NCBI RefSeq assembly: GCF_021249345.1
Contig: NZ_CP089588.1
Span: 3,038,001-3,102,000, forward strand
Source of the DNA: Halobacterium wangiae
GTDB lineage: Archaea; Halobacteriota; Halobacteria; Halobacteriales; Halobacteriaceae
Reading direction: 5' to 3'
Length of the DNA stretch: 64,000 bases
How positions within the stretch are numbered: position 1 is the stretch's first letter; each line of letters opens with the position of its first letter. The position numbers were made by a program, and so were the translations under genes. Shown in pieces: positions 1-64,000 of this stretch. The notes under the pieces are model-generated. The model worked only from the letters and a program-made list of their open reading frames with translations. It made no database searches and was not told the DNA's origin.

Positions 1-2
1 AC

Positions 3-623
3 ACGGGCGGTATGGGCAGCATCGCCGGTCCCGAAAAACTGCTGCCGTTCGTCACCGAGGCGGAGTACGAGGCCGCCCTCGAGACGATAGACGCGGTGGT
101 CGAGGGACTCCCCGACTACCGCGGCATCCTCTACGGCCAGTTTATGCTCACCCCCGAGGGCCCGAAGGTCGTCGAGTTCAACGCGCGCTTCGGCGACCCG
201 GAGGCGATGAACACGCTACCAGCAATGGAGACGCCGCTGCTCGACGTGCTCACCGCGGCGCGGGACGACGACCCGCTCCCCGACCTCGAGTTCGCCGATG
301 TCGCGACCGTCTGCAAGTACGCCGTCCCCGAGGGCTACCCGACGAACCCGGAGGGCGGTGTCCGCCTCACCGTCGACGAGTCGTCGGTCGGTGACGCCCA
401 GCTGTTCTACGCGAGCGTCGACGCGCGCGACGACGGCGTCTACACGACGACCTCGCGGTCGTTCGCCGTCGTCGGCACCGGCGACACGCTCGCGGAAGCG
501 AACGCGGAGGCCGAGGCAGCACTCACCGACCTCCCCGAGGGCCTGCGGGTCCGCCACGACATCGGGAGCGAGGAACTGCTCCAGCGCCGCGTCGACCACC
601 TCGCCGAACTGCGCGGCGAGTAG
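3..623 (+). CDS. purD: Phosphoribosylamine-glycine ligase, 3' part
   Basis: C-terminal part of GAR synthetase, which joins 5-phosphoribosylamine and glycine using ATP in de novo purine synthesis. The reading frame is open to the left edge and the visible protein begins TGGMGSIAGPE, the conserved ATP-grasp segment around NTGGMG, so the true start lies before the window. The stretch VVEFNARFGDPEAMNTLPAME carries the metal- and ATP-binding E, N and GDPE residues typical of the family. The last 80 or so residues match the PurD C-terminal beta-rich domain (VCKYAVPEGYP). It ends at a TAG only 6 bases before the stop of the opposite-strand membrane gene. Identification is confident; only the N-terminal half is missing. 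Confidence 0.93.
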   Translation, partial: TGGMGSIAGPEKLLPFVTEAEYEAALETIDAVVEGLPDYRGILYGQFMLTPEGPKVVEFNARFGDPEAMNTLPAMETPLLDVLTAARDDDPLPDLEFADVATVCKYAVPEGYPTNPEGGVRLTVDESSVGDAQLFYASVDARDDGVYTTTSRSFAVVGTGDTLAEANAEAEAALTDLPEGLRVRHDIGSEELLQRRVDHLAELRGE

Positions 624-629
624 GGCGGC

Positions 630-1259
630 TCAGTCCTCCAGCAGGCGGCGACGGGCGAACGAGACGAGGCCGCCGAGGTAGCCCGTCCCGAAGGCGGCGA
701 CGATGAGCGCGCCGAGTGTGTTGAACACGAGGTCCGTGACGATGTCGTCGACTCCCTTCACGGCCAGTGGCGCTTCTGCGCCGAGCGAGCGTGCGAGCGC
801 TCCCGAGGCGAACTCCAGCAACTCCCAGAAGACCCCCGCCGCCAGCACGAAGACGACGATGAAGACGGCCCGGAACTCGCCGGGGACGTCGATCTCCGGA
901 GAGTGCTCCTCGAACGTCCGGAGTATCACGTAGCCGATGCTAGCGATCACGACCGCCGAGACGGTGTGGGCGACGCTGTCGTACCACGAGAACCAGTCGT
1001 AGGGTCCCAGCGAGCCGAACGTGTGGATGGAGATGGACAGCGTGACCCAGAGCGCGAGCAGCGGGTCCATCGAGTAGCCGTACTCGTGGCGGACCAGGGC
1101 GGGTAACAGCGTCACGCCGAGACCGAACGCCACGCCGAGTGCCAGCCCCAGCCGAACCGTGACGAGCGTGTAGAGGAGCAACAGGAGCAGTCCGGTCTGC
1201 ATGATCAGGACCGCGATGCGCTGGGCGCCGTCGGGAAGTGTGAGTGAGCGGTGTCCCAT
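630..1259 (-). CDS. Six-helix membrane protein, YjdF/DUF2238-like
   Basis: Integral membrane protein of 209 residues with about five or six hydrophobic helices. The central part has the motif FSWYDSVAHTVSA, then WELLEFASG, then KGVDDIVTDLVFNTLGAL, a pattern like that of the YjdF/DUF2238 family (a D...H helix, a WE helix and a D..D..N.LGA helix). Biochemical function is unknown in that family. The start is the ATG at 1257-1259; a longer upstream extension would be Arg-rich out-of-frame sequence of the neighbour and is rejected. It lies 5 bases downstream of another membrane gene on the same strand and probably shares its transcript. Confidence 0.8.
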   Translation of the reverse strand: MGHRSLTLPDGAQRIAVLIMQTGLLLLLLYTLVTVRLGLALGVAFGLGVTLLPALVRHEYGYSMDPLLALWVTLSISIHTFGSLGPYDWFSWYDSVAHTVSAVVIASIGYVILRTFEEHSPEIDVPGEFRAVFIVVFVLAAGVFWELLEFASGALARSLGAEAPLAVKGVDDIVTDLVFNTLGALIVAAFGTGYLGGLVSFARRRLLED

Positions 1260-1264
1260 TGGTG

Positions 1265-1843
1265 TCACTCGACGGTCGGTTCCTCGGCAGTTCCCGCCTC
1301 CTCGGCTCGTTTGAAGTACAGTTCGAAGGCGCCGCCGACGACGACCGCGACGACGGTGACGAAGACGAAGTCCCACTGGATGTCCGCCTGGCTCTGGACG
1401 TACTGGGTCCCCAGCCACTGGTCCGAGTAGTACTGGACGACGGTCCACAGTCCCTGGACCGCCATCGTCGTCAACGCTGCGAACGCGACCGCGAAGCGCC
1501 TGCTCATCTCCACGTCCGTGTACGTGTCCAGTTCGGCGACGCCGACGAGCGCGAGGCTGGCGACGGCGGTGTAGGCGGTGATCTCCTGGTGGATGCCGAC
1601 CGCTCGCGCGGCCATCGCGGCGGCGCCGACGAACAGCACTGGCCACGGAACCAGCACCGTCCAGTCTCTGGTCGACAGGGTAGGGAGGGCGGCGACGAAG
1701 ACGAAGACGACCGCGAACCCGCCCCAGAGGAGGGTCCCGAAGACGAAGCTCTCGACGGCCGCCAGCAGGACGACGCCGAGCAATCCCCACCCGAGGAGGG
1801 CGTTCGTCCGCGCACTGGGGTCCCGGAGACGACGTACCGACAC
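1265..1843 (-). CDS. Conserved membrane protein of unknown function
   Basis: A 192-residue protein with five or six hydrophobic segments (about residues 15-33, 35-52, 63-78, 88-103, 115-135 and 155-172) and a short acidic tail. I do not recognise a named family. It starts with GTG at 1841-1843. On its own strand a TATA-like CTTTACGCG box lies about 25 bases upstream, which suits a leaderless transcript. It is first in a two-gene unit with the YjdF-like membrane protein downstream, so the two may act together in the membrane. Confidence 0.72.
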   Translation of the reverse strand: MSVRRLRDPSARTNALLGWGLLGVVLLAAVESFVFGTLLWGGFAVVFVFVAALPTLSTRDWTVLVPWPVLFVGAAAMAARAVGIHQEITAYTAVASLALVGVAELDTYTDVEMSRRFAVAFAALTTMAVQGLWTVVQYYSDQWLGTQYVQSQADIQWDFVFVTVVAVVVGGAFELYFKRAEEAGTAEEPTVE

Positions 1844-1960
1844 ACCGGACCTACGCGAGATTCGCGTAAAGGTATGGACTCCGTACTCGCCAGACGGGAC
1901 GGCCGAAGGCGGCAGGAGCAGTCCGAGTCGGGCAACCGACGGACGGGAAGCGGCCGGCCG

Positions 1961-2518
1961 CTACTGCGTTCCAGTCGACGTGCTCTCACTGCTCGGGAGT
2001 TCGACCACGTCGACGTCGCCGCCGGTCTCGGGGTCTCTGTCCTGGGCGGCGCGCACCGTCTCCCGCGCGAGTTCGGCCGCGTCGACCAGTTCGGGTCCGA
2101 CGTCGGCGTGCTCCAGTCGACCCAGCGCCACGGACGAACCGGTCCCCAGCGCTGCCTTCGCTGCCGAGACCGTGCTGCCGTCCTCACCAATCCGCTGGAA
2201 CTTCGCCCGCCCCTCGCCGTCGTGAGCGGCGACGACAGCGGCGACGCCGAGACCCTCGGCGACGTCCGCGGCGATCTGTCCGAGGTTCGTGATGCCGACC
2301 TCGCGACCCGCCTCGACGTCGAGCTGTCGAAGCTCCGCTTCGATACGACGACCGAACTCGTCGACGTCGCCCTGGTCGCCGACCGCGCCGGCCACTGCCG
2401 CGTCGAACTCGAACAGTCGGCGGACGCGTTTGCTCGTCACGTCGCCGTCCTCGACGGCGAGTGTGTCGGCGGCGATCACGACGCCGTCCTCGGTTTCGAC
2501 GGCGACGACGGTCCCCAT
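1961..2518 (-). CDS. Proteasome-beta-like Ntn-fold protein lacking catalytic residues
   Basis: A 185-residue protein that follows the 20S proteasome beta fold from end to end: DGVVIAADT at residues 11-19, RRLFEF at 33-38, a glycine-rich GTGSS near 125 and RDPETGGDVDVVEL near the C-terminus. Compared with archaeal PsmB, catalytic Asp17 is kept (D18), but Thr1 is replaced by Gly2 behind the initiator Met and Lys33 by Arg. There is no propeptide: the next upstream in-frame codon group ends in a stop, and a good Shine-Dalgarno (GAGGTGAG) sits just before the ATG. It should therefore not be an active threonine protease. It could be a structural paralogue or bind another protein. The family match is clear; the function is unknown. 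Confidence 0.8.
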   Translation of the reverse strand: MGTVVAVETEDGVVIAADTLAVEDGDVTSKRVRRLFEFDAAVAGAVGDQGDVDEFGRRIEAELRQLDVEAGREVGITNLGQIAADVAEGLGVAAVVAAHDGEGRAKFQRIGEDGSTVSAAKAALGTGSSVALGRLEHADVGPELVDAAELARETVRAAQDRDPETGGDVDVVELPSSESTSTGTQ

Positions 2519-2542
2519 CGACTCACCTCGGGGGGCGCCGGC

Positions 2543-2902
2543 TCATCGACGTCTCCAGCGGCGGAGGAGCCGCCGAACGGCCGTGGCCGCGACGACCCCG
2601 GCGACCATCCTGCCCGTGCGTCCGGTCAGACGTTTGCGGAGTCTGCCACCGCCCGATCCGCTGCTCGTCGTCTCGCTGGACGACGGCTCGCTGGACGACG
2701 ACGCGCGGTCCTCACTGCGTCCCCTGGAACGCATCCGTCGGGAGATGGCGGCAGCGCCCAGGCCCGCGGCTGCGACGCCTAGCCCGAGGCGCCGCCGTCG
2801 GGAACCGCCGGACTCCGATTCGGACGACGGTTTCCCTCGTGCTCGTTCGCTCGACGTCGTTTCCTCCTCCGTGCTGCTCCTTGACGGGAGTAGGCTACTC
2901 AT
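2543..2902 (-). CDS. Small Ser/Arg-rich protein of unknown function
   Basis: A 119-residue protein with a Ser/Glu-rich N-terminus, a short hydrophobic Gly/Ala segment (about residues 38-53), a Ser-rich linker, a second hydrophobic segment near residue 100 and a very basic end. It resembles a small membrane-associated haloarchaeal protein, but I recognise no family. Its ATG at 2900-2902 is preceded on the same strand by a TATA-like ATAACTATA at about 2927-2937, the usual distance for a leaderless start. Its stop is 24 bases before the proteasome-like gene, so the two probably form one transcript. Confidence 0.6.
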   Translation of the reverse strand: MSSLLPSRSSTEEETTSSERARGKPSSESESGGSRRRRLGLGVAAAGLGAAAISRRMRSRGRSEDRASSSSEPSSSETTSSGSGGGRLRKRLTGRTGRMVAGVVAATAVRRLLRRWRRR

Positions 2903-3054
2903 TGCACCCTCTCAGACGGCGGCGGCGAGTATAGTTATCCAGTGCTGTCCGTGGACAAGGCGTCGATTACGGGCACTGCTTCGGGTCCACCAGCACGCCG
3001 AGGTGGGGCACGCGGTCCCGAACGACTCTTAGAGGGCTTTGGTGTGCCGGGTGT

Positions 3055-3603
3055 GTGCCTATTCCGCTCACCGGAGTAGTACTGTCGATGGCACTGCTGT
3101 CACGACCACGGACGGACGAACGGGAGGAATCGTCGGAGGGTGGGTTGCTGCGGTCGGCCGGGAACGGCGCAGTCGGCGGCGCGCTGGCGACAGTCGTGAT
3201 GACCGCCTACCGCATGCCGGTTGCCTCGTCGCTGCCGCCGACCGCCGAGTTCTGGGCGCAGTACGTCGCGGGCGGCGAGGCCGACGACCACCCGGTCCCC
3301 GCGCTCGTGCTACACCTGGGCTACGGTGCCACGGCGGGCGTCGCGTTCGGCGCCCTCTTCGGACCGTTCGAACGGCGCACGGACAGCGACGAGGCTCGCG
3401 AGACCGGCGGCGTCGTCCTCGGGACGCTGTACGCGCTGGCGCTCTCTCTATTCGGTGAACGGGTGGTTCTCCGCGGCCTCCTGGACGTCGACCTCGACGC
3501 CACGGAGTCGCTCATCTTCCACGTCGGCCACCTCGTCTACGGTCTCTCGCTGGGGTCGTGGGTCGCGTCGGAGTCGACGGTCGAGGACCTGGAGCTGCAG
3601 TGA
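3055..3603 (+). CDS. Membrane protein of unknown function
   Basis: A 182-residue protein with an N-terminal hydrophobic start, a glycine-rich helix (GNGAVGGALATVVMTAYRMP), two central helices around LHLGYGATAGVAFGALFGPF and GGVVLGTLYALALSLFGERV, and a final helix HVGHLVYGLSLGSWVAS. This layout is shared by haloarchaeal DUF-type membrane proteins of unknown role. The start is uncertain: GTG at 3055 gives 182 residues, while an in-frame ATG at 3088 would shorten it by 11. A TTAGAG stretch at about 3028 suits a leaderless GTG start. It ends 3 bases before the convergent small gene. Confidence 0.68.
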   Translation: MPIPLTGVVLSMALLSRPRTDEREESSEGGLLRSAGNGAVGGALATVVMTAYRMPVASSLPPTAEFWAQYVAGGEADDHPVPALVLHLGYGATAGVAFGALFGPFERRTDSDEARETGGVVLGTLYALALSLFGERVVLRGLLDVDLDATESLIFHVGHLVYGLSLGSWVASESTVEDLELQ

Positions 3604-3606
3604 GCG

Positions 3607-3876
3607 TCAGTTCTCGATCTTCTCGACGATCTCGTTGGCCTGCTCGCGGGCCTTCTCTTCGCCGACGTTCTTGGCGATGAGGACGGACTGGACCTCCCAG
3701 TCGTCGCTGCCCTCGCGTTTCCCGGTTCGGACCTCGCTCCCCTCCGAGACCGAGTCCGACGCGTTGTCCGCCCAGTCGGGCGTCCGGATCGTCTCGAAGT
3801 CGTCGGGGTCGCGGTACCTGACGTGGATGTACTCGTCCCCAGTCTCGACGGCCTCCGGGTCGGGGTGGTCTGCCAT
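3607..3876 (-). CDS. Small acidic haloarchaeal protein
   Basis: An 89-residue acidic protein beginning MADHPDPEAVETGDEYIHVR. It looks like a compact alpha/beta domain: two beta-like stretches (EYIHVRYRDP, DWEVQSVLIAK) and a C-terminal helix EEKAREQANEIVEKIEN. No catalytic motif is seen and I do not recognise the family. The ATG at 3874-3876 is preferred because the frame upstream of it turns into low-complexity sequence antisense to the copper-binding gene. It converges with the membrane protein on its left and is divergent from the copper-binding gene on its right. Confidence 0.68.
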   Translation of the reverse strand: MADHPDPEAVETGDEYIHVRYRDPDDFETIRTPDWADNASDSVSEGSEVRTGKREGSDDWEVQSVLIAKNVGEEKAREQANEIVEKIEN

Positions 3877-4039
3877 GTGTGAACGTAGGACTCGGAGCTG
3901 GAAAAGGCGTGTGGCAGCCCCAGCGAGGAGGTTCTGGCCGTCCGCGGTCCCACGGGCACGCGAACTCCCACAACCGCTTAACACACCCTGTATGGGCAAG
4001 CCGAACCGTGAACTTGCCGACCGGCGTACGTTCGTCTGC

Positions 4040-4396
4040 ATGTCTCTCGCAGAAACCGTCGAGAAAATCGATAGACTGAGCGACGAACAGCGCGAGTGCA
4101 TCGAGAACTGCAACGAGGCGGCAGAAGTCTGTGAGTGGTGCGCAGACGAGTGTCTCGGTGACGCGGATATGGAGGAGTGTGCCCGACTCTGTCGGGACGT
4201 CGCCGACCTCACCTCGCTGCACGCCCGGTTCATGGCACGGGGTTCGAACTACAGCAGCGACCTCGCGGGGATCTGCGCAGACTCTTGCGAAGCGTGTGCC
4301 GACGAGTGCGAACAGCACGACGCCGACCACTGCCAGCTCTGTGCGGAGGTCCTCCGGGAGTGCGCCGAGACCTGCCGGGAGATGGCGAGCGCGTAG
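4040..4396 (+). CDS. Csp-like four-helix copper-binding protein (DUF326)
   Basis: A 118-residue, Cys-rich helical protein. Cysteines recur in CxxxC and CxxC spacing (about residues 20, 24, 31, 34, 38, 47, 51, 79, 83, 86, 90, 97, 100, 107 and 111), lining the helices as in the DUF326/Csp copper-storage family. By analogy it would bind Cu(I) in the cytosol; there is no signal peptide. The ATG at 4040 is preferred. Another in-frame ATG at 3992 lies only about 10 bases after a TATA-like CTTAAC, too close to it for transcript initiation. No copper ATPase or metallochaperone is adjacent. Confidence 0.88.
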   Translation: MSLAETVEKIDRLSDEQRECIENCNEAAEVCEWCADECLGDADMEECARLCRDVADLTSLHARFMARGSNYSSDLAGICADSCEACADECEQHDADHCQLCAEVLRECAETCREMASA

Positions 4397-4480
4397 GTCG
4401 AGGTCCAACCGTCGGACGGCTACCCGACGACGCCAGCAGTCGACGGACTCGCCGGCGGCGGCCCGTTCGACGGCGTAGAG

Positions 4481-5017
4481 TCACCGCGAGTCGAACGCCA
4501 GGTCCTCGTCGAGTCCCTCGCCGAACGCGGTCTCGTCGTCGACGGACTCGACGACGGAGAACTCTCCGCTCGACTCGAGCACGATCGCCTCGACTTCGGC
4601 GAGCGTGCTGTGGTCGTTCTTCCGCGCGGCCGTCACGAGTTCCGTCTCGGGTACGCGTTCGCGACGCATCGCGTCCCGGAGGAACTCCCCCCGGTAGTAG
4701 AGCAACACCGGCGGGTTCGTCACGACTCGTCCCACGAACGACCAGCGGACCGTCATCCGGGTGACGACGTACTGTAGCCCGACGAGTAACGCGAACGCCA
4801 GGAGTGCCTCGGCCAGCGAGACGCGCGACGCCGTGAGCGCGCGACCGAAGACGGAGCCCAGGGCGACGGTGATGATGAAGTCGAAGGCGTTCATGCTCGA
4901 CAGCGTCCGACTCCCCGAGATGCGGAGCAGCGTCACGAGTGCGACGTACATCACGACGCCGACGACGACGATCCGGACCAGTGGCTGCCAGCCCCCGAAG
5001 AAGAAGTTGCTGCTCAT
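4481..5017 (-). CDS. DUF421 (YetF-like) membrane protein
   Basis: A 178-residue protein with two or three N-terminal helices (to about residue 85) followed by a cytosolic DUF421 domain containing NPPVLLYYRGEFLRDAMRRERV and ELVTAARKNDHSTLAEVEAIVLESSGEFSVV, hallmarks of the YetF/YkjA family. Known members are membrane proteins without an established reaction. Its ATG overlaps the stop of the upstream ion-channel gene by 4 bases (ATGA), so translation is probably coupled and the two proteins are likely needed together. Confidence 0.85.
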   Translation of the reverse strand: MSSNFFFGGWQPLVRIVVVGVVMYVALVTLLRISGSRTLSSMNAFDFIITVALGSVFGRALTASRVSLAEALLAFALLVGLQYVVTRMTVRWSFVGRVVTNPPVLLYYRGEFLRDAMRRERVPETELVTAARKNDHSTLAEVEAIVLESSGEFSVVESVDDETAFGEGLDEDLAFDSR

Positions 5018-6009
5018 CGTCGACGTGGGGGCCACTGCCAGGCGTCGCTGTGCACGAGGCCGAGCAGGTGGCGGCGTCGTTCGTCGAGGTCGCCGACGGC
5101 GGTCGCGAACTCGTCGTCGGAGACTGTCGGTACGTTCGCCTCCCGGACGCGGTCGAGGTCCGGCGGCGTCGGTGCGTCCTCGGAAGGGTCGATGAACGCC
5201 TCGTCGAGCGTCTCGAGGTAGTTCTCGGTGGCGCTCCTGGCGTTCTCGACGAGGGCCGTGTTCGGCTGGTCGCGCCCCGGGACACCGAACCGGAGGACGG
5301 TCAGCGCCTCGTCGAAGATTGCGACGGCCATCGCGGAGGACTGCGTAGCCTCCTCGCTGTGGTAGTAGTGGAGGATGGGGTAGGCCTTGTGCTGGGTGGC
5401 GAGCGTGTCGAGTTCGGACGCGAGGGAGTTCAACGGGAGGTGTAATCCGCGGAAGCCATCGTCCCACCCCGTGCCGACGACCGTCTCGCTGCGCTCGCCG
5501 AGTCCGGTCGTGCTGCTCGCGAACGACCGCTTCTCGGAGACGGCGCCGAGGACGGAGAGGACGTAGGAGACGCCCATCGTGACGAACAGCATCCCGCTGG
5601 CGGTCGTGAGCGCCGCGGCGATCTGCCAGGCGCCGTAGCCGGGGTAGAAGTCGCCGTTCCCCATCGTGAACATCGCGTACGCGACGAAGTAGATGCGACC
5701 GGTCCACGAGACCCCGCTCGCGTCGCGGGCGTTGACGAGCGCGTTCTCGCCGCTGGCGAACACCAGTGTCCAGCCACCCCAGATTCCCGCGACCCAGACG
5801 ACGAGCGTCAGCGTCAGGATGAGCGGCCCGGCCAGACTCAGCGTCCGGGAGCGGTTGCTCCCCAGGCGCCTGAGTCCGCGCCACAGCCACGAGGTCAACC
5901 GGGAGGACAGCGGACCGGACCCGCCGTCGACCCAGAGCGTCGTCCAGAGGATGTCCACGACGGTGAGGACGAGCAACGCGACGCCCACGACGAGGTAGAC
6001 CACGCTCAT
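5014..6009 (-). CDS. Two-pore-helix ion channel with GNGD filter
   Basis: A 331-residue protein. It has an N-terminal helix (residues 1-24), a second at about 62-84, a pore loop with TMGNGD at residues 115-120, an inner helix at about 128-155, and then a 170-residue cytosolic, mostly helical domain. The layout is that of the Ion_trans_2 potassium-channel superfamily, where the filter normally reads TVGYGD. Here Tyr is Asn and Val is Met, so selectivity may differ. It overlaps the DUF421 gene downstream by ATGA. The cytosolic domain has no recognisable RCK or cyclic-nucleotide motif. Confidence 0.8.
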   Translation of the reverse strand: MSVVYLVVGVALLVLTVVDILWTTLWVDGGSGPLSSRLTSWLWRGLRRLGSNRSRTLSLAGPLILTLTLVVWVAGIWGGWTLVFASGENALVNARDASGVSWTGRIYFVAYAMFTMGNGDFYPGYGAWQIAAALTTASGMLFVTMGVSYVLSVLGAVSEKRSFASSTTGLGERSETVVGTGWDDGFRGLHLPLNSLASELDTLATQHKAYPILHYYHSEEATQSSAMAVAIFDEALTVLRFGVPGRDQPNTALVENARSATENYLETLDEAFIDPSEDAPTPPDLDRVREANVPTVSDDEFATAVGDLDERRRHLLGLVHSDAWQWPPRRR

Positions 6010-6274
6010 GGCTGGTGGCGTCTGCTCGTTCCACTCGTGGAGGCTGTCCAGAACACGCTGCTACCGTCCGTGGTGCCGGGTCGATAGTTCGTTCGACCGC
6101 TTCGGGCCGAGCAGTCCCCGTCGAACGCCCGCACCGGGAACCACGCTGCGCCCAGGCCGACCCGTCCGCGGCGTCGGGCTATCGCGTCCGGGCTGCTCGG
6201 ACGGTAGTCGGTTCACATCACGCCGATACGTGACTGAGCGGGATAAGCGGCGGACTGGCGACTGCAAGCCCGAC

Positions 6275-7378
6275 TCAGGCCTCTTCGACAGGGTTGGCGG
6301 TGGGCGGGTGGGGTGCCGTGAGCTTCGCCACGTCGGCCTCGAACCGGTGGGCCTGTTCGAGGCGCAACTGGCAAGCTTCGGTCTCGGTCAACGTCCCGGC
6401 GCCGCCCAGACGGAGCGACAGCGGTCGGTACGCCGAGCTGTCGAACCCCATTCGCCGCAGGTAGTTCTGCACCGGCGTCGGTCTGAGCCCGAAGTTGATG
6501 GCGACCCGACTCAGGTCGTACAGTTCGTCGAACTCCGGGACGCCGATTCGGTCGTCGAAGACGCCCGGACGACCGACCTCGACGGGTTTGTGCTCGGTCT
6601 GCTCGACGAGTTCGGCGACGTCGGTGGCGAGTCGGACGACTTCCGAGGGGAGCGCGGCGTCGGGTGCGCGCCACTCGACCGTCGGCTGGCAGCGCCGGAG
6701 TCGCACGGGGTTCAACACGGTGTTCTCCGGCTCGAAGTACTCCTCGACCGTCGCTGCCGAGACGCCACGGTCCTCGGCGATGGACTTGAACGCCTCGTAC
6801 GCACTGTCCACGCGCTGTTGCCACTCCTCGACGGAGTCGGTGTACTCCCAGAGGTCACAGAACTGCCTGAACTCCGGGCCACACTGCTTCCGGTAGGCGT
6901 GAGCGCGCGAGGACGACCGGCCGCGCTGGCCGCAGTAGTACGGCGAGGAACTGGTCAGCGCGAGTGCCGGGTCGAGCGCGGTGAGGAGGTTGAGCTGACG
7001 GACGGTCTCGCCACGCTCGAAGTGGACGTGCGTCCCGGCGCAGTTCTTCGCGCTCTTGACGCCCCCGCCGTAGATCTGCTCGAACAGTTTCCCGCGTTCG
7101 TCGTGACACGCCACGTCCGCCTCCGTGAGCGGCGTTCCGAGCGGGACGAGCAGATTCCCGCCGGCGTGTGCGGCCCGGATGGCCGTCCGGAGCGTCTCCT
7201 GGAGGTCACGTCTGAGCGCTGCCTCGGACCCGCAGGGTTCCGTCTGAACTTCGAGAAGCGGCCCGACGAATTCGGGTTTGATTCGTTCGTGTTCGTCGGC
7301 GATCTGCCGACCGTCACATAGACAGCCGTCCTGGTCGACGACCCAGAGTTCAAGCTCGATCCCCGTTGTTACTGTCAT
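6275..7378 (-). CDS. Glutamate-cysteine ligase family 2 (carboxylate-amine ligase)
   Basis: A 367-residue GCS2-type ligase, which makes a gamma-glutamyl or similar amide bond using ATP. Family features are GIELELWVVD at the N-terminus (metal/ATP acidic residues), NCAGTHVHFE near residue 122 (the GxHxH motif), ALTSSSPYYCG in the middle and VEWRAPDA (the VE.R motif). Haloarchaea use gamma-glutamylcysteine as a thiol, so that product is possible, but this may equally be a paralogue with another amine substrate. The ATG at 7376-7378 was chosen over a GTG 36 bases upstream because homologues begin just before GIELE. A TATA-like GATATAAGG on the same strand at about 7488-7496 could be the promoter, with a roughly 90-base leader. 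Confidence 0.8.
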   Translation of the reverse strand: MTVTTGIELELWVVDQDGCLCDGRQIADEHERIKPEFVGPLLEVQTEPCGSEAALRRDLQETLRTAIRAAHAGGNLLVPLGTPLTEADVACHDERGKLFEQIYGGGVKSAKNCAGTHVHFERGETVRQLNLLTALDPALALTSSSPYYCGQRGRSSSRAHAYRKQCGPEFRQFCDLWEYTDSVEEWQQRVDSAYEAFKSIAEDRGVSAATVEEYFEPENTVLNPVRLRRCQPTVEWRAPDAALPSEVVRLATDVAELVEQTEHKPVEVGRPGVFDDRIGVPEFDELYDLSRVAINFGLRPTPVQNYLRRMGFDSSAYRPLSLRLGGAGTLTETEACQLRLEQAHRFEADVAKLTAPHPPTANPVEEA

Positions 7379-7814
7379 TGTTGTAGGTTTCAGCCCCGAA
7401 CGGCTACCGTTCACTGCTGGAGACGACGAACGTCTCTACAGTACTGAAGAGGAAGCGACCGGTTGTGCGCGTCCCTTTCGTCTGCAAACTCCTTATATCG
7501 GGACGCCTCTCCGTCGGGCGATTCGCCTCGGCGTCGCCGCCCGGACGACGGCTGTCCCGACCGGCCACCGCCCCGCGATGTCGTTGGCACAGTGGTGGGG
7601 CGACGCGCTCCACAGTGGCAGCGGAATCCCGACGACGACGGTAACTGACGAGTGAGGTTTCGTCGGCTACCAGCCGATACTCACGGAGTGGTAGGCGGGA
7701 GAACTCGGGGCTGTTCCTGGGGGAGAGACCGAGAGCCGTGCCTAGGGTCCCGTTACCTCGATACCGACCACCAGCAGGGTAGTGAGGGTTCAGCGGGCGG
7801 GCACGGAGGTGTCG
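7379..7814. other. Intergenic stretch without a supported gene
   Basis: A 436-base gap between the GCS2-type ligase and the Bat-type regulator, both on the minus strand. The short open frames here have no coding character that I can recognise. The only clear element is the AT-rich TTATATC/GATATAAG box at about 7489-7497, which could start the ligase transcript. I see no convincing hairpin, tRNA or repeat. Confidence 0.5.
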
Positions 7815-8480
7815 TCACTTGACCTGGGCGAGTGGGAAGTCCGCGGAGACGACGTTCGTGATCATCACACGGTGGGCGCGGGAGAGGCGTTCGGAGAGTG
7901 CCTGGTGGGTGACGTCGAACTCGTCGGCGAGTTCCTCCAGCGTCACCTTCCGGGGGATGTCGTAGAACCCCTTCTGGAGCGCCGTCTCGAGGGTGACGTA
8001 CTGCTTCTGGCTGAGTCCGTACTGTCGCGGGCGAACGGCGACGGTCGGGTCGTAGATCGACTCGATGTCGACGCGGAGCCCGCTGTCCCGGCAGTGGTGG
8101 TACCAGTCCTCCATCGACTCTCGCTCGGCGAACAGGACGCGGAAACACCACTTCCCGTCGAACGCCTGGGTTCGCAGCACCGTCCCGTGGTCCCAGAACA
8201 TGTCGCGGAAGCGGTCCTCGGTGGGCTTCGCCCACTCGACCCGGTAGACGGACTCCTTCTCAAGCGTCGCGAGCGGCGAGACTCGTTCGACGGTCGAGTC
8301 CTCGCGGAGCGCCGGACCAATGTCCGCGTCTGTCCCCTCGAAGGCCAGCACCGGCATCACGGAGTTCGGCCCCGTAGTGACGGTTCGCATCACGTCGACC
8401 CTGGTCTCCGGGACGTCCGACAGGGTGTCCTCGAGTGCGAGCTGTTCGGCTGGAACGGCGATTTCGATGATAGATGTCAT
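7815..8480 (-). CDS. HTH_10 (Bat-type) transcriptional regulator
   Basis: A 221-residue regulator of the bacterioopsin-activator type. The N-terminal 150 residues form a beta-rich sensor-like domain. The C-terminal part (about residues 155-210) is the HTH_10 DNA-binding region: LSQKQYVTLETALQKGFYDIP followed by TLEELADEFDVTHQALSERL. The start is the ATG at 8478-8480, where homologues begin with a short strand (MTSIIEIAVPAE). An upstream in-frame extension of 25 residues is possible but uncharacteristic. It sits alone between unrelated genes, so its target is not obvious. Confidence 0.88.
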   Translation of the reverse strand: MTSIIEIAVPAEQLALEDTLSDVPETRVDVMRTVTTGPNSVMPVLAFEGTDADIGPALREDSTVERVSPLATLEKESVYRVEWAKPTEDRFRDMFWDHGTVLRTQAFDGKWCFRVLFAERESMEDWYHHCRDSGLRVDIESIYDPTVAVRPRQYGLSQKQYVTLETALQKGFYDIPRKVTLEELADEFDVTHQALSERLSRAHRVMITNVVSADFPLAQVK

Positions 8481-8861
8481 GTACGGAGCGATTCGCGTCG
8501 TGTCGGCTTCGACTGGACCGGCGACCGGACTGACGGACTCGCGTGCCACGGGCACGCTCCTGGCGGCGCTCGGCGAACGGTACTCCGTCTCGTGCCTCCC
8601 TGTGTCTCCATAGTTTCGTGCCCCTCTGCGGGGGGAGTGATAGCCGTGATAGCAACAATGTTATTTGGCCTGTATTGGGCGAAAGGAGCCGCTACGCCCC
8701 GGATTCAGCCGGATTTCGAACCGTGCCGAACTGGCCAGACCGACGCCGACGACAGGTAGGGTCCGTCTGCAAAGCGCGTGGCGCTGGCGGGACTGGAACT
8801 CTGAGACGCCCACGGGCGAACTGGCACAACACGCTTACCGCGCTTTGCCGTAGTTGGGTGC
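8481..8861. other. Divergent intergenic region
   Basis: A 381-base region between the Bat-type regulator (minus) and the DUF5789 gene (plus). It holds an AT-rich island at about 8654-8680 (AACAATGTTATTTGG), which may carry promoter elements for the regulator with a long leader, and a GCTTACCGC box near 8832-8840 about 25 bases before the plus-strand ATG. No gene is supported inside it. Confidence 0.45.
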
Positions 8862-9221
8862 ATGGCATCCGACGACGACGAACGGGAGTCCAGCACCTCC
8901 GGGAGCGACGTCAACCGCCAGCAGGGTGTCGAACTCGGCGAACTCGACGACGCCATCGCGGACCACGACTACCCGACCACGTCGACCGAGCTCGTCTCTG
9001 AGTACGGCGACTACGAGATCGACCTGCCGGGCGGCTCGCAGACCCTCGAGGAGGTTCTGGGCATCCTCGACCAGAACGACGAGCGCTTCGAGGAGCCCGA
9101 GGAGGCACGCCAGGCGATCTACAACCTGGTCGGGGCGGAAGCGGTCGGACGCGACCGGTACAGCGACCGCGGCGGCTCGACGCCGGACGAGGGAACGGAC
9201 AGCCAGGACGAGTCGTTCTGA
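8862..9221 (+). CDS. DUF5789-family acidic protein
   Basis: A 119-residue, very acidic protein. Residues 21-100 match the haloarchaeal DUF5789 layout: VELGELDDAIADHDYP, a short strand DYEIDLPGGSQTLEEVLGIL and a helix ending in GAEAVGRDRYSD. Both tails are low-complexity and negatively charged. The function of the family is not known; its size and conservation suggest a small regulatory or chaperone-like protein. A single gene with its own likely promoter. Confidence 0.72.
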   Translation: MASDDDERESSTSGSDVNRQQGVELGELDDAIADHDYPTTSTELVSEYGDYEIDLPGGSQTLEEVLGILDQNDERFEEPEEARQAIYNLVGAEAVGRDRYSDRGGSTPDEGTDSQDESF

Positions 9222-9336
9222 AGGATGGACGCCCTCCCGGAGCCGCGACGCGCTGCTGGCTCACCGACCCACCACATAAAGACCACGCAGTTGCAGCCCC
9301 CGGGGAAATGGGACGAGCAGCCCTAGGAGGTAGTGC

Positions 9337-9582
9337 ATGGATTCGAACGTGACGATAACGGAAGCGGAGAAGGGCAAGAAAGTTGTCAACCAGCACGGCG
9401 ACTCCATCGGTCGCGTCGTCGAGGTGGACAACGGGACCGCTCACGTCGATCCGGATCCGGACATCACGGACACGATCATGTCGAAGATCGGCTGGAGCAG
9501 CGACGACGAGGGCACCTACGCGCTCGAACCCCACGCCATCGACAGGATCACCGACGACGAGGTCCGCCTCGACCTGCAGTAA
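9337..9582 (+). CDS. PRC-barrel-like small protein
   Basis: An 81-residue protein with the PRC-barrel pattern: GKKVVNQHGDSIGRVVEVDNGTAHV (the beta turn with G..IG.V..V) and a short C-terminal part ending AIDRITDDEVRLDL. PRC barrels in haloarchaea are small adaptor domains, sometimes RNA- or protein-binding. It is followed by a T5 run that could end the transcript. The next gene downstream also begins with a similar beta-barrel segment. Confidence 0.72.
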   Translation: MDSNVTITEAEKGKKVVNQHGDSIGRVVEVDNGTAHVDPDPDITDTIMSKIGWSSDDEGTYALEPHAIDRITDDEVRLDLQ

Positions 9583-9605
9583 CGACCGCGACCCCACGAC
9601 GGTCC

Positions 9606-9610
9606 TTTTT
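9606..9610 (+). terminator. T-run, possible terminator
   Basis: A run of five T preceded by C/G-rich sequence, 24 bases after the stop of the PRC-barrel gene. Archaeal termination commonly uses such T stretches without a hairpin. This is a weak, short signal. Confidence 0.35.
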
Positions 9611-9744
9611 GTCAGCGCAGCTCGCGTCCCGTCGATGCCACAGGTCCGACGTCACCAGCGCCTGCGCTCGCGAACCCCCGACTGCAACCAACGCGCAGCC
9701 AGACCGACAGAGGGTTGATATGTACAGGACTGCTACGTCGTAGC

Positions 9745-10098
9745 ATGGGAGACTCGGGAGACGATCCACCTGAGACCGTCAGTATCGAGTCGGGCGACAC
9801 GGTGTACGACGACGACGGCCACGTCCTCGGCATCGTCGACGAGTTCACCGACGAGGGGTTCGGCGTCGAAGTCATCGAGGCCGGACCGGACGTGGAGATG
9901 GCCGAAGCACACGCCGAGAAGACGGACCACGGCGACGAGGACGAGGAGGACATCCCGGGCAAGGAGTTCGGCGAGGGCTACCTCATGTGGCGCTGCGAGG
10001 ACTGCGGTGAGATGGGGGACCTCGACGACGGCATCCCCGAAGAGTGTCCGAACTGCGGCGCGCCGAAAGAGCACATCCACATGGCCCAGGAGGACTGA
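9745..10098 (+). CDS. Rubredoxin-like zinc ribbon protein with PRC-type N-domain
   Basis: A 117-residue protein in two parts. Residues 10-50 look like a small beta barrel (SIESGDTVYDDDGHVLGIVDEF). Residues 82-112 are a rubredoxin-like ribbon with Cys pairs in WRCEDCG and ECPNCGAP, which should bind Zn or Fe, and the protein ends HIHMAQED. Such proteins are common in haloarchaea (DUF7130-like), with unknown partners. The ATG at 9745 is preferred over an upstream one in a Leu/Arg context. A TTGATATG box about 30 bases upstream fits a promoter. Confidence 0.75.
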   Translation: MGDSGDDPPETVSIESGDTVYDDDGHVLGIVDEFTDEGFGVEVIEAGPDVEMAEAHAEKTDHGDEDEEDIPGKEFGEGYLMWRCEDCGEMGDLDDGIPEECPNCGAPKEHIHMAQED

Positions 10099-10132
10099 CC
10101 GCGAGCACCCCCACTCTTCTCCGGGACGGCCG

Positions 10133-10816
10133 TCATTTACGAATCTCTCGTGACCGCTCCAGCGAGCGCCGCTTGTACCGGTGGATGTGCCGGTAGGCCG
10201 TCCGGAGCAGTCGCTGCGTGGGGCCGTTCCGCACTCTCGGCTCGACCCGGCCGTCCCGAATCGCGTCGACCACCGACTCGGGAGTCAACGTGTCCGCGTC
10301 GATGCGGGTGTACGCCCGCCCGGCCTCGAACGGGAAGTGGGCGTCGCTGCCCGCGACCACCGGGAGGCCGAGTTCGTCGCCGAGTTCCCGTATCTGTTCG
10401 GCGTTCTGCGGGTGTTTCCCACTGATTTCGACGGCGTCGAAGTCGGCCCCGCTCTCGTGGATGCTGCCGTGGCGGTAGGGGTGGGGGATAATGGCGGCGC
10501 AGTCCGCCGCGTGCGCGAGTTCGACCACCGCCCGGGGCGTGAGTTCGCCCGGTGGCGTCCGCGACGGCGGGTCGGGACCCACGACGAGCACGTGCCCGTC
10601 GGTCGTCGACACCTCGATGCCGGGGATGAACACCGGCGTCGTCGAGATGGCTCCGACGTCGGTGTAGTAGTCGTGGTTCGTCAGGGCGACACCGTCCATC
10701 CCCTGCAACCGGCTGGCCAGCGCCAGCAGGTTCGCGCCGAGCGGGTCGTAGCGCGTCGGCTCCCCCGCGGACCAGTGGAAGAAGCGAGTGTGTGCGTGGA
10801 GGTCTACGTCGAACAT
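10133..10816 (-). CDS. PHP-domain phosphoesterase
   Basis: A 227-residue protein of the polymerase and histidinol phosphatase (PHP) superfamily. Metal-binding motifs are in order: DLHAHT at residues 5-10, NHD near 47, HPYRHG near 111 and GSDAH near 155. This is a stand-alone metal-dependent phosphoesterase; the substrate cannot be read from sequence. The C-terminus is basic (YKRRSLERSREIRK). It lies just downstream of the lipid kinase-like gene on the same strand, with a 49-base gap, and may be co-transcribed with it. Confidence 0.85.
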   Translation of the reverse strand: MFDVDLHAHTRFFHWSAGEPTRYDPLGANLLALASRLQGMDGVALTNHDYYTDVGAISTTPVFIPGIEVSTTDGHVLVVGPDPPSRTPPGELTPRAVVELAHAADCAAIIPHPYRHGSIHESGADFDAVEISGKHPQNAEQIRELGDELGLPVVAGSDAHFPFEAGRAYTRIDADTLTPESVVDAIRDGRVEPRVRNGPTQRLLRTAYRHIHRYKRRSLERSREIRK

Positions 10817-10865
10817 CCGAGCACCTCCGTGTGGGTCGTGGCCGGACCCGGAACTGCGCTCGGAG

Positions 10866-11792
10866 TCATCGTCGGTCCGGGTCGGGGTCGTACCCCGCTC
10901 CCACGGCTACCTCGAGTGTTCCCGGGTCGGTGTACACCGACAGCGAGCGGTCCTGGACGATCTCGCCGTCGAGACTGAACCGCGTGGACTCCGAGTTCTG
11001 GAGCGCGATCTCGAGCGCCGGGGCCTGGAATCTGGTGACGTGGGGGGAGTCCCGTCCGAACAGCGTGCCCGCGACGGCCTCGCCCATCAGGTCGAGCGTC
11101 GACACGTCCTCGACGACGGTCACGTCGAAGCGACCGTCTTCGACGTTCGCCTGACTGTCCTCGCCCGGAACGAACCGGCGGGCGTTCCCGACCAGCACGA
11201 TCGCGGCGTCGCCCTCCCAGGCGGTCGTCTCCCGCCCGTTCTCGTAGACGTCCACGGAGAGGGGCAGCGAGTCGAACTGGCGGACCGAGCGCAACGTGGT
11301 GAGGACGTACGCGAGGACGCCGAGACGCTCTTTCATCTCGTCGGAGGTCTCGCCGCTCGACTCCGCGGTCAACCCCGCGACACAGGAGTTCACGAACAGG
11401 TGGTCGTCCGTCCGTCCGAGGTCGATGCGGCGTCGCTCGCCGTTCTCCAGGACGTCGAAGGCGTCGTCGATGCCGGTGACGTCGACGTTCCCGGCAAAGT
11501 TGTTCCCGGTCCCCGCCGGGATCACGCCGAGTGTCACCCTGTCGAGGGCGTCCGCGTCGTCGATGCCGCGCACTACCTCGTTGATGGTCCCGTCGCCGCC
11601 GGCCGCGACGACAGTCGACGCGCCGGCCGCCGCTGCCTCCCGTGCGAATTCGACAGCCTGTCCCTCCGCCGACGTCTCCCGTAGCGCGTACCCTCGTAGC
11701 TCCGCTCTGCTACGAATCGCGTCCACGTGCTGTCCGTTCCCGCTGTTCGGATTGACGATGACGACCGTCTCCGGTGAGTCGGTAGCTGACAT
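10866..11792 (-). CDS. YegS/diacylglycerol kinase-like lipid kinase
   Basis: A 308-residue kinase of the DAGK catalytic superfamily. NPNSGNG near residue 14, GGDGTINEVVRG near 65 (the nucleotide-binding GGDGT motif) and PAGTGNNFAG near 92 are all present. The C-terminal half carries the beta-sandwich substrate domain, with LDGEIVQ near the end. In halophilic archaea a lipid alcohol such as an archaeol precursor or sphingoid-like compound could be the acceptor, but this is inference. The start is the ATG at 11790-11792. Confidence 0.87.
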   Translation of the reverse strand: MSATDSPETVVIVNPNSGNGQHVDAIRSRAELRGYALRETSAEGQAVEFAREAAAAGASTVVAAGGDGTINEVVRGIDDADALDRVTLGVIPAGTGNNFAGNVDVTGIDDAFDVLENGERRRIDLGRTDDHLFVNSCVAGLTAESSGETSDEMKERLGVLAYVLTTLRSVRQFDSLPLSVDVYENGRETTAWEGDAAIVLVGNARRFVPGEDSQANVEDGRFDVTVVEDVSTLDLMGEAVAGTLFGRDSPHVTRFQAPALEIALQNSESTRFSLDGEIVQDRSLSVYTDPGTLEVAVGAGYDPDPDRR

Positions 11793-12132
11793 AGTGTGTA
11801 CACTGCCCCCGTCTCCCAGTGACCGGCCAGCAACGGAACAGACCCACTGCTCGCACGGGACTGGGAGCGTTCCTGCTGTGAGCGCTCCCCCACGGAGTCG
11901 CCTCTACCCACCCGTCGACTGCCGCGTGCTTTGTTATAGACGACGTACGAGCCAGGCAGATTCCGGAGCGTCGCGTGCACGAATCGCCGGGTCTATCGGC
12001 GTCTTCGGCACGGGTCCACCGTCGTCTTCGGCAGTGCCCGAGCCGCGGGCCCAACTGCAGTCCGGGGACGTTGCGAGAACGCCGAGCGAAACCGGGCACC
12101 GACGGCGGCGGTTCGGCCTCGGCGTCCGGCAC
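11793..12132. other. Intergenic region, no gene seen
   Basis: A 340-base gap between two minus-strand genes. It contains a TATA-like GTTATAGA at about 11932-11939 (GTCTATAAC on the minus strand), 140 bases before the kinase start, which might be its promoter with a long leader. The rest is GC-rich and featureless to my reading. Confidence 0.4.
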
Positions 12133-12960
12133 TCAGGCCTTGAGCCAGGATTGCTTCACTTCTTCGAGCGAGTCGCCGAGCTTCCGGCCCTTGTATCCGA
12201 AGATGTCCGGGTAGCCACACTCGGACATCAGGATGGGGTAGAACGGCTCGTCTGCGACCAGGTCCTCCCCGTCGACAGCTGCGAACACCGTCCCCTCGGG
12301 GACGTACTCGAAGTTCCTGACGTAGAGGTCGCCGACGGCGCCGGGTGCTTTGGGGACGGCCTCCGTCATGTGGAAGAAGTCCGGGTTGCCGCGAGGCGGG
12401 TCGCCCGGCAGCGCGCCGACGCGCTGGAGAAACGCCCTGGCCTGTCGTTCGGCAGCCTCGGCCGCCTCGTCGGTCCCCTGGATGCCGACCTCGATCTCCA
12501 CGAGACAGCCACACGTCGTGATCGTCCCCTCGTACACGCCCGAGTGGTCGACGACGTGAGGGAGTGGTAGCTCCGCGACGAGGTCGTACTCCGAGGGCTG
12601 TGAACGGTGGACGAGTCCGAACGGCTCCGGATGGGAGTGCGTGCCGTGTATCGACATCGTCGTGAGTTCCGCGACCCTGTCGCAGACCTCCGCGGCGATT
12701 CGCTGCTCCCGGTCGCCGTCCGGGTCGCCGGGGAACACGCGGTTGAGGTCCGAGTCGAGGAAGCGCTGGCCAGCCTCGACCGCGGCCGGGTTGGCGACGA
12801 CGAACATGACGCCTCGCTGGAGGTCGAGGTCGGCGTCCCGGAGGCGACGCACCGCGTGAACACCACCCGGTTCGTCGCCGTGAACACCGCCGATCACTGC
12901 GACCTCTGGCTCGCCCGGACCCGCTACCGTCACGTCCGGTGGGACGTACTCGTCGCTCAT
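12133..12960 (-). CDS. M14-family AspA/AstE-like deacylase
   Basis: A 275-residue zinc hydrolase of the succinylglutamate desuccinylase/aspartoacylase branch of M14. Zinc ligands are in GGVHGDEPGG (HxxE) near residue 26 and in SIHGTHSHPEPF near 104; DLNRVFPG near 70 is the substrate-binding DLNR motif. LVEIEVG near 153 carries the catalytic Glu. The C-terminal beta domain ends at KQSWLKA. It would remove an acyl or amino-acyl group from an amino acid. It is a separate paralogue of the longer M14 protein at 19 kb. It stands alone, so the substrate is open. Confidence 0.83.
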   Translation of the reverse strand: MSDEYVPPDVTVAGPGEPEVAVIGGVHGDEPGGVHAVRRLRDADLDLQRGVMFVVANPAAVEAGQRFLDSDLNRVFPGDPDGDREQRIAAEVCDRVAELTTMSIHGTHSHPEPFGLVHRSQPSEYDLVAELPLPHVVDHSGVYEGTITTCGCLVEIEVGIQGTDEAAEAAERQARAFLQRVGALPGDPPRGNPDFFHMTEAVPKAPGAVGDLYVRNFEYVPEGTVFAAVDGEDLVADEPFYPILMSECGYPDIFGYKGRKLGDSLEEVKQSWLKA

Positions 12961-13063
12961 CGTGCGAACTTCGGTACGGAGACGGGTGAACGCTTCGCCG
13001 CCGGTGTCCAGTGGCGGAACCGGCGTCGAGAACCAGTCGTCGCTGGAACGCCGGCCAGCCGTG

Positions 13064-13294
13064 TCAGAGGAAGAACGTGACCACGGCCAGCACCACGAAG
13101 ATGATGATGAGCCACTTGGCGATGTCCATGCTCAGCCCGGCGATTCCTCGCGAACCGAGGACCGCGGCGACGAGCGCGAGGATGAGGAAGAACACCGCCA
13201 GCGAGATGAGGTCTCCCCCGAACTGGAGCGGCGTTAGCTGACCGAACTGCGCGACTGTTCCCGCTTCCACCAGGGCTGCCGGTGTGAACGCCAT
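13064..13294 (-). CDS. DUF1328 small membrane protein
   Basis: A 76-residue protein with two hydrophobic helices: SLAVFFLILALVAAVLG with the GSRGIAGLS turn, and WLIIIFVVLAVVTFFL at the C-terminus. This is the DUF1328 (YtjA-like) pattern. The function is unknown. The ATG at 13292-13294 is preferred over an upstream start in a charged, non-conserved extension. Confidence 0.8.
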   Translation of the reverse strand: MAFTPAALVEAGTVAQFGQLTPLQFGGDLISLAVFFLILALVAAVLGSRGIAGLSMDIAKWLIIIFVVLAVVTFFL

Positions 13295-13355
13295 GCGAAG
13301 ACGAACGTCGTACGAACACTTAGTTAACTGATGCATAGATTCCCGGGGTAGAGAG

Positions 13356-14246
13356 TCACTCGGGCCCCTCGACAGTTATCCGGCCACTGAGCAGGTGTTC
13401 CGGCGCCGGACTGATCGTGATCTCCTCGTCCTCCAGACGGGCTCTGAGTGCTCGTGCGTACGCCGACCGGATGTCGACGACGTCCCCCGGACGCGGGCGC
13501 TCTACCCAGTAGTGGACGCGGACGACGACGACGCCGTCCTCGAACTCGTCGACGTAGGCGCTCGGCGGTGGGTCGTCGAGGACCTCCTCGAGGCCCGCCG
13601 CGACCGCGGTGACGTGGCGGATGACGTCGGCCACGTCCTCCTCGTAATCGACGGTGACGCGCTCGACGATCCGGTGTTTGGCCCGACCGTACGGGCGAAC
13701 GATAGCGTCACTCGTCAGCGCCGTGTTCGGCACCGTGACGAGTTCCCCGTTCAGCGTCTCGATGCGGGTCGCCCGGAGCTGGATCGACTGGACGGTGCCC
13801 TGGTAGTCGTTCCACTCGATGTAGTTGCCGACGCTGAACTCGGGGTCGAAGACGAGCACGAGTCCGCTGACGAGCGACCCGATGACCGACTGGGCAGCGA
13901 CCCCGATGGCGAGCGTCGCCGCGGCGACGACGACCGCCGAGTCGCCGAGGATGTGTCCGTACCCCGCGACCACTGCCCCGACGAGCGAGGCGACGACGAG
14001 GACGACGAGACGGACGTACCGGGTAATCGCTTCCTGGATGGTGGGGTCGTTGCGGTTCCGGCGGCGGACAATCCGGGCGAGGAGCGGTTCGACGACGACC
14101 CAGCCGACGACGGCGACGACGACGAAACCCAGGAGGAACCACGCGATCTGGACGACGAGCGGCACCAGCTCGACCAGTTCGTCCGGACCGCTGCCTGGGG
14201 TGGTCGTCGCGGGCTCTGGGACGAGGCGGTGGCCGAGAACGGACAT
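13356..14246 (-). CDS. MscS-family mechanosensitive channel
   Basis: A 296-residue small-conductance mechanosensitive channel. Three N-terminal helices are followed by the pore helix with AIGVAAQSVIGSLVSGLVLVF (about residues 128-148), then the beta domain VGNYIEWNDYQGTVQSIQLRATRIETLNGELVTVPN, the classical MscS middle domain. The alpha/beta C-terminal domain ends at GRITVEGPE. Such channels release solutes on hypo-osmotic shock, which fits a halophile. The start is the ATG at 14244-14246. A TTATGTGG box at about 14288 may be its promoter. Confidence 0.9.
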   Translation of the reverse strand: MSVLGHRLVPEPATTTPGSGPDELVELVPLVVQIAWFLLGFVVVAVVGWVVVEPLLARIVRRRNRNDPTIQEAITRYVRLVVLVVASLVGAVVAGYGHILGDSAVVVAAATLAIGVAAQSVIGSLVSGLVLVFDPEFSVGNYIEWNDYQGTVQSIQLRATRIETLNGELVTVPNTALTSDAIVRPYGRAKHRIVERVTVDYEEDVADVIRHVTAVAAGLEEVLDDPPPSAYVDEFEDGVVVVRVHYWVERPRPGDVVDIRSAYARALRARLEDEEITISPAPEHLLSGRITVEGPE

Positions 14247-14384
14247 GTACGGTGCCCTGCTCCGTGGATACCCCCCGTAGTCCAATGTTATGTGGGCCGT
14301 ACGGCGGCGACGGTCGTCGCGGCGAACCACTCGTCGGTCTCCCGACTGAGGCCGAGAACCCGCAGTAGCTCACACGTCACACAC

Positions 14385-14393
14385 TTCTATACG
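14385..14393 (+). promoter_or_regulatory. TATA box of the ferritin-like gene
   Basis: TTCTATACG lies 23-31 bases before the ATG at 14416, the normal archaeal TATA-to-start distance for a leaderless or nearly leaderless transcript. Confidence 0.5.
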
Positions 14394-14415
14394 TCTCGTC
14401 TACGTACTGTCCAGT

Positions 14416-14871
14416 ATGACCAACGAAGAGGTCACTCGACTGCTGAAGAAGGCGTACGGCGACGAGATCGAGACCGTGATGAACTACCTCACGAACTCGA
14501 TCGTCCTCGACGGTGTGCGCGCCGAGGAGATCAAGGAGTCGCTGAAGGTCGACATCCAGGAGGAACTCGGGCACGCCGAACAGCTCGGCGAACGGCTCAA
14601 GCAACTCGAGGAAGCGCCGCCCGCCTCCGCCGAGTTCGAGGCCCACCAGCACTCCCTCCAGCCGCCGGAGGACACGACGGACGTACCCTCGGTCATCGAA
14701 GGAGTACTCGAGGCCGAGGAGGGCGCCATCGAGACGTACCGGGCGCTCATCAACGCTGCGACGGACGCCGACGACCCGGTGACGGAGGACCTCGCGGTGA
14801 CCATCCTCGCGGACGAGGAAGCCCACCGCACCGAGTTCCGCGGCTTCCGGAAGGAGTACGTCAAGGACTGA
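14416..14871 (+). CDS. Ferritin-like diiron protein
   Basis: A 151-residue four-helix protein. The helices carry paired carboxylate/His motifs: DEIETVMNYLTNS, QEELGHAEQL (ExxH), EEGAIETYRALI and DEEAHRTEFRGF (ExxH). Together these make a ferritin-like diiron centre, as in bacterioferritin and Dps-like haloarchaeal proteins. It probably stores iron or protects against peroxide; the exact subfamily is uncertain. It has its own TATA box and a T5 run 15 bases after its stop. Confidence 0.82.
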   Translation: MTNEEVTRLLKKAYGDEIETVMNYLTNSIVLDGVRAEEIKESLKVDIQEELGHAEQLGERLKQLEEAPPASAEFEAHQHSLQPPEDTTDVPSVIEGVLEAEEGAIETYRALINAATDADDPVTEDLAVTILADEEAHRTEFRGFRKEYVKD

Positions 14872-14885
14872 CGGCTATCGCGCGC

Positions 14886-14890
14886 TTTTT
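14886..14890 (+). terminator. T-run after the ferritin-like gene
   Basis: Five T after a GCGCGC run, 15 bases beyond the stop. A possible archaeal terminator; weak but well placed. Confidence 0.4.
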
Positions 14891-14914
14891 GAGCCGCGTT
14901 CACCTGCGGTCGGT

Positions 14915-15109
14915 ATGAACGTGGCTTTCGTCGTCGCCGCGACGCTCACCGGCCTGTTCGTCGGTGCCGTGTTCGCATCGCTGCGCATCCCGATTCCCGC
15001 GCCACCGAACCTCGCGGGCGTCATGGGCGTCGTCGGCATCTGGCTGGGTTACCGACTCGTCAGACACCTGGGCGTCGGTATCGACGTCGTGGACGTACTC
15101 GGCCTGTAA
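14915..15109 (+). CDS. XapX-domain small membrane protein
   Basis: A 64-residue protein with two hydrophobic helices joined by LRIPIPAPPNLAGVMGVVGI, the PAP...G..G.... signature of the XapX family. No function has been assigned to the family. It has its own start, 43 bases after the ferritin-like gene and behind the T-run, so it is probably transcribed separately or by readthrough. Confidence 0.8.
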   Translation: MNVAFVVAATLTGLFVGAVFASLRIPIPAPPNLAGVMGVVGIWLGYRLVRHLGVGIDVVDVLGL

Positions 15110-15298
15110 GCGGTGGTCGACGCTCGACGCGTCGGAGTAACGGGGCTGGCAGACGGCGCGCTGGACGTTCGCAGGCCACTGCACCGTCGGTTTCGCGTTC
15201 GCGGCCTGCGGTGGACGTCAGGTCACGCGGCGAGTTGGCCGCGCTCTCACTGATAAAGATACGCGACGAGAGAACGGGGGTGAACGGCTACAGCGCGG

Positions 15299-17152
15299 TC
15301 AGTACGAGCGCTCCTTCGGCTCGTACGTGCCCTCGTCACCTTCGAGGAGGACCGGACGGTACCAGAGTTCGGGCTCGCCGTCGTTCCACGAGACGAGCGT
15401 GTGCTTGAGGTACTCGTCGTCCTTGCGCTCCTGGTGTTCCGCGCGCCAGTGCGCGCCGCGGAACTCCTCGCGTGCGAGCGCACCCATCGCGATGGCCTCC
15501 GCGACGTCGAGGAGGTTCCGCGTCTCGATGGTGTGCTGGAGGTCGGTGTTGAACGTCCGGGACTTGTCCCCGACGTAGACGTCCTGATAGCGCTCGCGGG
15601 CCTGCTGGATGTCCCGGAGCGCCTGCTCCAGCCCCTCCTCCTCCCGGAACACGTTGACGTTCTCCGTCATCGTCTCCTGGAGGTTCGCGCGCACGTCGGC
15701 GTGGTTGACGCCGTCCTCGCGTTCGAGCAGCGTCTCGATGCGCTCGGCTTCCGCGTCGCGTGTCGCCTGCACGACCGACTCGGGGTCGCTCGATGCGACG
15801 CCGCCCTCGACGCTCGGCCCGCCGTCCGCGGCGGGCTCCACTGCCCCTTCACCGCTGTCCGGGGCGCCCACGGGAACGCCGAGTTCCTCGCGTTCGGCGT
15901 CGTCGTACGGTCCCGTCTCGATCTTCGGCTCGGGCATGTCGGCGCCCGCGGCGTGTCGCCCCGCACGCGCACCGAACACGATGAGTTCGGGCAGCGCGTT
16001 GCCGCCGAGACGGTTCGCACCGTGGAGGCTCACGCAGGCACACTCGCCGACCGCGTAGAGGTCCGAGATACAGGTCTCGCCGTGCTCGTTGACCTCGATG
16101 CCGCCCATCGCGTAGTGCTGGCCCGGCTTGACCGGCATCGGTTCGGTGAGCCCGTCGACGCCCTCGAAGTCCCGCGCGAGGTGGAGGATGTTCTCCAGGC
16201 GGTCGGTGATACGCTCCTCGCCGAGGTGGCGCATGTCGAGGTAGACGTACTCGTCCTCGACGCCGCGGCCCTCGGCGATCTCGGTGAGTTCGGCGCGAGC
16301 GACGACGTCGCGGGAGGCGAGTTCGCCGTCGTTGGTCGCGTAGCCGTACTCGAACATGAACCGCTCGCCCTCGGAGTTGTAGAGGATGCCACCTTCCCCG
16401 CGCACGCCCTCGCTGATGAGGACGCCAGTGGAGGGGAGTGTCGTCGGGTGGAACTGCACCATCTCCATGTCCTCCATCGGGACGCCGGCGCGGTAGGCGA
16501 TGGCGACGCCGTCACCGGTGTTGGCGACGGCGTTCGTCGTGTGGTCGTACGCCTGGCCGGGGCCACCCGTCGCGAGGATGACGCCGTCGCGAGCGCGGAA
16601 GCCCGCGATATCGCCGCTCTGGACGTCCCAGGCGACGACGCCGTGGCACTCGCGGTCGTTCGGGTCGTCCTCGCCAGTGACCGCGAGCTGGCTGACGTAC
16701 CACTCGTCGTACACCTCGATGCCCCGCTTCACGACCTGCTGGTACAGCGTGTGGAGCATGTGGTGGCCGGTCTCGGCACCGGCGTACGTCGTCCGCGGGA
16801 AGGATAGTCCGCCGAACGGCCGCTGACTGACCGTCCCGTCCTCCTCGCGGGAGAACGGCATCCCCCAGTGCTCCAGCTGGATGACCTCCTCGGGAGCGTC
16901 CTGTGCGAAGGAGTCGACGGCCGGAGCGTCGCCGAGGTAGTCCGACCCCTTCATCGTGTCGTACGCGTGGTCCTGCCACGAGTCCCCCTCGCGGAGCGCG
17001 GCGTTGATGCCGCCCTCCGCAGCGCCCGTGTGCGAGCGCACCGGGTGGAGTTTCGTGACGATCGCTACGTCTGCGCCTTCCTCGTCGGCAGCGATGGCTG
17101 CGCGGAGCCCCGCACCGCCACCACCGACGACGATTACGTCGTGTTCGTACAT
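15299..17152 (-). CDS. sdhA: Succinate dehydrogenase flavoprotein subunit
   Basis: A 617-residue SdhA that oxidises succinate to fumarate on the cytoplasmic face of complex II. FAD-binding VVGGGGAGLRAA is at residues 8-19 and the flavinylated His is H41 in SHTGAAEGG. The catalytic region includes HGANRLGGNALPEL. An acidic, Pro/Gly-rich insert of about 40 residues lies between the FAD domain and the helical C-terminal domain (around residues 415-455), as seen in several haloarchaea. It is the last gene of sdhCDBA, 3 bases after sdhB. Confidence 0.97.
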   Translation of the reverse strand: MYEHDVIVVGGGGAGLRAAIAADEEGADVAIVTKLHPVRSHTGAAEGGINAALREGDSWQDHAYDTMKGSDYLGDAPAVDSFAQDAPEEVIQLEHWGMPFSREEDGTVSQRPFGGLSFPRTTYAGAETGHHMLHTLYQQVVKRGIEVYDEWYVSQLAVTGEDDPNDRECHGVVAWDVQSGDIAGFRARDGVILATGGPGQAYDHTTNAVANTGDGVAIAYRAGVPMEDMEMVQFHPTTLPSTGVLISEGVRGEGGILYNSEGERFMFEYGYATNDGELASRDVVARAELTEIAEGRGVEDEYVYLDMRHLGEERITDRLENILHLARDFEGVDGLTEPMPVKPGQHYAMGGIEVNEHGETCISDLYAVGECACVSLHGANRLGGNALPELIVFGARAGRHAAGADMPEPKIETGPYDDAEREELGVPVGAPDSGEGAVEPAADGGPSVEGGVASSDPESVVQATRDAEAERIETLLEREDGVNHADVRANLQETMTENVNVFREEEGLEQALRDIQQARERYQDVYVGDKSRTFNTDLQHTIETRNLLDVAEAIAMGALAREEFRGAHWRAEHQERKDDEYLKHTLVSWNDGEPELWYRPVLLEGDEGTYEPKERSY

Positions 17153-17155
17153 GTT

Positions 17156-18037
17156 CTACCAGAATTTGAGGTTCTGCTTGACGGCCTCTCGCTTCAGTTC
17201 CTGGATGTGCTCGGTGAGCGGGATGTCCTTCGGGCAGACCTCCGTGCAGGAGAACTGGGTCTGGCAGCGCCAGACGCCGTGTTCCTGCTCGATGATCTCG
17301 AGGCGCTCCTGGCGCTTCTGTTCACCCTCGCGTTCGTCCATGTAGAACTGGTAGGCCTTGTTGATGGCCGCCGGGCCGAGATACTTGTTGTCGCCCGCAG
17401 CGATGTTACAGGAGGATTGGCAGGCGCCACACCAGATGCAGCGCGTGGCCATCTTCACTTTCTCGTGGTTCTCCCGGGACTGGCGCTGCTCCTTGAGTTC
17501 GCCCTCGGGCAGGGAGTCCGGGTCGAAGAACGGGTCGACGGCCTCCATCTGATCGTAGAAGTGGTCCATCTCCACCACGAGGTCCTTCACGACGTCCTGG
17601 TGGGGGAGCGGTTCGACGCGGACCGGTCGTTCGAGGTCCGAGATCTGGGTCTGACAGCCCAGTCGCTGCTGGCCGTTGACGAAGAACGCGTCGGAACCAC
17701 ACACCGCCTGCCGGCAGGAGTGGCGGAACGTCAGACTGGAGTCGTACTCGTCGCGCGCGTAGATGAGCGCGTCGAGCACCGTCATCCCCTGTTCGAACGG
17801 AACGACGAAGGAGTCGAATCGCGGCTCCTGTTTGTCCGCGATCTCTGGGTCGAAGCGGAACACCTTCAGCTTCAACGTCTCCCCCTGGATCTCCTGTGCG
17901 GCAGCGGAGCGCTCGGCCTCTCCGCGGTCGGCGCGCGCTCGTTTCTCGGCCAGCCGGCGGTCCTGGTGTGGCGTGGTCGAGGCCTGTTCGGTCTCCGTCT
18001 CGGTCTCTGTCTCGGTTTCGGGTGTCTGTGTACTCAT
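17156..18037 (-). CDS. sdhB: Succinate dehydrogenase iron-sulfur subunit
   Basis: A 293-residue SdhB that passes electrons from FAD to quinone. The [2Fe-2S] site uses C108, C113 and C128 with Asp in place of the fourth Cys (CGSDAF), the same substitution as in E. coli SdhB. The C-terminal domain has CIWCGACQSSC and CTEVCPKDIP for the [4Fe-4S] and [3Fe-4S] clusters. The N-terminus carries an extra 50 charged residues that include five Thr-Glu pairs in a row. The start ATG at 18035-18037 lies just before the stop of sdhD. Second-to-last gene of the operon. Confidence 0.97.
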   Translation of the reverse strand: MSTQTPETETETETETEQASTTPHQDRRLAEKRARADRGEAERSAAAQEIQGETLKLKVFRFDPEIADKQEPRFDSFVVPFEQGMTVLDALIYARDEYDSSLTFRHSCRQAVCGSDAFFVNGQQRLGCQTQISDLERPVRVEPLPHQDVVKDLVVEMDHFYDQMEAVDPFFDPDSLPEGELKEQRQSRENHEKVKMATRCIWCGACQSSCNIAAGDNKYLGPAAINKAYQFYMDEREGEQKRQERLEIIEQEHGVWRCQTQFSCTEVCPKDIPLTEHIQELKREAVKQNLKFW

Positions 18038-18038
18038 G

Positions 18039-18401
18039 TTAGAACCCCGCGAGCGCGTTTGCGACACGGATTCCCTGTGCGATCAACAGCAGGCTGGCGA
18101 CGCCGAGCACGACCTGGGCGGCGCGCTTGGCCGTCCCCTCGATGCCCTGGTTGACGAGGGCGTTGTAGACGCCGTTGACGCCGTGGAACGTCGCGGTCAC
18201 GAGGAACAGCACCATCGTGAGGTAGTAGCCGACTTCCTGCATGCGCGCCTGACTGCCCAGGAACTCGATCTCGTAGGCGTGGTGCACGAAGTGCAACAGG
18301 AAGAAGTGGAACGCCAGCACGACGACGAGGAACGCCGCCGTGAGTCGCTGGAGCATCCACGTCGCCGAGTTCCGTTCGAACGAAGAGTATCGTTTTGCCA
18401 T
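18039..18401 (-). CDS. sdhD: Succinate dehydrogenase membrane subunit D
   Basis: A 120-residue membrane anchor with three helices. The first contains HFFLLHFVHH and the second has TATFHGVNGVYN, giving His residues that could ligate haem b or line the quinone site. Position between sdhC and sdhB, with 1-base spacing on both sides, supports the call. Sequence similarity of these anchors is low, so assignment rests on context and topology. Confidence 0.88.
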   Translation of the reverse strand: MAKRYSSFERNSATWMLQRLTAAFLVVVLAFHFFLLHFVHHAYEIEFLGSQARMQEVGYYLTMVLFLVTATFHGVNGVYNALVNQGIEGTAKRAAQVVLGVASLLLIAQGIRVANALAGF

Positions 18402-18402
18402 C

Positions 18403-18795
18403 TTAGAACGCCCCCGAGACGAACGTCGGCACGCTCGCGACGACGATGATTCCGGTCAACACGAGCGACGCGTAGAAGCTCTTGTCCTGTGAATCCAGGC
18501 CGATACCGAGGTCGACGAACAGCAGACGGATGCCGTTGAGGATGTGGAAGACGGCGACCGCCAGCAGTCCGACCTCGAGGATGCGGACGAGCGCGAGGCT
18601 CTCCAGTCCGCCGAGCGTGCTGTTGTACGCCTCCGCGCCCTGTAGCGACGTGCTCAGGACGGGAATGTGCATGAACAGGTACCCGACGAGCACCCACCCC
18701 GTGAACTTGTGAAACACCCAGGCCCACATGCCGGCTTTGAACTCCCGCCACCGGCCGAAATCCTCGACGGGGCCTCGGTCGTACGACTCACTCAT
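18403..18795 (-). CDS. sdhC: Succinate dehydrogenase cytochrome b subunit
   Basis: A 130-residue membrane anchor with three helices. [17 protein letters not shown] is the SdhC cytochrome b motif, and [15 protein letters not shown] carries the second conserved His. First gene of sdhCDBA. The ATG at 18793-18795 is chosen because the frame upstream is Arg-rich and non-conserved. A TTCTATG box on the minus strand at about 18822-18828 gives a short-leader promoter for the operon. Confidence 0.92.
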
Positions 18796-18912
18796 ACAAC
18801 GGAAGGTGTGAGCCCTCGGCACATAGAAGTTACTACACGCGCGTCCCCGGCGCGGGGTGAACGACACACCGTCGGCGGTTCGCGCTGGCGACGCAAACAC
18901 GGCCGCTGGGGG

Positions 18913-19935
18913 TCACGAGGGGCGCTGGGGCATCGTCCCGCTGCGCTCGCGGAGGTAGGCGCGCCGTGTCCGTTCGTCCAGCTCCACCAGGTGGCAGATG
19001 GGGTTCCCGGGGTATACCACCGGGTTCTCGAGGGCCCCCGCGAGCAGCCCCGTGAACGGAGCGACGACCTCGACGACGTCGGTCTTGAACGGGTTCGAGA
19101 TGGTGCAGATGGTAGCACCCTCCTCGACGAGTTCGCCCGACTCGTAGTGGTGGTCGACGAGGCCGCCGGCGTCCGCCCGGATCCAGGTCTTCTGTTCGGC
19201 GGTGACGACCGTCCGCCACCCCGGCCAGTTGACGGGTTCGGTGGGGTGGACGGCGTACTCCGCGAGGACGCTGGCGATGCCGTCCAGCGCCCGGTCGATG
19301 AGGCGGCGCTGGAACCGGTGGGCCTCCCCCATCTCGATGGTGATGGTGGAGACGCCTCGTTCGGTCGCCTCGCGGCGGAGCGTCCCCTCGGTACCGTCGC
19401 TGTCGATGATGACGTTCGTGCCGAAGGCCCGCGCGAGTCTCGCGACCTCGGTGTCGTCCATGTCCGCCCGGGCGTGGATCATGTTCGTCCGACCGCGGGT
19501 GGACGTGTGGAAGTCGATGCCGAAGTCGCAGGGTTCGACGAAGTTCCGGAAGATCTGGTCGGCCATTCGCTTCGAACTGGTCGAGTCCTCGTGGCCGGGG
19601 AACGACCGGTTGAGGTCGCGGTCGTACACCGGGAGGTAGCGCTGCTGGGCCAGGAACCCCGGAACGTTGACGACCGGCATGCAGACGAGCGTGCCGTGGA
19701 GGTTGCTGTGTGGCCACTCGTGGGCCACCTCGCGGACGACCTCGACGCCGTTGAGTTCGTCCCCGTGGATGGCCGCCGAGAGGAACACCGTCGGCCCCGG
19801 TTCTTCGCCGTTGATGATGGAGACCGGGATGCGAACCGGGTCCCCGAGGTAGGTCTCGCTGATGCTGTATCTGATGTCCGCGCGCTCGCCGGGGTACACC
19901 CGCCCGCCGTTGTACGTGAACGCCCCCGCTGTCAT
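18913..19935 (-). CDS. M14-family AspA/AstE-like peptidase
   Basis: A 340-residue zinc hydrolase. Motifs are AAIHGDELNG (HxxE, near residue 54), DLNRSFPG near 105, DFHTSTRGR with the third ligand near 141, and ITIEMGEA with the catalytic Glu near 200. The C-terminal 100 residues form a beta domain of the succinylglutamate desuccinylase type. Haloarchaeal and bacterial members often stand next to RimK-like ATP-grasp genes. Here it is divergent from one, with only 81 bases between the starts, so the pair may add and remove an amino-acyl or peptide tag. Confidence 0.87.
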   Translation of the reverse strand: MTAGAFTYNGGRVYPGERADIRYSISETYLGDPVRIPVSIINGEEPGPTVFLSAAIHGDELNGVEVVREVAHEWPHSNLHGTLVCMPVVNVPGFLAQQRYLPVYDRDLNRSFPGHEDSTSSKRMADQIFRNFVEPCDFGIDFHTSTRGRTNMIHARADMDDTEVARLARAFGTNVIIDSDGTEGTLRREATERGVSTITIEMGEAHRFQRRLIDRALDGIASVLAEYAVHPTEPVNWPGWRTVVTAEQKTWIRADAGGLVDHHYESGELVEEGATICTISNPFKTDVVEVVAPFTGLLAGALENPVVYPGNPICHLVELDERTRRAYLRERSGTMPQRPS

Positions 19936-20016
19936 GCCCCCGGCTTGGGTGCGGACACGTAAAACAGGGCGGAACTATCGCCAGCATTTTGGTCGCGTCA
20001 GTGTTCGGTACCATCA

Positions 20017-21342
20017 ATGGACGATTCTGTCTCGGTGGGCGTGCTCAGCCTACACAACAGCAAGGAGACTAAAGCCATCGTGAACGCTGTCGACGCGCTC
20101 GGTCACACGGGAGTCTGGCTCCGCGAACACAACCTCTGCGTGGACATCGCCGACAACGTGGCTGCACTGGATCCCGACGTCGACGTGATCGCCAACCGAC
20201 TGCTGCTGTCGAACACCGAACAGCCCGCGGAACTGCTCGGGCTGGCGCTGTCGCTGAGCCGCCTCCGCCCGACGCTGAACCGACCGGAGAGCGTGCTCAC
20301 GGCGTTCCACAAGTTCGCCACGGCGACGACGCTCGCGGGGTCCGACGTCAGCGTCCCGGACGCCACGCTCGCACTCGACTCCAACCGGCTGAACGACGAG
20401 AAGGCGAAGTACGGCGATGAGGTCGTCTACAAGACCGCCATCGGCACCCACGGCGGCGGGACGTGGAAGATCGGCGCCGACGAGCAGGTGAACCCTCGCG
20501 TGGGCGACCGGTACGCCTTCCTCCAGGAACTCGTCGAGCGCGACGAGGACCGGCACCGTGACCTCCGCATCTACGTCGTCGACGACCAGATCGTCGGGAC
20601 GATGCGTCGGTACGCGCCGGAGAACGACTGGCGGACGAACGTCGCGCTCGGCGGGGACGTCGAGGGCGTCCCGGACCTCCCCGAGGAGGCCGCGGTGATG
20701 GCGCTGGAGGCGACGGACACGATCGGCCTCGACTACGCGGGCGTCGACCTCGTGGAGGGTGCCGACGGCTGGCACCTCCTCGAGGTGAACCCGACGGCGG
20801 GGTTCAAGGGGCTGTTCAAGGCGACCGGCATCAGTCCGGCGCCGTACATCGCCAAACTCGCCATCGAGACGGCGGGCGGCAGCGTCGACGACGAGGAGGT
20901 CGAACGGCTAGCGGGGACGCTGGACGACTCCACGCCGCCGGACGTGGACACCCGTCGTGAGCGGCGCTCCGAGGAGGTCAACGTCATCGGGTACACGGAG
21001 GACGTCCTCGTCTCGGGGACGAGCGGCACCGAGCGCGTCATCGCGAAGTCCGACACCGGCGCGTCCCGGACCAGCATCGACACCCGCCTCGCGGCGGAGA
21101 TCGGTGCCGGCCCGATCAAGTCGATGACGAAGGTGAAGTCCGGGAGCATGAAGTCCGGGAAGGCGCGGCCCGTCGTCGACATCGTCGTCGGCGTCGCGGG
21201 CGACCGACACACGGTCGCGGCGTCGCTCGAGGACCGCGGGCACATGGACTACCCGCTGTTACTCGGTCGGGACATCCTCGAACACTACCAGGTCGACGTC
21301 CGCCGCCAGAGCGGCGTCGACCGCGAGAGCGACGAGGAGTAA
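20017..21342 (+). CDS. RimK-type ATP-grasp ligase fused to retropepsin-like protease domain
   Basis: A 441-residue fusion. Residues 1-290 are a RimK-like ATP-grasp domain (KTAIGTHGGGTWKI glycine-rich loop at about 139-152, metal-binding LLEVNPTAGFKG at 254-265). RimK enzymes add amino acids such as glutamate to protein or small-molecule carboxylates. After an acidic linker (about 290-320), residues 323-425 match the RimB/ATP-dependent zinc protease domain with the aspartyl-protease-like DTGAS at 346-350 and LLGRD at 415-419. Ligase and protease parts in one chain suggest building and trimming of a tag. It is divergent from the M14 peptidase. The substrate is unknown. Confidence 0.88.
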   Translation: MDDSVSVGVLSLHNSKETKAIVNAVDALGHTGVWLREHNLCVDIADNVAALDPDVDVIANRLLLSNTEQPAELLGLALSLSRLRPTLNRPESVLTAFHKFATATTLAGSDVSVPDATLALDSNRLNDEKAKYGDEVVYKTAIGTHGGGTWKIGADEQVNPRVGDRYAFLQELVERDEDRHRDLRIYVVDDQIVGTMRRYAPENDWRTNVALGGDVEGVPDLPEEAAVMALEATDTIGLDYAGVDLVEGADGWHLLEVNPTAGFKGLFKATGISPAPYIAKLAIETAGGSVDDEEVERLAGTLDDSTPPDVDTRRERRSEEVNVIGYTEDVLVSGTSGTERVIAKSDTGASRTSIDTRLAAEIGAGPIKSMTKVKSGSMKSGKARPVVDIVVGVAGDRHTVAASLEDRGHMDYPLLLGRDILEHYQVDVRRQSGVDRESDEE

Positions 21343-21491
21343 GGGAGCGAAACGCACGACACGGCGGAGGTCGAACGGTCGACTTACCGAGAGTAGGGTC
21401 GTCCCGGGTGCGAACGGTGGGTCACGAATCTGATTCATAACAAACTCTTGGCTCTCCGAAAGTCGGACACCGCTTCGAAGCGGCCCGAACA

Positions 21492-22790
21492 ATGACCGAC
21501 GACTCCTCACGGCCCACGACCGAACGGAATCGACAGATGGCTACAGACGGCGGCTCGCTCCTGACCCGGCGACGGATGCTCGCGCTCGGTGGGACGACCG
21601 TCGGCGCACTCGCGTTCGGCGGCGCGTCGTTCGCCGGCGCCCAGGAGAACGACGGAGACGACGACGACGACAACGGCCAGGCCGCTCGGCAGTACCGCGT
21701 GACCGTCGCGAACCTCACGCGGGGACAGCCGTTCACGCCGCCGGTCGTCGCACTCCACCGCCCGGACGTCGAACTGTTCTCAGTCGGCGACCCGGCGATC
21801 GAGCCGATCCAGGAGGTCGCCGAGAACGGCAACCTCGACCCGCTCGTCGAACTCGCCGGGAGCACGAACAGCGTCAGGGCGGCGGCAGCCGGTGAGGAGC
21901 CCCTCGTCCCAGAGGAGGACCCCGGCGACACGGACCTCCCCTACTACACCGAACTGGAGCTGTCGGCGGACGCGAGCGCGACACACCTCTCGTTCGTCAG
22001 CATGCTCATCGCGACGAACGACGGCATCGTGGGACTCGACACCGTCGAACTGCCGGACGACCGCAACGAGTCACACACGCACTACGCGAACGGCTACGAC
22101 GTCGGAACCGAGGAGAACACGGAAGAGTTCGCCGACCTCGTGCCGGAGGCGAGTTCGCTCATCACCGGTGACGACTCCGACGGAACCACCGAGAGCGACT
22201 CCGACATCGCCGAAGACGGCGTCATCCGCCCACACCCCGGTATCGAGGGCGACGGCGACCTCGACCCGGACGTGTACGACTGGCGGGAGCCGGCTGCACT
22301 CGTCCAGGTCGAACGGATCGATACCGACGGTGAGGATACGGACGACGAGGACACGGACGACGAAGAGACCGACGACGAGGGTACCGACGGTGAGGACACG
22401 GACAGCGAGGACCAGCAGCTAGTGTTCGAGGCCGACCTCTCCGGCGACAACGAGGTTCCATCCGTCGACTCCGACGCGTCCGGTACGGCGAGAGTGGAAG
22501 TGGCCGAGGACGGCGAGCGGATCTCCTACCGGCTCCAGGTCCAGAACATCGACAACCCGGCCGCCGCCCACATCCACTGCGGCGGCCCGGACGAGAACGG
22601 GCCGATCGGTATCACGCTGTACAACAACGGCGTGTTCACGCCCGGAACCGCGGCGCAGCCCGACGAGGACAACGAGTGTGGCTGGGAGACCCTCGACGAC
22701 GCCGTGGCCGCGATGCGCGACGGCGAGACGTACGTCAACGTCCACACCGAGCAGAACCCGCAGGGTGAGATCCGGGGACAGCTCGAGTGA
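21492..22790 (+). CDS. Tat-exported spondin-domain and CHRD-domain protein
   Basis: A 432-residue exported protein. A twin-Arg signal (TRRRMLALGG, residues 25-34) and a hydrophobic stretch ending in AQE suggest Tat export. Residues 68-275 look like a spondin_N domain (YRVTVANLTRGQPFTPPVV, THLSFVSMLIATNDG). Then comes an acidic linker with repeated DTDDE/DTDGE units (about 275-307). Residues 310-432 are a CHRD domain (LSGDNEVP, AAAHIHCG, NPQGEIRGQL). Both domains are extracellular and protein-interaction type, so it probably acts at the cell surface. A TTCATAAC box is about 55 bases upstream. Confidence 0.83.
   Translation: MTDDSSRPTTERNRQMATDGGSLLTRRRMLALGGTTVGALAFGGASFAGAQENDGDDDDDNGQAARQYRVTVANLTRGQPFTPPVVALHRPDVELFSVGDPAIEPIQEVAENGNLDPLVELAGSTNSVRAAAAGEEPLVPEEDPGDTDLPYYTELELSADASATHLSFVSMLIATNDGIVGLDTVELPDDRNESHTHYANGYDVGTEENTEEFADLVPEASSLITGDDSDGTTESDSDIAEDGVIRPHPGIEGDGDLDPDVYDWREPAALVQVERIDTDGEDTDDEDTDDEETDDEGTDGEDTDSEDQQLVFEADLSGDNEVPSVDSDASGTARVEVAEDGERISYRLQVQNIDNPAAAHIHCGGPDENGPIGITLYNNGVFTPGTAAQPDEDNECGWETLDDAVAAMRDGETYVNVHTEQNPQGEIRGQLE
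22320..22411 (+). repeat. Tandem acidic-linker repeat
   Basis: About seven degenerate copies of a 12-15 base unit (GACGACGAGGACACG-like) encode Asp-Thr-Asp-Asp/Gly-Glu repeats in the linker of the spondin/CHRD protein. Copies differ by single bases. It is coding and could vary in length by slippage. Confidence 0.8.
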
Positions 22791-22853
22791 ATCGGTGACG
22801 GCTGGCACCACACCCGTTCACATTCTTCGACGCTCGCTGCGTCTCCGCGGGCG

Positions 22854-23429
22854 CTACCCCTCGTAGGCGCGCCAGAGGTACAGCGAGGCGTAGGAGCGAA
22901 CGGGCGTCCACCGTTCGGCGATGTCCCGCATCTCGGCTCTCGTCGTCTCCGCGCCGTAGATCGCCTCCATCCCCTTCCTGATGCCCAGGTCGCCGACCGG
23001 GAACACGTCCTCGCGGCCCAGCGCGAACATGAGGAACATGTCCGCGGTCCAGGGGCCGATGCCGGCGATGGAGGTCAGTTCGTCGTGGACCGATTCGTCC
23101 GAGAGCTCCGCGAAGAACGCCCGGTCGTACCCACGTTCCTTGTACGCCAGAGCGACGTTCTGCACGTAGTCGGCCTTCGCCGCGGAGAGGCCGGCCTCCT
23201 GGAGCGCGGCGGGGTCCGCCGCTGCGATGCTCCGGGGCGTCACCTCGAAGCGCTCGAAGAGGCGCGCCTCAATGGCGTCCGCGGACGCGATAGACACCTG
23301 CTGGCGGACGATGGAGGTGACGAGGCGCTGGAACGTGTCCTCGGCCGGGTCGAGTTCGAGTTCGCCGTGCTCTGCGACGAGCGACGCCATCTCCGGGTCC
23401 GCCCGGAGCACGTCGTACGGGTCGGTCAT
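22854..23429 (-). CDS. DNA-3-methyladenine glycosylase (AlkA-like)
   Basis: A 191-residue HhH-GPD glycosylase that removes alkylated bases to start base-excision repair. The helix-hairpin-helix is in LTSIAGIGPWTADMFLM, and the catalytic Asp is in FPVGDLGIRKG. It is shorter than E. coli AlkA because it lacks the N-terminal beta domain, as is usual for haloarchaeal members. The ATG at 23427-23429 is preferred over a longer start. It is 25 bases downstream of a small membrane protein gene on the same strand. Confidence 0.9.
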   Translation of the reverse strand: MTDPYDVLRADPEMASLVAEHGELELDPAEDTFQRLVTSIVRQQVSIASADAIEARLFERFEVTPRSIAAADPAALQEAGLSAAKADYVQNVALAYKERGYDRAFFAELSDESVHDELTSIAGIGPWTADMFLMFALGREDVFPVGDLGIRKGMEAIYGAETTRAEMRDIAERWTPVRSYASLYLWRAYEG

Positions 23430-23454
23430 GTAGTCGGCCAGGGGTTCGGTCGCC

Positions 23455-23907
23455 CTACGTGTTTTGCTCCACGAGGAGGAACCCGGCGAGTGCACTGACC
23501 CCGCTGTAGGCGGCTGGCGAGACGGCGTTCACGAGGTACACGCCCGCGAACTGTGTCTGGAGTACTTCGTCGAGGGGTGCACCCGCCGCCTGGGCGGAGG
23601 CGACCGGGTAGGTGACGAAGATGGCGAGGCCCGTCCCGACCGCGACGACTGCCGCGAGCGACGGCCGCGGCGCCGCAGTGGGGACGTCCAGTCTCAGAGC
23701 CCCGTACAGCGGCAGGCCGAGGAGCACGGCGAGGGTCACCAGCGTCGTCGCGAGCGTCCCGAAGAGGAGGTCCGTCAGGGACGCTCCGATGGCGGTACTC
23801 GCGGACTGGAAGACGAACACCCGGACGACCGTGTGCGCCGACCCGACGAGTAGTCCGAGGAGGAGGACGCGCTGTCTGACGTTCACTGCCCGGAGTTCTC
23901 TGGTCAC
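23455..23907 (-). CDS. Small membrane protein of unknown function
   Basis: A 150-residue protein with four hydrophobic helices: RVLLLGLLVGSAHTVVRVFVF, LLFGTLATTLVTLAVLLGLP, LAAVVAVGTGLAIFVTYPV and AVSPAAYSGVSALAGFLLV. I do not recognise a family. The start is uncertain: GTG at 23905-23907 (VTRELRAVN) is the best of the in-frame choices. The upstream frame is antisense to the acyl-CoA gene promoter. It probably shares a transcript with the glycosylase. Confidence 0.6.
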   Translation of the reverse strand: MTRELRAVNVRQRVLLLGLLVGSAHTVVRVFVFQSASTAIGASLTDLLFGTLATTLVTLAVLLGLPLYGALRLDVPTAAPRPSLAAVVAVGTGLAIFVTYPVASAQAAGAPLDEVLQTQFAGVYLVNAVSPAAYSGVSALAGFLLVEQNT

Positions 23908-23984
23908 CGACAAGTGCGTTGTGGCTCGGCGTCGTTCGGAGCGGGCGCTACTGTGCCAGGAGGCGGTGCTGACACCGTCTCCAT

Positions 23985-24009
23985 TTCCACGCGTGTAAAC
24001 GCGTGAAAC
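23985..24009. promoter_or_regulatory. Imperfect palindrome upstream of acyl-CoA gene
   Basis: An imperfect dyad with two ACGCGTG units (23989-23995 and 23999-24005) lies between a minus-strand membrane gene and the plus-strand hydroxyacyl-CoA dehydrogenase. Its right part, GTAAACGCGTGAAAC, matches 12 of 15 positions of GTTAACATGTGAAAC at 29421. It may bind the same regulator as the element there. Confidence 0.5.
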
Positions 24010-24064
24010 GTTGTCAGCCGGCGAGAGGGAAACCTTCAACCAGTGTCCGGCAGCATCTACCTGT

Positions 24065-26038
24065 ATGGACGTAGACGACATCGAGACTATCGCCGTGCTC
24101 GGCGCAGGAAACATGGGCCACGGCATCGCCGAGGTCGCAGCGCTCGCAGGCTTCGACGTGCACCTCCGGGACATCAACGAGGAGTTCGTCCAGAACGGCT
24201 ACGACCAGATCGAGTGGTCGCTCGGCAAACTCGCCGAGAAGGAGCAGATCGGCGAGGACGAGGCCGACGCCGCGCTCGACCGCGTCACGCCCTACGTGGA
24301 CTTCGAGGACGCCGTCGCAGACGTCGAATTCGTCGTCGAGGCCGTCCCCGAGAAGATGGAGATCAAACAGGACGTCTACGAGGACCTCGAGGAATACGCC
24401 CCCGAGGACGCCGTCTTTGCGACGAACACGTCCAGTCTCTCCATCACGGACCTCTCGGAGTTCACCGAGCGCCCCGAGCGGTTCTGCGGGATGCACTTCT
24501 TCAACCCGCCCGTGCGGATGCAACTCGTCGAGGTCATCTCCGGCGCACACACCGACGGCGACGTCCTCGACGTCACCGAGGACCTCGCGGAGGCGATGGG
24601 GAAGACGCCGGTGCGCGTGCGCAAGGACTCCCCCGGGTTCATCGTCAACCGGGTGCTCGTCCCGCTGCTGAACGAGGCCGCGTGGCTCGTCCACGAGGGC
24701 GAGGCGACGATCGCGGAGGTCGACTCCACGACGAAGTACGACATCGGCCTCCCGATGGGCGCCTTCGAACTCGCCGACCAGGTCGGCGTCGACGTCGCCT
24801 ACGACGTGCTCGACTACATGCAGGGCGTGCTGGGCGAGGCCTACGAGCCGTGCCCGGTCCTCGTCGAGAAGGTCGAAGCCGAGGAGCTCGGCAAGAAGAC
24901 CGGGGCTGGCTTCTACGACTACGAGAACGGCGGCGCGGACGTCCCGACCGACCAGGCCCGGGACGACGTCGCGGACCGCCTCACCGCCGTGATGGCCAAC
25001 GAGGTGGCCAAACTCGTCGGCAACGACGTCGCCGACCCGGCCGAGATCGACGAGGCCGTGATGCTCGGCGCGGGCTACCCCGAGGGCCCCGCGAAGATGG
25101 CCGACTCCGCCGGCATCGAACACCTCTACGAGACGCTCGCCGACGTGTACGAACAGGGCGGCGCCGCGCGCTACGAACCCGCCGCGGAGCTCGAGCGGAT
25201 GGCCAGCGAGGGCGAGCAGTTCCACGGCGCCGCCGACACCGAGGAGAGCGGGTACGCCGGCTTCGACAACGTCAGCGTCTCCGTCGACGGCAACGTCGGC
25301 CACCTCGAGATCGACCGCCCGCACCGGATGAACACCATCAGCGGCGACCTCCTCGACGAACTCGGCGAGGCAATCGACGCACTCGACGCGGACGAAGACG
25401 TGCGCACCATCCTCCTCACAGGCGCCGGCGACAAGGCGTTCTCCGCAGGCGCGGACGTGCAGTCGATGGCCGGCAGCGCCGACCCCATCGACGCCGTCGA
25501 ACTCTCCCGGAAGGGCCAGCAGACGTTCGGCAAACTCGAGGAGTGTGACGTCCCCGTCGTCGCCGGCATCGACGGCTACTGCCTCGGTGGCGGCATGGAA
25601 CTCGCGACGTGCGCGGACATGCGCGTCGCCTCCAAGCGGAGTGAACTCGGGCAGCCCGAACACAATCTCGGCCTGCTGCCGGGGTGGGGCGGCACCCAGC
25701 GCCTCAAGCACATCGTCGGCGAGGGCCGCGCAAAGGAGATCATCTTCACCGCCGAGCGCTACGACCCCGAGACGATGGCCGACTACGGCTTCGTCAACGA
25801 GGTCGTCGACAACGACGAACTCGAGGACCGCGCGTGGGAACTCGCCCGCGACCTCGCCGCCGGCCCGCCCATCGCCCAGACGTACACGAAGCGCGCGATG
25901 CTCGCGGGCCGCGACTCCACGGACGCCGGCCTCGAGACCGAAGCCCAGGCGTTCGGCCAGCTGATGAACACCCAGGACCTCATGGAGGGCATCAGCGCGT
26001 TCTCCGCGGACCGCGACCCCGACTTCGAGGGGCGCTGA
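24065..26038 (+). CDS. 3-hydroxyacyl-CoA dehydrogenase/enoyl-CoA hydratase fusion
   Basis: A 657-residue bifunctional beta-oxidation enzyme. Residues 1-390 are the NAD-dependent 3-hydroxyacyl-CoA dehydrogenase: GAGNMGHGIA near residue 12, the catalytic His region GMHFFNPPVRM near 145, and the C-terminal domain twice. Residues about 405-657 are crotonase-like enoyl-CoA hydratase with GYCLGGGMELATCADMR and the catalytic Glu in PEHNLGLLPGWGG. Order is dehydrogenase then hydratase, the reverse of bacterial FadB. The ATG at 24065 is chosen; a longer frame upstream runs through the palindromic promoter region. Expected substrates are hydroxyacyl-CoA chains; chain length cannot be read. Confidence 0.94.
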   Translation: MDVDDIETIAVLGAGNMGHGIAEVAALAGFDVHLRDINEEFVQNGYDQIEWSLGKLAEKEQIGEDEADAALDRVTPYVDFEDAVADVEFVVEAVPEKMEIKQDVYEDLEEYAPEDAVFATNTSSLSITDLSEFTERPERFCGMHFFNPPVRMQLVEVISGAHTDGDVLDVTEDLAEAMGKTPVRVRKDSPGFIVNRVLVPLLNEAAWLVHEGEATIAEVDSTTKYDIGLPMGAFELADQVGVDVAYDVLDYMQGVLGEAYEPCPVLVEKVEAEELGKKTGAGFYDYENGGADVPTDQARDDVADRLTAVMANEVAKLVGNDVADPAEIDEAVMLGAGYPEGPAKMADSAGIEHLYETLADVYEQGGAARYEPAAELERMASEGEQFHGAADTEESGYAGFDNVSVSVDGNVGHLEIDRPHRMNTISGDLLDELGEAIDALDADEDVRTILLTGAGDKAFSAGADVQSMAGSADPIDAVELSRKGQQTFGKLEECDVPVVAGIDGYCLGGGMELATCADMRVASKRSELGQPEHNLGLLPGWGGTQRLKHIVGEGRAKEIIFTAERYDPETMADYGFVNEVVDNDELEDRAWELARDLAAGPPIAQTYTKRAMLAGRDSTDAGLETEAQAFGQLMNTQDLMEGISAFSADRDPDFEGR

Positions 26039-26061
26039 CACGGCCACGAGAGAACGACACG

Positions 26062-26070
26062 TTTAAACTA
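26062..26070 (+). promoter_or_regulatory. TATA box of tRNA-Glu
   Basis: TTTAAACTA lies 25-33 bases before the first base of the tRNA, the standard archaeal position. Confidence 0.6.
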
Positions 26071-26094
26071 TTCTCCCGGGTACCTCGGAGTGTC

Positions 26095-26169
26095 GCTCGG
26101 TTGGTGTAGTCCGGCCAATCATGTTGGCCTTTCGAGCCGACGACCAGGGTTCAAATCCCTGACCGAGCA
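26095..26169 (+). tRNA. tRNA-Glu (anticodon TTC)
   Basis: A 75-base tRNA. Acceptor arms GCTCGGT and ACCGAGC pair fully with discriminator A. The anticodon stem TTGGC/GCCGA encloses the loop CTTTCGA, giving anticodon TTC (Glu). The T arm CAGGG-TTCAAAT-CCCTG is perfect. It has no intron and no encoded CCA. Its 3' end is the likely target of an integrase, since a near-copy of the last 25 bases lies 126 bases downstream. Confidence 0.93.
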
Positions 26170-26240
26170 CTACTCTGCTACCGAACCGCGTAGCGACTGC
26201 TGTGTCGCTACGCGTTCGTCGCGAGTGTACGTCGAGGGAA

Positions 26241-26253
26241 GGATTTGAACCCT
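26241..26253 (-). repeat. Inverted tRNA T-arm fragment
   Basis: On the minus strand this reads AGGGTTCAAATCC, identical to 13 bases of the tRNA-Glu T arm. The surrounding sequence does not fold into a tRNA. It looks like a remnant of a recombination event at the tRNA. Confidence 0.6.
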
Positions 26254-26298
26254 ACCAGTCGCGCACAACGAGCGTGGCGAGCGAGCACATCTGGTTCC

Positions 26299-26323
26299 GG
26301 TTCAGATCCCTGACCGAACACTA
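26299..26323 (+). repeat. Partial copy of the tRNA-Glu 3' end (att-like)
   Basis: Twenty-five bases matching 26148-26172 with two changes (CAAAT to CAGAT, GAGC to GAAC), including the T arm, the acceptor 3' strand and bases just beyond. A duplicated tRNA 3' end is the usual mark of an attachment site. No integrase lies near it. Confidence 0.7.
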
Positions 26324-26392
26324 CGCTATCTCTCAGACCTACCAGCCACGCCGACCGAACGTTTACCCCGGATGGCGCGCAATCCCGGACCC

Positions 26393-27217
26393 ATGCAGGA
26401 GTTCCCGCCGACGCCGCCCGTCGAGTCCGCGCCAGCCGCCCTCTTCGACGGCGGCCACCTCTGGCTCCAGGAGTGGGTAGACGGCGCCCCACTCCGGTTC
26501 CGACTGCTGGAGTCCGGACTGCTCCAGTTCGGGAGCAACGAGGCCGTGTTCGACTCGGAGGACGTCCCACTCGGCTACCGACACGCGACTCGACACGTCC
26601 GCGAACAGTTCGACCGGGACGTGCTCCGGGGTGCCCTCGACGACGTCGAGTCGGCGGTGTTCTTCGGCATCGCGACGCGCCGACAGGCAATCGACTACGA
26701 CTGGGCGCGCACGCCGGCGTTCCTGGGCCTGGACGTCTGGACGGCCGACGGCGACCGCCTGTTGCCGCCGGACGCGGTCGAAGCGCTCTACGACCGCCTC
26801 GGGTTGGCGCCGGTGAACGCGGTCCAGAAGGAGGTGCGGGCGACCGACTTCGACCCGACGGAGTACGCGCTCCCATCGTCGAACTGGTACGACGGACCCG
26901 CGGCGGGCGTCCTCGTGCGGAACAAGACCGGGGACCGTGCGAGGATATCCGGGCCGTCGCTCGACGAGTCGCCCGACCCGTTCGACGGGGACGCGGCGGA
27001 CGCCGCCGTGCAGTTCATCGCGGACGAGCGCATCGAGGCGACCGCCGAGCGGTTGCGACGCGACGGCCGGCGGGCCGACGTCGACGCGGTGGTCGAGCGA
27101 GTGGTGGAAGCGGTCGCTCGCGAGGAGTTCGCGCGGCTGTTCGACCCCGACGCGTCAGTCGACCCGGACGCGTTCCGGTCGGCGGTCGCGGAGCGCGCGA
27201 GTCGGGTGCTCGGGTGA
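26393..27217 (+). CDS. RNA ligase-like protein without catalytic lysine
   Basis: A 274-residue protein laid out like haloarchaeal RNA ligases of the nucleotidyltransferase superfamily. Motif I region LWLQEWVDGAPLRF (about residues 23-36), LQFGSN, then FFGIATRRQAIDYDW (motif III), FLGLDVW, and GVLVRNKTG (motif IV). In active ligases motif I has K-x-D-G; here the position is Trp (W28). The motif IV Glu also seems replaced by Ala (AAGVLV). It should not form the enzyme-AMP intermediate. The start at 26393 (MQEFPP) is preferred: a TTTACCCC box is 25-30 bases upstream. It sits beside the tRNA-Glu integration scar. Confidence 0.65.
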   Translation: MQEFPPTPPVESAPAALFDGGHLWLQEWVDGAPLRFRLLESGLLQFGSNEAVFDSEDVPLGYRHATRHVREQFDRDVLRGALDDVESAVFFGIATRRQAIDYDWARTPAFLGLDVWTADGDRLLPPDAVEALYDRLGLAPVNAVQKEVRATDFDPTEYALPSSNWYDGPAAGVLVRNKTGDRARISGPSLDESPDPFDGDAADAAVQFIADERIEATAERLRRDGRRADVDAVVERVVEAVAREEFARLFDPDASVDPDAFRSAVAERASRVLG

Positions 27218-27263
27218 AGCGTAATCCGAGGGCTGATACCCGCGCCGGGCGTAGGCCGCGGCG

Positions 27264-28970
27264 ATGAGCCGCCGGTTCCGCTGGACGCGACCGCTCCCGG
27301 ACGGCGACACCGTGACGATCACGCGCGTTGTCGGCGACCACGAGGAAGACGCGGACGGTCGACAGCGACGTTACACGCTGACGTTCCCGGCCGGGAGCGA
27401 CGCGTCCGTCGAACCCACCGCAGGAGTCCGAACCGCCGTGGAGGACGGGACTCACTGGGTGACCGTCGGCGACGGCGCGGGCCTCCCGCGCGTCAGACTC
27501 CGGGTCGGTGCCGCCACGACCGGCGTTCGACTGCCGGGACCCACGTTCGACGAGCGCTGTACGGACGCCGTCGGCGGCGACCGGGCGGCGGCCCGCGACC
27601 TGCTCGACGCCGTCGCGGGGCCGGTCGCGCTGGCGTTCGCGTGCGGCGAGTTGCTCGACCCCGGACCGCTCACAGACCTCCTCGACACGGTGACGGCGGC
27701 GAATGGGACCGCCTCCGACGACGTCCACGCCGCTCGCTACGACCTCCTCCGGACGGCGGTCACGACGCCCGCGGGACCGACTGTCGACAGTCGCGAGGGC
27801 TTCGAGACGCTCGCCGAGGGGCTGGACGCGGCCGAGGCCATCGGGGACGTGGATTCGGTGGACGCACTCGCCGACGCGACGTTCGTCGCCTGCGACTCCC
27901 CGGGGGAGGCCCGCACGCTGCTCAACTCGCTCGGCTACGACCTGCGGGACCTGGAGTCGACGGACGACGGCCGGTTCCTCTCGTACTACCTCGCGCACGT
28001 CGCGGCGACCGCCGGCGTCAGTGCTGCGAAACACGACGCCGCGAACCGGTCGACCGAACTGTCCAGCGACGAGGCGACGACGCGGGCCGAGAACGCCGAC
28101 TACTGGGAGCGCGGCGCGGCGTGGCGGGACGCGGTCGTGCCGGCCGCCGACCGCTCGTTCGAGGAGTTCGCGTACGTGCTGGCCAACGCGCTCTACTGGA
28201 CCGGCGAGACCGGGCGCGGCGACTCCCGGGCCGACGAACTCTGTTTCGCCGGCGCCGCCGCTGCTGCGCGGACCATCGACCTCGAGTGGGTCGTCGGTCA
28301 CGCGCGCTTCGAGCAGGCGCGGGCGGTCGGCCACCGCCACCGGAGCAAACGGAACCACGCGCTCGCGCTGACCGCGTTCAAGCGTGCCCGGCACGTCGCC
28401 GGCGAGTACTCGTTCCTCGACCCCTGGGAGCCGACGTACAGCCACGCCGTCGTCGCGTCGAACCGCCACTCGACGGCGGGCGACCACGGGGCCGCAGTCG
28501 AGGCGCTCGAGGACGGGCGTGAGGCTCTCGAAGCCCAGGACATCCCCGCGGGGCGCCGCGAGGAGATGGTCGCCCACCTCGACGCACAGCGCCACGAGCG
28601 CAGCGCCATCCTCGCCGACGACCCTGAATCGAAGGTCGCGCACCTCGAATCGGCCGTCGAGCGCTACGAGACGGTGGCGTTCGACCGCTCGCTCGAGCGC
28701 GTCCGGCAGAAACTGAACGAGGCGCGCGACGCGGCAGACGAGGCGGTCGAGCAGGACGCCGACTCCGGGCGCGAGTTGCTGGCCGGCGTCCCCCGGCGGA
28801 CGCTGCGTGCGGACCGGCGGACCGGACCGACGCTCGCGGACATCCCGACGCTCCACGACTTCCTCACGGAACCCGACCCGGACGCCGTTGGGAGCGCGGA
28901 CCCCGGGGTCCTACCGGACGAGCGCGAAGGCGGAGACGAGTTCGGGAATCCTGGACCGCTGGGCTACTGA
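27264..28970 (+). CDS. Large helical protein of unknown function
   Basis: A 568-residue acidic cytosolic protein. The first 90 residues look beta-rich. The middle and C-terminal parts are rich in Ala-containing helices of TPR-like length (for example FEEFAYVLANALYW, ARTIDLEWVVGHARFEQAR, HLESAVERYETVAFDRSLERVRQKL). The end is acidic and Gly/Pro-rich. No signal, membrane segment or catalytic motif is seen. It follows the RNA ligase-like gene by 46 bases and is probably co-transcribed; it may be a scaffold or binding partner. I do not recognise the family. Confidence 0.7.
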   Translation: MSRRFRWTRPLPDGDTVTITRVVGDHEEDADGRQRRYTLTFPAGSDASVEPTAGVRTAVEDGTHWVTVGDGAGLPRVRLRVGAATTGVRLPGPTFDERCTDAVGGDRAAARDLLDAVAGPVALAFACGELLDPGPLTDLLDTVTAANGTASDDVHAARYDLLRTAVTTPAGPTVDSREGFETLAEGLDAAEAIGDVDSVDALADATFVACDSPGEARTLLNSLGYDLRDLESTDDGRFLSYYLAHVAATAGVSAAKHDAANRSTELSSDEATTRAENADYWERGAAWRDAVVPAADRSFEEFAYVLANALYWTGETGRGDSRADELCFAGAAAAARTIDLEWVVGHARFEQARAVGHRHRSKRNHALALTAFKRARHVAGEYSFLDPWEPTYSHAVVASNRHSTAGDHGAAVEALEDGREALEAQDIPAGRREEMVAHLDAQRHERSAILADDPESKVAHLESAVERYETVAFDRSLERVRQKLNEARDAADEAVEQDADSGRELLAGVPRRTLRADRRTGPTLADIPTLHDFLTEPDPDAVGSADPGVLPDEREGGDEFGNPGPLGY

Positions 28971-28989
28971 CCCGGCGGACGGTCGCGAG

Positions 28990-29385
28990 CTACGATTCGT
29001 GCGGGACGGAGAGGACGACTGCCTCCCCGGAGATGACCGGTTCGTCCGTCTCGGCGGTGGTCTCGACGCGCAGTCGGTCGCCGCCGAGTTCCTCGACGAC
29101 TTCGACGCGCGCCGTGACCGTGTCCCCCGGGTAGACGGGGTTCTCGAAGCGGAGGTCCTGGGAGAGGTAGACGATGTCTCCCGGGAGGTCCGCGAGCGCC
29201 GCGCTGACCGGGCCGGCGGAGAGCATCCCGTGGGCGATGCAACCGCCGAACATCGTCTCGCTGGCGTACTCCTCGTCGGCGTGGATGGGGTTGTCGTCGC
29301 CGGAGAGGTCGGCGTACGCTTCGATGGTCGCCTCGGTGACGGTGATGGAGGCGTCGGCGGTGTCGCCGACGGACGCGACTGGCAT
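28990..29385 (-). CDS. MaoC-like hot-dog dehydratase
   Basis: A 131-residue MaoC/PhaJ-type hydratase, which adds water to enoyl-CoA to give (R)-3-hydroxyacyl-CoA. The catalytic Asp/His motif is GDDNPIHADEEYA near residue 30 and the substrate loop is FGGCIAHGML near 45. A single hot-dog domain. The ATG at 29383-29385 is preferred; longer starts cross the palindromic promoter element. It is divergent from the alpha/beta hydrolase-ligase operon across an 87-base region with a strong 32-base palindrome. Confidence 0.87.
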   Translation of the reverse strand: MPVASVGDTADASITVTEATIEAYADLSGDDNPIHADEEYASETMFGGCIAHGMLSAGPVSAALADLPGDIVYLSQDLRFENPVYPGDTVTARVEVVEELGGDRLRVETTAETDEPVISGEAVVLSVPHES

Positions 29386-29411
29386 ACCGGAGCGTCCCGC
29401 GCGTCCGCCCA

Positions 29412-29443
29412 AAACCCCGTGGTTAACATGTGAAACACGGGGT
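29412..29443. promoter_or_regulatory. 32-base palindromic operator
   Basis: Outer arms AACCCCGTG (29412-29420) and CACGGGGTT (29435-29443) are perfect inverted repeats. They flank GTTAACATGTGAAA, whose core TTnACATGTnAA is itself palindromic. It lies between the divergent MaoC gene and the hydrolase/ligase operon. The 13-base core GTTAACATGTGAA recurs exactly, inverted, at 32587-32599. Confidence 0.75.
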
Positions 29444-29472
29444 TGAAGGCGGGGGTCGTGTATCACTCACGT

Positions 29473-30270
29473 ATGGAGACGGTTTCCCGCGACGGCGTCA
29501 CGCTGGCCTACGAGCGAGCGGGGCCGGCGGACGCGGAGACGGTCGTCCTCGTGGAGGGACTGGGGTACGGCCGCTGGATGTGGCACTGGCAGCGAGACGC
29601 TCTCGAAGCCGACTACGACGTCGTCGTCCCGGACAACCGCGGGACGGGGGACTCCGACGCACCGGACGGACCGTACAGCGTCGCCGAGATGGCGGCGGAC
29701 CTCGACGCGGTGCTCGCGGACGCCGACGTCGACGAGGCCCACGTCGTCGGCGCGAGCATGGGTGGGATGATCGCCCAGCAGTACGCGCTGGACTTCGACC
29801 GCGCCGAGTCGCTGACGCTGCTGTGTACGTCACCGGGTGGCGAGATTGCAGCGCCGACGCCGCCGGAGACCCAGCAGCGGATGTTCGAGGTGCCCGAGGG
29901 CCTCGACGAACGCGAGGAGATCCGCTACAAGATGGAGCCGGCGGCGACGGACCGGCTCCTCGGCGACGACGACCTGATGGACCAGATCGTCGACTGGCGC
30001 CTCGAGTCGGACGCGCCACAGCACGCTCGCGGGGCACAGGGCGCCGCCGTCGCGGCCTTCGACGCGAGCGACCGCCTCGACGAGATTGACGTCCCGACGC
30101 TCGTGATGCACGGGACCGCAGACCGCGTGCTGCCCGCCGAGAACTCCCGGGTCCTCGACGAGCACCTCCCGGACAGCGACCTGGAACTCGTCGAGGGCGG
30201 CCCGCACCTGTTCTTCGTCGAGGACGCGGCGCGCGTGAACGACTCCCTGCTGTCCTTCCTCGATGGCTGA
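29473..30270 (+). CDS. Alpha/beta hydrolase
   Basis: A 265-residue alpha/beta-fold hydrolase. The nucleophile Ser is in GASMGGM near residue 98, the acid in HGTADRVLP near 217 and the catalytic His in EGGPHLFF near 245; the oxyanion region is EGLGYGRWMW near 28. It most resembles esterases and thioesterase-like enzymes, substrate unknown. The ATG at 29473 is preferred over one 30 bases upstream. It is the first gene of an operon with the acyl-CoA synthetase, whose start overlaps it by 8 bases. Confidence 0.85.
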   Translation: METVSRDGVTLAYERAGPADAETVVLVEGLGYGRWMWHWQRDALEADYDVVVPDNRGTGDSDAPDGPYSVAEMAADLDAVLADADVDEAHVVGASMGGMIAQQYALDFDRAESLTLLCTSPGGEIAAPTPPETQQRMFEVPEGLDEREEIRYKMEPAATDRLLGDDDLMDQIVDWRLESDAPQHARGAQGAAVAAFDASDRLDEIDVPTLVMHGTADRVLPAENSRVLDEHLPDSDLELVEGGPHLFFVEDAARVNDSLLSFLDG

Positions 30271-31822
30271 GACGGGCGACTGGGTGGGCGACTGGAGTGC
30301 CCGCCGCGCGACGCTCTCGCCGGACGCCGACGCGCTCACGGACGCGACGACGGGCGAGACCTGGACGTACGCCGACCTCGACGCTCGCGCGAACCGGACG
30401 GCACGGCTGCTCGACGAGTTCGACGTCGCGGACGGCGAGCGGGTCGCCGTCGTCTCGCGGAACCGCCCCGAACTCGTCGACCTGCTGTTCGCGTGCGGGA
30501 AGACCGGCGGCGTAATCGCACCGCTGTCCCACAGACTCGCACCGCCGGAACTCGCCGAACTCCTCGACTCCGTAGACCCCGAACTCGTCGTCGTCGAGGA
30601 GCCGTTCGAGAATGATATGTCTGACGCGCTGCCCGACGAGGTGGACGCACTCTCGCTGCCGACCGGCGGCGAGCACGCGTGGCAGGCGTTCGACGACGCG
30701 CTCCCCGCAGACGACTCGCCGGTCGAGACGGCCACGCTCTCGACGGAGGACCCGTTCATGTTCCTCCACACCGGCGGCTCCACGGGGACGCCGAAGGAGA
30801 CGGTGTTGACCCACGGGTCGGTGACGTGGAACGCGACGAACACGGTGACTGCGTGGGGACTCAGGCCGGGCGACGCGACGCCGATGGTGTTCCCGATGTT
30901 CCACACTGGCGGCTGGCACGTGCTCACGCTGCCGCTGTTCCACGTCGGCGGCCACGTCGTCATCGCGCGGGACTTCGACCCGGGCGAAGTGCTCGGGTAC
31001 GTCGAGTCCTACGACGCCAGCGTGCTGGTGGCCGTCCCCGCCGTCCTGCGGATGATGACCGAGCACGACGACTGGGCGGACACCGACCTCTCGTCGCTGC
31101 GGTTCGCGAAGAGTGGCGGCGGACCGTGCCGGCAGTCGGTCATGGAGACGTGGTGGGACCGCGGCGTCGACCTCTCGCAGGGGTACGGCCTCACGGAGTG
31201 CGGTCCGAACAACTTCGCGATGCCCGAGAGCTGGCCACGCGAGAAGGCCGACAGCGTCGGCGTCCCGGCGATGCACGTCGACGCACGCGTCGTCGACGAC
31301 GACCGGGAACCCGTCGAGCGGGGCGAGGTCGGCGAACTCGAACTCCGCGGCCCCCACGCCGCCGCGGGCTACTGGCGCGCGCCCGAGGAGAGCGCGGCCA
31401 CGTTCGACGTGCCCGCGGTCGAGGACCCGACGAACGTCCCCGAGACCAGCGGCTGGGTGTCGACAGGTGACCTGGCGCGCCAGGACGACGCGGGCTACTA
31501 CTACGTCGAGGGACGCAAGAAGAACATGTTCGTCAGCGGCGGGGAGAACGTCTACCCGCCGGAGGTCGAGGACGCGCTGGCCGACCACCCGGGAATCGAC
31601 GAGGTCGTGGTCGTCGGCGTGGCGGACGAGACGTGGGGGACGGTCGGCAAGGCCGTCGTGCAGGGCGATGAGTCCCTGACGCTGGCGGACCTCGACTCGT
31701 TCCTCGACGGTCGCCTCGCGCGCTTCAAACACCCACACCACCTGGCGTTCGTCGACGAGATGCCGACGAGCGGTCCGTCGAAGATCGACCGCGACGCCGT
31801 CGAAGAACGGTTCGGTGACTGA
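30263..31822 (+). CDS. AMP-forming acyl-CoA synthetase
   Basis: A 519-residue ANL-superfamily ligase that activates an acid to its CoA thioester through an acyl-AMP. Motifs are HTGGSTGTPKETVLTH (P-loop, about residues 168-183), GYGLTECGPNN (A5), STGDLARQDDAGYYYVEGRKK (A7/A8), and the C-terminal catalytic Lys region PTSGPSKIDRD. Its start overlaps the hydrolase gene by 8 bases. The carboxylate substrate is not clear: FAD-type and aromatic ligases share these motifs. With MaoC, hydrolase and the beta-oxidation enzyme nearby, it probably feeds acids into acyl-CoA degradation. Confidence 0.9.
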   Translation: MAETGDWVGDWSARRATLSPDADALTDATTGETWTYADLDARANRTARLLDEFDVADGERVAVVSRNRPELVDLLFACGKTGGVIAPLSHRLAPPELAELLDSVDPELVVVEEPFENDMSDALPDEVDALSLPTGGEHAWQAFDDALPADDSPVETATLSTEDPFMFLHTGGSTGTPKETVLTHGSVTWNATNTVTAWGLRPGDATPMVFPMFHTGGWHVLTLPLFHVGGHVVIARDFDPGEVLGYVESYDASVLVAVPAVLRMMTEHDDWADTDLSSLRFAKSGGGPCRQSVMETWWDRGVDLSQGYGLTECGPNNFAMPESWPREKADSVGVPAMHVDARVVDDDREPVERGEVGELELRGPHAAAGYWRAPEESAATFDVPAVEDPTNVPETSGWVSTGDLARQDDAGYYYVEGRKKNMFVSGGENVYPPEVEDALADHPGIDEVVVVGVADETWGTVGKAVVQGDESLTLADLDSFLDGRLARFKHPHHLAFVDEMPTSGPSKIDRDAVEERFGD

Positions 31823-31828
31823 ACAGAG

Positions 31829-31838
31829 AAAACGTTTT
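31829..31838. promoter_or_regulatory. AAAACGTTTT palindrome
   Basis: A perfect 10-base palindrome just after the ligase stop and 37 bases before the regulator ATG. It could be the core promoter or an autoregulatory site of the HTH_10 gene. The distance is slightly longer than usual for a TATA box. Confidence 0.4.
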
Positions 31839-31874
31839 GAACGTGCTTTGCAACTGTCTGGTTAGTAGCGAACA

Positions 31875-32570
31875 ATGATCAACGTTAGCATGGAGATGGA
31901 GCAGTACGACTGCCCGTTCGTCCATGCCAGCGACGGCCACGAGGTGGCGTTCTCGTCGGTCCACTGCGACACCGGCCCGGACCGAACGGAGGTCCGGATG
32001 GTCGCGGAGGCCACCGACAGGACGACCCTCGAGTCCGGGCTCTCGACGGTCCGGTCCCACGATGCCGTCGCCGAGTACGAGCTGTTCTCGAAGGTGGACA
32101 ACGTCGCGAAGTTCCGGACCGTCGTCGGCCCGACGGCGGCGATGGGCATCGTCCACGACCACGACGGCTACATCACCGGCCCGTTCTACGCGGAGGCGGG
32201 GACCGAGACGTGGCACGTGGGCTTCGACGAGCCGGACCGCGTGGACGGCGCGCTCGCCGCGCTCGAACGCGACCACGAGTTCGACGTGGTGGGCCGCGAC
32301 GACACGGACGAGGCGGAACTCCACCAGCTCGTTCAGAACGCGGGTGCGGCGATGACGCTCATCGAGGGCTGCCGGGACCTCTCGGACGTCGAGCGCCAGA
32401 CACTGGAGGCCGCCGTCACCGACGGCTACTACGAGAACCCCCGGGACGCCACGCTGGGGACGCTCGCGGACCGCTTCGACGTCTCGAAGCCCGCCGTCTC
32501 GAAGAACTTGCGGCGCGGCGAGCAGAAGATGATCCAGCGCGTCATCGAGGCCATCGAGAACATCGAGTGA
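31875..32570 (+). CDS. HTH_10 (Bat-type) transcriptional regulator
   Basis: A 231-residue regulator with an N-terminal sensor-like domain (about residues 1-160) and a C-terminal HTH_10 domain: LSDVERQTLEAAVTDGYYENPRDATLGTLADRFDVSKPAVSKNL. It follows the hydrolase/ligase operon and precedes the ABC importer operon. It is therefore a good candidate to control one or both, perhaps through the TTnACATGTnAA elements at 29.4 and 32.6 kb. That link is inference from position. Confidence 0.88.
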   Translation: MINVSMEMEQYDCPFVHASDGHEVAFSSVHCDTGPDRTEVRMVAEATDRTTLESGLSTVRSHDAVAEYELFSKVDNVAKFRTVVGPTAAMGIVHDHDGYITGPFYAEAGTETWHVGFDEPDRVDGALAALERDHEFDVVGRDDTDEAELHQLVQNAGAAMTLIEGCRDLSDVERQTLEAAVTDGYYENPRDATLGTLADRFDVSKPAVSKNLRRGEQKMIQRVIEAIENIE

Positions 32571-32586
32571 ACGCCTGGGCAGGTCG

Positions 32587-32599
32587 TTCACATGTTAAC
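32587..32599. promoter_or_regulatory. TTCACATGTTAAC operator-like element
   Basis: Exact reverse complement of GTTAACATGTGAA at 29421-29433. It sits just upstream of a TATA-like GTATTTGC (about 32604) and 40 bases before the ABC-transporter start, a position typical of an activator or of a repressor next to the BRE/TATA region. Confidence 0.65.
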
Positions 32600-32638
32600 C
32601 CGGCCGTATTTGCACGAAGCGTAACAGGGTAGTAGCGT

Positions 32639-33997
32639 ATGACGGGGAATGGCACGTCACGTCGAACCGTACTGAAGACGCTCGGCGCCACGGGCGCCGC
32701 AGGAATCGCCGGTCTCGCGGGCTGTGCAGGGCTGGGCGGGTCGGAAAATCCAGACAACATGAAAATAGGTGTGATGCAGCCGCTGTCGGGGGACATCGCG
32801 TACTACGGACAACAGTCGCTGTGGGGCTTCCTCTCGGGGCTCGCCTACAAGGGCGACACCGACCCCATCGCCGACCCCGCGACTGGCACCCACGAGATGG
32901 AGGTCGACGGGACGACCTACGAACTCGTCGTCCGTGACACGAAGTTCGCAGCCGACGAGGCGCAGTCCATCGCGAACAACCTGGTCAGCGACGAGGAGGT
33001 CGACATGCTGTTCGGGTGTGCGTCCTCCGGCGCCGCGCGCCGCGTCGTCAACAACGTGCTGTCCGCCACCGACGTCCCGTACATGGCGGGGCCGGCGGCG
33101 GCAGCCGACCTCACGTCGGACTCGGAGACGTGTTCGGACCAGCTGTTCCGCGCGAGCGAGAACACCGCGATGGACGCGCGCAGCGGCGGGAAGTACGTCG
33201 CCGAGACGTCCGACGTGAGTAGCGTCTACCTGTTCGGGGCGGACTACTCGTTCGGGCGCGCAGTCGTGAACAACTACAAGCGCGTCCTCCAGGACGCCGG
33301 CGTCGAGATCGTCGGCGAGCGCTTCGTCCAGCGCGGCCACTCCGAGTGGGAGGGACTCCTCCAGCAGGCCGAGGAGGCGGGCGCTGAGGGCGTCGTCGGC
33401 GGGTTCACCGTCGCGACGCTCCCCGCGATGTTCTCGCAGTTCCTCCAGGGAGAGTACTCCTACCGCCTGTTCGGTGGGTTCGCGACGCAGATCGCGACGA
33501 ACGTCCTCGGGCAGACCCTGCAGGGCGTCGTCGGCGAACCGCTCACGGCGGAGAAACTCGACGGCGTCAAGGCCGGCCCGTTCACGACGCGCTACCACTG
33601 GAACCAGTACGACAACGAGATCAACAGCTCGTTCGTCGACACGTACACGAACGCCTACGGCACGGTCCCCGACCTCTTCAGTTCGGGGACGTTCACGGCG
33701 GCCTCGGCCATCGTGCAGGCCGTCAACGACTCCGGTTCGACGGCCGCCGAGGACATCCAGGACAGCCTCACCGGCATGACCGTGACGGACACGCCGAAGG
33801 GCGAGGGCGGTTACACGTTCCAGGAGTACAACAACCAGGCTCGCTCCGAGATGACCGTCGCGGACGTCGTCCCCACCAGCGACGAGTGGGCCGACAGCTG
33901 GGGTGCACCCATCATGCCGAGCGAGCCGCTCTCCCGGGTCTCCGCAGACGAGACGACGATCCCGGAGGACAGCGACCAGATGAACTGCTCGCTGTAG
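32639..33997 (+). CDS. ABC substrate-binding lipoprotein, Liv/amide type
   Basis: A 452-residue periplasmic-binding-type protein anchored outside the membrane. The signal has twin Arg (SRRTVLKTLG) and a lipobox LAGC at about residues 26-29. Mature part: KIGVMQPLSGDIAYYGQQSLWG, the Peripla_BP_6 (leucine-binding) start. The long domain ends with a loop rich in acidic residues. The family binds branched-chain amino acids, amides, urea or carboxylates; the acyl-CoA genes upstream make an acid or amide ligand plausible. First gene of a five-gene importer operon with overlapping starts. Confidence 0.9.
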   Translation: MTGNGTSRRTVLKTLGATGAAGIAGLAGCAGLGGSENPDNMKIGVMQPLSGDIAYYGQQSLWGFLSGLAYKGDTDPIADPATGTHEMEVDGTTYELVVRDTKFAADEAQSIANNLVSDEEVDMLFGCASSGAARRVVNNVLSATDVPYMAGPAAAADLTSDSETCSDQLFRASENTAMDARSGGKYVAETSDVSSVYLFGADYSFGRAVVNNYKRVLQDAGVEIVGERFVQRGHSEWEGLLQQAEEAGAEGVVGGFTVATLPAMFSQFLQGEYSYRLFGGFATQIATNVLGQTLQGVVGEPLTAEKLDGVKAGPFTTRYHWNQYDNEINSSFVDTYTNAYGTVPDLFSSGTFTAASAIVQAVNDSGSTAAEDIQDSLTGMTVTDTPKGEGGYTFQEYNNQARSEMTVADVVPTSDEWADSWGAPIMPSEPLSRVSADETTIPEDSDQMNCSL

Positions 33998-34768
33998 ATG
34001 TTGCGCACGCGGGGATTGACCCGTCGGTTCGGCGGCCTGGTCGCTGTCGACCACGTCGACTTCGAACTCGGCGCGGACGAACTGTGCTCGCTCATCGGCC
34101 CGAACGGTGCCGGGAAGACGACGTTCTTCAACCTGTTGACGGGCGTGCTCGCGTCCAGCGAGGGCACCGTCGAACTCCGGTCGGGGGACGGCTGGCGGGA
34201 CGTCACCGCCGCCGCCCCGGCCGAGACGGCCCGCATGGGCGTCCACCGTTCGTACCAGATCACGAATATCTTCCCGACGAACACCGTCCTGGAGAACGTC
34301 CGGGTCGCCGCACAGGCCGACGCCGACACGGGCCGGAAGTTCTACCGCAACGTCAACGCCTTCGAGGGCCACTACGAGGAGGCCTACGAGATCCTCGAGC
34401 GCGTCGACCTAGCCGACGAGGCCGACACCGTCGCGGAGAACCTCAGCCACGGCGCTGCACGCCAGCTGGAGGTCGGCGTCGCGCTCGCCGGCGACCCGGA
34501 CGTCCTCCTGCTGGACGAACCGAACGCCGGCGTCTCCAGCGAGAGCGTCGACCGCATCGTCGACCTCATCGAGGACGTCGCCACCGACCACGCCGTGCTG
34601 CTCGTCGAACACAACATGGACATCGTGATGAACGTCAGCGACCGCGTCGTCGTCCTCGACCGCGGCTCCGTCATCGCCGACGGGCCGCCCGGGGACGTCC
34701 GCAACGACGAGGACGTCCGGCAGGCGTACCTCGGCGGCTACGAACGAGAAGCGGAGGGGACCGTATGA
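33998..34768 (+). CDS. Liv-type ABC ATPase, LivG-like
   Basis: A 256-residue ATPase. Walker A GPNGAGKTT is near residue 34, the signature NLSHGAARQLEVG near 148, Walker B VLLLDEPNAG near 168, and the H-loop VEHNMDI near 203. It powers the importer in the cytosol. Its ATG directly follows the stop of the binding-protein gene, and its stop overlaps the next ATG (ATGA). Confidence 0.93.
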   Translation: MLRTRGLTRRFGGLVAVDHVDFELGADELCSLIGPNGAGKTTFFNLLTGVLASSEGTVELRSGDGWRDVTAAAPAETARMGVHRSYQITNIFPTNTVLENVRVAAQADADTGRKFYRNVNAFEGHYEEAYEILERVDLADEADTVAENLSHGAARQLEVGVALAGDPDVLLLDEPNAGVSSESVDRIVDLIEDVATDHAVLLVEHNMDIVMNVSDRVVVLDRGSVIADGPPGDVRNDEDVRQAYLGGYEREAEGTV

Positions 34769-35460
34769 CCCTGCTCGAAGTCGAGGATGTCCACACGTAC
34801 TATGGCGAGAGCCACGTCCTCGAGGGCGTCTCCCTGGAAGTCGAGCGCGGCGAGGTGGTCGCGCTCGTCGGCCGCAACGGCGTCGGGAAGACGACGACGC
34901 TCCGGTCGATCCTCCAGTTGACGCCGCCCCGCGAGGGCGAGGTCCGCTACGATGGCGAGAGCCTCGTCGGCCTCGACACCCACGAGGTCGCCGACCGGGG
35001 CGTCGGGTGGATCCCCGAGGACCGTCGCGTGTTCGCCCACCTCACGGTCGCCGAGAACGTTCGACTCTCGGTGCCCGAGGACAGCGACGAGGAGGCGGGC
35101 CTCGAGACCGCCTTCGAGGCGTTCCCGGACCTCCGCGAACTGCGGACGCGGGACGCCGGCACGCTCTCCGGCGGGCAACAGCAGATGCTCTCTATCGCGC
35201 GTGGCCTCGTCGGCGAGAACGACCTGCTACTCGTCGACGAACCGAGCGAGGGGCTGGCGCCGCTCATCGTCCAGAACGTCGCCGACGCGCTGCGCGAGGT
35301 GGCCGAGGACACGACACTCCTGCTGGTCGAACAGAACCTCCCGCTCGCCCTCGACCTCGCGGACCGCTTCTACGTCGTCGACCACGGCACGGTCGTCGAC
35401 GAGGGGAGCACCGAGGGTGTCGGGACCGACGACGAGCGCTTCCGGAGGTTGTCGGCATGA
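34765..35460 (+). CDS. Liv-type ABC ATPase, LivF-like
   Basis: A 231-residue second ATPase of the importer. Walker A GRNGVGKTT near residue 36, signature LSGGQQQM near 132, Walker B LLLVDEPSEGLAP near 151 and H-loop VEQNLPLAL near 186. It overlaps the preceding and following genes by ATGA at both ends, so the operon is tightly coupled. Confidence 0.93.
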   Translation: MTLLEVEDVHTYYGESHVLEGVSLEVERGEVVALVGRNGVGKTTTLRSILQLTPPREGEVRYDGESLVGLDTHEVADRGVGWIPEDRRVFAHLTVAENVRLSVPEDSDEEAGLETAFEAFPDLRELRTRDAGTLSGGQQQMLSIARGLVGENDLLLVDEPSEGLAPLIVQNVADALREVAEDTTLLLVEQNLPLALDLADRFYVVDHGTVVDEGSTEGVGTDDERFRRLSA

Positions 35461-36437
35461 CCGGGCTCCCTGTCGCGGCGTTCACCGACCCGACGACCCT
35501 CTTCGAGCTGTTCGTCTCGGGGCTGGCGAAGGCGTCGCTGTACGCGATGATGGCGCTCGGACTCACCCTCATCTTCGGACTGCTCGGCGTGCTGAACTTC
35601 GCGCACGGCTCGCTGACGATGCTCGGCGCGTACCTCGCGGGCGTCGTGATGGTGACGTTCACCGGCAGCGCACCCGCCCTGCTGCTGTTCCTCGTCGCCG
35701 CCATCGTCGCCGGCGTGTTCGTCGGCGGCGTCGGCGCCGCGATGGAGGTCGGACTCATCCGGCGACTGTACGACCGACCGCCCATCTACCAGATCCTGCT
35801 GACGTTCGGCGTCACGCTCGTCATCGACGAACTGGCGCGCATCGTCGTGTTGTTCTACGGCGTCCAGCCGACCGCGGACTGGCGGACAGCGACCCAGACG
35901 AAGCCCGTGTCGATGGGCGAGTCACTCGACGTGCTTGGCGCCTCCGTCGGGAACCTCGAACTGTTCCAGATCGCGTGGGGCGTGCTCACCGTCGCCGCCG
36001 TGTGGGCGTTCCTCAACCGGACGCGCTACGGGCTCGTCGTGCGCGCGGGCACCGAGGACGACGAGATGGCAGCCGCGCTCGGCATCGACGTCCGGCGGGT
36101 GTTCACCGTCGTCTTCGCGCTCGGCGCCGCCCTCGCCGGCGTCGCCGGCGCGCTGTTGATGTGGGACTCCGTCTGGGGTGCGAGCGTCCCGCTCGCCTCC
36201 GAGACGCTGCTCCCGGCGTTCGTCGTCGTCATCGTCGGCGGCCTCGGGTCGTTCCGGGGCTCGGTCCTGGCGGCGCTGCTCGTCGGCATGGTCGACGCCG
36301 TGATGACCCACGTCTTCGACCTGGGCATCGTCACGTTCTCCGGGCTCTCGGAGCTCACCATCTTCCTCATCCTCGTCGGCGTGCTCGTCGTGCGACCGCA
36401 GGGGATCTCGGGACTAGCGGAGGTGGGGGGCCATTAG
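35457..36437 (+). CDS. Liv-type ABC permease, LivH-like
   Basis: A 326-residue membrane permease with about eight helices. LLGVLNFAHGSLTMLGAYLA is the NFAHG motif of LivH, and the cytoplasmic loop GLVVRAGTEDDEMAAALGIDVRRV is the EAA-like segment contacting the ATPases. The C-terminus VVRPQGISGL is typical. It is coupled by ATGA to the upstream ATPase. Confidence 0.92.
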   Translation: MTGLPVAAFTDPTTLFELFVSGLAKASLYAMMALGLTLIFGLLGVLNFAHGSLTMLGAYLAGVVMVTFTGSAPALLLFLVAAIVAGVFVGGVGAAMEVGLIRRLYDRPPIYQILLTFGVTLVIDELARIVVLFYGVQPTADWRTATQTKPVSMGESLDVLGASVGNLELFQIAWGVLTVAAVWAFLNRTRYGLVVRAGTEDDEMAAALGIDVRRVFTVVFALGAALAGVAGALLMWDSVWGASVPLASETLLPAFVVVIVGGLGSFRGSVLAALLVGMVDAVMTHVFDLGIVTFSGLSELTIFLILVGVLVVRPQGISGLAEVGGH

Positions 36438-36486
36438 CACCGAGACGGTCGGTCGCGAGGACGCGGCCGACACGGAGACCAGCTGG

Positions 36487-37713
36487 GTGCGCCAGTACGC
36501 CCGCGACCACGTCGCCCACCTGCTCGTGGTCGCGTTCTTCGGTATCTACCCGCTGATCTACTCGTTCTTCGGCGGCGTCGCCGAGTTCGAGGCGTTCCTC
36601 CCACGGACGGAGACGATGATCGCCGTCTTCTACTTCGGGCTGTTCGCGATGAGCTTCGACTTCATCAGCGGCTACACGGGCTACCTCTCCTTCGGGCACG
36701 CCGCGTTCTACGGCACCGGCGGCTACTTCGTCGTGCTCGTCGCGAGCGGGAAGATTCCGCTGCTCCCCGCGGGCACGCCGTTCATGGTGAGTCTGCTGCT
36801 CGCCGGCGTGCTCGCCGCGCTGCTCGCGGTGCTCATCGGGACCGTGTCGTTCCGGCTCTCCGGGGTCTACTTCGCGATGATCACGCTGGGCTTCGCGCAG
36901 GTGCTGTACGTCCTGATGCGGGACTGGGACTACCTCGGGTCGAACCCCCGGGACGGCGTCTCCGTGAGCAACGACCTCCACCCCGAGGGCTTCGAGATCG
37001 GGGTGCCGTTCGTCGACCAGCTCAGCTTCGCCATCGGGCCGCTGCGTGGCGACGAACTCGAACTCCTCTTCCTCGACTTCGGCGCCACCGAGGTGTCCTA
37101 CTACATGGTCGGTGTCGTGGTGCTGGTCTGCTACCTCGCGATGCAGCGGATGGTTCACTCGCCGTTCGGGCGCGTGCTCGTCGCCATCCGCGAGAACGAG
37201 GAGCGCGCCCGTGCGGTCGGCTACGACACGTTCCGGTACAAGCTCGCGGCGTTCGCCGCCAGCGGCTTCTTCGCTGGCATCGCGGGCGGCCTGTTCGCGG
37301 GCTACCGACGGTCGGTGACCCCGGACAACTCGCTGTACTTCCTCGTCAGCGGTGACGCGCTGCTGGCCTCGATCATCGGCGGGTTCGGCACGCTCGCGGG
37401 ACCGCTGTACGGGCGCCTGTTCGACCGCACCGTCCGCGAGTTCCTCTCGAAGACGGGCGGTGGCGGCGGGCTGCTACCACTGCTGCGGGAGTACGTTCCC
37501 ACGAGCGTCCTCGACACCCCGGTCCTGAACGGGATGACCGTCGGGCAGGGAATCGAGACGTTCCTGAACGGGCACGCCGCGCTGTACCTCGGCGTCGTCT
37601 TCGTGGTGTTCGTGCTGTACGTCCCGGGCGGCCTGCTCGGGTCGGTCCGCGACCGACTCGGTGGCACCGTGGCGAAACGCCTCCCCGACTACCTCGCCAA
37701 CCTCCGACGATGA
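36487..37713 (+). CDS. Liv-type ABC permease, LivM-like
   Basis: A 408-residue permease with about ten helices. SGYTGYLSFGHAAFYGTGGY is the LivM signature, and IRENEERARAVGYDTFRYKLAAFAASGFFAG is the ATPase-contact loop. The start is uncertain: GTG at 36487 gives this length. The frame is open upstream to an ATT at 36433 just beyond the LivH stop, so the N-terminus might be 18 residues longer. Its stop overlaps the start of the KAS III-like gene (ATGA). An unusual 60-residue insertion (around residues 150-195) lies in a cytosolic or external loop. Confidence 0.9.
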   Translation: MRQYARDHVAHLLVVAFFGIYPLIYSFFGGVAEFEAFLPRTETMIAVFYFGLFAMSFDFISGYTGYLSFGHAAFYGTGGYFVVLVASGKIPLLPAGTPFMVSLLLAGVLAALLAVLIGTVSFRLSGVYFAMITLGFAQVLYVLMRDWDYLGSNPRDGVSVSNDLHPEGFEIGVPFVDQLSFAIGPLRGDELELLFLDFGATEVSYYMVGVVVLVCYLAMQRMVHSPFGRVLVAIRENEERARAVGYDTFRYKLAAFAASGFFAGIAGGLFAGYRRSVTPDNSLYFLVSGDALLASIIGGFGTLAGPLYGRLFDRTVREFLSKTGGGGGLLPLLREYVPTSVLDTPVLNGMTVGQGIETFLNGHAALYLGVVFVVFVLYVPGGLLGSVRDRLGGTVAKRLPDYLANLRR

Positions 37714-38723
37714 CCGTCTCGTTGACTGGCTACGGCGTCTACACGCCAGACGAGGTCATCACCGGCGAGGAGATCGCCGCCCGGAGCGGGGTTCCTGAGG
37801 ACGTCGTCGTCGAGAAGATGGGCATCCGCGAGACGCACGTCTGCCCACCCGACGACGACCACGTCACCGACATGTGTGTCGAAGCGGCCGAAGACGCGCT
37901 CGCGGACGCCGACCTCGACCCGGTGGACCTCGACCTGGTACTCTACCACGGCAGCGAGTTCAAGGACTACGTCGTGTGGAGCGCCGCCGCGAACGTCGCC
38001 GAGCGACTCGGCGCCGAGAACGCGTACGCGACGGAGAGTTACACGCTCTGTGCGGGCGCGCCGCTCGCCATCCGGCAGACGCGCGCCCAGATACAGACAG
38101 GTGACGTGGACACGGCGCTGCTCGTCGCCGCGAGCCGCGAGGAGGACCTCGTGGACTACAGTGACGAGGACGCGTCGTTCATGTTCAACTTCGGGAGCGG
38201 CGCCTCCGCGTTCGTGCTCGAACGCGACGCCGGCGACCGAACGCGGGCGGTCGTCCACGAGAGCGCCGCCCTCACGGACGGCAGCTTCTCCGAGGACGTG
38301 ATCATGCCAGCGGGCGGGTCGAAACACCCGCCGACCCACGAGACGGTGGACGCTGGCATGCACTCGCTCACCGTCGCGTCCGACGACATGAAAGAACGCA
38401 TCGCGCCCGTGAGCGGGCCGAACTTCCTGTCCGTCGCCGACGACGCCCTGGACCTGTCGGAGCTGACCAGGGGGGACGTCGACTTCGTCGCGCTCACGCA
38501 CATGAAGCGGTCGTTCCACAACTGGCTGACCGACGAACTCGGCGTCGGCGACGACGACCACCACTACCTCGACGAGTACGGCCACGTCCAGAGTGTGGAC
38601 CAGGCGCTCGCACTCGACGAGGGACTGCGGGCCGGGAACGTCGAATCGGGGGACACTGTGCTCTTCCTCGCGGCCGGCACGGGCTACACCTGGGCGGCGA
38701 CCGCCCTGGAGTGGCGCGGCTGA
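37710..38723 (+). CDS. KAS III-like thiolase-fold protein
   Basis: A 337-residue protein of the FabH/ketoacyl synthase III family. The active Cys is C114 in YTLCAGAPLA, and a His equivalent is H264 in ALTHMKRSF. FabH normally has Asn in YGNTS as the third residue; here the same place reads YGHVQ (290-294), so decarboxylative condensation may be impaired. It may instead catalyse acyl transfer or hydrolysis. It is the last gene of the importer operon and starts within the LivM stop codon, which suggests a role with the imported substrate. Confidence 0.82.
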   Translation: MTVSLTGYGVYTPDEVITGEEIAARSGVPEDVVVEKMGIRETHVCPPDDDHVTDMCVEAAEDALADADLDPVDLDLVLYHGSEFKDYVVWSAAANVAERLGAENAYATESYTLCAGAPLAIRQTRAQIQTGDVDTALLVAASREEDLVDYSDEDASFMFNFGSGASAFVLERDAGDRTRAVVHESAALTDGSFSEDVIMPAGGSKHPPTHETVDAGMHSLTVASDDMKERIAPVSGPNFLSVADDALDLSELTRGDVDFVALTHMKRSFHNWLTDELGVGDDDHHYLDEYGHVQSVDQALALDEGLRAGNVESGDTVLFLAAGTGYTWAATALEWRG

Positions 38724-38726
38724 CTG

Positions 38727-39062
38727 TCAGCCCACCTCCGGTACGGGCGGGTCGGCGCCCGCGCGCTCTCTCCGGACGTTCTCGACGGTCTCGACGCCGA
38801 AGCCGTCCGCGAGGACGCTCTGGCCGGCCGTCTCGACGCCGGGCGCGTCCTCGACGTCGAGAGTGACCGTCACCGTCGCGTCGACCTGGAGGTCGTTGAG
38901 CCGCGGTCGGAGGTTGGTCACGTCGACGGCCTCGACGCTCCGGACGGCGGCGATTCGAGCGACGACGCCCTCGGCACCGCTGTCGAGGTCGCCGCTGTCG
39001 TTGCGCGGTACGTGCATCGTGAGGTCCGCGACGACGCGGACCGACTGGCTGGTCGTTGCCAT
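38727..39062 (-). CDS. Small haloarchaeal protein of unknown function
   Basis: A 111-residue acidic protein with alternating beta-like stretches (QSVRVVADLTMHVPR, VDATVTVTLDVEDAP) and two short helices. It could be a small alpha/beta sensory domain. No motif is recognised. The ATG at 39060-39062 is chosen. It converges with the KAS III-like gene with a 3-base gap. Confidence 0.65.
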   Translation of the reverse strand: MATTSQSVRVVADLTMHVPRNDSGDLDSGAEGVVARIAAVRSVEAVDVTNLRPRLNDLQVDATVTVTLDVEDAPGVETAGQSVLADGFGVETVENVRRERAGADPPVPEVG

Positions 39063-39498
39063 AGACTCCCGCCGAGAGTCGAACTCGGTCGGTTCCACGG
39101 GTGTGCCCGTCGGGAGTGGACACAGCCCGCGCTCACCAGTTGTCCCACGAGGAAGACGCGCAGTCACCGTCACTGGAGGGAGACGGCGTCCGCGTCCTCC
39201 CCGGGGGGTGTCGCCACGTTACGCGGCGAGGGTGGACGCGGACTGCGCGTTCGGGTGATATCCGGCGACCACGAATCCCACGAGAGAGCGCTCGAAGCAG
39301 CCGCTGATGTCAGCGGCGGCCCCTGCGTGGAGTGTGATCGTCATCGGTGTGTCACCTGGTGTCGGGCTCGGACGGTCCGAGCCACGGTTCGATTGCTACG
39401 TCAACCCCCCGTGCAATAAGTTTTGTTCCGGTGTGAGAGACGCTATCACTGGTGTCGGCGGCGTTTCGAGGACTGGACTGACTCGCCGGATCGGACCG
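39063..39498. other. Intergenic region, no gene seen
   Basis: A 436-base region upstream of the small minus-strand gene and after the stop of the PQQ-type gene. It is GC-rich except for an AT island at 39412-39425 (CAATAAGTTTTGTT). Promoter elements of the small gene should be at its left end, but no strong TATA box is visible. No tRNA, CRISPR or coding pattern is seen. Confidence 0.4.
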
Positions 39499-40710
39499 CT
39501 AGCTGGACGCCGGTCGGCCGAGCACCACGAGTTCGTCGCGAGCACCGACGAAGAGATGCTGGCCGGCGACGACGGGTGCGGTCGTGAAGTCGTGTGTCGC
39601 CGACCACCGGACGTCGGGGCGTTCAGCGTCGGTCTCGATAGCTCGCAGTTGCTGGTCGGCGCCGACGTAGTAGACGAGTCCGTTACACACCGCCGGCGAG
39701 TACCGACGCTGCCCGCCGACAAGTGATGCGGTGCCGTCGTCACCAGTCGTGAACTCCCACTGTGTGCTCCCGCCGGCCGCGTCGAGTGCGTGTAGCGTTC
39801 CGGCTGCGTCGACGACGAACAGTCGATCGCTGCCGACTGCGGGCGACGCCATGACCGAACTACCCAGTTCCCGTTCCCAGTACTCGTCGCCGTCGAGTCC
39901 GAGCGCGTAGACGTGACCGCGCTCGAGTTCACGGGTTCCGGAGGCCGCGTAGACGGTGTCGCCGGCGACTACCACACTGGCCTGTAGCCAGTCGTCGCGG
40001 ACCGCGTGCTGCCACCGGTCTTCGCCGGTCTCGACGTCGAACGCACGAACCAGACCGCTCATGTCACCGACGATCACCTGCCCGTCGGCGACCGCAGGTG
40101 GGGCCTCGAGCAATCCCGTCTCCCGCTGCCAGTCCACGCTGCCGTCGTCGACAGCGAGCGCGTACAGCGCCGGCGACCCGTCCGCCGTGGCGACGTAGGC
40201 CGTCCCGTCGACTGCCGTCACGCCGGTGACCTCACCAGCGAACGGTTCCACCCACTGTTGTGACTCCTCGCGGAACGCCTGCAGTCGGTGGCCGTCGGGA
40301 CAGAGCACCGTGCCGTCGTGGACCGTCACCGGGCCGGACGCGCTCTCGAGGTCACGTTCCCAGCGAACGCTCCCGTCCCTGGCGTCGAACGCGAGCAACC
40401 GCGATTCGCGGACGGAGGGGACCAGAACAGTGTCCCCGAACGCCATCGGTTCGTGGCGGAACCGGGCGTTCTCGACGGTTCCCTGCCAGGCGACGCCGGG
40501 CGCGTTTCCCGGGCCCGGGACACCCGCACGAGCGGAGTTCCGGGCGTCCAGCCGCGGAGACTGCCACCCCGTGCCCACGCCAGTCGGTGCTGGCGCCTCG
40601 CGGTCGAAGACGCTCGTCTGGGCGTCACTGGACCCCATACAGCCAGCGAGTCCGGTCGTCGCGAGCGCTGCAGCTGTCCCGAGTGACTGGAGGAGGGCGC
40701 GGCGGCGCAT
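39499..40710 (-). CDS. PQQ-like beta-propeller lipoprotein
   Basis: A 403-residue exported protein. Its N-terminus has a basic signal (MRRRALLQSLG) and a lipobox LAGC, so it is likely anchored outside. The rest is a seven- to eight-bladed propeller with repeated blades such as LLAFDARDGSVRWERDLES, LYALAVDDGSVDWQRETG and VRAFDVETGEDRWQHAV (the A.d..tG...W pattern). Members of this family are usually structural or binding proteins rather than true quinoproteins. The start is the ATG at 40708-40710. An AAAACTTACT box on its strand about 25 bases upstream is the likely promoter. Confidence 0.87.
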   Translation of the reverse strand: MRRRALLQSLGTAAALATTGLAGCMGSSDAQTSVFDREAPAPTGVGTGWQSPRLDARNSARAGVPGPGNAPGVAWQGTVENARFRHEPMAFGDTVLVPSVRESRLLAFDARDGSVRWERDLESASGPVTVHDGTVLCPDGHRLQAFREESQQWVEPFAGEVTGVTAVDGTAYVATADGSPALYALAVDDGSVDWQRETGLLEAPPAVADGQVIVGDMSGLVRAFDVETGEDRWQHAVRDDWLQASVVVAGDTVYAASGTRELERGHVYALGLDGDEYWERELGSSVMASPAVGSDRLFVVDAAGTLHALDAAGGSTQWEFTTGDDGTASLVGGQRRYSPAVCNGLVYYVGADQQLRAIETDAERPDVRWSATHDFTTAPVVAGQHLFVGARDELVVLGRPASS

Positions 40711-40824
40711 ACGACAACCACAGACAACGCCCGAGTAAGTTTTGTGGCCTCGCCCGGGCGACTGCACCGCCGCCGAATTGCCGTCGGCCGTGGAGTTATC
40801 AGCCCCGGCCGGGTACTGCCGGCC

Positions 40825-41709
40825 GTGCTCCGCCAGCGCCTCCCGTCGGTCGGCCACGACACCGTTGGCGTCCTCCTCGTCCTCGTCTCCGCGGCCGGAT
40901 TCGGGACACTCGGCATCTTCGGCGTCTACGCCCAGCGCGCCGGCCTCTCCATCCCGACGGTGCTCGTCTACCGGTTCGTGCTGGCGACCCTGATCGTCTG
41001 GGGGCTGCTCGCGTGGACCGGACGACTGACGCTGCTCCGCGGCCGCGCGCTGGCGACCGGCCTCGGCCTCGGCGCGTTCGGCTACGCGGCGATGAGCGGG
41101 CTCTACTTCCTCGGTCTGGAGTTCATGACGCCCGGGATGGTCGCCATCGTCCTCTACACGTACCCGGCGTTCGTCGTCGTGCTCGCGGTGCTGGCCATCG
41201 GCGAGCAGGTCGGCCCGAAGACGGTGGTCGCGCTCGCGCTCTCGCTGGGCGGCGTGGCGCTCGCCATCGGCGCGAACCCGGCCGGCGCGTCGGTCGTCGG
41301 CATCCTCATCGTGCTCGGCGCCTCCATCGCCTACGCCGCCTACATCACGCTCTCCCGGCGGATGCTCGTCTCCACGCACCCGCTGGTGTTGACCGCCCAC
41401 GTCCTCCCCGCGGCCGGCGTCACGTTCGTCGCCATCGGCGCTGGAACTGGCTCGCTGACGGTGCCGTCTGCGGCGTCCACGTGGGGCGTTCTCGTCGGCA
41501 TCGGGACACTCGCGACGGCCATCCCGGTGTTCACGTTCTTCGCGGGACTGGAACGCATCGGTGCCAGCCGGAGCGGCATCGTCAGCACCGTCGAACCCCC
41601 GATTACGGTGGCGCTCGGCGCGGTCCTCTTCGGCGACCCCGTCACCGTCGTCACGGTGGTCGGCGGTGCGCTCATCCTCTCCGCCGTCGTCGTCCTCCAC
41701 AGGCGGTGA
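40825..41709 (+). CDS. EamA-family (DMT) transporter
   Basis: A 294-residue permease with ten helices in two EamA halves. The first helix pattern is GVLLVLVSAAGFGTLGIFGVYA and the C-terminal repeat contains GASRSGIVSTVEPPITVALGAVLFGD, the conserved end of the second EamA unit. Likely an exporter of small metabolites. GTG at 40825 is preferred because a GAGTTATC box is about 25-30 bases before it. A longer frame from 40744 would add a basic, non-conserved N-terminus. Confidence 0.87.
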   Translation: MLRQRLPSVGHDTVGVLLVLVSAAGFGTLGIFGVYAQRAGLSIPTVLVYRFVLATLIVWGLLAWTGRLTLLRGRALATGLGLGAFGYAAMSGLYFLGLEFMTPGMVAIVLYTYPAFVVVLAVLAIGEQVGPKTVVALALSLGGVALAIGANPAGASVVGILIVLGASIAYAAYITLSRRMLVSTHPLVLTAHVLPAAGVTFVAIGAGTGSLTVPSAASTWGVLVGIGTLATAIPVFTFFAGLERIGASRSGIVSTVEPPITVALGAVLFGDPVTVVTVVGGALILSAVVVLHRR

Positions 41710-41727
41710 GGGCCGGACGCGGCCCGG

Positions 41728-43311
41728 CTACTCCACGGGAATCTCGACGAGCGTCATCCCGTCACCGCCGACGGCGTCGGCGAGGACGGCTCGTAGTTCC
41801 GCGGCCGACTCCGGGCGGTAGCCGTCGACGCCGAAGCTCTCGGCGAACGTCACGAGGTCCGGATTGGTCAGCTTCGTGCCGAACGACTCCCCGGTGTGGT
41901 CCTCCTGCTTCTCGGAGATGAGGCCGTAGTCGTCGTCGACGAACACCACGATGGTGTAGCCACAGCCGACGCGCATGGCAGTCTCGATCTCTGCGGCGTT
42001 CATCAGGAAGCCGCCGTCGCCGGTCGCCGCGACGACGTTCGTGTCGACGGCGAGGTCGGCCGCGAGTCCGCCCGGAACCGCGATGCCCATCGACGCGAGG
42101 CCGTTCGAGACGATGCAGGTGTTGGACTCGTACGTCGGGAAGCGCTGGGCGATGGCCATCTTGTGGCTGCCGACGTCCGAGACCAGCACGTCGTCGTCGG
42201 CCATCACGTCCCGGAACACGGGGAGCACGCCCTCGACGGTGAACGGCGCTTCGGGGGCGGGTTCTCTGGAGACGTCCGCGACGATCTGTTCCCGGAGGTC
42301 CGCGTACCAGTCGACGTCGAACTCGACGGCGACGTCCACACACCAGTCGGTGAGCGCCTCGAGGGTCCGGCCGACGTCGGCGATCACCTCGACGTCCGGC
42401 GTGTACGCCTCGTACACCTCGGCCGGTTCGCTGTCGACGTGGACGACCGCGGCGTCGCCGAGCCCCCACTCGGCGGGGTCGTGTTCGGCGATGTCGTAGC
42501 CGACGGTGACGACGAGGTCGGCCTGTTCGATGGCGCTGGCGGCCTCCCCGTCGTCGCCAGAGTCGAGTGTCATCAGCGAGTGGTCGTCGTCGTCCGAGAC
42601 CGCGCCCTTCCCCATGTACGTCGAGACGACCGGGAGGTCCTTCGCGGCGGCCAGTTCGCGGAGCTGCGACGCCGCGCCCGTGCGAACGGCGCCGTTGCCG
42701 GCGATGAGCAGCGGCCGTTCGGCGCCCCGGAACAGCGACTTCACGCGCTCCAGGACGTCGGCCTCCGGGGCGCCGACGCTCACGCGCTCGCGGGTCGGGA
42801 GCGGGCGCGTCTCCGTCTCCTCGCCCGCGACGTCCTCGGGGAGTTCGAGGTGGGTCGCGCCCGGCTTCTCGTACTGGGCGACCTTGAACGCCTTGCGCAC
42901 CGACTCGTGGACGATGTCGGGATCATTGAGCTGGGTGTTCCACTTCGTGATGGGCGCGAAGAGTTCGACGACGTCGAGGGCCTGGTGGCTCTCCTTGTGG
43001 AGCCGTTCGAGGCCGCCCTGGGCGGTGATCGCCACCAGCGGACTCTTGTCGAGGTGGGCGTCGGCGACGCCGGTGAGCAGGTTCGTCGCGCCCGGCCCGA
43101 GCGTCGAGAGACAGACGCCCGCCTCGCCGGTCAGTCGACCGTGGACGTCCGCCATGAACGCCCCGCCCTGCTCGTGTCGCACCGGCACGAAGGTCACCCC
43201 GGAGTCCCGCAGCGAGAACAGGAGGTCCTCCATCTCTTCGCCGGGCACGCCGAAGACGTGTTCGACGCCCTCGCGTTCGAGGCACTCGACGAGGAGGTCG
43301 GATGCCCGCAT
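41728..43311 (-). CDS. Acetolactate synthase-like TPP enzyme
   Basis: A 527-residue thiamine-diphosphate enzyme with the three-domain fold of acetolactate synthase. The catalytic Glu is E47 in RHEQGGAFMAD, and the TPP-binding region is GDGGFLMN (about 430-437). The middle domain has VGYDIAEHDP. The ALS catalytic subunit, glyoxylate carboligase or an aldehyde-transferring relative could each fit; no small regulatory subunit is adjacent. It overlaps no base of the preceding aldehyde dehydrogenase, but the ATG at 43311 is next to that gene's stop, so they are co-transcribed. Confidence 0.85.
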   Translation of the reverse strand: MRASDLLVECLEREGVEHVFGVPGEEMEDLLFSLRDSGVTFVPVRHEQGGAFMADVHGRLTGEAGVCLSTLGPGATNLLTGVADAHLDKSPLVAITAQGGLERLHKESHQALDVVELFAPITKWNTQLNDPDIVHESVRKAFKVAQYEKPGATHLELPEDVAGEETETRPLPTRERVSVGAPEADVLERVKSLFRGAERPLLIAGNGAVRTGAASQLRELAAAKDLPVVSTYMGKGAVSDDDDHSLMTLDSGDDGEAASAIEQADLVVTVGYDIAEHDPAEWGLGDAAVVHVDSEPAEVYEAYTPDVEVIADVGRTLEALTDWCVDVAVEFDVDWYADLREQIVADVSREPAPEAPFTVEGVLPVFRDVMADDDVLVSDVGSHKMAIAQRFPTYESNTCIVSNGLASMGIAVPGGLAADLAVDTNVVAATGDGGFLMNAAEIETAMRVGCGYTIVVFVDDDYGLISEKQEDHTGESFGTKLTNPDLVTFAESFGVDGYRPESAAELRAVLADAVGGDGMTLVEIPVE

Positions 43312-44673
43312 CTACTCCACCCAGACGGTCTTCCGGTTGACGAACTCCTTGATGCCCGCCTCCGAGAGCTCCCGGCCGTAGCCGGACTCCTTGACGCCGC
43401 CGAACGGCACCCGGGCGTCGGACTTCACGAGCTGGTTCACGTAGACGCAGCCCGCGTCGATGCGGCGCGCGACCCGCTCGCCGCGCTCGCGGTCTTCCGT
43501 CCAGACGCTCGACCCGAGGCCGAACTGCGTGTCGTTGGCCTTCTCGACGGCGGCGTCCTCGTCGTCGACCTCCCACACCGCGGCGACCGGGCCGAACATC
43601 TCTTCTGTGTCCGCGGGACAGCCGCCGGGCACGTCCGTGAGCACCGTCGGCGGGTAGTACGACCCCTCGCAGTCCATCGGTTCGCCGCCCGTGACGACAG
43701 TCGCCCCGGCGTCGACGCTGGCCTCGACCTGCTCGTGGAGGTCCGCCAGCAGGTCCTCGCGGGCCTGCGGCCCGACGTCCGTCTCCTCCTCGGTGGGGTC
43801 GCCGACGGTCAGCGACTCGATCTCGTCGACGAACGCGTCGAGGAACGCGTGGTAGACGTCCGTGTGGACGATGAAGCGCTTGGCCGCGATGCAAGACTGG
43901 CCGCCGTTCTGGTTGCGCGCCCACGCGCCGGTCTCGGCGGCCGCCTCGACGTCCGCGTCGTCGAGCACGACGAACGGGTCGCTGCCGCCGAGTTCCAGCA
44001 CGGTCTTCTTGAGGTTCGCCCCCGCCGTCGAGGCGACGGCCTGTCCCGCCGGCCCGCTCCCGGTGACGGTGGCCGCCCGGCACCGGTCGTCCTCGACGAC
44101 GTCGTCGACGAGGTCCGAGGGGATCAACAGCGACTGGAAGACGTCCTCCGGGTAGCCGGCCTCCCGGAACACCTCCTCGATGGCGACCGCACAGCCCGGG
44201 ACGTTCGAGGCGTGTTTCAACAGGCCGACGTTGCCGGCGGTCAGGTAGGGCGCGGCGAACCGGAACACCTGCCAGAACGGGAAGTTCCACGGCATCACCG
44301 CGAGTACGGGACCAAGTGGCTCGTACACCGTCTTCGCGTTCGACCCGGGCGGACTGGCGTGGTGCTCCTCGCCGAGGTAGGCGCTGGCGGTCTCGGCGTA
44401 GTGGTCGCAGGCCCACGCGCACTTCTCGACCTCCGAGACGCCCTGCTCGATGGGTTTCCCCATCTCCCGTGTGGCGATCATTGCGTACTCGCGTTTGTTC
44501 TCCCGGAGCACGTCGGCGGCCGACGCGAGCAGTTCCTCTCGCTCTCGCATCGGGCGCGCCCGCCACTCCTCGAACGCCGTCGTCGCGCGGTCGAGGGCGT
44601 CGTCGACGTCGCTCTCGGTGTGGTCGTCGTAGGTCTCGACCTGCTCACCGGTCGCGGGGTTGACTACCTGCAT
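43312..44673 (-). CDS. NAD(P)-dependent aldehyde dehydrogenase (SSADH-like)
   Basis: A 453-residue aldehyde dehydrogenase. MPWNFPFWQVFRFAAPYLTAGN, VTGSGPAGQAV (nucleotide region), ELGGSDPFVVL (catalytic Glu) and GGQSCIAAKRF (catalytic Cys) are present in the usual order. The sequence is closest in feel to succinate-semialdehyde dehydrogenases. The ATG at 44671-44673 (MQVVNPATGE) is chosen. It forms a two-gene unit with the TPP enzyme. It could oxidise aldehydes made by the mycofactocin-linked SDRs, though that is inference from gene content. Confidence 0.92.
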   Translation of the reverse strand: MQVVNPATGEQVETYDDHTESDVDDALDRATTAFEEWRARPMREREELLASAADVLRENKREYAMIATREMGKPIEQGVSEVEKCAWACDHYAETASAYLGEEHHASPPGSNAKTVYEPLGPVLAVMPWNFPFWQVFRFAAPYLTAGNVGLLKHASNVPGCAVAIEEVFREAGYPEDVFQSLLIPSDLVDDVVEDDRCRAATVTGSGPAGQAVASTAGANLKKTVLELGGSDPFVVLDDADVEAAAETGAWARNQNGGQSCIAAKRFIVHTDVYHAFLDAFVDEIESLTVGDPTEEETDVGPQAREDLLADLHEQVEASVDAGATVVTGGEPMDCEGSYYPPTVLTDVPGGCPADTEEMFGPVAAVWEVDDEDAAVEKANDTQFGLGSSVWTEDRERGERVARRIDAGCVYVNQLVKSDARVPFGGVKESGYGRELSEAGIKEFVNRKTVWVE

Positions 44674-44743
44674 GTGTGTGCTAACGAGACGCACAGGTTT
44701 CAACGTTCAGCCGCAGTACCGCGGTCCGCACCGTCCGCGCCGC

Positions 44744-45331
44744 TCAGAACGGGGCGTCGGACCCCCGGGTCGGACCCTCCTCCAGCCGCGCTCGCTCCAT
44801 CGGGTTCGACCCGACGTCGCCGCTGTCGACGGTCACGGTGACGTCGCCCGTCTCGCGGTACTTCGCCTCGAGTTCGGCGAGTTCCTCGTTGATGGGTTCG
44901 CTCTGGTGGTGCATCCCGTCGGCGCGGACGCGGACCAGGTCGTACTCGTGGCGGTCGGCGAGGCCGTTCCACGCGCGGAACGACCCCTTCGTCAGGGTGT
45001 GCGTCTGGGGGCAGAACGGCGTCGTCGGCGTGAACTCCGCCCGCAACACGGACGGGTCGTCGGCCTCCTCGGCGTACCGGTACCCAGCGTTCCGGTGCCG
45101 GGTGTCGAGGTTCAGTCGCGCGAGGTTGTAGTTGAACGTCATGTCGTACACTTTCCGCTCCTCGAAGAGGTCGCGGGTTACGCGGTGGAACGCGAGGTGG
45201 TCCGCGCCCGTCAGCACGTCGTGGCCGTCGAGGAACTGGCCGACTGCGGGGAGGTGGTCGGGGACGAACTCGTCGTAGTCGTCGAACAGCCCGTCGTCGC
45301 TGTCGCCGAAGGGGGAAGGGAAACCGGCCAT
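44744..45331 (-). CDS. CIAO2/MIP18-like (DUF59) protein
   Basis: A 195-residue acidic protein. The central part FTPTTPFCPQTHTLTKGSFR, followed by a segment RHEYDLVRVRADGMHHQSEPINEEL, matches the late part of the CIAO2/MIP18 family (FTPT.PHCS......SIR, then .GTH.SE..VN.QL). The conserved Cys that is essential in DUF59 proteins is present. In eukaryotes these proteins insert Fe-S clusters into targets; in archaea a related Fe-S role is likely. The ATG at 45329-45331 is preferred over upstream starts in a non-conserved extension. Confidence 0.65.
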   Translation of the reverse strand: MAGFPSPFGDSDDGLFDDYDEFVPDHLPAVGQFLDGHDVLTGADHLAFHRVTRDLFEERKVYDMTFNYNLARLNLDTRHRNAGYRYAEEADDPSVLRAEFTPTTPFCPQTHTLTKGSFRAWNGLADRHEYDLVRVRADGMHHQSEPINEELAELEAKYRETGDVTVTVDSGDVGSNPMERARLEEGPTRGSDAPF

Positions 45332-45417
45332 GACTGGCCGTACGCCCGCGTTCCACCTGTGGCTGCCCCCGTACATATTCGTGTGTCCGAGCGTCGCTGG
45401 GCGGCAGTGACCGGCGG

Positions 45418-46077
45418 TCAGTCGCCGAGGAACGACTGGAGGAGCGTGGCCTCGGCCTTCCGCAGGTGTTCGGCGGCGGTGCTCGGCGCACACCCCATCT
45501 CGTCGGCGACGTCCTCGTGGCTGGCGGTCCGCGGTATCTCGTAGTACCCCAGTGAGAGCGCCGTGCCGAGCGCCTCGCGCTGGCGGTCGCTCAACAGCGA
45601 GTCGAGGACGCCGGGCACCGCCTCCAGTCCACCGACCTCCGTGACCGTCACGTCGACTGGGTCGGGGAACTGCTCGATGACCGCCTGAATCTCCGCAGAC
45701 GGCCCGAACACCGAGTACGACACCGTCCCGTCCGCGGCGTACTCGATGGGCGGGATCGCGACGGCCGGTCCCTTGTCCACCAGTTCGAACAGCTTCCGGA
45801 CCGGTTCGTTGGTCGCGTCCCTGATGTAGACGTAGAACTCGTCGGGGCCGGCGGGCGTGAGTTCGTACTCCAGCACCTCGGGGATCTCCGCCATGGCCGC
45901 CTCGAACGGCTCCCGGTCGCCCTCCACGTAGTGCATGATGCCGAGTTCGTCACCAGTGAAGTTCCAGTGCATCGCGGTCGCGCGGTCGACGTACGGCGCG
46001 TTGACGATGAGGTCGAACATTGGGTGTATCTCGGCCTCGCGGCCGCCCGCGTCGAGGGTCAGCCGGACGTGGTTCAT
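45418..46077 (-). CDS. HTH_10 (Bat-type) transcriptional regulator
   Basis: A 219-residue regulator. The N-terminal part resembles the sensor-like domain of other Bat-type proteins, and the C-terminal HTH_10 domain is LSDRQREALGTALSLGYYEIPRTASHEDVADEMGCAPSTAAEHLRKA. A TTTAAG box on the same strand at about 46101-46106 lies 25 bases upstream of the ATG at 46075-46077, so the gene is probably leaderless. It is divergent from the SDR-like gene at 46164 and may control it. Confidence 0.9.
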   Translation of the reverse strand: MNHVRLTLDAGGREAEIHPMFDLIVNAPYVDRATAMHWNFTGDELGIMHYVEGDREPFEAAMAEIPEVLEYELTPAGPDEFYVYIRDATNEPVRKLFELVDKGPAVAIPPIEYAADGTVSYSVFGPSAEIQAVIEQFPDPVDVTVTEVGGLEAVPGVLDSLLSDRQREALGTALSLGYYEIPRTASHEDVADEMGCAPSTAAEHLRKAEATLLQSFLGD

Positions 46078-46163
46078 ACGCGATGGTCCCACGCTCCGCG
46101 ACTTAAATCCCACAGACGTGTCCGGCAGTCGAAACAACGTGGTCGACCACGAACAGTCGGACG

Positions 46164-46946
46164 ATGAGCAGTCGGACACTCCTCACCGGCGCGACCGGCA
46201 CACTCGGGCAGGCGTTGCTCCCGCGACTCCGCGACGACGGCCACGACGTACTCGCGGCGAGTCGGTCGCCGCCGGCCGACGACGACACGGCGTGGCAGAC
46301 TCTGGACCTGGTCGACGGAACCGGCCTGGAGGCCGCGGTGAGCGACGTCGACGTCGTCGTTCACGCGGCCACGGCTCCACAGGGAGACAGCGAGGCCGTC
46401 GACGTCCGCGGGACCGAACGACTCGTCGAGGCGGCCGCCGACGCCGGCGTCTCGAACGTCCTCTACGTCTCCATCGTCGGTGTCGACGAGATCCCGCTCT
46501 CCTACTACCAGCACAAACACGAGGCAGAACGGGTCGTCGAGGCGAGCGAGGTTCCGTCGACCGTCGTCCGCGCGACGCAGTTCCACTCGTTCCTCGGCGG
46601 GCTACTCGACGGGGTGTCCCGGCTCCCCGTCTGGCCGCTCCCGACGAAGCTACGCCTCCAGCCGATAGCCGTCGAGGAGGTAGCGGACGCCGTCGTCGAA
46701 CACGCCACACCGGACCCGGCGGGTCGAGTGCCGGTCGTCGGCGGTCCCGAAGTGCGGACGCTGGGCGACCTCGCCAGGGCGTACCGCGCAGCGAGAGGGC
46801 TGCGCCGCCCCGTCGTGCGCCTCCCGCTGCCCGGGAAGGTCGCCCGCGGGTTCCGCGCCGGAGACGCGACATGCCCGGACCGGACGGTCGGCACGACCAC
46901 GTGGGACGAGTGGCTAGCCGGTCGATACGACCAGGAGACGGCATGA
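46164..46946 (+). CDS. NAD(P)-binding atypical SDR (NmrA/complex I-like)
   Basis: A 260-residue extended/atypical SDR. LLTGATGTLGQALLPRL at the N-terminus is the TGxxGxxG nucleotide-binding motif. The rest follows NmrA-type reductases: no classical YxxxK is clear (a YYQHKHEAE segment at about 112-120 is possible). The C-terminus RTVGTTTWDEWLAGRY is typical of haloarchaeal homologues. Its stop overlaps the next gene by ATGA. Confidence 0.83.
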   Translation: MSSRTLLTGATGTLGQALLPRLRDDGHDVLAASRSPPADDDTAWQTLDLVDGTGLEAAVSDVDVVVHAATAPQGDSEAVDVRGTERLVEAAADAGVSNVLYVSIVGVDEIPLSYYQHKHEAERVVEASEVPSTVVRATQFHSFLGGLLDGVSRLPVWPLPTKLRLQPIAVEEVADAVVEHATPDPAGRVPVVGGPEVRTLGDLARAYRAARGLRRPVVRLPLPGKVARGFRAGDATCPDRTVGTTTWDEWLAGRYDQETA

Positions 46947-47383
46947 ACCGGCGACTCGGCGTCGTCGTGGTCGCAGTGGTCGTCCACCTCGCGCTCACGC
47001 TCGGTCACGGCTGGGCGCACGCGTCGATTCCCGTCCCGTTCGCGGACTGGCAGGGCGTCTACGTCGGCGTCGTCCTGGTTCTCGCGCCGTCCACCGGCGT
47101 CCTCGCGGTCGCCAGCGAACGCCACAAACTCGGCGCCGGGCTCCTCGTGGCCGCGGGCGTCGGCGGCGTCGCCTTCGAGGGACTGTTCCACTTCGTCGTC
47201 CACGGCCCGGACCACGTCGCGACCGTCGAGCGCGGGACGAAACTGTTCGCGTCGACGGCGGTACTCACGACGGTCGGGGACGCCCTCCTCGTCGTCGCCG
47301 GGTCCTGGCTCTACCGCTCGCTGGCCAGAAGGGACGACCGGACAGGAGACAGACGCTCCCGCGCCCGTCACTCGGGCCGGTAG
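46943..47383 (+). CDS. Small membrane protein
   Basis: A 146-residue protein with four hydrophobic helices: VVVVAVVVHLALTLGHGWAH, VYVGVVLVLAPSTGVLAVAS, GLLVAAGVGGVAFEGLFHFV and STAVLTTVGDALLVVAGSWLY. His residues in two helices (HGWAH, FHFVVHGPDHV) may bind metal or haem. I do not recognise a family. Its ATG lies in the stop codon of the SDR-like gene, so they are coupled. Its 3' end overlaps the convergent UspA gene by 16 bases. Confidence 0.68.
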   Translation: MNRRLGVVVVAVVVHLALTLGHGWAHASIPVPFADWQGVYVGVVLVLAPSTGVLAVASERHKLGAGLLVAAGVGGVAFEGLFHFVVHGPDHVATVERGTKLFASTAVLTTVGDALLVVAGSWLYRSLARRDDRTGDRRSRARHSGR

Positions 47384-47877
47384 AAGTCCGACTTCGACGC
47401 CTCGTGTGGTGAGGCGTCCCGGAGTTTGGCGATCTTCGTCGGGCTCCGGTGGCGCACGATGACGACGTCGTACGCGTCGTCCGCCGCCACACTCGCGCCC
47501 ACGCTGCTTACAGTCGTCACCATCCGTCCCGCGTTCTCGCTGCCGATGAACACCATCGACGCGTCGGCCTCGCGAGCCACCCGTCGGACGCGCTTCGCGA
47601 CCGACCCGGCTCTCGCGTACCGGTCGACGACGACGTGGCGGAAGTCGGCGTTCGGACAGAGCGCCGTCACCTGCTCGTGGAGGCTCCCGACGACCGTCTC
47701 CTGGTCGAACGGTTCCTCTGGCCCGATCCAGCCCCGCTCCCGCGCGTAGTGCTTGTCACCCTGTGGGACGACACTCACTGCGAGCACTGGCTCGTCGAGG
47801 ACAGTGCTGAACTCCGACGCGCGCACGAGGGCCGCCTCCGCGAGCGCGGACCCGTCGAAGGGGACGACCAGTGTCAT
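47368..47877 (-). CDS. Universal stress protein (UspA family)
   Basis: A 169-residue UspA-like protein. TLVVPFDGSALAEAALVRASEFS at the N-terminus, ARREADASMVFIGSENAGRM-type motif (VFIGSENAGRMVTTVSSVGASVA) near the nucleotide site, and DVVIVRH at the end of the fold are present. It probably binds ATP or a nucleotide and acts in stress or metabolism. The C-terminal tail overlaps the convergent membrane gene by 16 bases. Confidence 0.88.
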   Translation of the reverse strand: MTLVVPFDGSALAEAALVRASEFSTVLDEPVLAVSVVPQGDKHYARERGWIGPEEPFDQETVVGSLHEQVTALCPNADFRHVVVDRYARAGSVAKRVRRVAREADASMVFIGSENAGRMVTTVSSVGASVAADDAYDVVIVRHRSPTKIAKLRDASPHEASKSDFYRPE

Positions 47878-47946
47878 ATCTGGAATCTGTACTGTGCCGG
47901 TAAATAGCGGTCGGTCAGTTCCCGGTCGCGTGGAACGCGAGACGCG

Positions 47947-48732
47947 CTACGAGTCCCGGAGCGCCGCGAACTCCTCGCGGACGATGGCGGCGTGGGCGTC
48001 CGTGACGTGCTCCAGGACGGTCTCGCCGGCTTCGGCGGTCGCCGGACTGGCGTCGCCCAGAACGCCGTTGTCCGCGTGCGTCTCGACGCCCTCCGCGAAC
48101 AGCGCCGCCGCGGACACCGGGCCGGTGTACCCCTCGGGGAGGTCGTCCGCGACGAGTTCGGGAGCGACGGCGAGCACCATCGCCGTCTCGCTCGCGCCCG
48201 CGTGGACGACCGGCTCTTCGACGTCGATTCCCGCCTCCCGGAGCCCCGACTCCAGCAGTTCCATGTAGCGTCTGAGTCCCGTGACCGCGATCACGTCGAC
48301 GTCCGTCTCGCGCGCCAGTTCCGGGAACGCGGCCTCGACGACCGGGAACGAGCCACCGTGTCCGGGGAGGACGACGACGCGCTCGAACCCCTGTGCTTCG
48401 AACGAATCGACGTAGTCCCGGAGGAGCGCGGTCAGCGTCTCCGGAGAGACGGAGATCGTCCCCGGGAAGCCCGTGTGTTCGGTCGAGGGACCGACCGGAA
48501 TCGCGGGGGCGACTAACGCGCCCCCGAGTCGTCGCGCGACGCGCTCTGCGAGTTCGGCGGCGAGTCGCGTGTCGGTGTCGAGTGGGAGGTGGGGGCCGTG
48601 CTGTTCGGTCGCACCGAGGGGGACGACGACGGTGTCGACGCCCCCCTCCAGGGCCGCTTCGACGTCTGTCCACGACAGTTCCGCGAGCCGCACACTGTCG
48701 CGGTCGGCCGTTTCCTGGTCGTCCTCGTCCAT
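47947..48732 (-). CDS. mftE: Mycofactocin peptidase MftE (creatininase family)
   Basis: A 261-residue creatininase-fold metallohydrolase. LGATEQHGPHLPLDTDT (metal-binding E.HG.HLP..TD), LPGHGGSFPV and HAGASETAMVL are the family motifs. In mycofactocin synthesis MftE cleaves the modified precursor to release the C-terminal Val-Tyr derived dipeptide. Its divergent position 109 bases from the MftA precursor gene makes that role much more likely than creatinine or F420-type chemistry. ATG at 48730-48732 is chosen; a GTG 24 bases upstream is an alternative. Confidence 0.88.
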   Translation of the reverse strand: MDEDDQETADRDSVRLAELSWTDVEAALEGGVDTVVVPLGATEQHGPHLPLDTDTRLAAELAERVARRLGGALVAPAIPVGPSTEHTGFPGTISVSPETLTALLRDYVDSFEAQGFERVVVLPGHGGSFPVVEAAFPELARETDVDVIAVTGLRRYMELLESGLREAGIDVEEPVVHAGASETAMVLAVAPELVADDLPEGYTGPVSAAALFAEGVETHADNGVLGDASPATAEAGETVLEHVTDAHAAIVREEFAALRDS

Positions 48733-48841
48733 GCTGATGAGTGTCCAGCCGTCCACAAGGCTGTTGTCCCGACCCGGTAGCGGGTCGGAGACAGTTCAGC
48801 TGGTCACAACGTATTTGGCGCTACCCCCTGTTAGTCATTGT

Positions 48842-48967
48842 ATGTCACAGACGGCCGCCGACGGAGACGACGACGCCGAACTGGACGCCGACGCCGAGGA
48901 GCCGGAGATTGAGGAGGACCTCTTCGAGGAGGAACTCCGGATCGACGGCATCTGCGGCGTCTACTGA
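48842..48967 (+). CDS. mftA: Mycofactocin precursor peptide MftA
   Basis: A 41-residue, extremely acidic peptide (MSQTAADGDD...) ending IDGICGVY. The C-terminal -GVY with the upstream IDGxC motif is the mycofactocin precursor signature: MftC decarboxylates and crosslinks the terminal Val-Tyr, and MftE releases it. The leader is longer in Asp/Glu than bacterial ones, as expected in a halophile. ACGTATTTGG about 27-34 bases before the ATG is a plausible promoter. The stop is one base before mftB. Short genes of this kind are easily missed. Confidence 0.93.
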   Translation: MSQTAADGDDDAELDADAEEPEIEEDLFEEELRIDGICGVY

Positions 48968-48968
48968 G

Positions 48969-49211
48969 ATGCCAGCGACCGTCTTCCGGCCCGCCCACGT
49001 CAAGTTCCGGCGGGAACCCGAGGGAGGTCTCGTCTACGACCACGAGAACTACGGCTACGAGGACGCCTCGATGTACGCCGTCAGCGACACCGTCATCGAC
49101 GTCCTGGAGTTCGTCGAGGAGCCGCGACCCCGTTCGGAGGTCGAAGCCGCGTTCTCGCCGGCCGTGGTCGACTCGCTGGTCGAGCGCGGGGTGCTCTCGG
49201 ATGGCGGGTGA
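48969..49211 (+). CDS. mftB: Mycofactocin precursor chaperone MftB
   Basis: An 80-residue PqqD-like protein that should hold the MftA leader and present it to the radical SAM enzyme. Sequence RPAHVKFRREPEGGLVYDHENYGYEDASMYAVSD follows the MftB/RRE pattern, with a C-terminal helix-rich part around VEAAFSPAVVDSLVERGVL. It starts 1 base after mftA and overlaps mftC by 11 bases. Assignment is by sequence and exact context. Confidence 0.9.
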   Translation: MPATVFRPAHVKFRREPEGGLVYDHENYGYEDASMYAVSDTVIDVLEFVEEPRPRSEVEAAFSPAVVDSLVERGVLSDGG

Positions 49212-50160
49212 ACCGCTGTCCGCGCCGGTCACCATCACCTGGGAGGTGACGCTGGGCTGTAACCTCCACTGCGACCACTGCCTCTCGGGCAGCGGACCCG
49301 GCCACCAGATGCCGAACGAGCTCACCACGGAGCAGGCCAGGGCGTTCATCGACGAACTCGACGAAATGGACGTCTTCCAGGTGAACATCGGCGGCGGCGA
49401 ACCGTTCGTCCGCCCCGACATGCTGGAACTGCTCGCAGAGCTCACGAGCCGCGACATCTCGACGTGCGTGAGCACGAACGGCACGCAACTCGACGAGGCG
49501 ACCCTCGACCGCGTCGAGGCGATGGACCCGCTGTTCCTGCAGGTGAGCATGGACGGCCTGCGCGCCGACAACGACGCCATCCGCGGCGACGGCGTCTACG
49601 ACCAGGTCCTCGACTCCCTCGAACGACTGGAGGACCGCGACATCGGGACGACGGTCAACACCGTGGTCACCCGCCAGAACGTCGCGGACCTCCCCGACAT
49701 CTACGACCTCGCGGAGGCCCACGGCGCGGGCCTGCGCCTCAACCGTTTCCGGCCCAGCGGACGGGGCGAGGACACCTGGGACGAGTTCCGACTCCGCGAG
49801 GACCAGATTCGGTTCCTCCACGAGTGGATCGAGGACCACCCCGACGTCCGGACGGGGGACTCCTTCTTCTACCTCAACGCCCTCGGCGAGGTGCGCAACA
49901 ACACCCTCAAGCAGTGCGGCGCGGGGTCGATGACCTGCCTCGTCGACCCGGTCGGCGACGTCTTCCCCTGTGCGTTCACCCAGTGGGACCACCTCGCGTC
50001 CGGCAACGTCGTCGAGGACGGCTTCCAGGCGGCGTGGGACGAGATCGCCAACCTCCGCAGCCAGATCGACGACCACGAGGGCTGTCCCGCCGTGGCGATG
50101 GGGAGTTCGGACCCGGACGGCGAGGACCCACAGCTCCGGGCCATCCTCTCTGGCGACTGA
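49201..50160 (+). CDS. mftC: Mycofactocin radical SAM maturase MftC
   Basis: A 319-residue radical SAM/SPASM enzyme. The [4Fe-4S] motif CNLHCDHC is at residues 20-27 (CxxxCxxC). GGGEPFVRPDM near 62 is the SAM-binding GGE region. The C-terminal SPASM-type Cys residues occur in QCGAGSMTC, FPCAFTQWD and GCPAV. MftC oxidatively decarboxylates the precursor Tyr and then joins it to Val. It overlaps mftB by 11 bases and is 6 bases before mftF. Confidence 0.95.
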   Translation: MAGEPLSAPVTITWEVTLGCNLHCDHCLSGSGPGHQMPNELTTEQARAFIDELDEMDVFQVNIGGGEPFVRPDMLELLAELTSRDISTCVSTNGTQLDEATLDRVEAMDPLFLQVSMDGLRADNDAIRGDGVYDQVLDSLERLEDRDIGTTVNTVVTRQNVADLPDIYDLAEAHGAGLRLNRFRPSGRGEDTWDEFRLREDQIRFLHEWIEDHPDVRTGDSFFYLNALGEVRNNTLKQCGAGSMTCLVDPVGDVFPCAFTQWDHLASGNVVEDGFQAAWDEIANLRSQIDDHEGCPAVAMGSSDPDGEDPQLRAILSGD

Positions 50161-50166
50161 CCCCGC

Positions 50167-51768
50167 ATGTCGGCTCCTGCCCAGGTGGAGCGTCGCGGCG
50201 AGTACCGGTTGCGCGACTCCGCCGCTATCGTCGGCAGTGTCCTCGTCTCGACGCAGCCACTCGTCGCCACGGGCCTCAACGACGCCGCCGTCGACCTCCT
50301 TGCGACGCTGGACGACGAAGCGTACCGGTCGCCGGCGACCGTCGCCGCGGAGACGACGTACGGCGTCGACGCAGTCGTCGACCTCTTTAAGCGCCTCCAC
50401 GAGCGCGGCTTCCTCGCTTGGCGCCCGGGACGCGACCCCTCGTTTCAGCCGCCGGTGTCGGTGGTCGTCACCGTCCGCGACGACCGCGAGCAACTCCTGG
50501 CGTGCCTCGACGCGCTCGCCGCACTCGACTACCCCGACTACGAGGTCGTGGTCGTAGACGACGGCTCCACCGACGGCACGCGCGAGGCCGCGGCCGGCCA
50601 CACGCTCGCCGTGCAGGGACGAATCAGGGTCGTCCAGGTAGGGTCGGCCGACGACCCGCTCGGCATCGGCGCGTCGCGCAACCGCGGCGTCGAAGCGGCG
50701 ACCCACGACATCGTCGCGTTCACCGACGCCGACTGCCGTCCGACGGCGGGGTGGCTCGCCGACCTCGTGCCGTGTCTGGCGGGCCACGACCTGATCGGCG
50801 GGCGCGTCCGGCCGGCGGGCGACAGCACGGCGAGCGCCTACGAGGGCGTCGCCTCCTCGCTGGACATGGGCGCCTACGGCTCCCGCGTCGACCCGCACGG
50901 CGACACGCCGTACCTCCCGACGGCGAACCTCGTGGGCCGCAGAGCCGTCTTCGAGGCCGCCCCGTTCCCCGACCGCGACGTCGCGGAGGACGTCGACGTC
51001 TGCTGGCGCGCGCTCGCCGCCGGCTTCGACGCCGTCTACACGCCCACGGGCGTCGTCCACCACGACTACCGGCGCTCGCACGGGGACCTCGCAGGGCGTC
51101 GGTCGACCTACGGCGCGTCCGAGGCGCTGCTCGCCAGCGAGTACGGCCGACAGGGAACCCGTGTTCGCGTTCCACTCGACGCGCTCCTCGTCGTGGTCCT
51201 CGCCGTCGCCGGTCTGCTCTCGCCGGGAGTCACTGGGACGGTTGCGCTCGGTGCCGCGGGCCTCTTCGGCGGCGCCGGACTGCTCGCTCGACTCGCGACG
51301 ACCCTCCGGCAGTACCGGCGTCTGCAGTCGGTCGTCTCGGTCCGCGACGTCGTCCGGAGCCGGGGACGCGAAGCCGTCTCCACGGTGTATGCGCTCTCGC
51401 GGGAGGTGACGCGGTACTACAGCGGACCGGTCCTCGTCGTCGCGCTGCTCGCGTGGTTCGTGGCGCCAACCGTCGGCCTCGCGCTCGGGGCCAGCCTCGC
51501 CCTGGCTGCGCTCCTTCCGCTGGTCGTCGAGTACGCCGTCCACCGCCCCGGAGGGTCGTTCGTCGGCTACGCGGGCTACTACCTCGCCGACCAGGCTGGC
51601 TACCAGTACGGCGTCTACCGCGGCGCGTTCGGCCACCGCACGCTCGCCCACCTCGACCCGACCGGGCGGTTCCGACTCTCCGGACCCGGCGCTGGCCGAC
51701 TCACGAGCGCCAGAACGGGGGCGGTTCCGTCGTCGAACGTGGGGTCGGAGCGGAACCGGCTACAGTAG
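50167..51768 (+). CDS. mftF: Mycofactocin glycosyltransferase MftF
   Basis: A 533-residue protein. An N-terminal PqqD-like or winged domain (about residues 1-95) is followed by a GT2 glycosyltransferase: VVVTVRDDREQLLACLDAL, VVVVDDGSTDGTREAA and FTDADCRPTAGWLADL are the GT-A motifs. Two C-terminal helices (about 345-385 and 420-450) suggest membrane association. In mycobacteria MftF adds beta-1,4-glucose units to premycofactocin. Its stop overlaps the convergent etfB-like gene by 9 bases. Role by cluster context and full-length match. Confidence 0.92.
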   Translation: MSAPAQVERRGEYRLRDSAAIVGSVLVSTQPLVATGLNDAAVDLLATLDDEAYRSPATVAAETTYGVDAVVDLFKRLHERGFLAWRPGRDPSFQPPVSVVVTVRDDREQLLACLDALAALDYPDYEVVVVDDGSTDGTREAAAGHTLAVQGRIRVVQVGSADDPLGIGASRNRGVEAATHDIVAFTDADCRPTAGWLADLVPCLAGHDLIGGRVRPAGDSTASAYEGVASSLDMGAYGSRVDPHGDTPYLPTANLVGRRAVFEAAPFPDRDVAEDVDVCWRALAAGFDAVYTPTGVVHHDYRRSHGDLAGRRSTYGASEALLASEYGRQGTRVRVPLDALLVVVLAVAGLLSPGVTGTVALGAAGLFGGAGLLARLATTLRQYRRLQSVVSVRDVVRSRGREAVSTVYALSREVTRYYSGPVLVVALLAWFVAPTVGLALGASLALAALLPLVVEYAVHRPGGSFVGYAGYYLADQAGYQYGVYRGAFGHRTLAHLDPTGRFRLSGPGAGRLTSARTGAVPSSNVGSERNRLQ

Positions 51769-52617
51769 TTCGTTCTCGCGGAGGAACGCGACGACGCGCT
51801 GGGCGGCCTCCTCCGGGGGCGCCTCGATGCGCTCGCCGGCGCTCCGGGTCCTGCCGGTGCCCCGGCCGAGCATCCGGTAGATGCGCTCCTCGACTGTCCC
51901 GGTCCGCGGTGGCCGACCACGGCCCCAGCGTTCGTTCGGTCGCACGTGTTCGACGGTGGCCGCCCCGACGCTCATCGAGAACCGGGACTCGCCGGGCGCG
52001 ACGTCGGTCAGTTCCACCGTCTCGATGCTCGCTCGCCGGCCGGCGATGACCGTGTCGAGGGGCGCGCGCGTCGGGTTCGCGAACCCGGCGTCGACGCCGA
52101 CGACGGCCGGGAGGGCGACGGCGACGGCCTCCTGGCGCCCGATGGCGAGTTTGCGCTGGACAGCCAGTTCGTCCTCGCTCACCTCGACCGGGACGTCGAG
52201 GTGCTCCGGCCCGAGTTCGGTCGCCCGCGTCGCGCTCGGCCAGCCGAGTCGTTCGGCCGCGAGGCCCGCGATCTCAGAACCGGAGAACGACGATGACTGC
52301 CCGACGAACAGCGCGTCCGGTGACTCGCGGGCGGTCACGCGCGCGAGCACTGTCGCGAACTTCTCGCCGGCGGTGCGCTCGACCGGGTCGAAGGAGACGT
52401 GGACGCCCCGGTCGGCGCCCCGTTCGAGCGCGGAACGCACGCAGTCCTCGGCCGTCTCCCCGCCGACGCCGACGGCCGTGACCTCGTCGGCGACCTGGTG
52501 GGCGGCCTCAAGCGCGACGCGGTCGTCGATGCTCAACTGCCAGCGGTACGGGTCGGCGTTCCCGTCGTCGTCGACGACGCGGTGCGGTTCCGGGCGTGCG
52601 GTGACGACTGCTCTCAT
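51760..52617 (-). CDS. etfB: Electron transfer flavoprotein beta subunit (FixA-like)
   Basis: A 285-residue EtfB/FixA-type protein. It has the N-terminal EtfB beginning (VVTARPEPHRVVDDDGN), central FVGQSSSFSGSEIAGLAAERLGWP, the LAVQRKLAIGRQEAVAVALPAVVGVD segment and a C-terminal domain. It forms the ETF dimer with EtfA at 55.1 kb. It overlaps the SDR gene by ATGA. Position next to the mycofactocin genes suggests that ETF may carry their electrons, but this is inference. Confidence 0.9.
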   Translation of the reverse strand: MRAVVTARPEPHRVVDDDGNADPYRWQLSIDDRVALEAAHQVADEVTAVGVGGETAEDCVRSALERGADRGVHVSFDPVERTAGEKFATVLARVTARESPDALFVGQSSSFSGSEIAGLAAERLGWPSATRATELGPEHLDVPVEVSEDELAVQRKLAIGRQEAVAVALPAVVGVDAGFANPTRAPLDTVIAGRRASIETVELTDVAPGESRFSMSVGAATVEHVRPNERWGRGRPPRTGTVEERIYRMLGRGTGRTRSAGERIEAPPEEAAQRVVAFLRENELL

Positions 52618-53402
52618 CGTGCCGTGTACCCCCCGTCGACGGGAATCGTCGCCCCGGTCACGAACGCCGCGTCCGCCGACGCGAGGAACGCGATGGTGCG
52701 GGCGATGTCTACCGGGTCGGCCATCCCGAGCGGCGTCTCCTCGACCATCGACGCGAGCGTGTCGGGGACGTCGCTGTCGTCGCCGTCGTCGTCCATCGCC
52801 GCCTCCAGCATCGGTGTCTGGACGACGCCCGGGCAGATGGTGTTGGCCCGTATCTCCGGCGCGTACTCGACGGCGATGGAGCGCGTGAGCGAGACGAGAG
52901 CGCCCTTCGTCGCGGTGTAGACGTCCATCCCGGGTTCGGCGACGAGCGCCGCGATGGAGGCGTTGTTGACGACCACGCCCGTGCCGTCGCTCGTCTCGAG
53001 CATGGCGGCGATGGCGTGCTTGCAGGCGTACATCGGCCCCCGGAGGTTGATGCCGGTGAGGAACTCGTAGCCCTCCTCGGAGAACTCCGTGATGGGACCG
53101 TCGGCCTCCCGCGACGCGACGGCCGCGTTGTTGACGAGTACGTCCACGCTCCCGAACGTCTCCTCGGCGTGGTCGACCATCGCGGCCACGGCGTCCTCGT
53201 CGCTCACGTCGGTCTCGACGAACGACGCACTCCCCGCGGTCTCGTCGTCCGATTCGATGGACGCGACCGTCTGTTCGCCGCCGTCCGCGTCGAGGTCCGC
53301 GACGACCACGTCGGCTCCTCGCTCGGCGAGCACCCGCGACGTCTCTGCGCCGATCCCGCTCGCCCCGCCCGTCACGACGGCCGTTCGGTTGTCGAGTCGC
53401 AT
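52614..53402 (-). CDS. Classical SDR oxidoreductase
   Basis: A 262-residue NAD(P)-dependent SDR. VVTGGASGIGAET at residues 9-21 is the nucleotide site, NNAAVAS the NNAG-like motif, and YTATKGALVSLTR the catalytic YxxxK. It ends with PVDGGYTAR. It does not show the GQGRSHA motif of the mycofactocin-coupled SDRs at 61-64 kb, so it may use free NAD(P). It sits inside the etf operon, ATGA-overlapping etfB and 2 bases after fixX. Confidence 0.92.
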   Translation of the reverse strand: MRLDNRTAVVTGGASGIGAETSRVLAERGADVVVADLDADGGEQTVASIESDDETAGSASFVETDVSDEDAVAAMVDHAEETFGSVDVLVNNAAVASREADGPITEFSEEGYEFLTGINLRGPMYACKHAIAAMLETSDGTGVVVNNASIAALVAEPGMDVYTATKGALVSLTRSIAVEYAPEIRANTICPGVVQTPMLEAAMDDDGDDSDVPDTLASMVEETPLGMADPVDIARTIAFLASADAAFVTGATIPVDGGYTAR

Positions 53403-53404
53403 GG

Positions 53405-53695
53405 TCACCCGAAGTCGAACTCGACCCCCTTGCCGCCCTCCGACTTCGACCAGGAGACGGCGCCCTTCTCGGGGTCGTTCCCGCAGAACACCATGCAGGC
53501 GCCACACTCCACGCACGGTTCGTACGCGAAGTAGATGCCGCCCTTCTGGTCGGCCTGGTAGTCGAAGCACTCGGCGGGACAGAGGTGGAGACACGGTTTG
53601 TCCTCGCAGGTGACGCAGTAGTCGTTGTCGACGGTGATGTGGGCCGCCTCGCTGACGTCCCACTGCACCGTCTCGAGGCTGTCCTGGACACCCAT
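53405..53695 (-). CDS. fixX: Ferredoxin-like protein FixX
   Basis: A 96-residue ferredoxin-like protein with YCVTCEDKPCLHLCP and EPCVECGACMVFC, two Cys clusters as in FixX. It is the [Fe-S] part of the Etf-quinone oxidoreductase, working with the FixC-like flavoprotein at 53.8 kb. It is the first gene of the fixX-SDR-etfB unit. On its strand an AGTTATCAC box about 45 bases upstream could be its own promoter. Confidence 0.9.
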   Translation of the reverse strand: MGVQDSLETVQWDVSEAAHITVDNDYCVTCEDKPCLHLCPAECFDYQADQKGGIYFAYEPCVECGACMVFCGNDPEKGAVSWSKSEGGKGVEFDFG

Positions 53696-53799
53696 CAGTC
53701 CGTCCCTCCCCGGTTCGTCGGCTGGTGTGTGCTGTGATAACTCATCTCTGTGTTCTCAGTCGGCGTCGATGGTCATTGGTCTTTGGTCGGTTCGGACCC

Positions 53800-55113
53800 T
53801 CACAGCGAACGCAGCCCCCGGTAGCCGTCTTTCAGCAGGTCCAGAAAGCCGGCGTCGCTGTTGCGGAACGCGCGGTAGGCCTGCTTCCACGTCAACCCCT
53901 GAGCGTCGCTGCCGGCCGAGTACATCCCGCGCAACGTCTCCGTCGCGATTCCGGGGTAGGCGCCGTACATCCGCTCGTTCTTCAGGAACTCCGGGAGGTG
54001 GCGGTGCTGTTTCATGTCCTGGAGGACGTAGGAGTTCTCCAGCCACTGGTCGTAGCGCCGGCCGAACGCCTCCCAGTTGCCCTCGCGGTCGCAGGCGATG
54101 GCGGACTCCGCGGCGAGCAGACCGCTCTTGATGCCGTAGTCGAGTCCGCGGAACGTGTACCCCTTGTTGAGCACGAGACCGGCGGCGTCACCCACTAGCG
54201 CGATACGGCGGTCGTAGCGGTCCGGGAGCGACTCGTAGGAGAGTTCGGGCAGCAGGATTCCCTGGTACTCCTGGAGGCTCTCGCCCTGGACGTACGGCCG
54301 GACGGTGTCCAGTTCCACGAACTCCTCGAGCAGCGAGTACAGCGGCGTCCCGCTCTCCGCGTACCCCTCGTCGCCGAGCCACCGGAGCACCTCCAGGCCG
54401 CCGACGGCGCCGACCGAGATGTACTCGTCGTACGTGTAGATGAAGTAGCCGATGGTCGGCGCGCCCTCCGGGAAGCCCGTGTAGATGTACGCCGCGCCCT
54501 CGTCGCTGTCGAGGTTGAACCGCTCGTTGATGGTGTCACGACCGACGTCGATGACCTTCTTCACCGACAGCGCCATGTCCGGGTTGCGCATCGTCCGCTG
54601 GATGCCGGTCGCCCGCCCCACGGTGGTGTTCACACCGTCGGCACCGATGACGGCGTGACAGGCCAGGTCGCCGTTCTCGCGGTCGGTGTGGACGACCGCG
54701 TGGTCCCGGGCCTGCGTGACGTCTCGCACCGTGGTCTCCGGGACGAACACCGCGCCCTCGTCGACGGCGCGGTCGACGAACCAACGGTCGAACTTCCCGA
54801 GCATCAGCGTGTAGTTCGGCTCCTCGAGGAGGTCCATGTCGCGGTAGCCGATCGAGACCTCCGCGTCGCCGTGGAGCAGTTTGATGTTGTGCTCGACGAC
54901 GTGGCGCTCCAGGGGCGCCTCCTCGGGGAACTCGGGGACGAGGTCCGCGAGGATCTGTCCGTAGAGGACGCCCCCCGTGACGTTCTTCATCCCGGGCTGT
55001 TTCGCGCGCTCGACGAGCGCCACGTCGAAGTCCTCGGCGGCGAGTTTGTACGCGGCGGCGGTGCCGGCCCGACCCGCCCCGACGACCACGACGTCGAAGT
55101 CCACGGCCGTCAT
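53800..55113 (-). CDS. fixC: Etf-quinone oxidoreductase flavoprotein (FixC-like)
   Basis: A 437-residue flavoprotein. VVVGAGRAGTAAAYKLA at residues 8-24 binds FAD, GMKNVTGGVLYG follows, and DAAGLVLNKGYTFRGLDYGIKSG near 330 is the conserved FixC/Etf-QO second motif. It reduces membrane quinone with electrons from ETF. The ATG at 55111-55113 overlaps the stop of etfA (ATGA). The [4Fe-4S] part is on FixX. Confidence 0.92.
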   Translation of the reverse strand: MTAVDFDVVVVGAGRAGTAAAYKLAAEDFDVALVERAKQPGMKNVTGGVLYGQILADLVPEFPEEAPLERHVVEHNIKLLHGDAEVSIGYRDMDLLEEPNYTLMLGKFDRWFVDRAVDEGAVFVPETTVRDVTQARDHAVVHTDRENGDLACHAVIGADGVNTTVGRATGIQRTMRNPDMALSVKKVIDVGRDTINERFNLDSDEGAAYIYTGFPEGAPTIGYFIYTYDEYISVGAVGGLEVLRWLGDEGYAESGTPLYSLLEEFVELDTVRPYVQGESLQEYQGILLPELSYESLPDRYDRRIALVGDAAGLVLNKGYTFRGLDYGIKSGLLAAESAIACDREGNWEAFGRRYDQWLENSYVLQDMKQHRHLPEFLKNERMYGAYPGIATETLRGMYSAGSDAQGLTWKQAYRAFRNSDAGFLDLLKDGYRGLRSL

Positions 55114-56117
55114 TCGGCCACCTCCTCGGCGGCCTCGCCACCACTGTCGTCGCCCACCGCGGCCTCCCGGAGCGCCTCGACCAGCGCCGGCCCGTACTCG
55201 TAGACGTCGCCGACGATGCCCACGTCCGCGAAGTTGAAGATGCGGGCCTCGGGGTCGGTGTTGATGGGGATCAGGAACTCCGCGTTCACCGAGCGCATGT
55301 GGTAGGAGTCCCCGGAGATGGCGACGGGGACGTACAGTTCGACGTCGATCTCCTTGCCCGTCACGCCGATCTGGCGGTCGTAGGGCACCCAACCCTCGTC
55401 GGAGGGCGGGCGGGACGCGCCGACGGCGGCGCCGAGCGCGTCGGCCAGTTCGGTGACGAGGTCGAAGCCGTCCGGCGTGCCCAGACCGAAGCCGCCGGCG
55501 ACGATACGCCGCGCCTTCGCGAGGTCCGACTCGGGGACCTCGAACGTCTCGACGTGGCGGACCCGTTCGTCCGTCTCGACGTCGACCTCGACGGTGCGCT
55601 CGGCGGGCGCTCCGGTCGGCGGCGCCGAGGGCGTCCCGAGGGCCTCCGTGTTGAGCGTCACGACCGGCGGCCCGCGCTCGAAGGATATCTCGGCGTACGC
55701 CCGGCCGCCGTACGCCGTCCGACCGGCGAGCAGTTCGCCCTCGCGGACCCTGAGCAGGCAGTCGGTGACGCACCCGCCCCGAAGTCGCCGGGCCGTTGCC
55801 GCCGCGAGGTCGGTGCCGTCTGCGGTGTCCGGCAGGAGCACTGCACGGGCGTCCGCGGCGAGGTCCGCGAGCGCCTCACTCCGGGGGCGGACGCCGGCAG
55901 CCCCCGCGGTGAACGTCCCCTCCTCGCGAACGACGTGGACGACCTCGTCGGGGCTGCCGGCGCGCACCGCGGCCGGCTGGACGACTCCGTCGAACGCCAC
56001 GGCGACGACCGAGGGCGTGTCGCCCACCTGGTCGTCGAGCACCTCGACCAGCCGGTGTGCTTCTTCGAGTAGCGCTACGTCCTCGGACTCCGGAACGATG
56101 AGCAACTCTCCTGTCAT
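55110..56117 (-). CDS. etfA: Electron transfer flavoprotein alpha subunit (FixB-like)
   Basis: A 335-residue EtfA. The C-terminal FAD domain has RPPSDEGWVPYDRQIGVTG, AISGDSYHM and NTDPEARIFNFADVGIVGD, all typical. It pairs with EtfB at 51.8 kb. The N-terminal third is more diverged. It lies 73 bases downstream of the OYE-type gene and upstream of fixC, so the order is OYE, etfA, fixC, then the fixX-SDR-etfB unit. Confidence 0.94.
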   Translation of the reverse strand: MTGELLIVPESEDVALLEEAHRLVEVLDDQVGDTPSVVAVAFDGVVQPAAVRAGSPDEVVHVVREEGTFTAGAAGVRPRSEALADLAADARAVLLPDTADGTDLAAATARRLRGGCVTDCLLRVREGELLAGRTAYGGRAYAEISFERGPPVVTLNTEALGTPSAPPTGAPAERTVEVDVETDERVRHVETFEVPESDLAKARRIVAGGFGLGTPDGFDLVTELADALGAAVGASRPPSDEGWVPYDRQIGVTGKEIDVELYVPVAISGDSYHMRSVNAEFLIPINTDPEARIFNFADVGIVGDVYEYGPALVEALREAAVGDDSGGEAAEEVAE

Positions 56118-56190
56118 GGATTCCCTCGAACGGTCGTCGTGAGCGCGCTACTGCGGGCGAGGTGCCGCGAGCGGACCCGACGACGCGGGG

Positions 56191-58131
56191 TCATGCGGAC
56201 AGCTCCCTCGCCAGCATCTCGCCGTCGTAGATCGCCTTGTCGATGAGTCGCGGCGCGACGCAGTCGCCGATCCTGTGCACCGACCCCTCGTCGAACCCCT
56301 GCGCTTCGAGCGCTCCCGCGAGCCCGGTTCTGGCCTCCCGGCGCTCCGCGACGACCAGCGAGTCCGTCGGCAGCGTCGTCAGCTCCTCGGAGTAGACGTT
56401 GAGCAGTTGCAGCTCCTGGTCCTCGAAGCCGATGATGGTGTTGTGAGTCACGATGTCCACGCCGTGCTCGTACAGCGTCTCGAGGAACGGCGGGACGTTC
56501 GTCCCCTCCATCTGGTCGCCCGGATGGTACGAGGTCGTGACGAACGTGACGTCGTGGCCGCTCGTCGCGAGGAACTCCGCCACGCTGACGCCGGCCGCGT
56601 GCTTGTTGTTGTCGAAGACGACGACGGAGTCCCCGACCGGTTCGCCCTGTAGCACGTCCCAGGAGCGGTGGACGTCCGGGCCGGCGAGGTCCGGCTGGCG
56701 TTCGCTGGCGCCGATGGCGACCACGACGTCGTCCCACGCGCGCGGCGAGACGTCCGCCGGGGTCACCTCGGCCCCCAGTTCGACGGTGACGTCGCGGTTG
56801 TCGAGCTGGTTGCGGAGGTTGCGGACGGCGTCGCCGAACTCCCGCCGCGAGTCGACCTGTGTGGCGATGTTCGACTGGCCGCCAAGGTCGTCCTCGCGCT
56901 CGCGGAGCGTCACGTTCTGGCCGAGGTCGGCCGCCGTGACGGCGAACGACAGCCCCGCCGGGCCGCCGCCGACGACCAGTACCTCACGGGGCGACCGGGT
57001 CTCATCGACGTCCTCGACGTGCGGAATCTTCGTCTCGCGGCCGGAGCGCGGCGTCTGGATGCAGCCGACGTGGCCGTTCGTGTGGATGCCGCCGAGGCAG
57101 TTCTGGTTGCACGCGATGCAGTGGGTGACCTCCTCGTCCTCACCCTGCCGGACCTTCCGGACGGTGTCGGCGTCGCAGATGAGCTGTCGGCACATCCCGA
57201 TGAAGTCCGCGCGACCCTCCTCGAGGATGTCGTTGGCCTTCGTGAGGTCGTTGATGCGGCCGGCGGCGATGACGGGGATGTCGACGAGTTCCCGGGCGGC
57301 GCCGTAGTACTCGGCCGTGTAGCCCAGCGGCGCGTGCATCGGCGCGTCCGTGATGTACAGCTTCGAGATGGTGGCGATGTCCGAGTCGATGAAGTCCAGA
57401 CTCGGGTGGAGACGGCGGATGACCTCCACGGCGTAGTCGTAGTCGTAGCCGCCGTCCTCCATCTCGTCGAGCGAGAAGCGGATGCCGACCGGGAACTCCT
57501 CGCCGACCCGGTCGCGGATGGCCTCGACCACCTCGTTGACGAGGCGGACGCGGTTGTCGATGGAGCCGCCGTACTTGTCCGTGCGGTGGTTGTACTTCGG
57601 GGAGACGAACTGGCGGAGGATGCCGTCGTGGCCGGCCTTCAGTTCGACGCCGTCGAGGTCACCCTCCTTGCAGTGTTCGGCGGTCTTCGCGAAGCCGAGT
57701 TTCACCTCCTCGATGTCCTCCTGTTCCATCCGCTTGGGCATCTCGTAGCCGTACTCGGTCGGGACGGCCGACGGCGCCCACGTTTCCCGCATCGCTGCCT
57801 CGCCGGTGTCCTCGCCGCCGGTGTGCTGGAGCTGCGCGAACACCTTGGTGCCGTGGCGGTGGCAGGCCTCGGCGATCATCCGCAACCGGGGGACGACGTC
57901 GGGGTCGTACCCGGTCGCGTACATCGGGTTCGACGAACTCGGGTGGACGAGCATACTCGACGGACCGACGATGAGGCCGACGCCACCGCGGGCCCGCGCC
58001 TCGTAGTAGGCGGCGTCGCGCTCGGTCGGCAGGCCGTCCTCGGCGAAGCCCGTCTCGTGGGCGAGGAACACCGTCCGGTTCTTGACCGACACCGGGCCGA
58101 TCCGCCGTGGCGTGAAGAGCATCTCGGTCAT
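56191..58131 (-). CDS. OYE/FadH-type flavin oxidoreductase (mycofactocin-system type)
   Basis: A 646-residue enzyme of the 2,4-dienoyl-CoA reductase/OYE family. Residues 1-365 form the FMN barrel with VFLAHETGFAEDG, LQHTGGE and CRQLICDAD. The [4Fe-4S] cluster uses C338, C341, C345 and C357. The C-terminal part (about 385-646) has the FAD/NAD motif VVGGGPAGLSFAV. Families of this type recur beside mycofactocin genes in bacteria. The ATG at 58129-58131 is chosen; a second Met three codons on is possible. It probably reduces an enone or related substrate using ETF or NADH. Confidence 0.9.
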   Translation of the reverse strand: MTEMLFTPRRIGPVSVKNRTVFLAHETGFAEDGLPTERDAAYYEARARGGVGLIVGPSSMLVHPSSSNPMYATGYDPDVVPRLRMIAEACHRHGTKVFAQLQHTGGEDTGEAAMRETWAPSAVPTEYGYEMPKRMEQEDIEEVKLGFAKTAEHCKEGDLDGVELKAGHDGILRQFVSPKYNHRTDKYGGSIDNRVRLVNEVVEAIRDRVGEEFPVGIRFSLDEMEDGGYDYDYAVEVIRRLHPSLDFIDSDIATISKLYITDAPMHAPLGYTAEYYGAARELVDIPVIAAGRINDLTKANDILEEGRADFIGMCRQLICDADTVRKVRQGEDEEVTHCIACNQNCLGGIHTNGHVGCIQTPRSGRETKIPHVEDVDETRSPREVLVVGGGPAGLSFAVTAADLGQNVTLREREDDLGGQSNIATQVDSRREFGDAVRNLRNQLDNRDVTVELGAEVTPADVSPRAWDDVVVAIGASERQPDLAGPDVHRSWDVLQGEPVGDSVVVFDNNKHAAGVSVAEFLATSGHDVTFVTTSYHPGDQMEGTNVPPFLETLYEHGVDIVTHNTIIGFEDQELQLLNVYSEELTTLPTDSLVVAERREARTGLAGALEAQGFDEGSVHRIGDCVAPRLIDKAIYDGEMLARELSA

Positions 58132-58241
58132 TGATTGAGTGAGATTATCTAGCAAAGAGTTACTCCCAGCAGGAATAAAGATGTATCGCCGATGACAGCG
58201 GCGTCTGCGAGGCAGCGACGGGCGCCAGAGCCGCCGACAGT

Positions 58242-58251
58242 TGTTTAAGAT
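58242..58251 (+). promoter_or_regulatory. TATA box of the chelatase-like gene
   Basis: TTTAAGATAT lies 25-34 bases before the ATG at 58276, a good fit for a leaderless transcript. It also favours the ATG over the GTG at 58261. Confidence 0.6.
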
Positions 58252-58275
58252 ATCACGACCGTGTGTACTAGTGAC

Positions 58276-60270
58276 ATGGAGGAGTCGTACCCGTTCTCCG
58301 CCATCGTCGACCAGGGGGCGATGAAGCGGGCGCTGGTACTCAACGCCGTCAACCCCGACATCAGCGGCGTCCTCGTCCGGGGCGAACGGGGGACCGCGAA
58401 GTCCACGGCGGTCCGTGCCCTCGCAGACGTGCTCCCGCCAGTCGAAGTCGTCGCGGACTGTCCGTACCGCTGTCCACCGGGCGAGCGCGACCGGATGTGC
58501 GCCGAGTGCCGCGAACGAACGGACGCTGGCGAGCAACTCCCCGTCGAACACCGGCCGATGCGCGTGGTGGACCTGCCGCTGAACGCCTCCGAGGACCGCG
58601 TCGTCGGCAGCATCGACCTGCAGTCGGCGGTCCGCGAGGGGCGCCAGACGTTCGAACCCGGCATCCTCGCGGAGGCCAACCGCAACATCCTCTACGTCGA
58701 CGAGGTCAACCTCCTCGACGACCACATCGTCGACGTCCTGCTGGACGCGGCAGCGATGGGTGAGAACATCGTCGAACGCGAAGGCGTCTCCGTTCGACAT
58801 CCGGCGGAGTTCGTCCTCGTCGGCACGATGAACCCCGAGGAGGGCGAGTTGCGCCCACAGCTCCTCGACCGATTCGACCTGCTGGTGGACGTCGTAGCCA
58901 GCGGCGACGCCGACGAGCGCGTCGAGATCGCCGAGCGCCGGGAGCGCTTCGACGCGGACCCGGCGGCGTTTCGCGCGGCGTACGCCGACGAACAGCGCGA
59001 ACTGGCCGACCGGATCCGGTCGGCCAGACAGCGACTCACCGCCGTCGACGTCCCGACGTCGGTGTTGCACGAGGCGTCCTACGAGGCGGTCCGGCAGCGA
59101 GCGCACGGGATGCGGGCGGACATCGCCGTCAACCGCGTCGCGCGAACCATCGCCGCGCTGGACGGCGACGACGTGGTGAACGGCGCGCACGTGGCGGAGG
59201 CCCAGTACTTCGTGTTCCCCCACCGCGTCGAGGGCGTCGCCGAGATGTCCTTCGGCGAGGGCGTCATGTCCTCGGAGAGCGACGAAGAGGCGGTAGGCGA
59301 GGAGGACCAGGACGACGAACCCGAGGGCGACGACACCGCGGACACGGAGGGCGGCGGCCTCCCCATCGCGGAGGGCGAGGAGTCCTACGACGTCGACCGG
59401 ACCGCCATCGACCCGGAACGGGACCGGACGATGCGGGACGCGCTCGCGCGTCGGACCCCGTCGCGCGTCGCCGTCCGGAGCGGTCGCTACGTCCGCTCGC
59501 GGCTCCAGGAGGACGTCAACGACGTGGCCATCGACGCGACGGTCCGGGCGGCCGCACCCCACCAGCGGACGCGACAGCCCGAGGACCAGAGTGGCATCGT
59601 CGTCGAAGCACGGGACCTCCGGCAGAAGCTCCGAGAACGGACCGCGCGAGCGCTCGTCGTGTTCGTCGTCGACGCCAGCGGGAGCGTGATGAGTGGCCGC
59701 CAGATGATGGAGACCAAACGCGGCCTGCTGTCGCTCATCGAGGACGCCTACCGCGCCCGGGACCGGGTCGCCGTCGTCGTGTTCCGCGGCGAGAATGCGT
59801 TCACGCTCGTCGAGCCGACGCGGAACCACCGGATGGCCCGGGACGCCGTCTCGCGGTTGACCGTCGGTGGGAACACACCGCTTGCGCACGGACTCGTTGA
59901 GGCCTACCGCATCGTCGAACGCGAGAAGCGCCGCGACCAGGACCTGTACCCGCTGGTCGTCCTGCTGTCGGACGGCCAGTCGAACGTGGACTACCGCGAG
60001 GACGGCGACGCGAGGGAGGACGCGCTCCGCGCGGCGTCGCTGTTCGCCGACGCCGACGTCCCCTCGGTGTTCGTCGACACCGGCTACGAACTCGACACGA
60101 CGCCGGACGAGATCTGGACCGCACGGAAGGCCGAGCGGATGAAGCGCAAGCGCTTCGAGCGGAACCAGACGTTCGCGGAGACGATGGGCGCCGACTACCT
60201 GCCACTGGTCGAACTCCCGCGGGACACACAGCTCCCGACGGACCAGGACTCGGAGGGGCAGGAGGCGTGA
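58276..60270 (+). CDS. ChlI/ChlD-type ATPase with VWA domain
   Basis: A 664-residue fusion like magnesium or cobalt chelatase ChlID. Walker [10 protein letters not shown] is at residues 36-44 and Walker B region [12 protein letters not shown] near 141. An acidic linker (about 335-370) leads to a VWA domain with [14 protein letters not shown], the MIDAS DxSxS motif. No large chelatase subunit (CobN/ChlH) is seen nearby, so a metal-insertion role is not secure. It could act as a MoxR/VWA-like chaperone for a neighbouring enzyme. Start by TATA position. It shares long near-identical DNA with the next gene. Confidence 0.87.
58555..58847 (+). repeat. Copy 1 of a near-identical tract shared by two ATPase genes
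   Basis: Matches 60670-60962 at a constant offset of 2115 bases. Bases 58555-58619 are identical (65 of 65). From 58650 to 58847 there is one difference (58813 G, A at 60928). The neighbouring parts of the genes differ at many synonymous positions. Confidence 0.85.
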
Positions 60271-60342
60271 CCCGGACCCCGGCGGCACCCGAACGGCCGC
60301 CAGCCCAGCGACGCAGCAGTCGACAGACGGAGGACACAACCG

Positions 60343-61428
60343 ATGACTGACCACGACACGACCCAGACGACACGCGACGCCCGGGAGACAGCGAGCCAGA
60401 CGTTCCCGTTCACCGCCATCGTCGACCAGGAGGAGATGAAACGGGCGCTGGTGCTCAACGCCGTCAACCCCGACATCGGCGGGGTCCTCATCCGGGGCGA
60501 ACGGGGGACCGCGAAGTCAACGGCCGTGCGTGCGCTCGCCGACGTACTGCCGGACATCGAGGTGGTCGCGGACTGCCAGTACAGCTGTCCACCGGACGAA
60601 CGCGACCGGATGTGCGCCGAGTGCCGCGAACGGACGGCTGCCGGGGAGGACCTCCCTTCACGCTCCCGACCGATGCGCGTGGTGGACCTGCCGCTGAACG
60701 CCTCCGAGGACCGCGTCGTCGGCAGCATCGACCTCGAGCGCGCCGTCCGGGAGGGCGAACGCGAGTTCGAACCCGGCATCCTCGCGGAGGCCAACCGCAA
60801 CATCCTCTACGTCGACGAGGTCAACCTCCTCGACGACCACATCGTCGACGTCCTGCTGGACGCGGCAGCGATGGGTGAGAACATCGTCGAACGCGAAGGC
60901 GTCTCCGTTCGACATCCGGCGGAGTTCATCCTCGTCGGCACGATGAACCCCGAGGAGGGCGACCTGCGCCCCCAGTTGCTCGACCGCTTCGGTCTCGTCG
61001 TGGACGTGGAGGGTGTCAACGAGGTCGACGACCGCGTCGAGATCAGCCAGCGGCGGGCGACCTTCGAGGCCGACCCGGACGCGTTCCGCGCGGAGTACGC
61101 GGCGGCGCAGGCGGACCTCCGGGACGACATCGTCGGGGCGCGCGAGCGCCTCCCGGCCGTCGAACTCGGCGACGACGTCGCGAGACTCGTCGCGGGGATG
61201 AACATCGAACTCGACGTCGACGGCCACCGTGGCGACATCACGCTGCGACGCGCGGCGCGGACGCTCGCGGCGTTCGAGTCGGAGCCGGCCGTCTCGGCGC
61301 GGACGGTGCGTCGCGTCGCCAGGATGGCCCTGAACCACCGACTCCAGCGGCTCCCGTTCGAGGAGGAAGAGAAGGACGTCATGAGCGCCTTCCACGACGT
61401 CCGCCGCGAACTGGGGTTGGAGGACTGA
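60343..61428 (+). CDS. ChlI-type AAA+ ATPase
   Basis: A 361-residue ATPase close to the N-terminal half of the previous gene. Walker [10 protein letters not shown] and Walker [13 protein letters not shown] are intact. It has no VWA domain. The 72-base gap and same strand suggest one operon. The two may assemble as a heteromeric ring, the shorter one acting as the plain ATPase. A tract of about 200 bases is almost identical between the two genes, probably by gene conversion. Confidence 0.87.
60670..60962 (+). repeat. Copy 2 of the near-identical tract
   Basis: Second copy of the tract described at 58555. The identity includes synonymous third positions, which is not expected for old paralogues. 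Confidence 0.85.
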
Positions 61429-61550
61429 GGGTACCAGGGAGACAACCACACACTACGTTTCGAGAGGGATGTTCGTCGCGCCCGGGCCTGCTTCGTGCCG
61501 TGACGGGCAGTAACTCTCTGTTACTTCCACCGGCAATACTTACGTTTTAT

Positions 61551-61595
61551 AGTCAACTGTGCGCCATATTTATGGGTTGAGAAGTTGACTGTCAA
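61551..61595. promoter_or_regulatory. Promoter region with TTGAC palindrome
   Basis: AGTCAAC (61551-61557) and GTTGACT (61584-61590) are inverted repeats spanning a TATA-like ATATTTATGG. TTGACTGTCAA (61585-61595) is itself a perfect 11-base palindrome. The element precedes the first SDR gene (start at 61655) by about 60 bases. It may be an operator for the SDR operon. Confidence 0.6.
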
Positions 61596-61654
61596 TTGGG
61601 AACGAATAACAAACCCGTGGTAGCAGAACCGACGTTCGTTCCCGGTGACCACCA

Positions 61655-62476
61655 ATGCCACAGTACGACTTCGACGGCCAGGTCGCGTTCGTCACCGGTG
61701 CCGGACGCGGTCAGGGTCGCTCGCACGCACAGCACTACGCACGAAACGGCGCCGACGTCGTCCTCACGGACATCTGTGAGAACGTCGAGACCAACCCGTA
61801 CGACCTCAGTACGCCGGACGACCTCGAAGAGACGGCGAGTCTCGTCGAGGACGAGGGCCAGCAGGCGCTGCCCATCGAGATGGACGTCCGCGACGAGGCC
61901 GAGGTACAGGCCGCCGTCGAGGAGGCCCTCGACGAGTTCGGCCGCATCGACATCCTCGCGAACAACGCCGGCATCTTCAACGGCTCGGAGATGACCGAGA
62001 TGGACGAGCAGATGTGGGACGAGATGATCGACACCAACCTCAAGGGTGTCTGGCTCTGCTCGAAGCACGTCGGCAAGCACTTCATCGACCGTGGCGACGG
62101 CGGCAAGATCGTCACGACGTCCTCGACCGCAGGGTACGTCGGGACGCCGCTGAACGGCCACTACGTCGCCACGAAACACGGTGTGCGCGGGATGACGAAG
62201 ACGCTCGCCCTCGAACTCGCGGAGTACGACGTCAACGTCAACGCCGTCGCCCCGACCGGCATCGAGACCCCGATGATCTCGGGCTACGTCGAAGCCTACG
62301 GCGAGGAGACGCTCAACGAGATCGCGGAGATGACCGGCCCCTTCAACCTGTTCGGCGACGGCGGGATGATCGGCGCGGAGCACATCAGCGAGGCGTACAT
62401 GTGGCTCTCCAGCGACGCCGCTCGCTACGTCACCGGCATCACGCTCCCCGTCGACGCCGGATTCACCGCGAAGTGA
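61655..62476 (+). CDS. Mycofactocin-coupled SDR, copy 1
   Basis: A 273-residue SDR of the nicotinoprotein type. The cofactor loop reads GAGRGQGRSHAQHYAR, the GQGRSHA motif of the mycofactocin-coupled SDR subfamily, and DICENV follows the second strand. It has NNAGIFNG and the catalytic YVATKHG (YxxxK). It ends PVDAGFTAK. Members hold NAD tightly and pass hydride to mycofactocin. Its AUG follows a strong promoter region. The substrate alcohol is unknown. Confidence 0.92.
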   Translation: MPQYDFDGQVAFVTGAGRGQGRSHAQHYARNGADVVLTDICENVETNPYDLSTPDDLEETASLVEDEGQQALPIEMDVRDEAEVQAAVEEALDEFGRIDILANNAGIFNGSEMTEMDEQMWDEMIDTNLKGVWLCSKHVGKHFIDRGDGGKIVTTSSTAGYVGTPLNGHYVATKHGVRGMTKTLALELAEYDVNVNAVAPTGIETPMISGYVEAYGEETLNEIAEMTGPFNLFGDGGMIGAEHISEAYMWLSSDAARYVTGITLPVDAGFTAK

Positions 62477-62506
62477 CACCACCGACCGACCAGACAGCTC
62501 CAGACC

Positions 62507-63334
62507 ATGGTAGAATACGACTTCGGCGGCAAGGTGGCGTTGGTCACTGGTGCCGCCCACGGCCAGGGACGGTCGCACGCACAGCACTACGCGAGACACG
62601 GCGCCGACGTCGTCGCACTCGACCTCAACGAGAACAAGGACACCGTACCCTACGACCTGGGGACGAGCGACGAACTCGAGGAGACAGCCCAGATGGTAGA
62701 GGACGAAGGCCAGCAGGCCCTCACCGTCGAGGCCGACGTCTCAGAGGAGGCCGAGGTACAGGCCGCCGTCGAGGAGGCCCTCGACGAGTTCGGCCATATC
62801 GACATCCTCGCGAACAACGCCGGCATCGAGTCCATCGCGGAGGCCACGGAGATGAACGAGGAGACGTGGGACGAACTCGTCGACGTCAACCTCAAGGGCG
62901 TCTGGCTGACCGCCAAGCACGTCGGCAAGCACTTCATCGACCGCGGCGACGGCGGCAAAATCGTCAACACCGCCTCGACGTCCGCCTTCTCGGGCGTCCC
63001 CATCGGGAACGCACACTACGTCTCGGCCAAGCACGGCGTGCGGGGCATGACGAAGACGCTCGCCCTCGAACTCGCCGAGTACGACGTCAACGTCAACGCC
63101 GTCGCACCCACTGCCATCGACACGCCGATGGTGAGCGGCATGGTCGAGGCCTACGGCGAGGAGGTGCTCGACGAGGGCGCCGCGGCGCTCGCCGGACCGT
63201 TCAACATCTTCGACCCGGACGAGATGCTCGAGTCGAGGGACATCAGCGAGGCGTACATGTGGCTCTCCAGTGACGCCGCTCGCTACGTCACCGGCATCAC
63301 GCTCCCGGTCGACGCGGGGTTCCTCGCGAAGTGA
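62507..63334 (+). CDS. Mycofactocin-coupled SDR, copy 2
   Basis: A 275-residue paralogue with GAAHGQGRSHAQHYAR, DLNENK, NNAGIESI and YVSAKHG. It is 30 bases after copy 1. Differences from copy 1 lie mainly in the substrate region (residues about 90-110, 140-155 and 185-230), so it may use another alcohol. Several segments are nearly identical at the DNA level to copies 1 and 3. Confidence 0.92.
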   Translation: MVEYDFGGKVALVTGAAHGQGRSHAQHYARHGADVVALDLNENKDTVPYDLGTSDELEETAQMVEDEGQQALTVEADVSEEAEVQAAVEEALDEFGHIDILANNAGIESIAEATEMNEETWDELVDVNLKGVWLTAKHVGKHFIDRGDGGKIVNTASTSAFSGVPIGNAHYVSAKHGVRGMTKTLALELAEYDVNVNAVAPTAIDTPMVSGMVEAYGEEVLDEGAAALAGPFNIFDPDEMLESRDISEAYMWLSSDAARYVTGITLPVDAGFLAK

Positions 63335-63359
63335 CGACAGAGCGACTCGCCCAACAACC

Positions 63360-64000
63360 ATGCCAACCTACGACTTCAACGACAAGGTCGCGTTCGTCAC
63401 CGGTGCCGCCCACGGCCAGGGTCGCTCGCACGCACAGCACTACGCACGGAACGGGGCGGACGTCGTCGTCACGGACGTCTCGGAGAACATCGACACGGTC
63501 CCCTACGACATGGGGACGAGTGAGGAACTGGAGGAGACGGCGAGTCTCGTCGAGGACGAGGGCCAGCAAGCGCTGCCCATCCAGATGGACGTTCGCGACG
63601 AATCGGCTGTCGAAGCCGCCGTCGAGGAGGCCCTCGACGAGTTCGGCCGCATCGACATCCTCGCGAACAACGCCGGTATCGTCACCGTCTCCGACGCGAC
63701 CGAACTCGACGAGGCGATGTGGGACGAGGTTGTCGACACGAACCTCAAGGGTGTCTGGCTGACCGCCAAGCACGTCGGGAGACACTTCGTCGACCGGGGT
63801 GACGGCGGGAAGATCGTCACGACGACGTCGCAGGCCGGGATGACCGGCAACCCCGGAATCGTCCACTACGTCGCCTCGAAGTGGGGAGTCGTGGGGATGA
63901 CGAAGACGCTCGCCCTCGAACTCGCCGAGTACGACGTCAACGTCAACGCGGTCGCGCCGTCCGTCGTGAACACGCCGATGGTTCCGGGGATGATCGAGGC
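63360..64000 (+). CDS. Mycofactocin-coupled SDR, copy 3, cut by window end
   Basis: The first 213 residues of a third SDR. It has GAAHGQGRSHAQHYAR, DVSENI, NNAGIVTV and YVASKWG. It starts 25 bases after copy 2. It is closest to copy 1 in residues 60-85 (EDEGQQALPIQMDVRDE) and to copy 2 in the 50s. The C-terminus lies outside the window. Confidence 0.92.
   Translation, partial: MPTYDFNDKVAFVTGAAHGQGRSHAQHYARNGADVVVTDVSENIDTVPYDMGTSEELEETASLVEDEGQQALPIQMDVRDESAVEAAVEEALDEFGRIDILANNAGIVTVSDATELDEAMWDEVVDTNLKGVWLTAKHVGRHFVDRGDGGKIVTTTSQAGMTGNPGIVHYVASKWGVVGMTKTLALELAEYDVNVNAVAPSVVNTPMVPGMIE

Follow-up and report, generated by a model that had tools for sequence, protein, structure and literature searches.

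Gene content of the mycofactocin locus

The window analysed here is a 64,000-nucleotide stretch of the Halobacterium wangiae genome. The mft genes lie at 47947-51768, with mftE on the minus strand followed by mftA-mftB-mftC-mftF on the plus strand. A 1-base gap separates mftA from mftB, mftB and mftC overlap by 11 bases, and a 6-base gap separates mftC from mftF. The coordinates, strands and spacing of 1 to 11 bases in the original prediction were confirmed. The whole locus extends over about 22 kb on a single 3.1-Mb contig and contains, beyond this core, etfB-SDR-fixX-fixC-etfA-OYE2, two chelatase-like genes, six mycofactocin-coupled SDRs and a second OYE. NCBIfam profile scores were judged against the curated cut-offs.

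47947..48756, minus strand: mftE-like creatininase-family peptidase (TIGR03964, 155.1 bits, below the cut-off of 172; tree)
48842..48967, plus strand: mftA precursor peptide, 41 aa, core IDGICGVY (TIGR03969, 34.6 bits, cut-off 25)
48969..49211, plus strand: mftB2 peptide chaperone (NF043018, 134 bits, cut-off 62)
49201..50160, plus strand: mftC radical SAM maturase, 319 aa (TIGR03962, 303.3 bits, cut-off 265)
50167..51768, plus strand: mftF GT2 glycosyltransferase (TIGR03965, 296.1 bits, cut-off 280)
51760..52617, minus strand: ETF beta subunit, mycofactocin-associated type (TIGR04503 as best family, 88.8 bits, below the cut-off of 200; PF01012)
52614..53402, minus strand: SDR oxidoreductase outside the TIGR03971 class (NF005559, 230 bits)
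53405..53695, minus strand: FixX-like ferredoxin (4Fe-4S Pfam matches, one just above its cut-off; conserved with fixC)
53800..55110, minus strand: FixC-like FAD protein of the ETF:quinone oxidoreductase type (FixC families NF007450/NF007542, 266/244 bits, below the cut-offs)
55110..56117, minus strand: ETF alpha subunit, mycofactocin-associated type (NF038209 as best family, 128 bits, below the cut-off of 240; PF00766)
56191..58125, minus strand: OYE2, FMN/FAD oxidoreductase most similar to FadH/OYE family 2 of the mycofactocin system (TIGR03997, 629.6 bits, cut-off 793)
58261..60270, plus strand: AAA and VWA chelatase-like protein (TIGR02442, 664 bits, below the cut-off of 779; VWA and AAA domains)
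60343..61428, plus strand: AAA chelatase-like ATPase (TIGR02442, 496 bits, and TIGR02030, 449 bits, neither reaching its cut-off)
61655..62476, plus strand: mycofactocin-coupled SDR 1 (TIGR03971, 331 bits, cut-off 300)
62507..63334, plus strand: mycofactocin-coupled SDR 2 (TIGR03971, 314 bits, cut-off 300)
63360..64000, cut by the window end, plus strand: mycofactocin-coupled SDR 3 (TIGR03971)

Three further SDRs and the second OYE follow beyond the window, up to genome position 3107932; TIGR03971 matches in the source genome are found at 3101378-3105142.

The locus had been described as the complete core of a mycofactocin pathway. With MftA, MftB2, MftC and MftF above their cut-offs it is a mycofactocin locus, but the core is incomplete because mftD and mftG are absent. 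MftC and MftF fell within the mycofactocin subfamilies, and the 41-residue mftA was conserved beside mftC in all nine mft-positive haloarchaeal genomes, both as expected from the original prediction. A chance 41-aa ORF was rejected as the explanation of mftA, since the profile match exceeded the cut-off in nine genomes and always lay beside mftB and mftC. The C-terminus of MftA, EEELRIDGICGVY, retains the canonical GVY core. MftB2 contains no cysteine. The MftE score was not clearly above those of other haloarchaeal creatininases; in a tree with long branches, MftE joined bacterial MftE (100/98) apart from them. No mftE copy was found at the mft locus in G095, G218 and L026. MftE and MftD are not universal in mycofactocin systems (PMC3023750).

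Distribution and loss among haloarchaea

An MftA match above the cut-off was detected in 9 of 294 genomes of the class and in none of 14 control genomes. Homologues of mftB, mftC and mftF accompanied mftA in all nine loci, and MftC of the eight other mft-positive genomes showed 74-92% identity along the full length of the protein. The source species is the single mft-positive one among ten of its genus. One congener (G003) carries a clean 21.6-kb deletion scar where the locus was; therefore, a simple recent gain was rejected as the cause of this solitary occurrence, at least one congener having lost the locus by deletion.

The haloarchaeal mycofactocin pathway is real but not new. Archaeal cases had been called little studied, yet a cluster was reported as early as 2011 on a plasmid of Haloterrigena turkmenica (Haft 2011, PMC3023750), and public records already name haloarchaeal genes mftA, mftB2 and mftC. 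The literature searched yielded no report of an archaeon producing mycofactocin.

MftC without ligands for the second auxiliary cluster

MftC is one of the four enzymes that gave the SPASM domain its name. The H. wangiae protein carries its radical SAM cysteines at positions 20, 24 and 27 and Aux I cysteines at 239, 246, 257 and 295, while the Aux II ligands are absent. Of the features first attributed to it, CNLHCDHC plus SPASM cysteines, four Aux I-type cysteines are indeed present, but the protein lacks those of CX2CX5C and the final one of SPASM. The four Aux I cysteines were present in 15 of 15 haloarchaeal and 9 of 9 bacterial MftC sequences, whereas the four Aux II cysteines were present in none of the 15 and in all nine bacterial ones. 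Likewise, the SPASM motif CX9-15GX4C-gap-CX2CX5CX3C-gap-C was absent from every haloarchaeal MftC (15/15) and present in every bacterial one (9/9). The seven-cysteine SPASM motif, with two auxiliary clusters, is defined in PMC6231123. All 15 haloarchaeal proteins, lacking CX2CX5CX3C and retaining ligands for one auxiliary cluster, would be classed as Twitch proteins. The new point is that haloarchaeal MftC, as judged from its sequence, keeps Aux I and drops all Aux II cysteines; no report of Aux II loss in MftC was found in the literature searched.

Over MftC residues 239-319, dN/dS was 0.02-0.13 in six pairs; the shortened domain is, by this measure, under purifying selection. A frameshift hiding the missing cysteines was rejected, the interval between mftC and mftF being just 6 bases.

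An AlphaFold model of MftC based on 22 sequences reached a pLDDT of 81, with about 56 in the region of Cys295; an earlier model based on 11 sequences (pLDDT 57) was too poor. The top fold match was the Twitch RiPP maturase SkfB (6efn, E 3.6e-17), which has one auxiliary cluster site, as haloarchaeal MftC appears to have from its ligands and fold model. SkfB forms sactionine bonds and has a fused RRE domain and a CXC motif (PMC6231123), whereas haloarchaeal MftC would use the separate MftB2.

In bacterial MftC, Aux II is required for the final product, while SAM cleavage persists without it, according to the account of Ayikpoe 2019 given in PMC10452713. For SPASM radical SAM enzymes, the role of Aux II has been described as unclear (PMC9012708). 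A conserved, selected MftC lineage without Aux II ligands could serve as a natural experiment in which this question is directly testable.

Absence of MftD and MftG and a conserved flavoprotein set

No protein in the nine mft-positive haloarchaea exceeded the MftD cut-off (TIGR03966, 470.85), and five of these genomes gave nothing beyond weak, partial matches scoring at most about 25 bits. The best match elsewhere in the H. wangiae genome, located at 1.346 Mb and 404 aa long (144.5 + 74.1 bits), has a counterpart in just four of the nine, and is therefore no general MftD. MftG (TIGR03970, cut-off 387 bits) was also absent from all nine, with 42 bits in the source genome.

For OYE2, TIGR03997 was the best family (629.6 bits; next 331). 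Its score is below the cut-off of 793, so the protein is related to this family and no member by NCBI's rule. OYE2 (617-640 bits) and a second OYE occurred in all nine mft-positive haloarchaea, the second OYE of the source genome scoring 443 bits to TIGR03997; none of the nine mft-negative congeners had an OYE of the mft class (best score ≤156 bits). EtfAB and FixCX adjoined mft in 9/9, and most haloarchaeal mft loci have an SDR between etfB and fixX. TIGR03971 SDRs above the cut-off were found in all mft-positive genomes (9/9; six in the source genome) and in no mft-negative congener (0/9).

In bacteria, clusters of the MftD type (4) and those with OYE1-OYE2-etfA-fixC-fixX-etfB (6) never overlapped in a comparison confined to plasmids, few in number and mostly from Streptomyces. 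OYE1 occupies the mftD position in the plasmid clusters of the OYE type. The second haloarchaeal OYE was rejected as an orthologue of Streptomyces OYE1, as the tree, with long branches, pairs the haloarchaeal OYEs together. Saccharopolyspora has no mftD but does have TIGR03997; for S. erythraea, production of a methylated mycofactocin is reported (PMC11162802). About 25% of genomes with MftC lack MftG, and their reoxidation route has been stated as open (PMC11778925). A different flavoprotein set apparently stands in for the absent MftD and MftG in haloarchaea. OYE, ETF and FixCX together are candidates for replacing MftD where a cluster has no mftD, and for mycofactocinol reoxidation in genomes without MftG.

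Comparison with known clusters

The clusters of H. turkmenica pHTUR01 (Haft 2011) and of a Halolamina sp. CBA1230 plasmid have the same order as that of H. wangiae: mftE / mftA-B2-C-F / etfB ... fixX-fixC-etfA-OYE2 / VWA-AAA / SDR array. Both are on plasmids, unlike the H. wangiae cluster, and H. turkmenica lacks the SDR that H. wangiae has between etfB and fixX. The canonical actinobacterial mftA-B-C-D-E-F-G cluster (Tsukamurella plasmid 23) shares MftA, B, C and F, the mycofactocin-coupled SDR class and the MftE grouping; H. wangiae differs from it in lacking mftD and mftG, in its 319-aa MftC without Aux II ligands, and in having ETF/FixCX and OYE. The OYE-type clusters of Streptomyces plasmids and Saccharopolyspora (PMC11162802) also lack mftD, have TIGR03997 as best family and match the OYE2-etfA-fixC-fixX-etfB order. 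Their MftC, however, retains all eight SPASM cysteines, which haloarchaeal MftC does not, and haloarchaeal OYE2 is just 39-40% identical to the Streptomyces protein.

Proposed pathway and alternatives

We consider it rather probable that the locus is a haloarchaeal variant of the mycofactocin system, maintained vertically, and, jointly, that it works as follows. Sequence shows the gene content, the co-occurrence, the loss of the Aux II ligands, the lack of MftD and MftG, and the purifying selection; we infer all of the biochemical steps, above all those of OYE and of ETF/FixCX. MftB2 would present MftA to MftC, which would decarboxylate and cross-link the C-terminal Val-Tyr with its radical SAM cluster and one auxiliary cluster (Aux I; Twitch-like), not two. 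The product would be released by MftE, or by another peptidase where MftE is missing, and glycosylated by MftF. For the MftD step, oxidative deamination to redox-active premycofactocin, a different enzyme would be used; the likeliest is one or other of the locus's two OYE-type flavoproteins. Electrons from substrates would reach mycofactocin via the tandem mycofactocin-coupled SDRs and leave via EtfAB-FixC-FixX to the quinone pool, a task of MftG in mycobacteria. Against this proposal stand the Aux II requirement reported for bacterial MftC, the scores of haloarchaeal OYE2 and ETF below the curated cut-offs of mycofactocin-associated families, the small and mostly Streptomyces set of plasmid clusters, the failure to find archaeal mycofactocin in the papers searched, and the second OYE, which does not group with Streptomyces OYE1.

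Catabolism could also account for OYE, ETF and FixC. OYE2, EtfAB and FixCX might serve, for example, enone reduction or acyl-CoA/terpenoid oxidation and share the mycofactocin-coupled SDRs, with the MftD step left to an unrelated enzyme or occurring spontaneously. We regard this as possible, though not probable. OYE/FadH proteins of similar size occur on many plasmids without detected mftC, and the locus has, besides, chelatase-like genes and several SDRs of its own. However, the OYE set and mftD exclude each other in the bacterial clusters, with OYE1 at the mftD position; OYE, EtfAB and FixCX strictly co-occur with mft in haloarchaea; and genomes that have MftC but no MftG would either reoxidise by another route or do without (PMC11778925).

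An ordinary, known mycofactocin cluster whose cysteine loss is without consequence would fit the archaeal clusters known since 2011 and the NCBI gene names, but the Aux II loss, of which the papers searched gave no report, and the importance of Aux II in the bacterial data, as relayed in PMC10452713, make this unlikely.

The same bacterial data, the Aux II loss in 15/15 haloarchaeal MftC and the absence of MftD could instead point to a different cofactor. Without Aux II, MftC would halt at oxidative decarboxylation or form something else, and the amine, with no MftD to act on it, would be kept or otherwise processed. The head group would then differ from the bacterial one because MftC has one auxiliary cluster and the amine is removed by an OYE-type flavoenzyme or that step is omitted. 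We find this quite doubtful: the canonical GVY core and the mycofactocin-coupled SDRs in 9/9 genomes suggest the same redox head group, and SkfB, BtrN and MoaA do related chemistry with one auxiliary cluster (PMC6231123). That the locus is decaying and MftC a degenerate remnant, as its C-terminal loss and the deletion of the whole locus in the congener might suggest, is very improbable, being largely refuted by the dN/dS values, and the loss is identical in all 15 proteins, at 74-92% identity, with intact neighbours.

The halved SPASM domain and the block of OYE, ETF, FixCX and SDR array, the least ordinary parts of the locus, had been overlooked in the original prediction.

The mycofactocin locus and its extent

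The original prediction took mftE and mftA-mftB-mftC-mftF at 47947-51768 to be the complete core of a mycofactocin (mft) pathway. All of these genes were found at those places, and both MftC and MftF exceeded the curated NCBI cut-offs of their mycofactocin subfamilies. This is truly a mycofactocin locus, a variant of a type already known, and it extends further than predicted, past mftF. We infer all of its biochemistry.

Genes of the locus
47947-48756, minus: mftE, divergent from mftA
48842-48967, plus: mftA, above its curated NCBI cut-off
48969-49211, plus: mftB (MftB2), above its curated NCBI cut-off, 1-base gap after mftA
49201-50160, plus: mftC, 11-base overlap with mftB
50167-51768, plus: mftF, 6-base gap after mftC
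Downstream of mftF, minus: etfB, SDR, FixX-like ferredoxin, FixC-like flavoprotein, etfA, OYE-type flavoprotein
58261-61428, plus: two chelatase-like AAA proteins (AAA and VWA), after OYE2
After the chelatase-like genes, plus: six SDRs, above the mycofactocin-coupled cut-off (TIGR03971)
Beyond the window, after the SDRs, minus: second OYE

MftE scored 155 bits against the curated NCBI cut-off of 172, a score that overlaps those of other haloarchaeal creatininases. In a tree for which the program gave a long-branch warning, MftE and its locus counterparts grouped with three bacterial MftE (support 100/98), and 16 other haloarchaeal creatininases fell apart from this group. No mftE was found in the stretch read of three Halobellus-type loci (G095, G218 and L026; loci L017, L020 and L026), and the creatininases tested genome-wide from G095 and G218 sit in other clades.

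The best family of OYE2 (56191-58125) was mycofactocin OYE_2, TIGR03997, with 629.6 bits, below the cut-off of 793; the next family gave 331. TIGR03971 proteins above cut-off were found in all nine genomes with the locus and in none of nine congeners without it. All nine likewise carried an OYE2-like protein above 600 bits and a second protein above 400 bits, against at most 156 bits in the congeners. Co-occurrence of this SDR class and the OYEs with mft was thus strict within the sample. The gene order is common to the Halolamina and Haloterrigena turkmenica plasmids, and is kept with rearrangement in other haloarchaeal loci.

The chelatase-like pair also lies inside the mft loci of Halolamina, H. 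turkmenica, Halobellus and Halorubrum. In the Halobacteriales MAG QH_2_65_14 (L031 9778-12544), etfB directly follows mftC with no mftF between, and the contig ends soon after. Zn-dependent dehydrogenases near the mycofactocin class TIGR03989 (cut-off 440) share a contig with the locus in three haloarchaea; none of comparable strength was found in the H. wangiae genome.

Dehydrogenases near TIGR03989
G181:C2:67156-68256, 422 bits
G108:C51:11712-12812, 400 bits
G095:C21:76889-77956, 307 bits

Auxiliary-cluster cysteines of MftC

When 15 MftC sequences of haloarchaea were aligned with nine of bacteria, every one had the radical SAM cysteines and Cys 239, 246, 257 and 295. The CX2CX5C cysteines (320, 323 and 329 in Tsukamurella) and the last SPASM cysteine (351) were present in all nine bacteria but in none of the archaea. 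In anSMEcpe, Aux I is assigned to 255/261/276/330 and Aux II to 317/320/326/348 (PMC5715301). By this assignment, archaeal MftC has all the ligands of Aux I and none of those of Aux II, where the mapping of Cys295 as fourth Aux I ligand depends on the alignment (EGCPAVAM versus GGCMAAKF). Such a pattern fits a Twitch domain and not a SPASM domain.

An AlphaFold model (22 sequences; pLDDT 80.6, pTM 0.83) had SkfB (6efn, E 3.6e-17) as its nearest solved structure; this Twitch RiPP maturase was the top match among solved structures by sequence as well. Pairwise dN/dS of residues 239-319 was 0.02-0.13 in six pairs, with dS saturated in a seventh (G007); purifying selection acts on the shortened domain.

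Where PMC10452713 cites Ayikpoe 2019, bacterial MftC is reported to need Aux II for the final product, SAM cleavage persisting without it; the role of Aux II in general has been described as unclear (PMC9012708). As far as the literature searched shows, the finding that all 15 haloarchaeal MftC have lost the Aux II ligands is new.

Cys89 of MftC occurs in all 15 haloarchaeal and none of the nine bacterial sequences. The bacterial cysteine preceding the radical SAM motif is lost in haloarchaea (Thr11 in H. wangiae).

Candidate substitutes for MftD and MftG

In the profile search, MftD above cut-off was absent from all nine haloarchaeal genomes with the locus, five of which showed only weak partial matches (about 25 bits or less); MftG was absent from them too. 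On bacterial plasmids, ten mft clusters were found, few and related. Four (Thermomicrobium, Mycolicibacterium, Tsukamurella, Streptomyces NBC_00080) have mftD and no OYE/ETF/FixCX genes beside mft. The other six, all Streptomyces, carry OYE1-OYE2-etfA-fixC-fixX-etfB directly 3' of mftC, at the usual place of mftD, with no close mftD on the same plasmid. Saccharopolyspora shares this OYE-bearing cluster type, without mftD and with TIGR03997, and a methylated mycofactocin has been reported from S. erythraea (PMC11162802). This supports, without proving, the proposal that an OYE or another member of the set may perform the MftD step.

Reoxidation of mycofactocinol without MftG has been posed as an open question (PMC11778925). 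A natural route where MftG is lacking would run from mycofactocinol through EtfAB-FixCX to quinone. The names of NCBI families already point to a tie between the OYE/ETF set and mft; added here are its exclusion with mftD on the plasmids and its strict presence in haloarchaea with the locus.

Distribution and loss of the locus

MftA exceeded its cut-off in 9 of 294 genomes sampled from the class, in six genera, and H. wangiae was the sole positive among ten genomes of its genus. A separate contig scan gave Halorubrum, Halobellus, Halolamina, a Haloarculaceae archaeon and a Halobacteriales MAG. Mycofactocin in archaea was known before: it was described on the H. turkmenica plasmid by Haft (2011; PMC3023750), and public records already carry mft gene names for archaeal clusters.

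In the congener G003, flanking DNA was 81-90% like that of H. wangiae up to 48534, inside mftE, and the match resumed at 3108151 of the genome, within a cinA-like gene further downstream. This clean 21.6-kb deletion takes the whole locus and fuses truncated mftE to the truncated cinA-like gene (L112 8784-10464; G003 C1 about 1645339-1645358), with GCGCTC common to both sides at the junction. Because each remnant belongs to a gene that is whole in H. wangiae, loss in G003 is the simpler reading, and the locus therefore already occupied this chromosomal position before the species diverged.

About 3 kb from mftE, adjacent genes for a TPP enzyme and an aldehyde dehydrogenase (41728-44703) are kept in G003. 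An ORF on the minus strand near the locus (39499-41700) contains PQQ-type beta-propeller repeats (PF13360).

Follow-up and report, generated by a model that had tools for sequence, protein, structure and literature searches.

The window (the whole 64-kb stretch of DNA that was analyzed) carries a mycofactocin biosynthesis locus in which genes above the cut-offs of the MftA, MftC, and MftF models lie together. On the plus strand, the gene for a 41-aa MftA precursor with the C terminus IDGICGVY (48842..48967; TIGR03969, 34.6 bits, cut-off 25) is followed by the mftB2 chaperone gene (48969..49211; NF043018, 131 bits, cut-off 62), the radical SAM maturase gene mftC (49201..50160; TIGR03962, 303 bits, cut-off 265), and the glycosyltransferase gene mftF (50167..51768; TIGR03965, 296 bits, cut-off 280). 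The alignment of the 319-aa MftC revealed a shortened SPASM domain; compared with mycobacterial MftC, the halobacterial protein is shorter and lacks the second SPASM cluster motif. An mftE-like gene on the minus strand (47947..48732) encodes a creatininase-family peptidase (Pfam creatininase, 230 bits) that falls slightly under the MftE cut-off (TIGR03964, 155 versus 172 bits), yet MftE is its best family.

Facing mftA-B2-C-F, the minus strand carries OYE-etfA-fixC-fixX-SDR-etfB from 58131 down to 51760. The first gene (56191..58131) encodes OYEa, an OYE/FadH-type protein with an FMN TIM barrel, a [4Fe-4S] site, and an FAD domain. OYEa scored 630 bits with TIGR03997 (mycofact_OYE_2), under the cut-off of 793, and 331 bits with the next family; by these scores, it is a divergent sister of TIGR03997 and is not classed as a member. 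It is followed by etfA (55110..56117; FAD domain, PF00766, 89 bits), a fixC/Etf-QO-type FAD oxidoreductase gene (53800..55113; PRK10015/FixC subfamily models, 265 and 242 bits, both under cut-off), a gene for a fixX-like 4Fe-4S ferredoxin (53405..53695; assigned by FixX and 4Fe-4S models and synteny), an SDR gene (52614..53402; NF005559, 230 bits, cut-off 215), and etfB (51760..52617; Pfam ETF, 75 bits). EtfA and EtfB were above the gathering thresholds of PF01012 and PF00766 (the Pfam ETF and ETF_alpha FAD domains) but missed the cut-offs of NF038209 mft_etfA (128 versus 240 bits) and TIGR04503 mft_etfB (89 versus 200 bits), although these are their best families. Since the block genes are separated by start/stop overlaps or short gaps, their arrangement suggests a single transcription unit, which converges on mftF with a 9-bp overlap of the gene ends. 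The earlier note had placed etfA, fixC, fixX, etfB, and an OYE-type enzyme next to the mycofactocin cluster, and each of the genes it named was indeed found there intact and at the coordinates it gave.

On the other side of OYEa, on the plus strand, are a Mg-chelatase/VWA-type gene that is syntenic in halobacterial islands (58261..60270; TIGR02442, 665 bits, cut-off 779) and its partner, a BchI-like AAA ATPase gene (60343..61428; TIGR02030, 449 bits, cut-off 467). These precede an array of six mycofactocin-coupled SDR (nicotinoprotein) genes that the earlier note had missed. Three start in the window (61655..62476, 62507..63334, and 63360..64000, the last continuing past the window end) and three lie beyond it; all score above the TIGR03971 cut-off of 300 (331, 314, 316, 316, 318, and 334 bits). 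A second OYE, OYEb (TIGR03997, 443 bits), lies ~4 kb beyond the window end (contig positions 3106007-3107932). The second OYE and the coupled SDR array, here mostly just beyond the window end, complete the island in 13 of 13 MftC-carrying Halobacteria, with 2 to about 9 SDR copies beside the OYE among islands. The SDR inside the etf block, which the earlier note had mentioned, is present here, but it is not a core component, being found in 9 of the 13 halobacterial islands. Nor is it of the mycofactocin-coupled family: its best family is NF005559, and TIGR03971 is not among its best 25.

MftD is the enzyme that forms the redox-active moiety of mycofactocin; electrons from the cofactor are passed back to respiration by MftG. 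In the whole 3.11-Mb single-contig genome, no protein reached the cut-off for MftD (TIGR03966, 471 bits; best, 144 bits) or MftG (TIGR03970, 387 bits; best, 42 bits). The best TIGR03970 match is a GMC protein (46 bits with PF00732), and neither match lies in the window. Thus, the absence of both genes noted for the 64 kb was borne out and extends to the rest of the genome. A 404-aa hydroxy-acid-oxidase-family protein was rejected as a hidden MftD because it scored 144 and 74 bits against the cut-off of 471, is encoded 1.7 Mb from the locus, and has no equivalent in most Halobacteria that carry mft genes: 8 of these 13 lack a close hydroxy-acid-oxidase (MftD-family) homologue altogether. None of these 13 genomes has MftD above cut-off, and none has MftG above cut-off; three further genomes have GMC proteins that score 244 to 248 bits, too low for them to be accepted as MftG (cut-off, 387 bits).

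The distribution of the block follows that of mftC. Among 391 halobacterial genomes, orthologues of MftC, OYEa, and EtfA are confined to the same 13 genomes, the remaining 378 having none of the three (Fisher P = 1.5e-24, uncorrected for kinship, related genomes not being independent). EtfA orthologues scored at least 248 bits in the 13 genomes, with the next best at 136 bits; synteny is conserved, and all 13 have an OYE in a mycofactocin locus. The etf set and OYE were never found without mftC in the 391 genomes, rather than equally often with and without mft genes, and chance gene adjacency was rejected on this distribution. One such island is on pHTUR01 of Haloterrigena turkmenica, with an 82% identical OYE and the same ETF block and SDR array, although its etf block contains no SDR. 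The pHTUR01 island is already known as the archaeal mycofactocin cluster (Haft 2011); the passages of that paper considered here make no mention of the OYE/ETF block.

The same set in the same order (OYE2-etfA-fixC-fixX-etfB after mftC) is present in Streptomyces mft loci (e.g., NZ_CP108009 and NZ_CP107797; OYE_1, OYE_2, and mycofactocin-associated ETF, NCBIfam TIGR03996, TIGR03997, NF038209, and TIGR04503). Like the halobacterial loci, the five annotated Streptomyces loci lack mftD and mftG, and three of the five have an adjacent mycofactocin-coupled SDR. The halobacterial block differs in lying on the opposite strand after mftF, in having one OYE within it and the other where the island ends on the far side, in encoding proteins that fall under the family cut-offs, and in containing an SDR from another family. 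Relative to the mycobacterial mftABCDEFG system, MftA, B, C, E, and F and the mycofactocin-coupled SDRs are shared, whereas MftD and MftG are replaced by OYE, EtfAB, and FixCX. The suggestion of a wiring different from that of mycobacteria was therefore right, but it is not specific to Halobacteria, since NCBIfam labels the Streptomyces set mycofactocin-associated. Indeed, the association itself is already known from the NCBIfam "mycofactocin-associated" ETF and OYE models and from Streptomyces plasmids with the same order; an open-access literature search found no paper combining "mycofactocin" with "electron transfer flavoprotein."

The new element here is that the OYE/ETF block excludes MftD in three groups. 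Among mft loci from Halobacteria, Streptomyces plasmids, a deltaproteobacterial phylum, and other plasmids, 35 have OYE without MftD and 5 have MftD without OYE; Actinobacteria were sampled via plasmids, and for the plasmid hosts the absence of MftD refers to the plasmid. MftC is present in 18 of 395 genomes of the deltaproteobacterial phylum, 15 of which have OYE_2 above cut-off, plus one in which it is cut by a contig end. MftD was found there only in genome G775, which has no OYE_2 above cut-off; genome G536, whose mftC contig stops 0.3 kb past mftC, was left unassigned. In Streptomyces, OYE/ETF occurs on the five annotated plasmids and one unannotated plasmid, while strain NBC_00080 has mftD and mftG in its place; plasmids of Tsukamurella, M. 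chubuense, and Thermomicrobium have mftD and no OYE/ETF. The order mftC-OYE-etfA-fixC-fixX-etfB is common to Streptomyces and most deltaproteobacterial loci. In the MftC tree, G775 is nested within a clade of OYE/ETF genomes (support, 100/100), and the two types are intermixed among Actinobacteria, so that at least two independent swaps between MftD and OYE/ETF are visible. The exclusion in three groups and the two swaps lend strong comparative support to the earlier note's proposal that the OYE may replace MftD. The EtfA tree resolved no closer relation of the halobacterial mycofactocin ETF to either bacterial or housekeeping haloarchaeal ETF; a common origin with the bacterial mft ETF therefore rests on gene order.

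The motifs of OYEa resemble those of trimethylamine dehydrogenase (TMADH) and histamine dehydrogenase, which combine an FMN TIM barrel with [4Fe-4S] and nucleotide domains, an active-site His, and no NAD(P)H motif. After the TIM barrel, OYEa has the [4Fe-4S] motif CX2CX3CX11C (CIACNQNCLGGIHTNGHVGC). Its second Rossmann fold (VVVFDNNKHAAGVSVAEFLA) lacks GxGxxG, as does that of histamine dehydrogenase (VVVYDDDHYYLGGVVAELLA), to which the OYEa stretch GDSVVVFDNNKHAAGVSVAEFLA aligns, and OYEa is thus without the NADPH-binding GxGxxG that is a feature of the FadH 2,4-dienoyl-CoA reductase. GxGxxG is likewise absent from the second Rossmann fold of OYE_2 proteins of all three groups (alignment of the proteins covering this stretch), whose cluster region is conserved, as is one active-site His. 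In the Tyr-x-x-His of TMADH, it is the His that is kept; Tyr is replaced by Lys in Halobacteria or Gln in bacteria. OYEa also differs from TMADH in having no Cys at the position for covalent 6-S-cysteinyl FMN, where its motif is HETGFAE. By overall score, the nearest solved structure is an NADPH-dependent dienoyl-CoA reductase (254 bits), with histamine dehydrogenase at 182 bits; a structure prediction for the OYE from seven close sequences had a mean pLDDT of 57.5 and was unused for fold comparison.

These comparisons of sequence and gene order incline us toward the view that the block serves as the dedicated redox module for a second type of mycofactocin system, one without MftD, with OYE in the role of MftD. 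In mycobacteria, MftD converts AHDP to PMFT, and mycofactocin is abolished without MftD in M. smegmatis (PMC7491314). For the halobacterial system, we infer the following chemical steps, electron path, and division of labor between the OYEs. MftA, B2, C, and E would yield the cyclized core (AHDP), which OYEa (FMN/[4Fe-4S]/FAD, with the build of histamine/trimethylamine dehydrogenase) would convert by oxidative deamination into pre-mycofactocin, a redox-active alpha-keto amide; this would be the counterpart of the mycobacterial MftD step. Rather than being passed to O2 or NAD(P), the electrons would leave OYEa one by one through its iron-sulfur cluster to EtfAB and then, via FixC-FixX (Etf-QO type), to the quinone pool. 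TMADH passes electrons from its own [4Fe-4S] cluster to ETF (PMC8097209), and by analogy the simplest role for the ETF would be as the electron acceptor of OYE. MftF would then glycosylate the OYEa product, and the mycofactocin-coupled SDR array would oxidize substrates, reducing mycofactocin to mycofactocinol. The OYE/ETF/FixCX chain, perhaps via the second OYE, may also reoxidize mycofactocinol to quinone, like MftG. Since two OYEs occur in members of each of the three groups, the roles of the individual OYEs are ambiguous.

A less probable reading, which corresponds to the earlier note's second idea, is that OYE/ETF/FixCX does the job of MftG as a mycofactocinol:quinone oxidoreductase, while the MftD step is performed by an unlinked enzyme or is unneeded. 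This would fit the sub-cut-off MftG scores in all 13 mft+ Halobacteria and the lack of an annotated MftG in the five Streptomyces OYE/ETF loci. Moreover, in a 2025 study, about 25% of the genomes with MftC had no MftG, and that study did not settle what takes its place or how such genomes cope (PMC11778925). A path to quinone through ETF and Etf-QO would be suitable for an electron carrier, and the PMFT midpoint of -255 mV is low enough (PMC7491314). However, the module swaps with MftD and not with MftG: MftD occurs in the Thermomicrobium, M. chubuense, and G775 loci with neither a neighboring MftG nor OYE/ETF, so reoxidation of mycofactocin by ETF and Etf-QO, while possible, is the less direct explanation. 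It would also leave AHDP deamination without an enzyme, since a close MftD-family protein is missing from 8 of the 13 Halobacteria.

It is rather improbable that OYE instead works in catabolism, as an ene-reductase or an ETF-linked dehydrogenase acting on the SDR substrate, e.g., terpenoids, steroids, or amines, in an island that would be a catabolic locus. In carveol-type pathways, SDRs of the mycofactocin-coupled type are paired with an ene-reductase; in addition, the second-best family of OYEa is BaiCD (331 bits), and the accompanying SDR arrays vary in copy number. Against this, OYE and ETF are invariant over three distant groups, whereas SDRs and context vary, and the lack of an NAD(P)H motif together with ETF/Etf-QO fits a dehydrogenase, not a reductase; the exclusion with the biosynthetic gene mftD would also go unexplained. 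Finally, although etfB/etfA/fixC/fixX matches the layout of FixABCX, a functionally unrelated electron-bifurcating complex next to the mft genes by chance is very improbable given that the EtfA orthologue never occurs without MftC in the 391 Halobacteria, that the neighbors are identical in three groups, and that EtfB scores just 34 bits with the FixA model.

Returning to the reading in which OYE takes the role of MftD, a broader and more tentative proposal is that archaea and bacteria have an O2-independent second route to mature mycofactocin, swapped for MftD more than once, in which an ETF-linked iron-sulfur flavoenzyme would deaminate the core, giving the keto amide, and send its electrons, and later those of mycofactocinol, to the quinone pool. 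In archaea as well as bacteria, OYE/ETF/FixCX is a concrete candidate to stand in for MftD and perhaps also for MftG, and an enzyme, electron acceptors, and model loci can now be named for it. If this is true, both synthesis and recycling of the cofactor would run through ETF and quinone rather than through FMN oxidase-like and GMC enzymes, an arrangement that would suit anaerobic producers.

The host's halobacterial genome (3.11 Mb, single contig, 99.9% complete) carries, beside its mycofactocin (mft) genes, a minus-strand block of six genes separated by 4-bp overlaps or gaps of up to ~100 bp. These encode an OYE/FadH-type protein (OYEa, window 56191-58131), EtfA (55110-56117), FixC (53800-55113), FixX (53405-53695), an SDR (52614-53402), and EtfB (51760-52617). 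The block converges with mftF, which lies on the plus strand with mftA, mftB2, and mftC; mftE is on the minus strand. MftA, MftB2, MftC, and MftF passed the curated cutoffs of their profile models, and MftE scored slightly below its own. Upstream of mftE in window coordinates (46164-46946) are an atypical SDR of the NmrA-like type and a UspA protein; neither turned up beside mftC in the halobacterial loci used for comparison.

The earlier note's observation that genes for MftD, which converts AHDP to PMFT, and MftG, which re-oxidizes mycofactocinol, are missing from the window held for the whole genome. The best match to the MftD profile scored 144 bits versus the 471 required and lay 1.7 Mb away, and the best match to MftG scored 42 bits versus 387. 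Both proteins were below cutoff in all 13 mycofactocin-positive Halobacteria found, with the MftD model giving only weak matches (≤28.5 bits) in 8 of them.

MftC (≥74% identity) was present in 13 of 391 halobacterial genomes, which represent seven genera and four families. The OYE (≥72%) and an EtfA ortholog (≥41%, ≥248 bits, versus 136 bits for the next-best EtfA in any halobacterial genome) occurred in these same 13 genomes and no others (P = 1.5e-24, Fisher's exact test, with genomes treated as independent and kinship ignored). Since the three proteins are confined to the same 13 genomes, no etf/OYE set without mft genes was encountered among the 391; with MftD and MftG also lacking genome-wide, the earlier note's proposal was not refuted. 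Given that all three are missing from the 12 other genomes of the host's genus, the island is accessory; in Haloterrigena and Halolamina, it is plasmid-borne. The SDR noted previously within the block is indeed there, but it is not a core component, since it occurs in 9 of the 13 islands and does not belong to the mycofactocin-coupled families.

Downstream of OYEa in window coordinates, genes for a VWA/Mg-chelatase-like protein (window 58261-60270) and an AAA ATPase (60343-61428) precede a tandem array of six SDRs (window 61655-64000 and L153:5360-9142), all of which pass the mycofactocin-coupled model TIGR03971; two complete genes and one partial gene fall inside the window, with the remainder beyond it. 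A second OYE, OYEb (contig 3106007-3107932; L153:10007-11932), lies just outside the window at the far end of the island. OYEb and at least two mycofactocin-coupled SDRs are found in 13/13 mycofactocin-positive Halobacteria, with the other islands carrying 2 to about 9 such SDRs. The VWA/AAA pair is also present in the Haloterrigena and Halolamina islands, and in G775 (L226), a deltaproteobacterial genome of the MftD type, a pair judged similar by eye sits close to mftC. Two OYEs are likewise found in Streptomyces and in some deltaproteobacterial loci, and their clustering by lineage in a tree suggests parallel duplication in separate lineages.

The association of OYE/ETF with mycofactocin is not solely archaeal. 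Five annotated Streptomyces plasmid loci share the order mftA-mftB-mftC-OYE1-OYE2-etfA-fixC-fixX-etfB, followed by mftE and mostly also mftF, with no mftD or mftG near the mft genes; a sixth, unannotated locus encodes OYE2 and EtfA. Four other plasmid mft loci have mftD and lack OYE/ETF. MftC was found in 18 of 395 genomes from the phylum to which a deltaproteobacterial MAG belongs. OYE_2, the NCBIfam mycofactocin FadH/OYE 2 family, was above cutoff in 15 of the 18 and truncated at a contig edge in a sixteenth. MftD was above cutoff in G775 only, which has no OYE_2 above cutoff and no OYE/ETF within the mftC and mftD regions read; G536 was assigned to neither class. Two genomes, G441 (L216) and G679 (L225), carry two MftC copies, the second in a locus without a recognizable OYE/ETF block. 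Altogether, 35 mft loci carry OYE but not MftD, and 5 show the reverse, counts that for plasmid hosts refer to the locus read.

On the MftC tree, G775 was nested in a 100/100 clade of OYE/ETF genomes, and the OYE/ETF loci of Streptomyces were distant from their archaeal counterparts, grouping with MftD loci from Streptomyces, Mycolicibacterium, and Tsukamurella. These placements require at least two exchanges between MftD and OYE/ETF. Repeated exchange is what functional replacement predicts, and it is hard to explain if OYE/ETF serves an unrelated role; together with the locus counts, it favors the earlier note's suggestion that the OYE could replace MftD. In MftC itself, the SPASM stretch CX2CX5CX3C...C is kept in every bacterial sequence of the alignment and missing from all 14 haloarchaeal sequences compared (318-319 aa; window 49201-50160, L017, and L130-L141), in which only C-x6-C, GDVxPC, and EGC remain, suggesting that haloarchaeal MftC lacks one auxiliary iron-sulfur cluster.

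The nearest solved relatives of OYEa are dienoyl-CoA reductase, NCR, histamine dehydrogenase, and trimethylamine dehydrogenase (TMADH); a predicted OYE structure was too poor in quality to be used as evidence. OYEa retains the FMN barrel, the CX2CX3CX11C cluster motif, and the first nucleotide-binding motif. Across the three groups, the aligned OYE_2-type proteins have all lost the NAD(P)H motif of the second Rossmann fold, which histamine dehydrogenase lacks as well. Every mftC-adjacent OYE_2-type protein keeps one active-site His (ELKAGHDG, ELQCSHSS, and ELQFGHSS), which the second OYEs do not have. The bacterial OYE_2 proteins of L213, L217, L219-L222, and L227 have Asp for the second [4Fe-4S] Cys (CxxDNQxC) in an otherwise intact motif. 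Since OYEa has no NAD(P)H site and is encoded alongside its own ETF and Etf-QO, it would most simply be an ETF-linked dehydrogenase. The reaction of histamine dehydrogenase is the deamination of a primary amine. Because the MftD step, AHDP to PMFT, is also an oxidative deamination of a primary amine (PMC7491314), we infer that OYEa may perform this step. TMADH passes electrons from its own cluster to ETF (PMC8097209).

Haft 2011 already described the archaeal mycofactocin cluster and noted that the MftD family is not universal. The link of OYE and ETF to mycofactocin is already curated in NCBIfam as "mycofactocin-associated" ETF alpha/beta and "mycofactocin system FadH/OYE" 1 and 2, families that are the best matches of the window proteins, yet with scores under cutoff. 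No paper combining mycofactocin with electron transfer flavoprotein was found among the open-access papers searched. What this analysis adds is the co-occurrence in Halobacteria, the finding that MftD is excluded in three groups and was exchanged repeatedly, the missing NAD(P)H site, and the proposed mechanism drawn from these.

The EtfA tree gave no information on the origin of the mycofactocin ETF. The ETF chain might additionally re-oxidize mycofactocinol, as the earlier note proposed. This is plausible judged on potentials (PMFT, -255 mV), but we rate it below MftD replacement because the exclusion pattern suggests that it was mftD, and not mftG, that was displaced. If true, re-oxidation of mycofactocinol by ETF would answer the question raised in PMC11778925.
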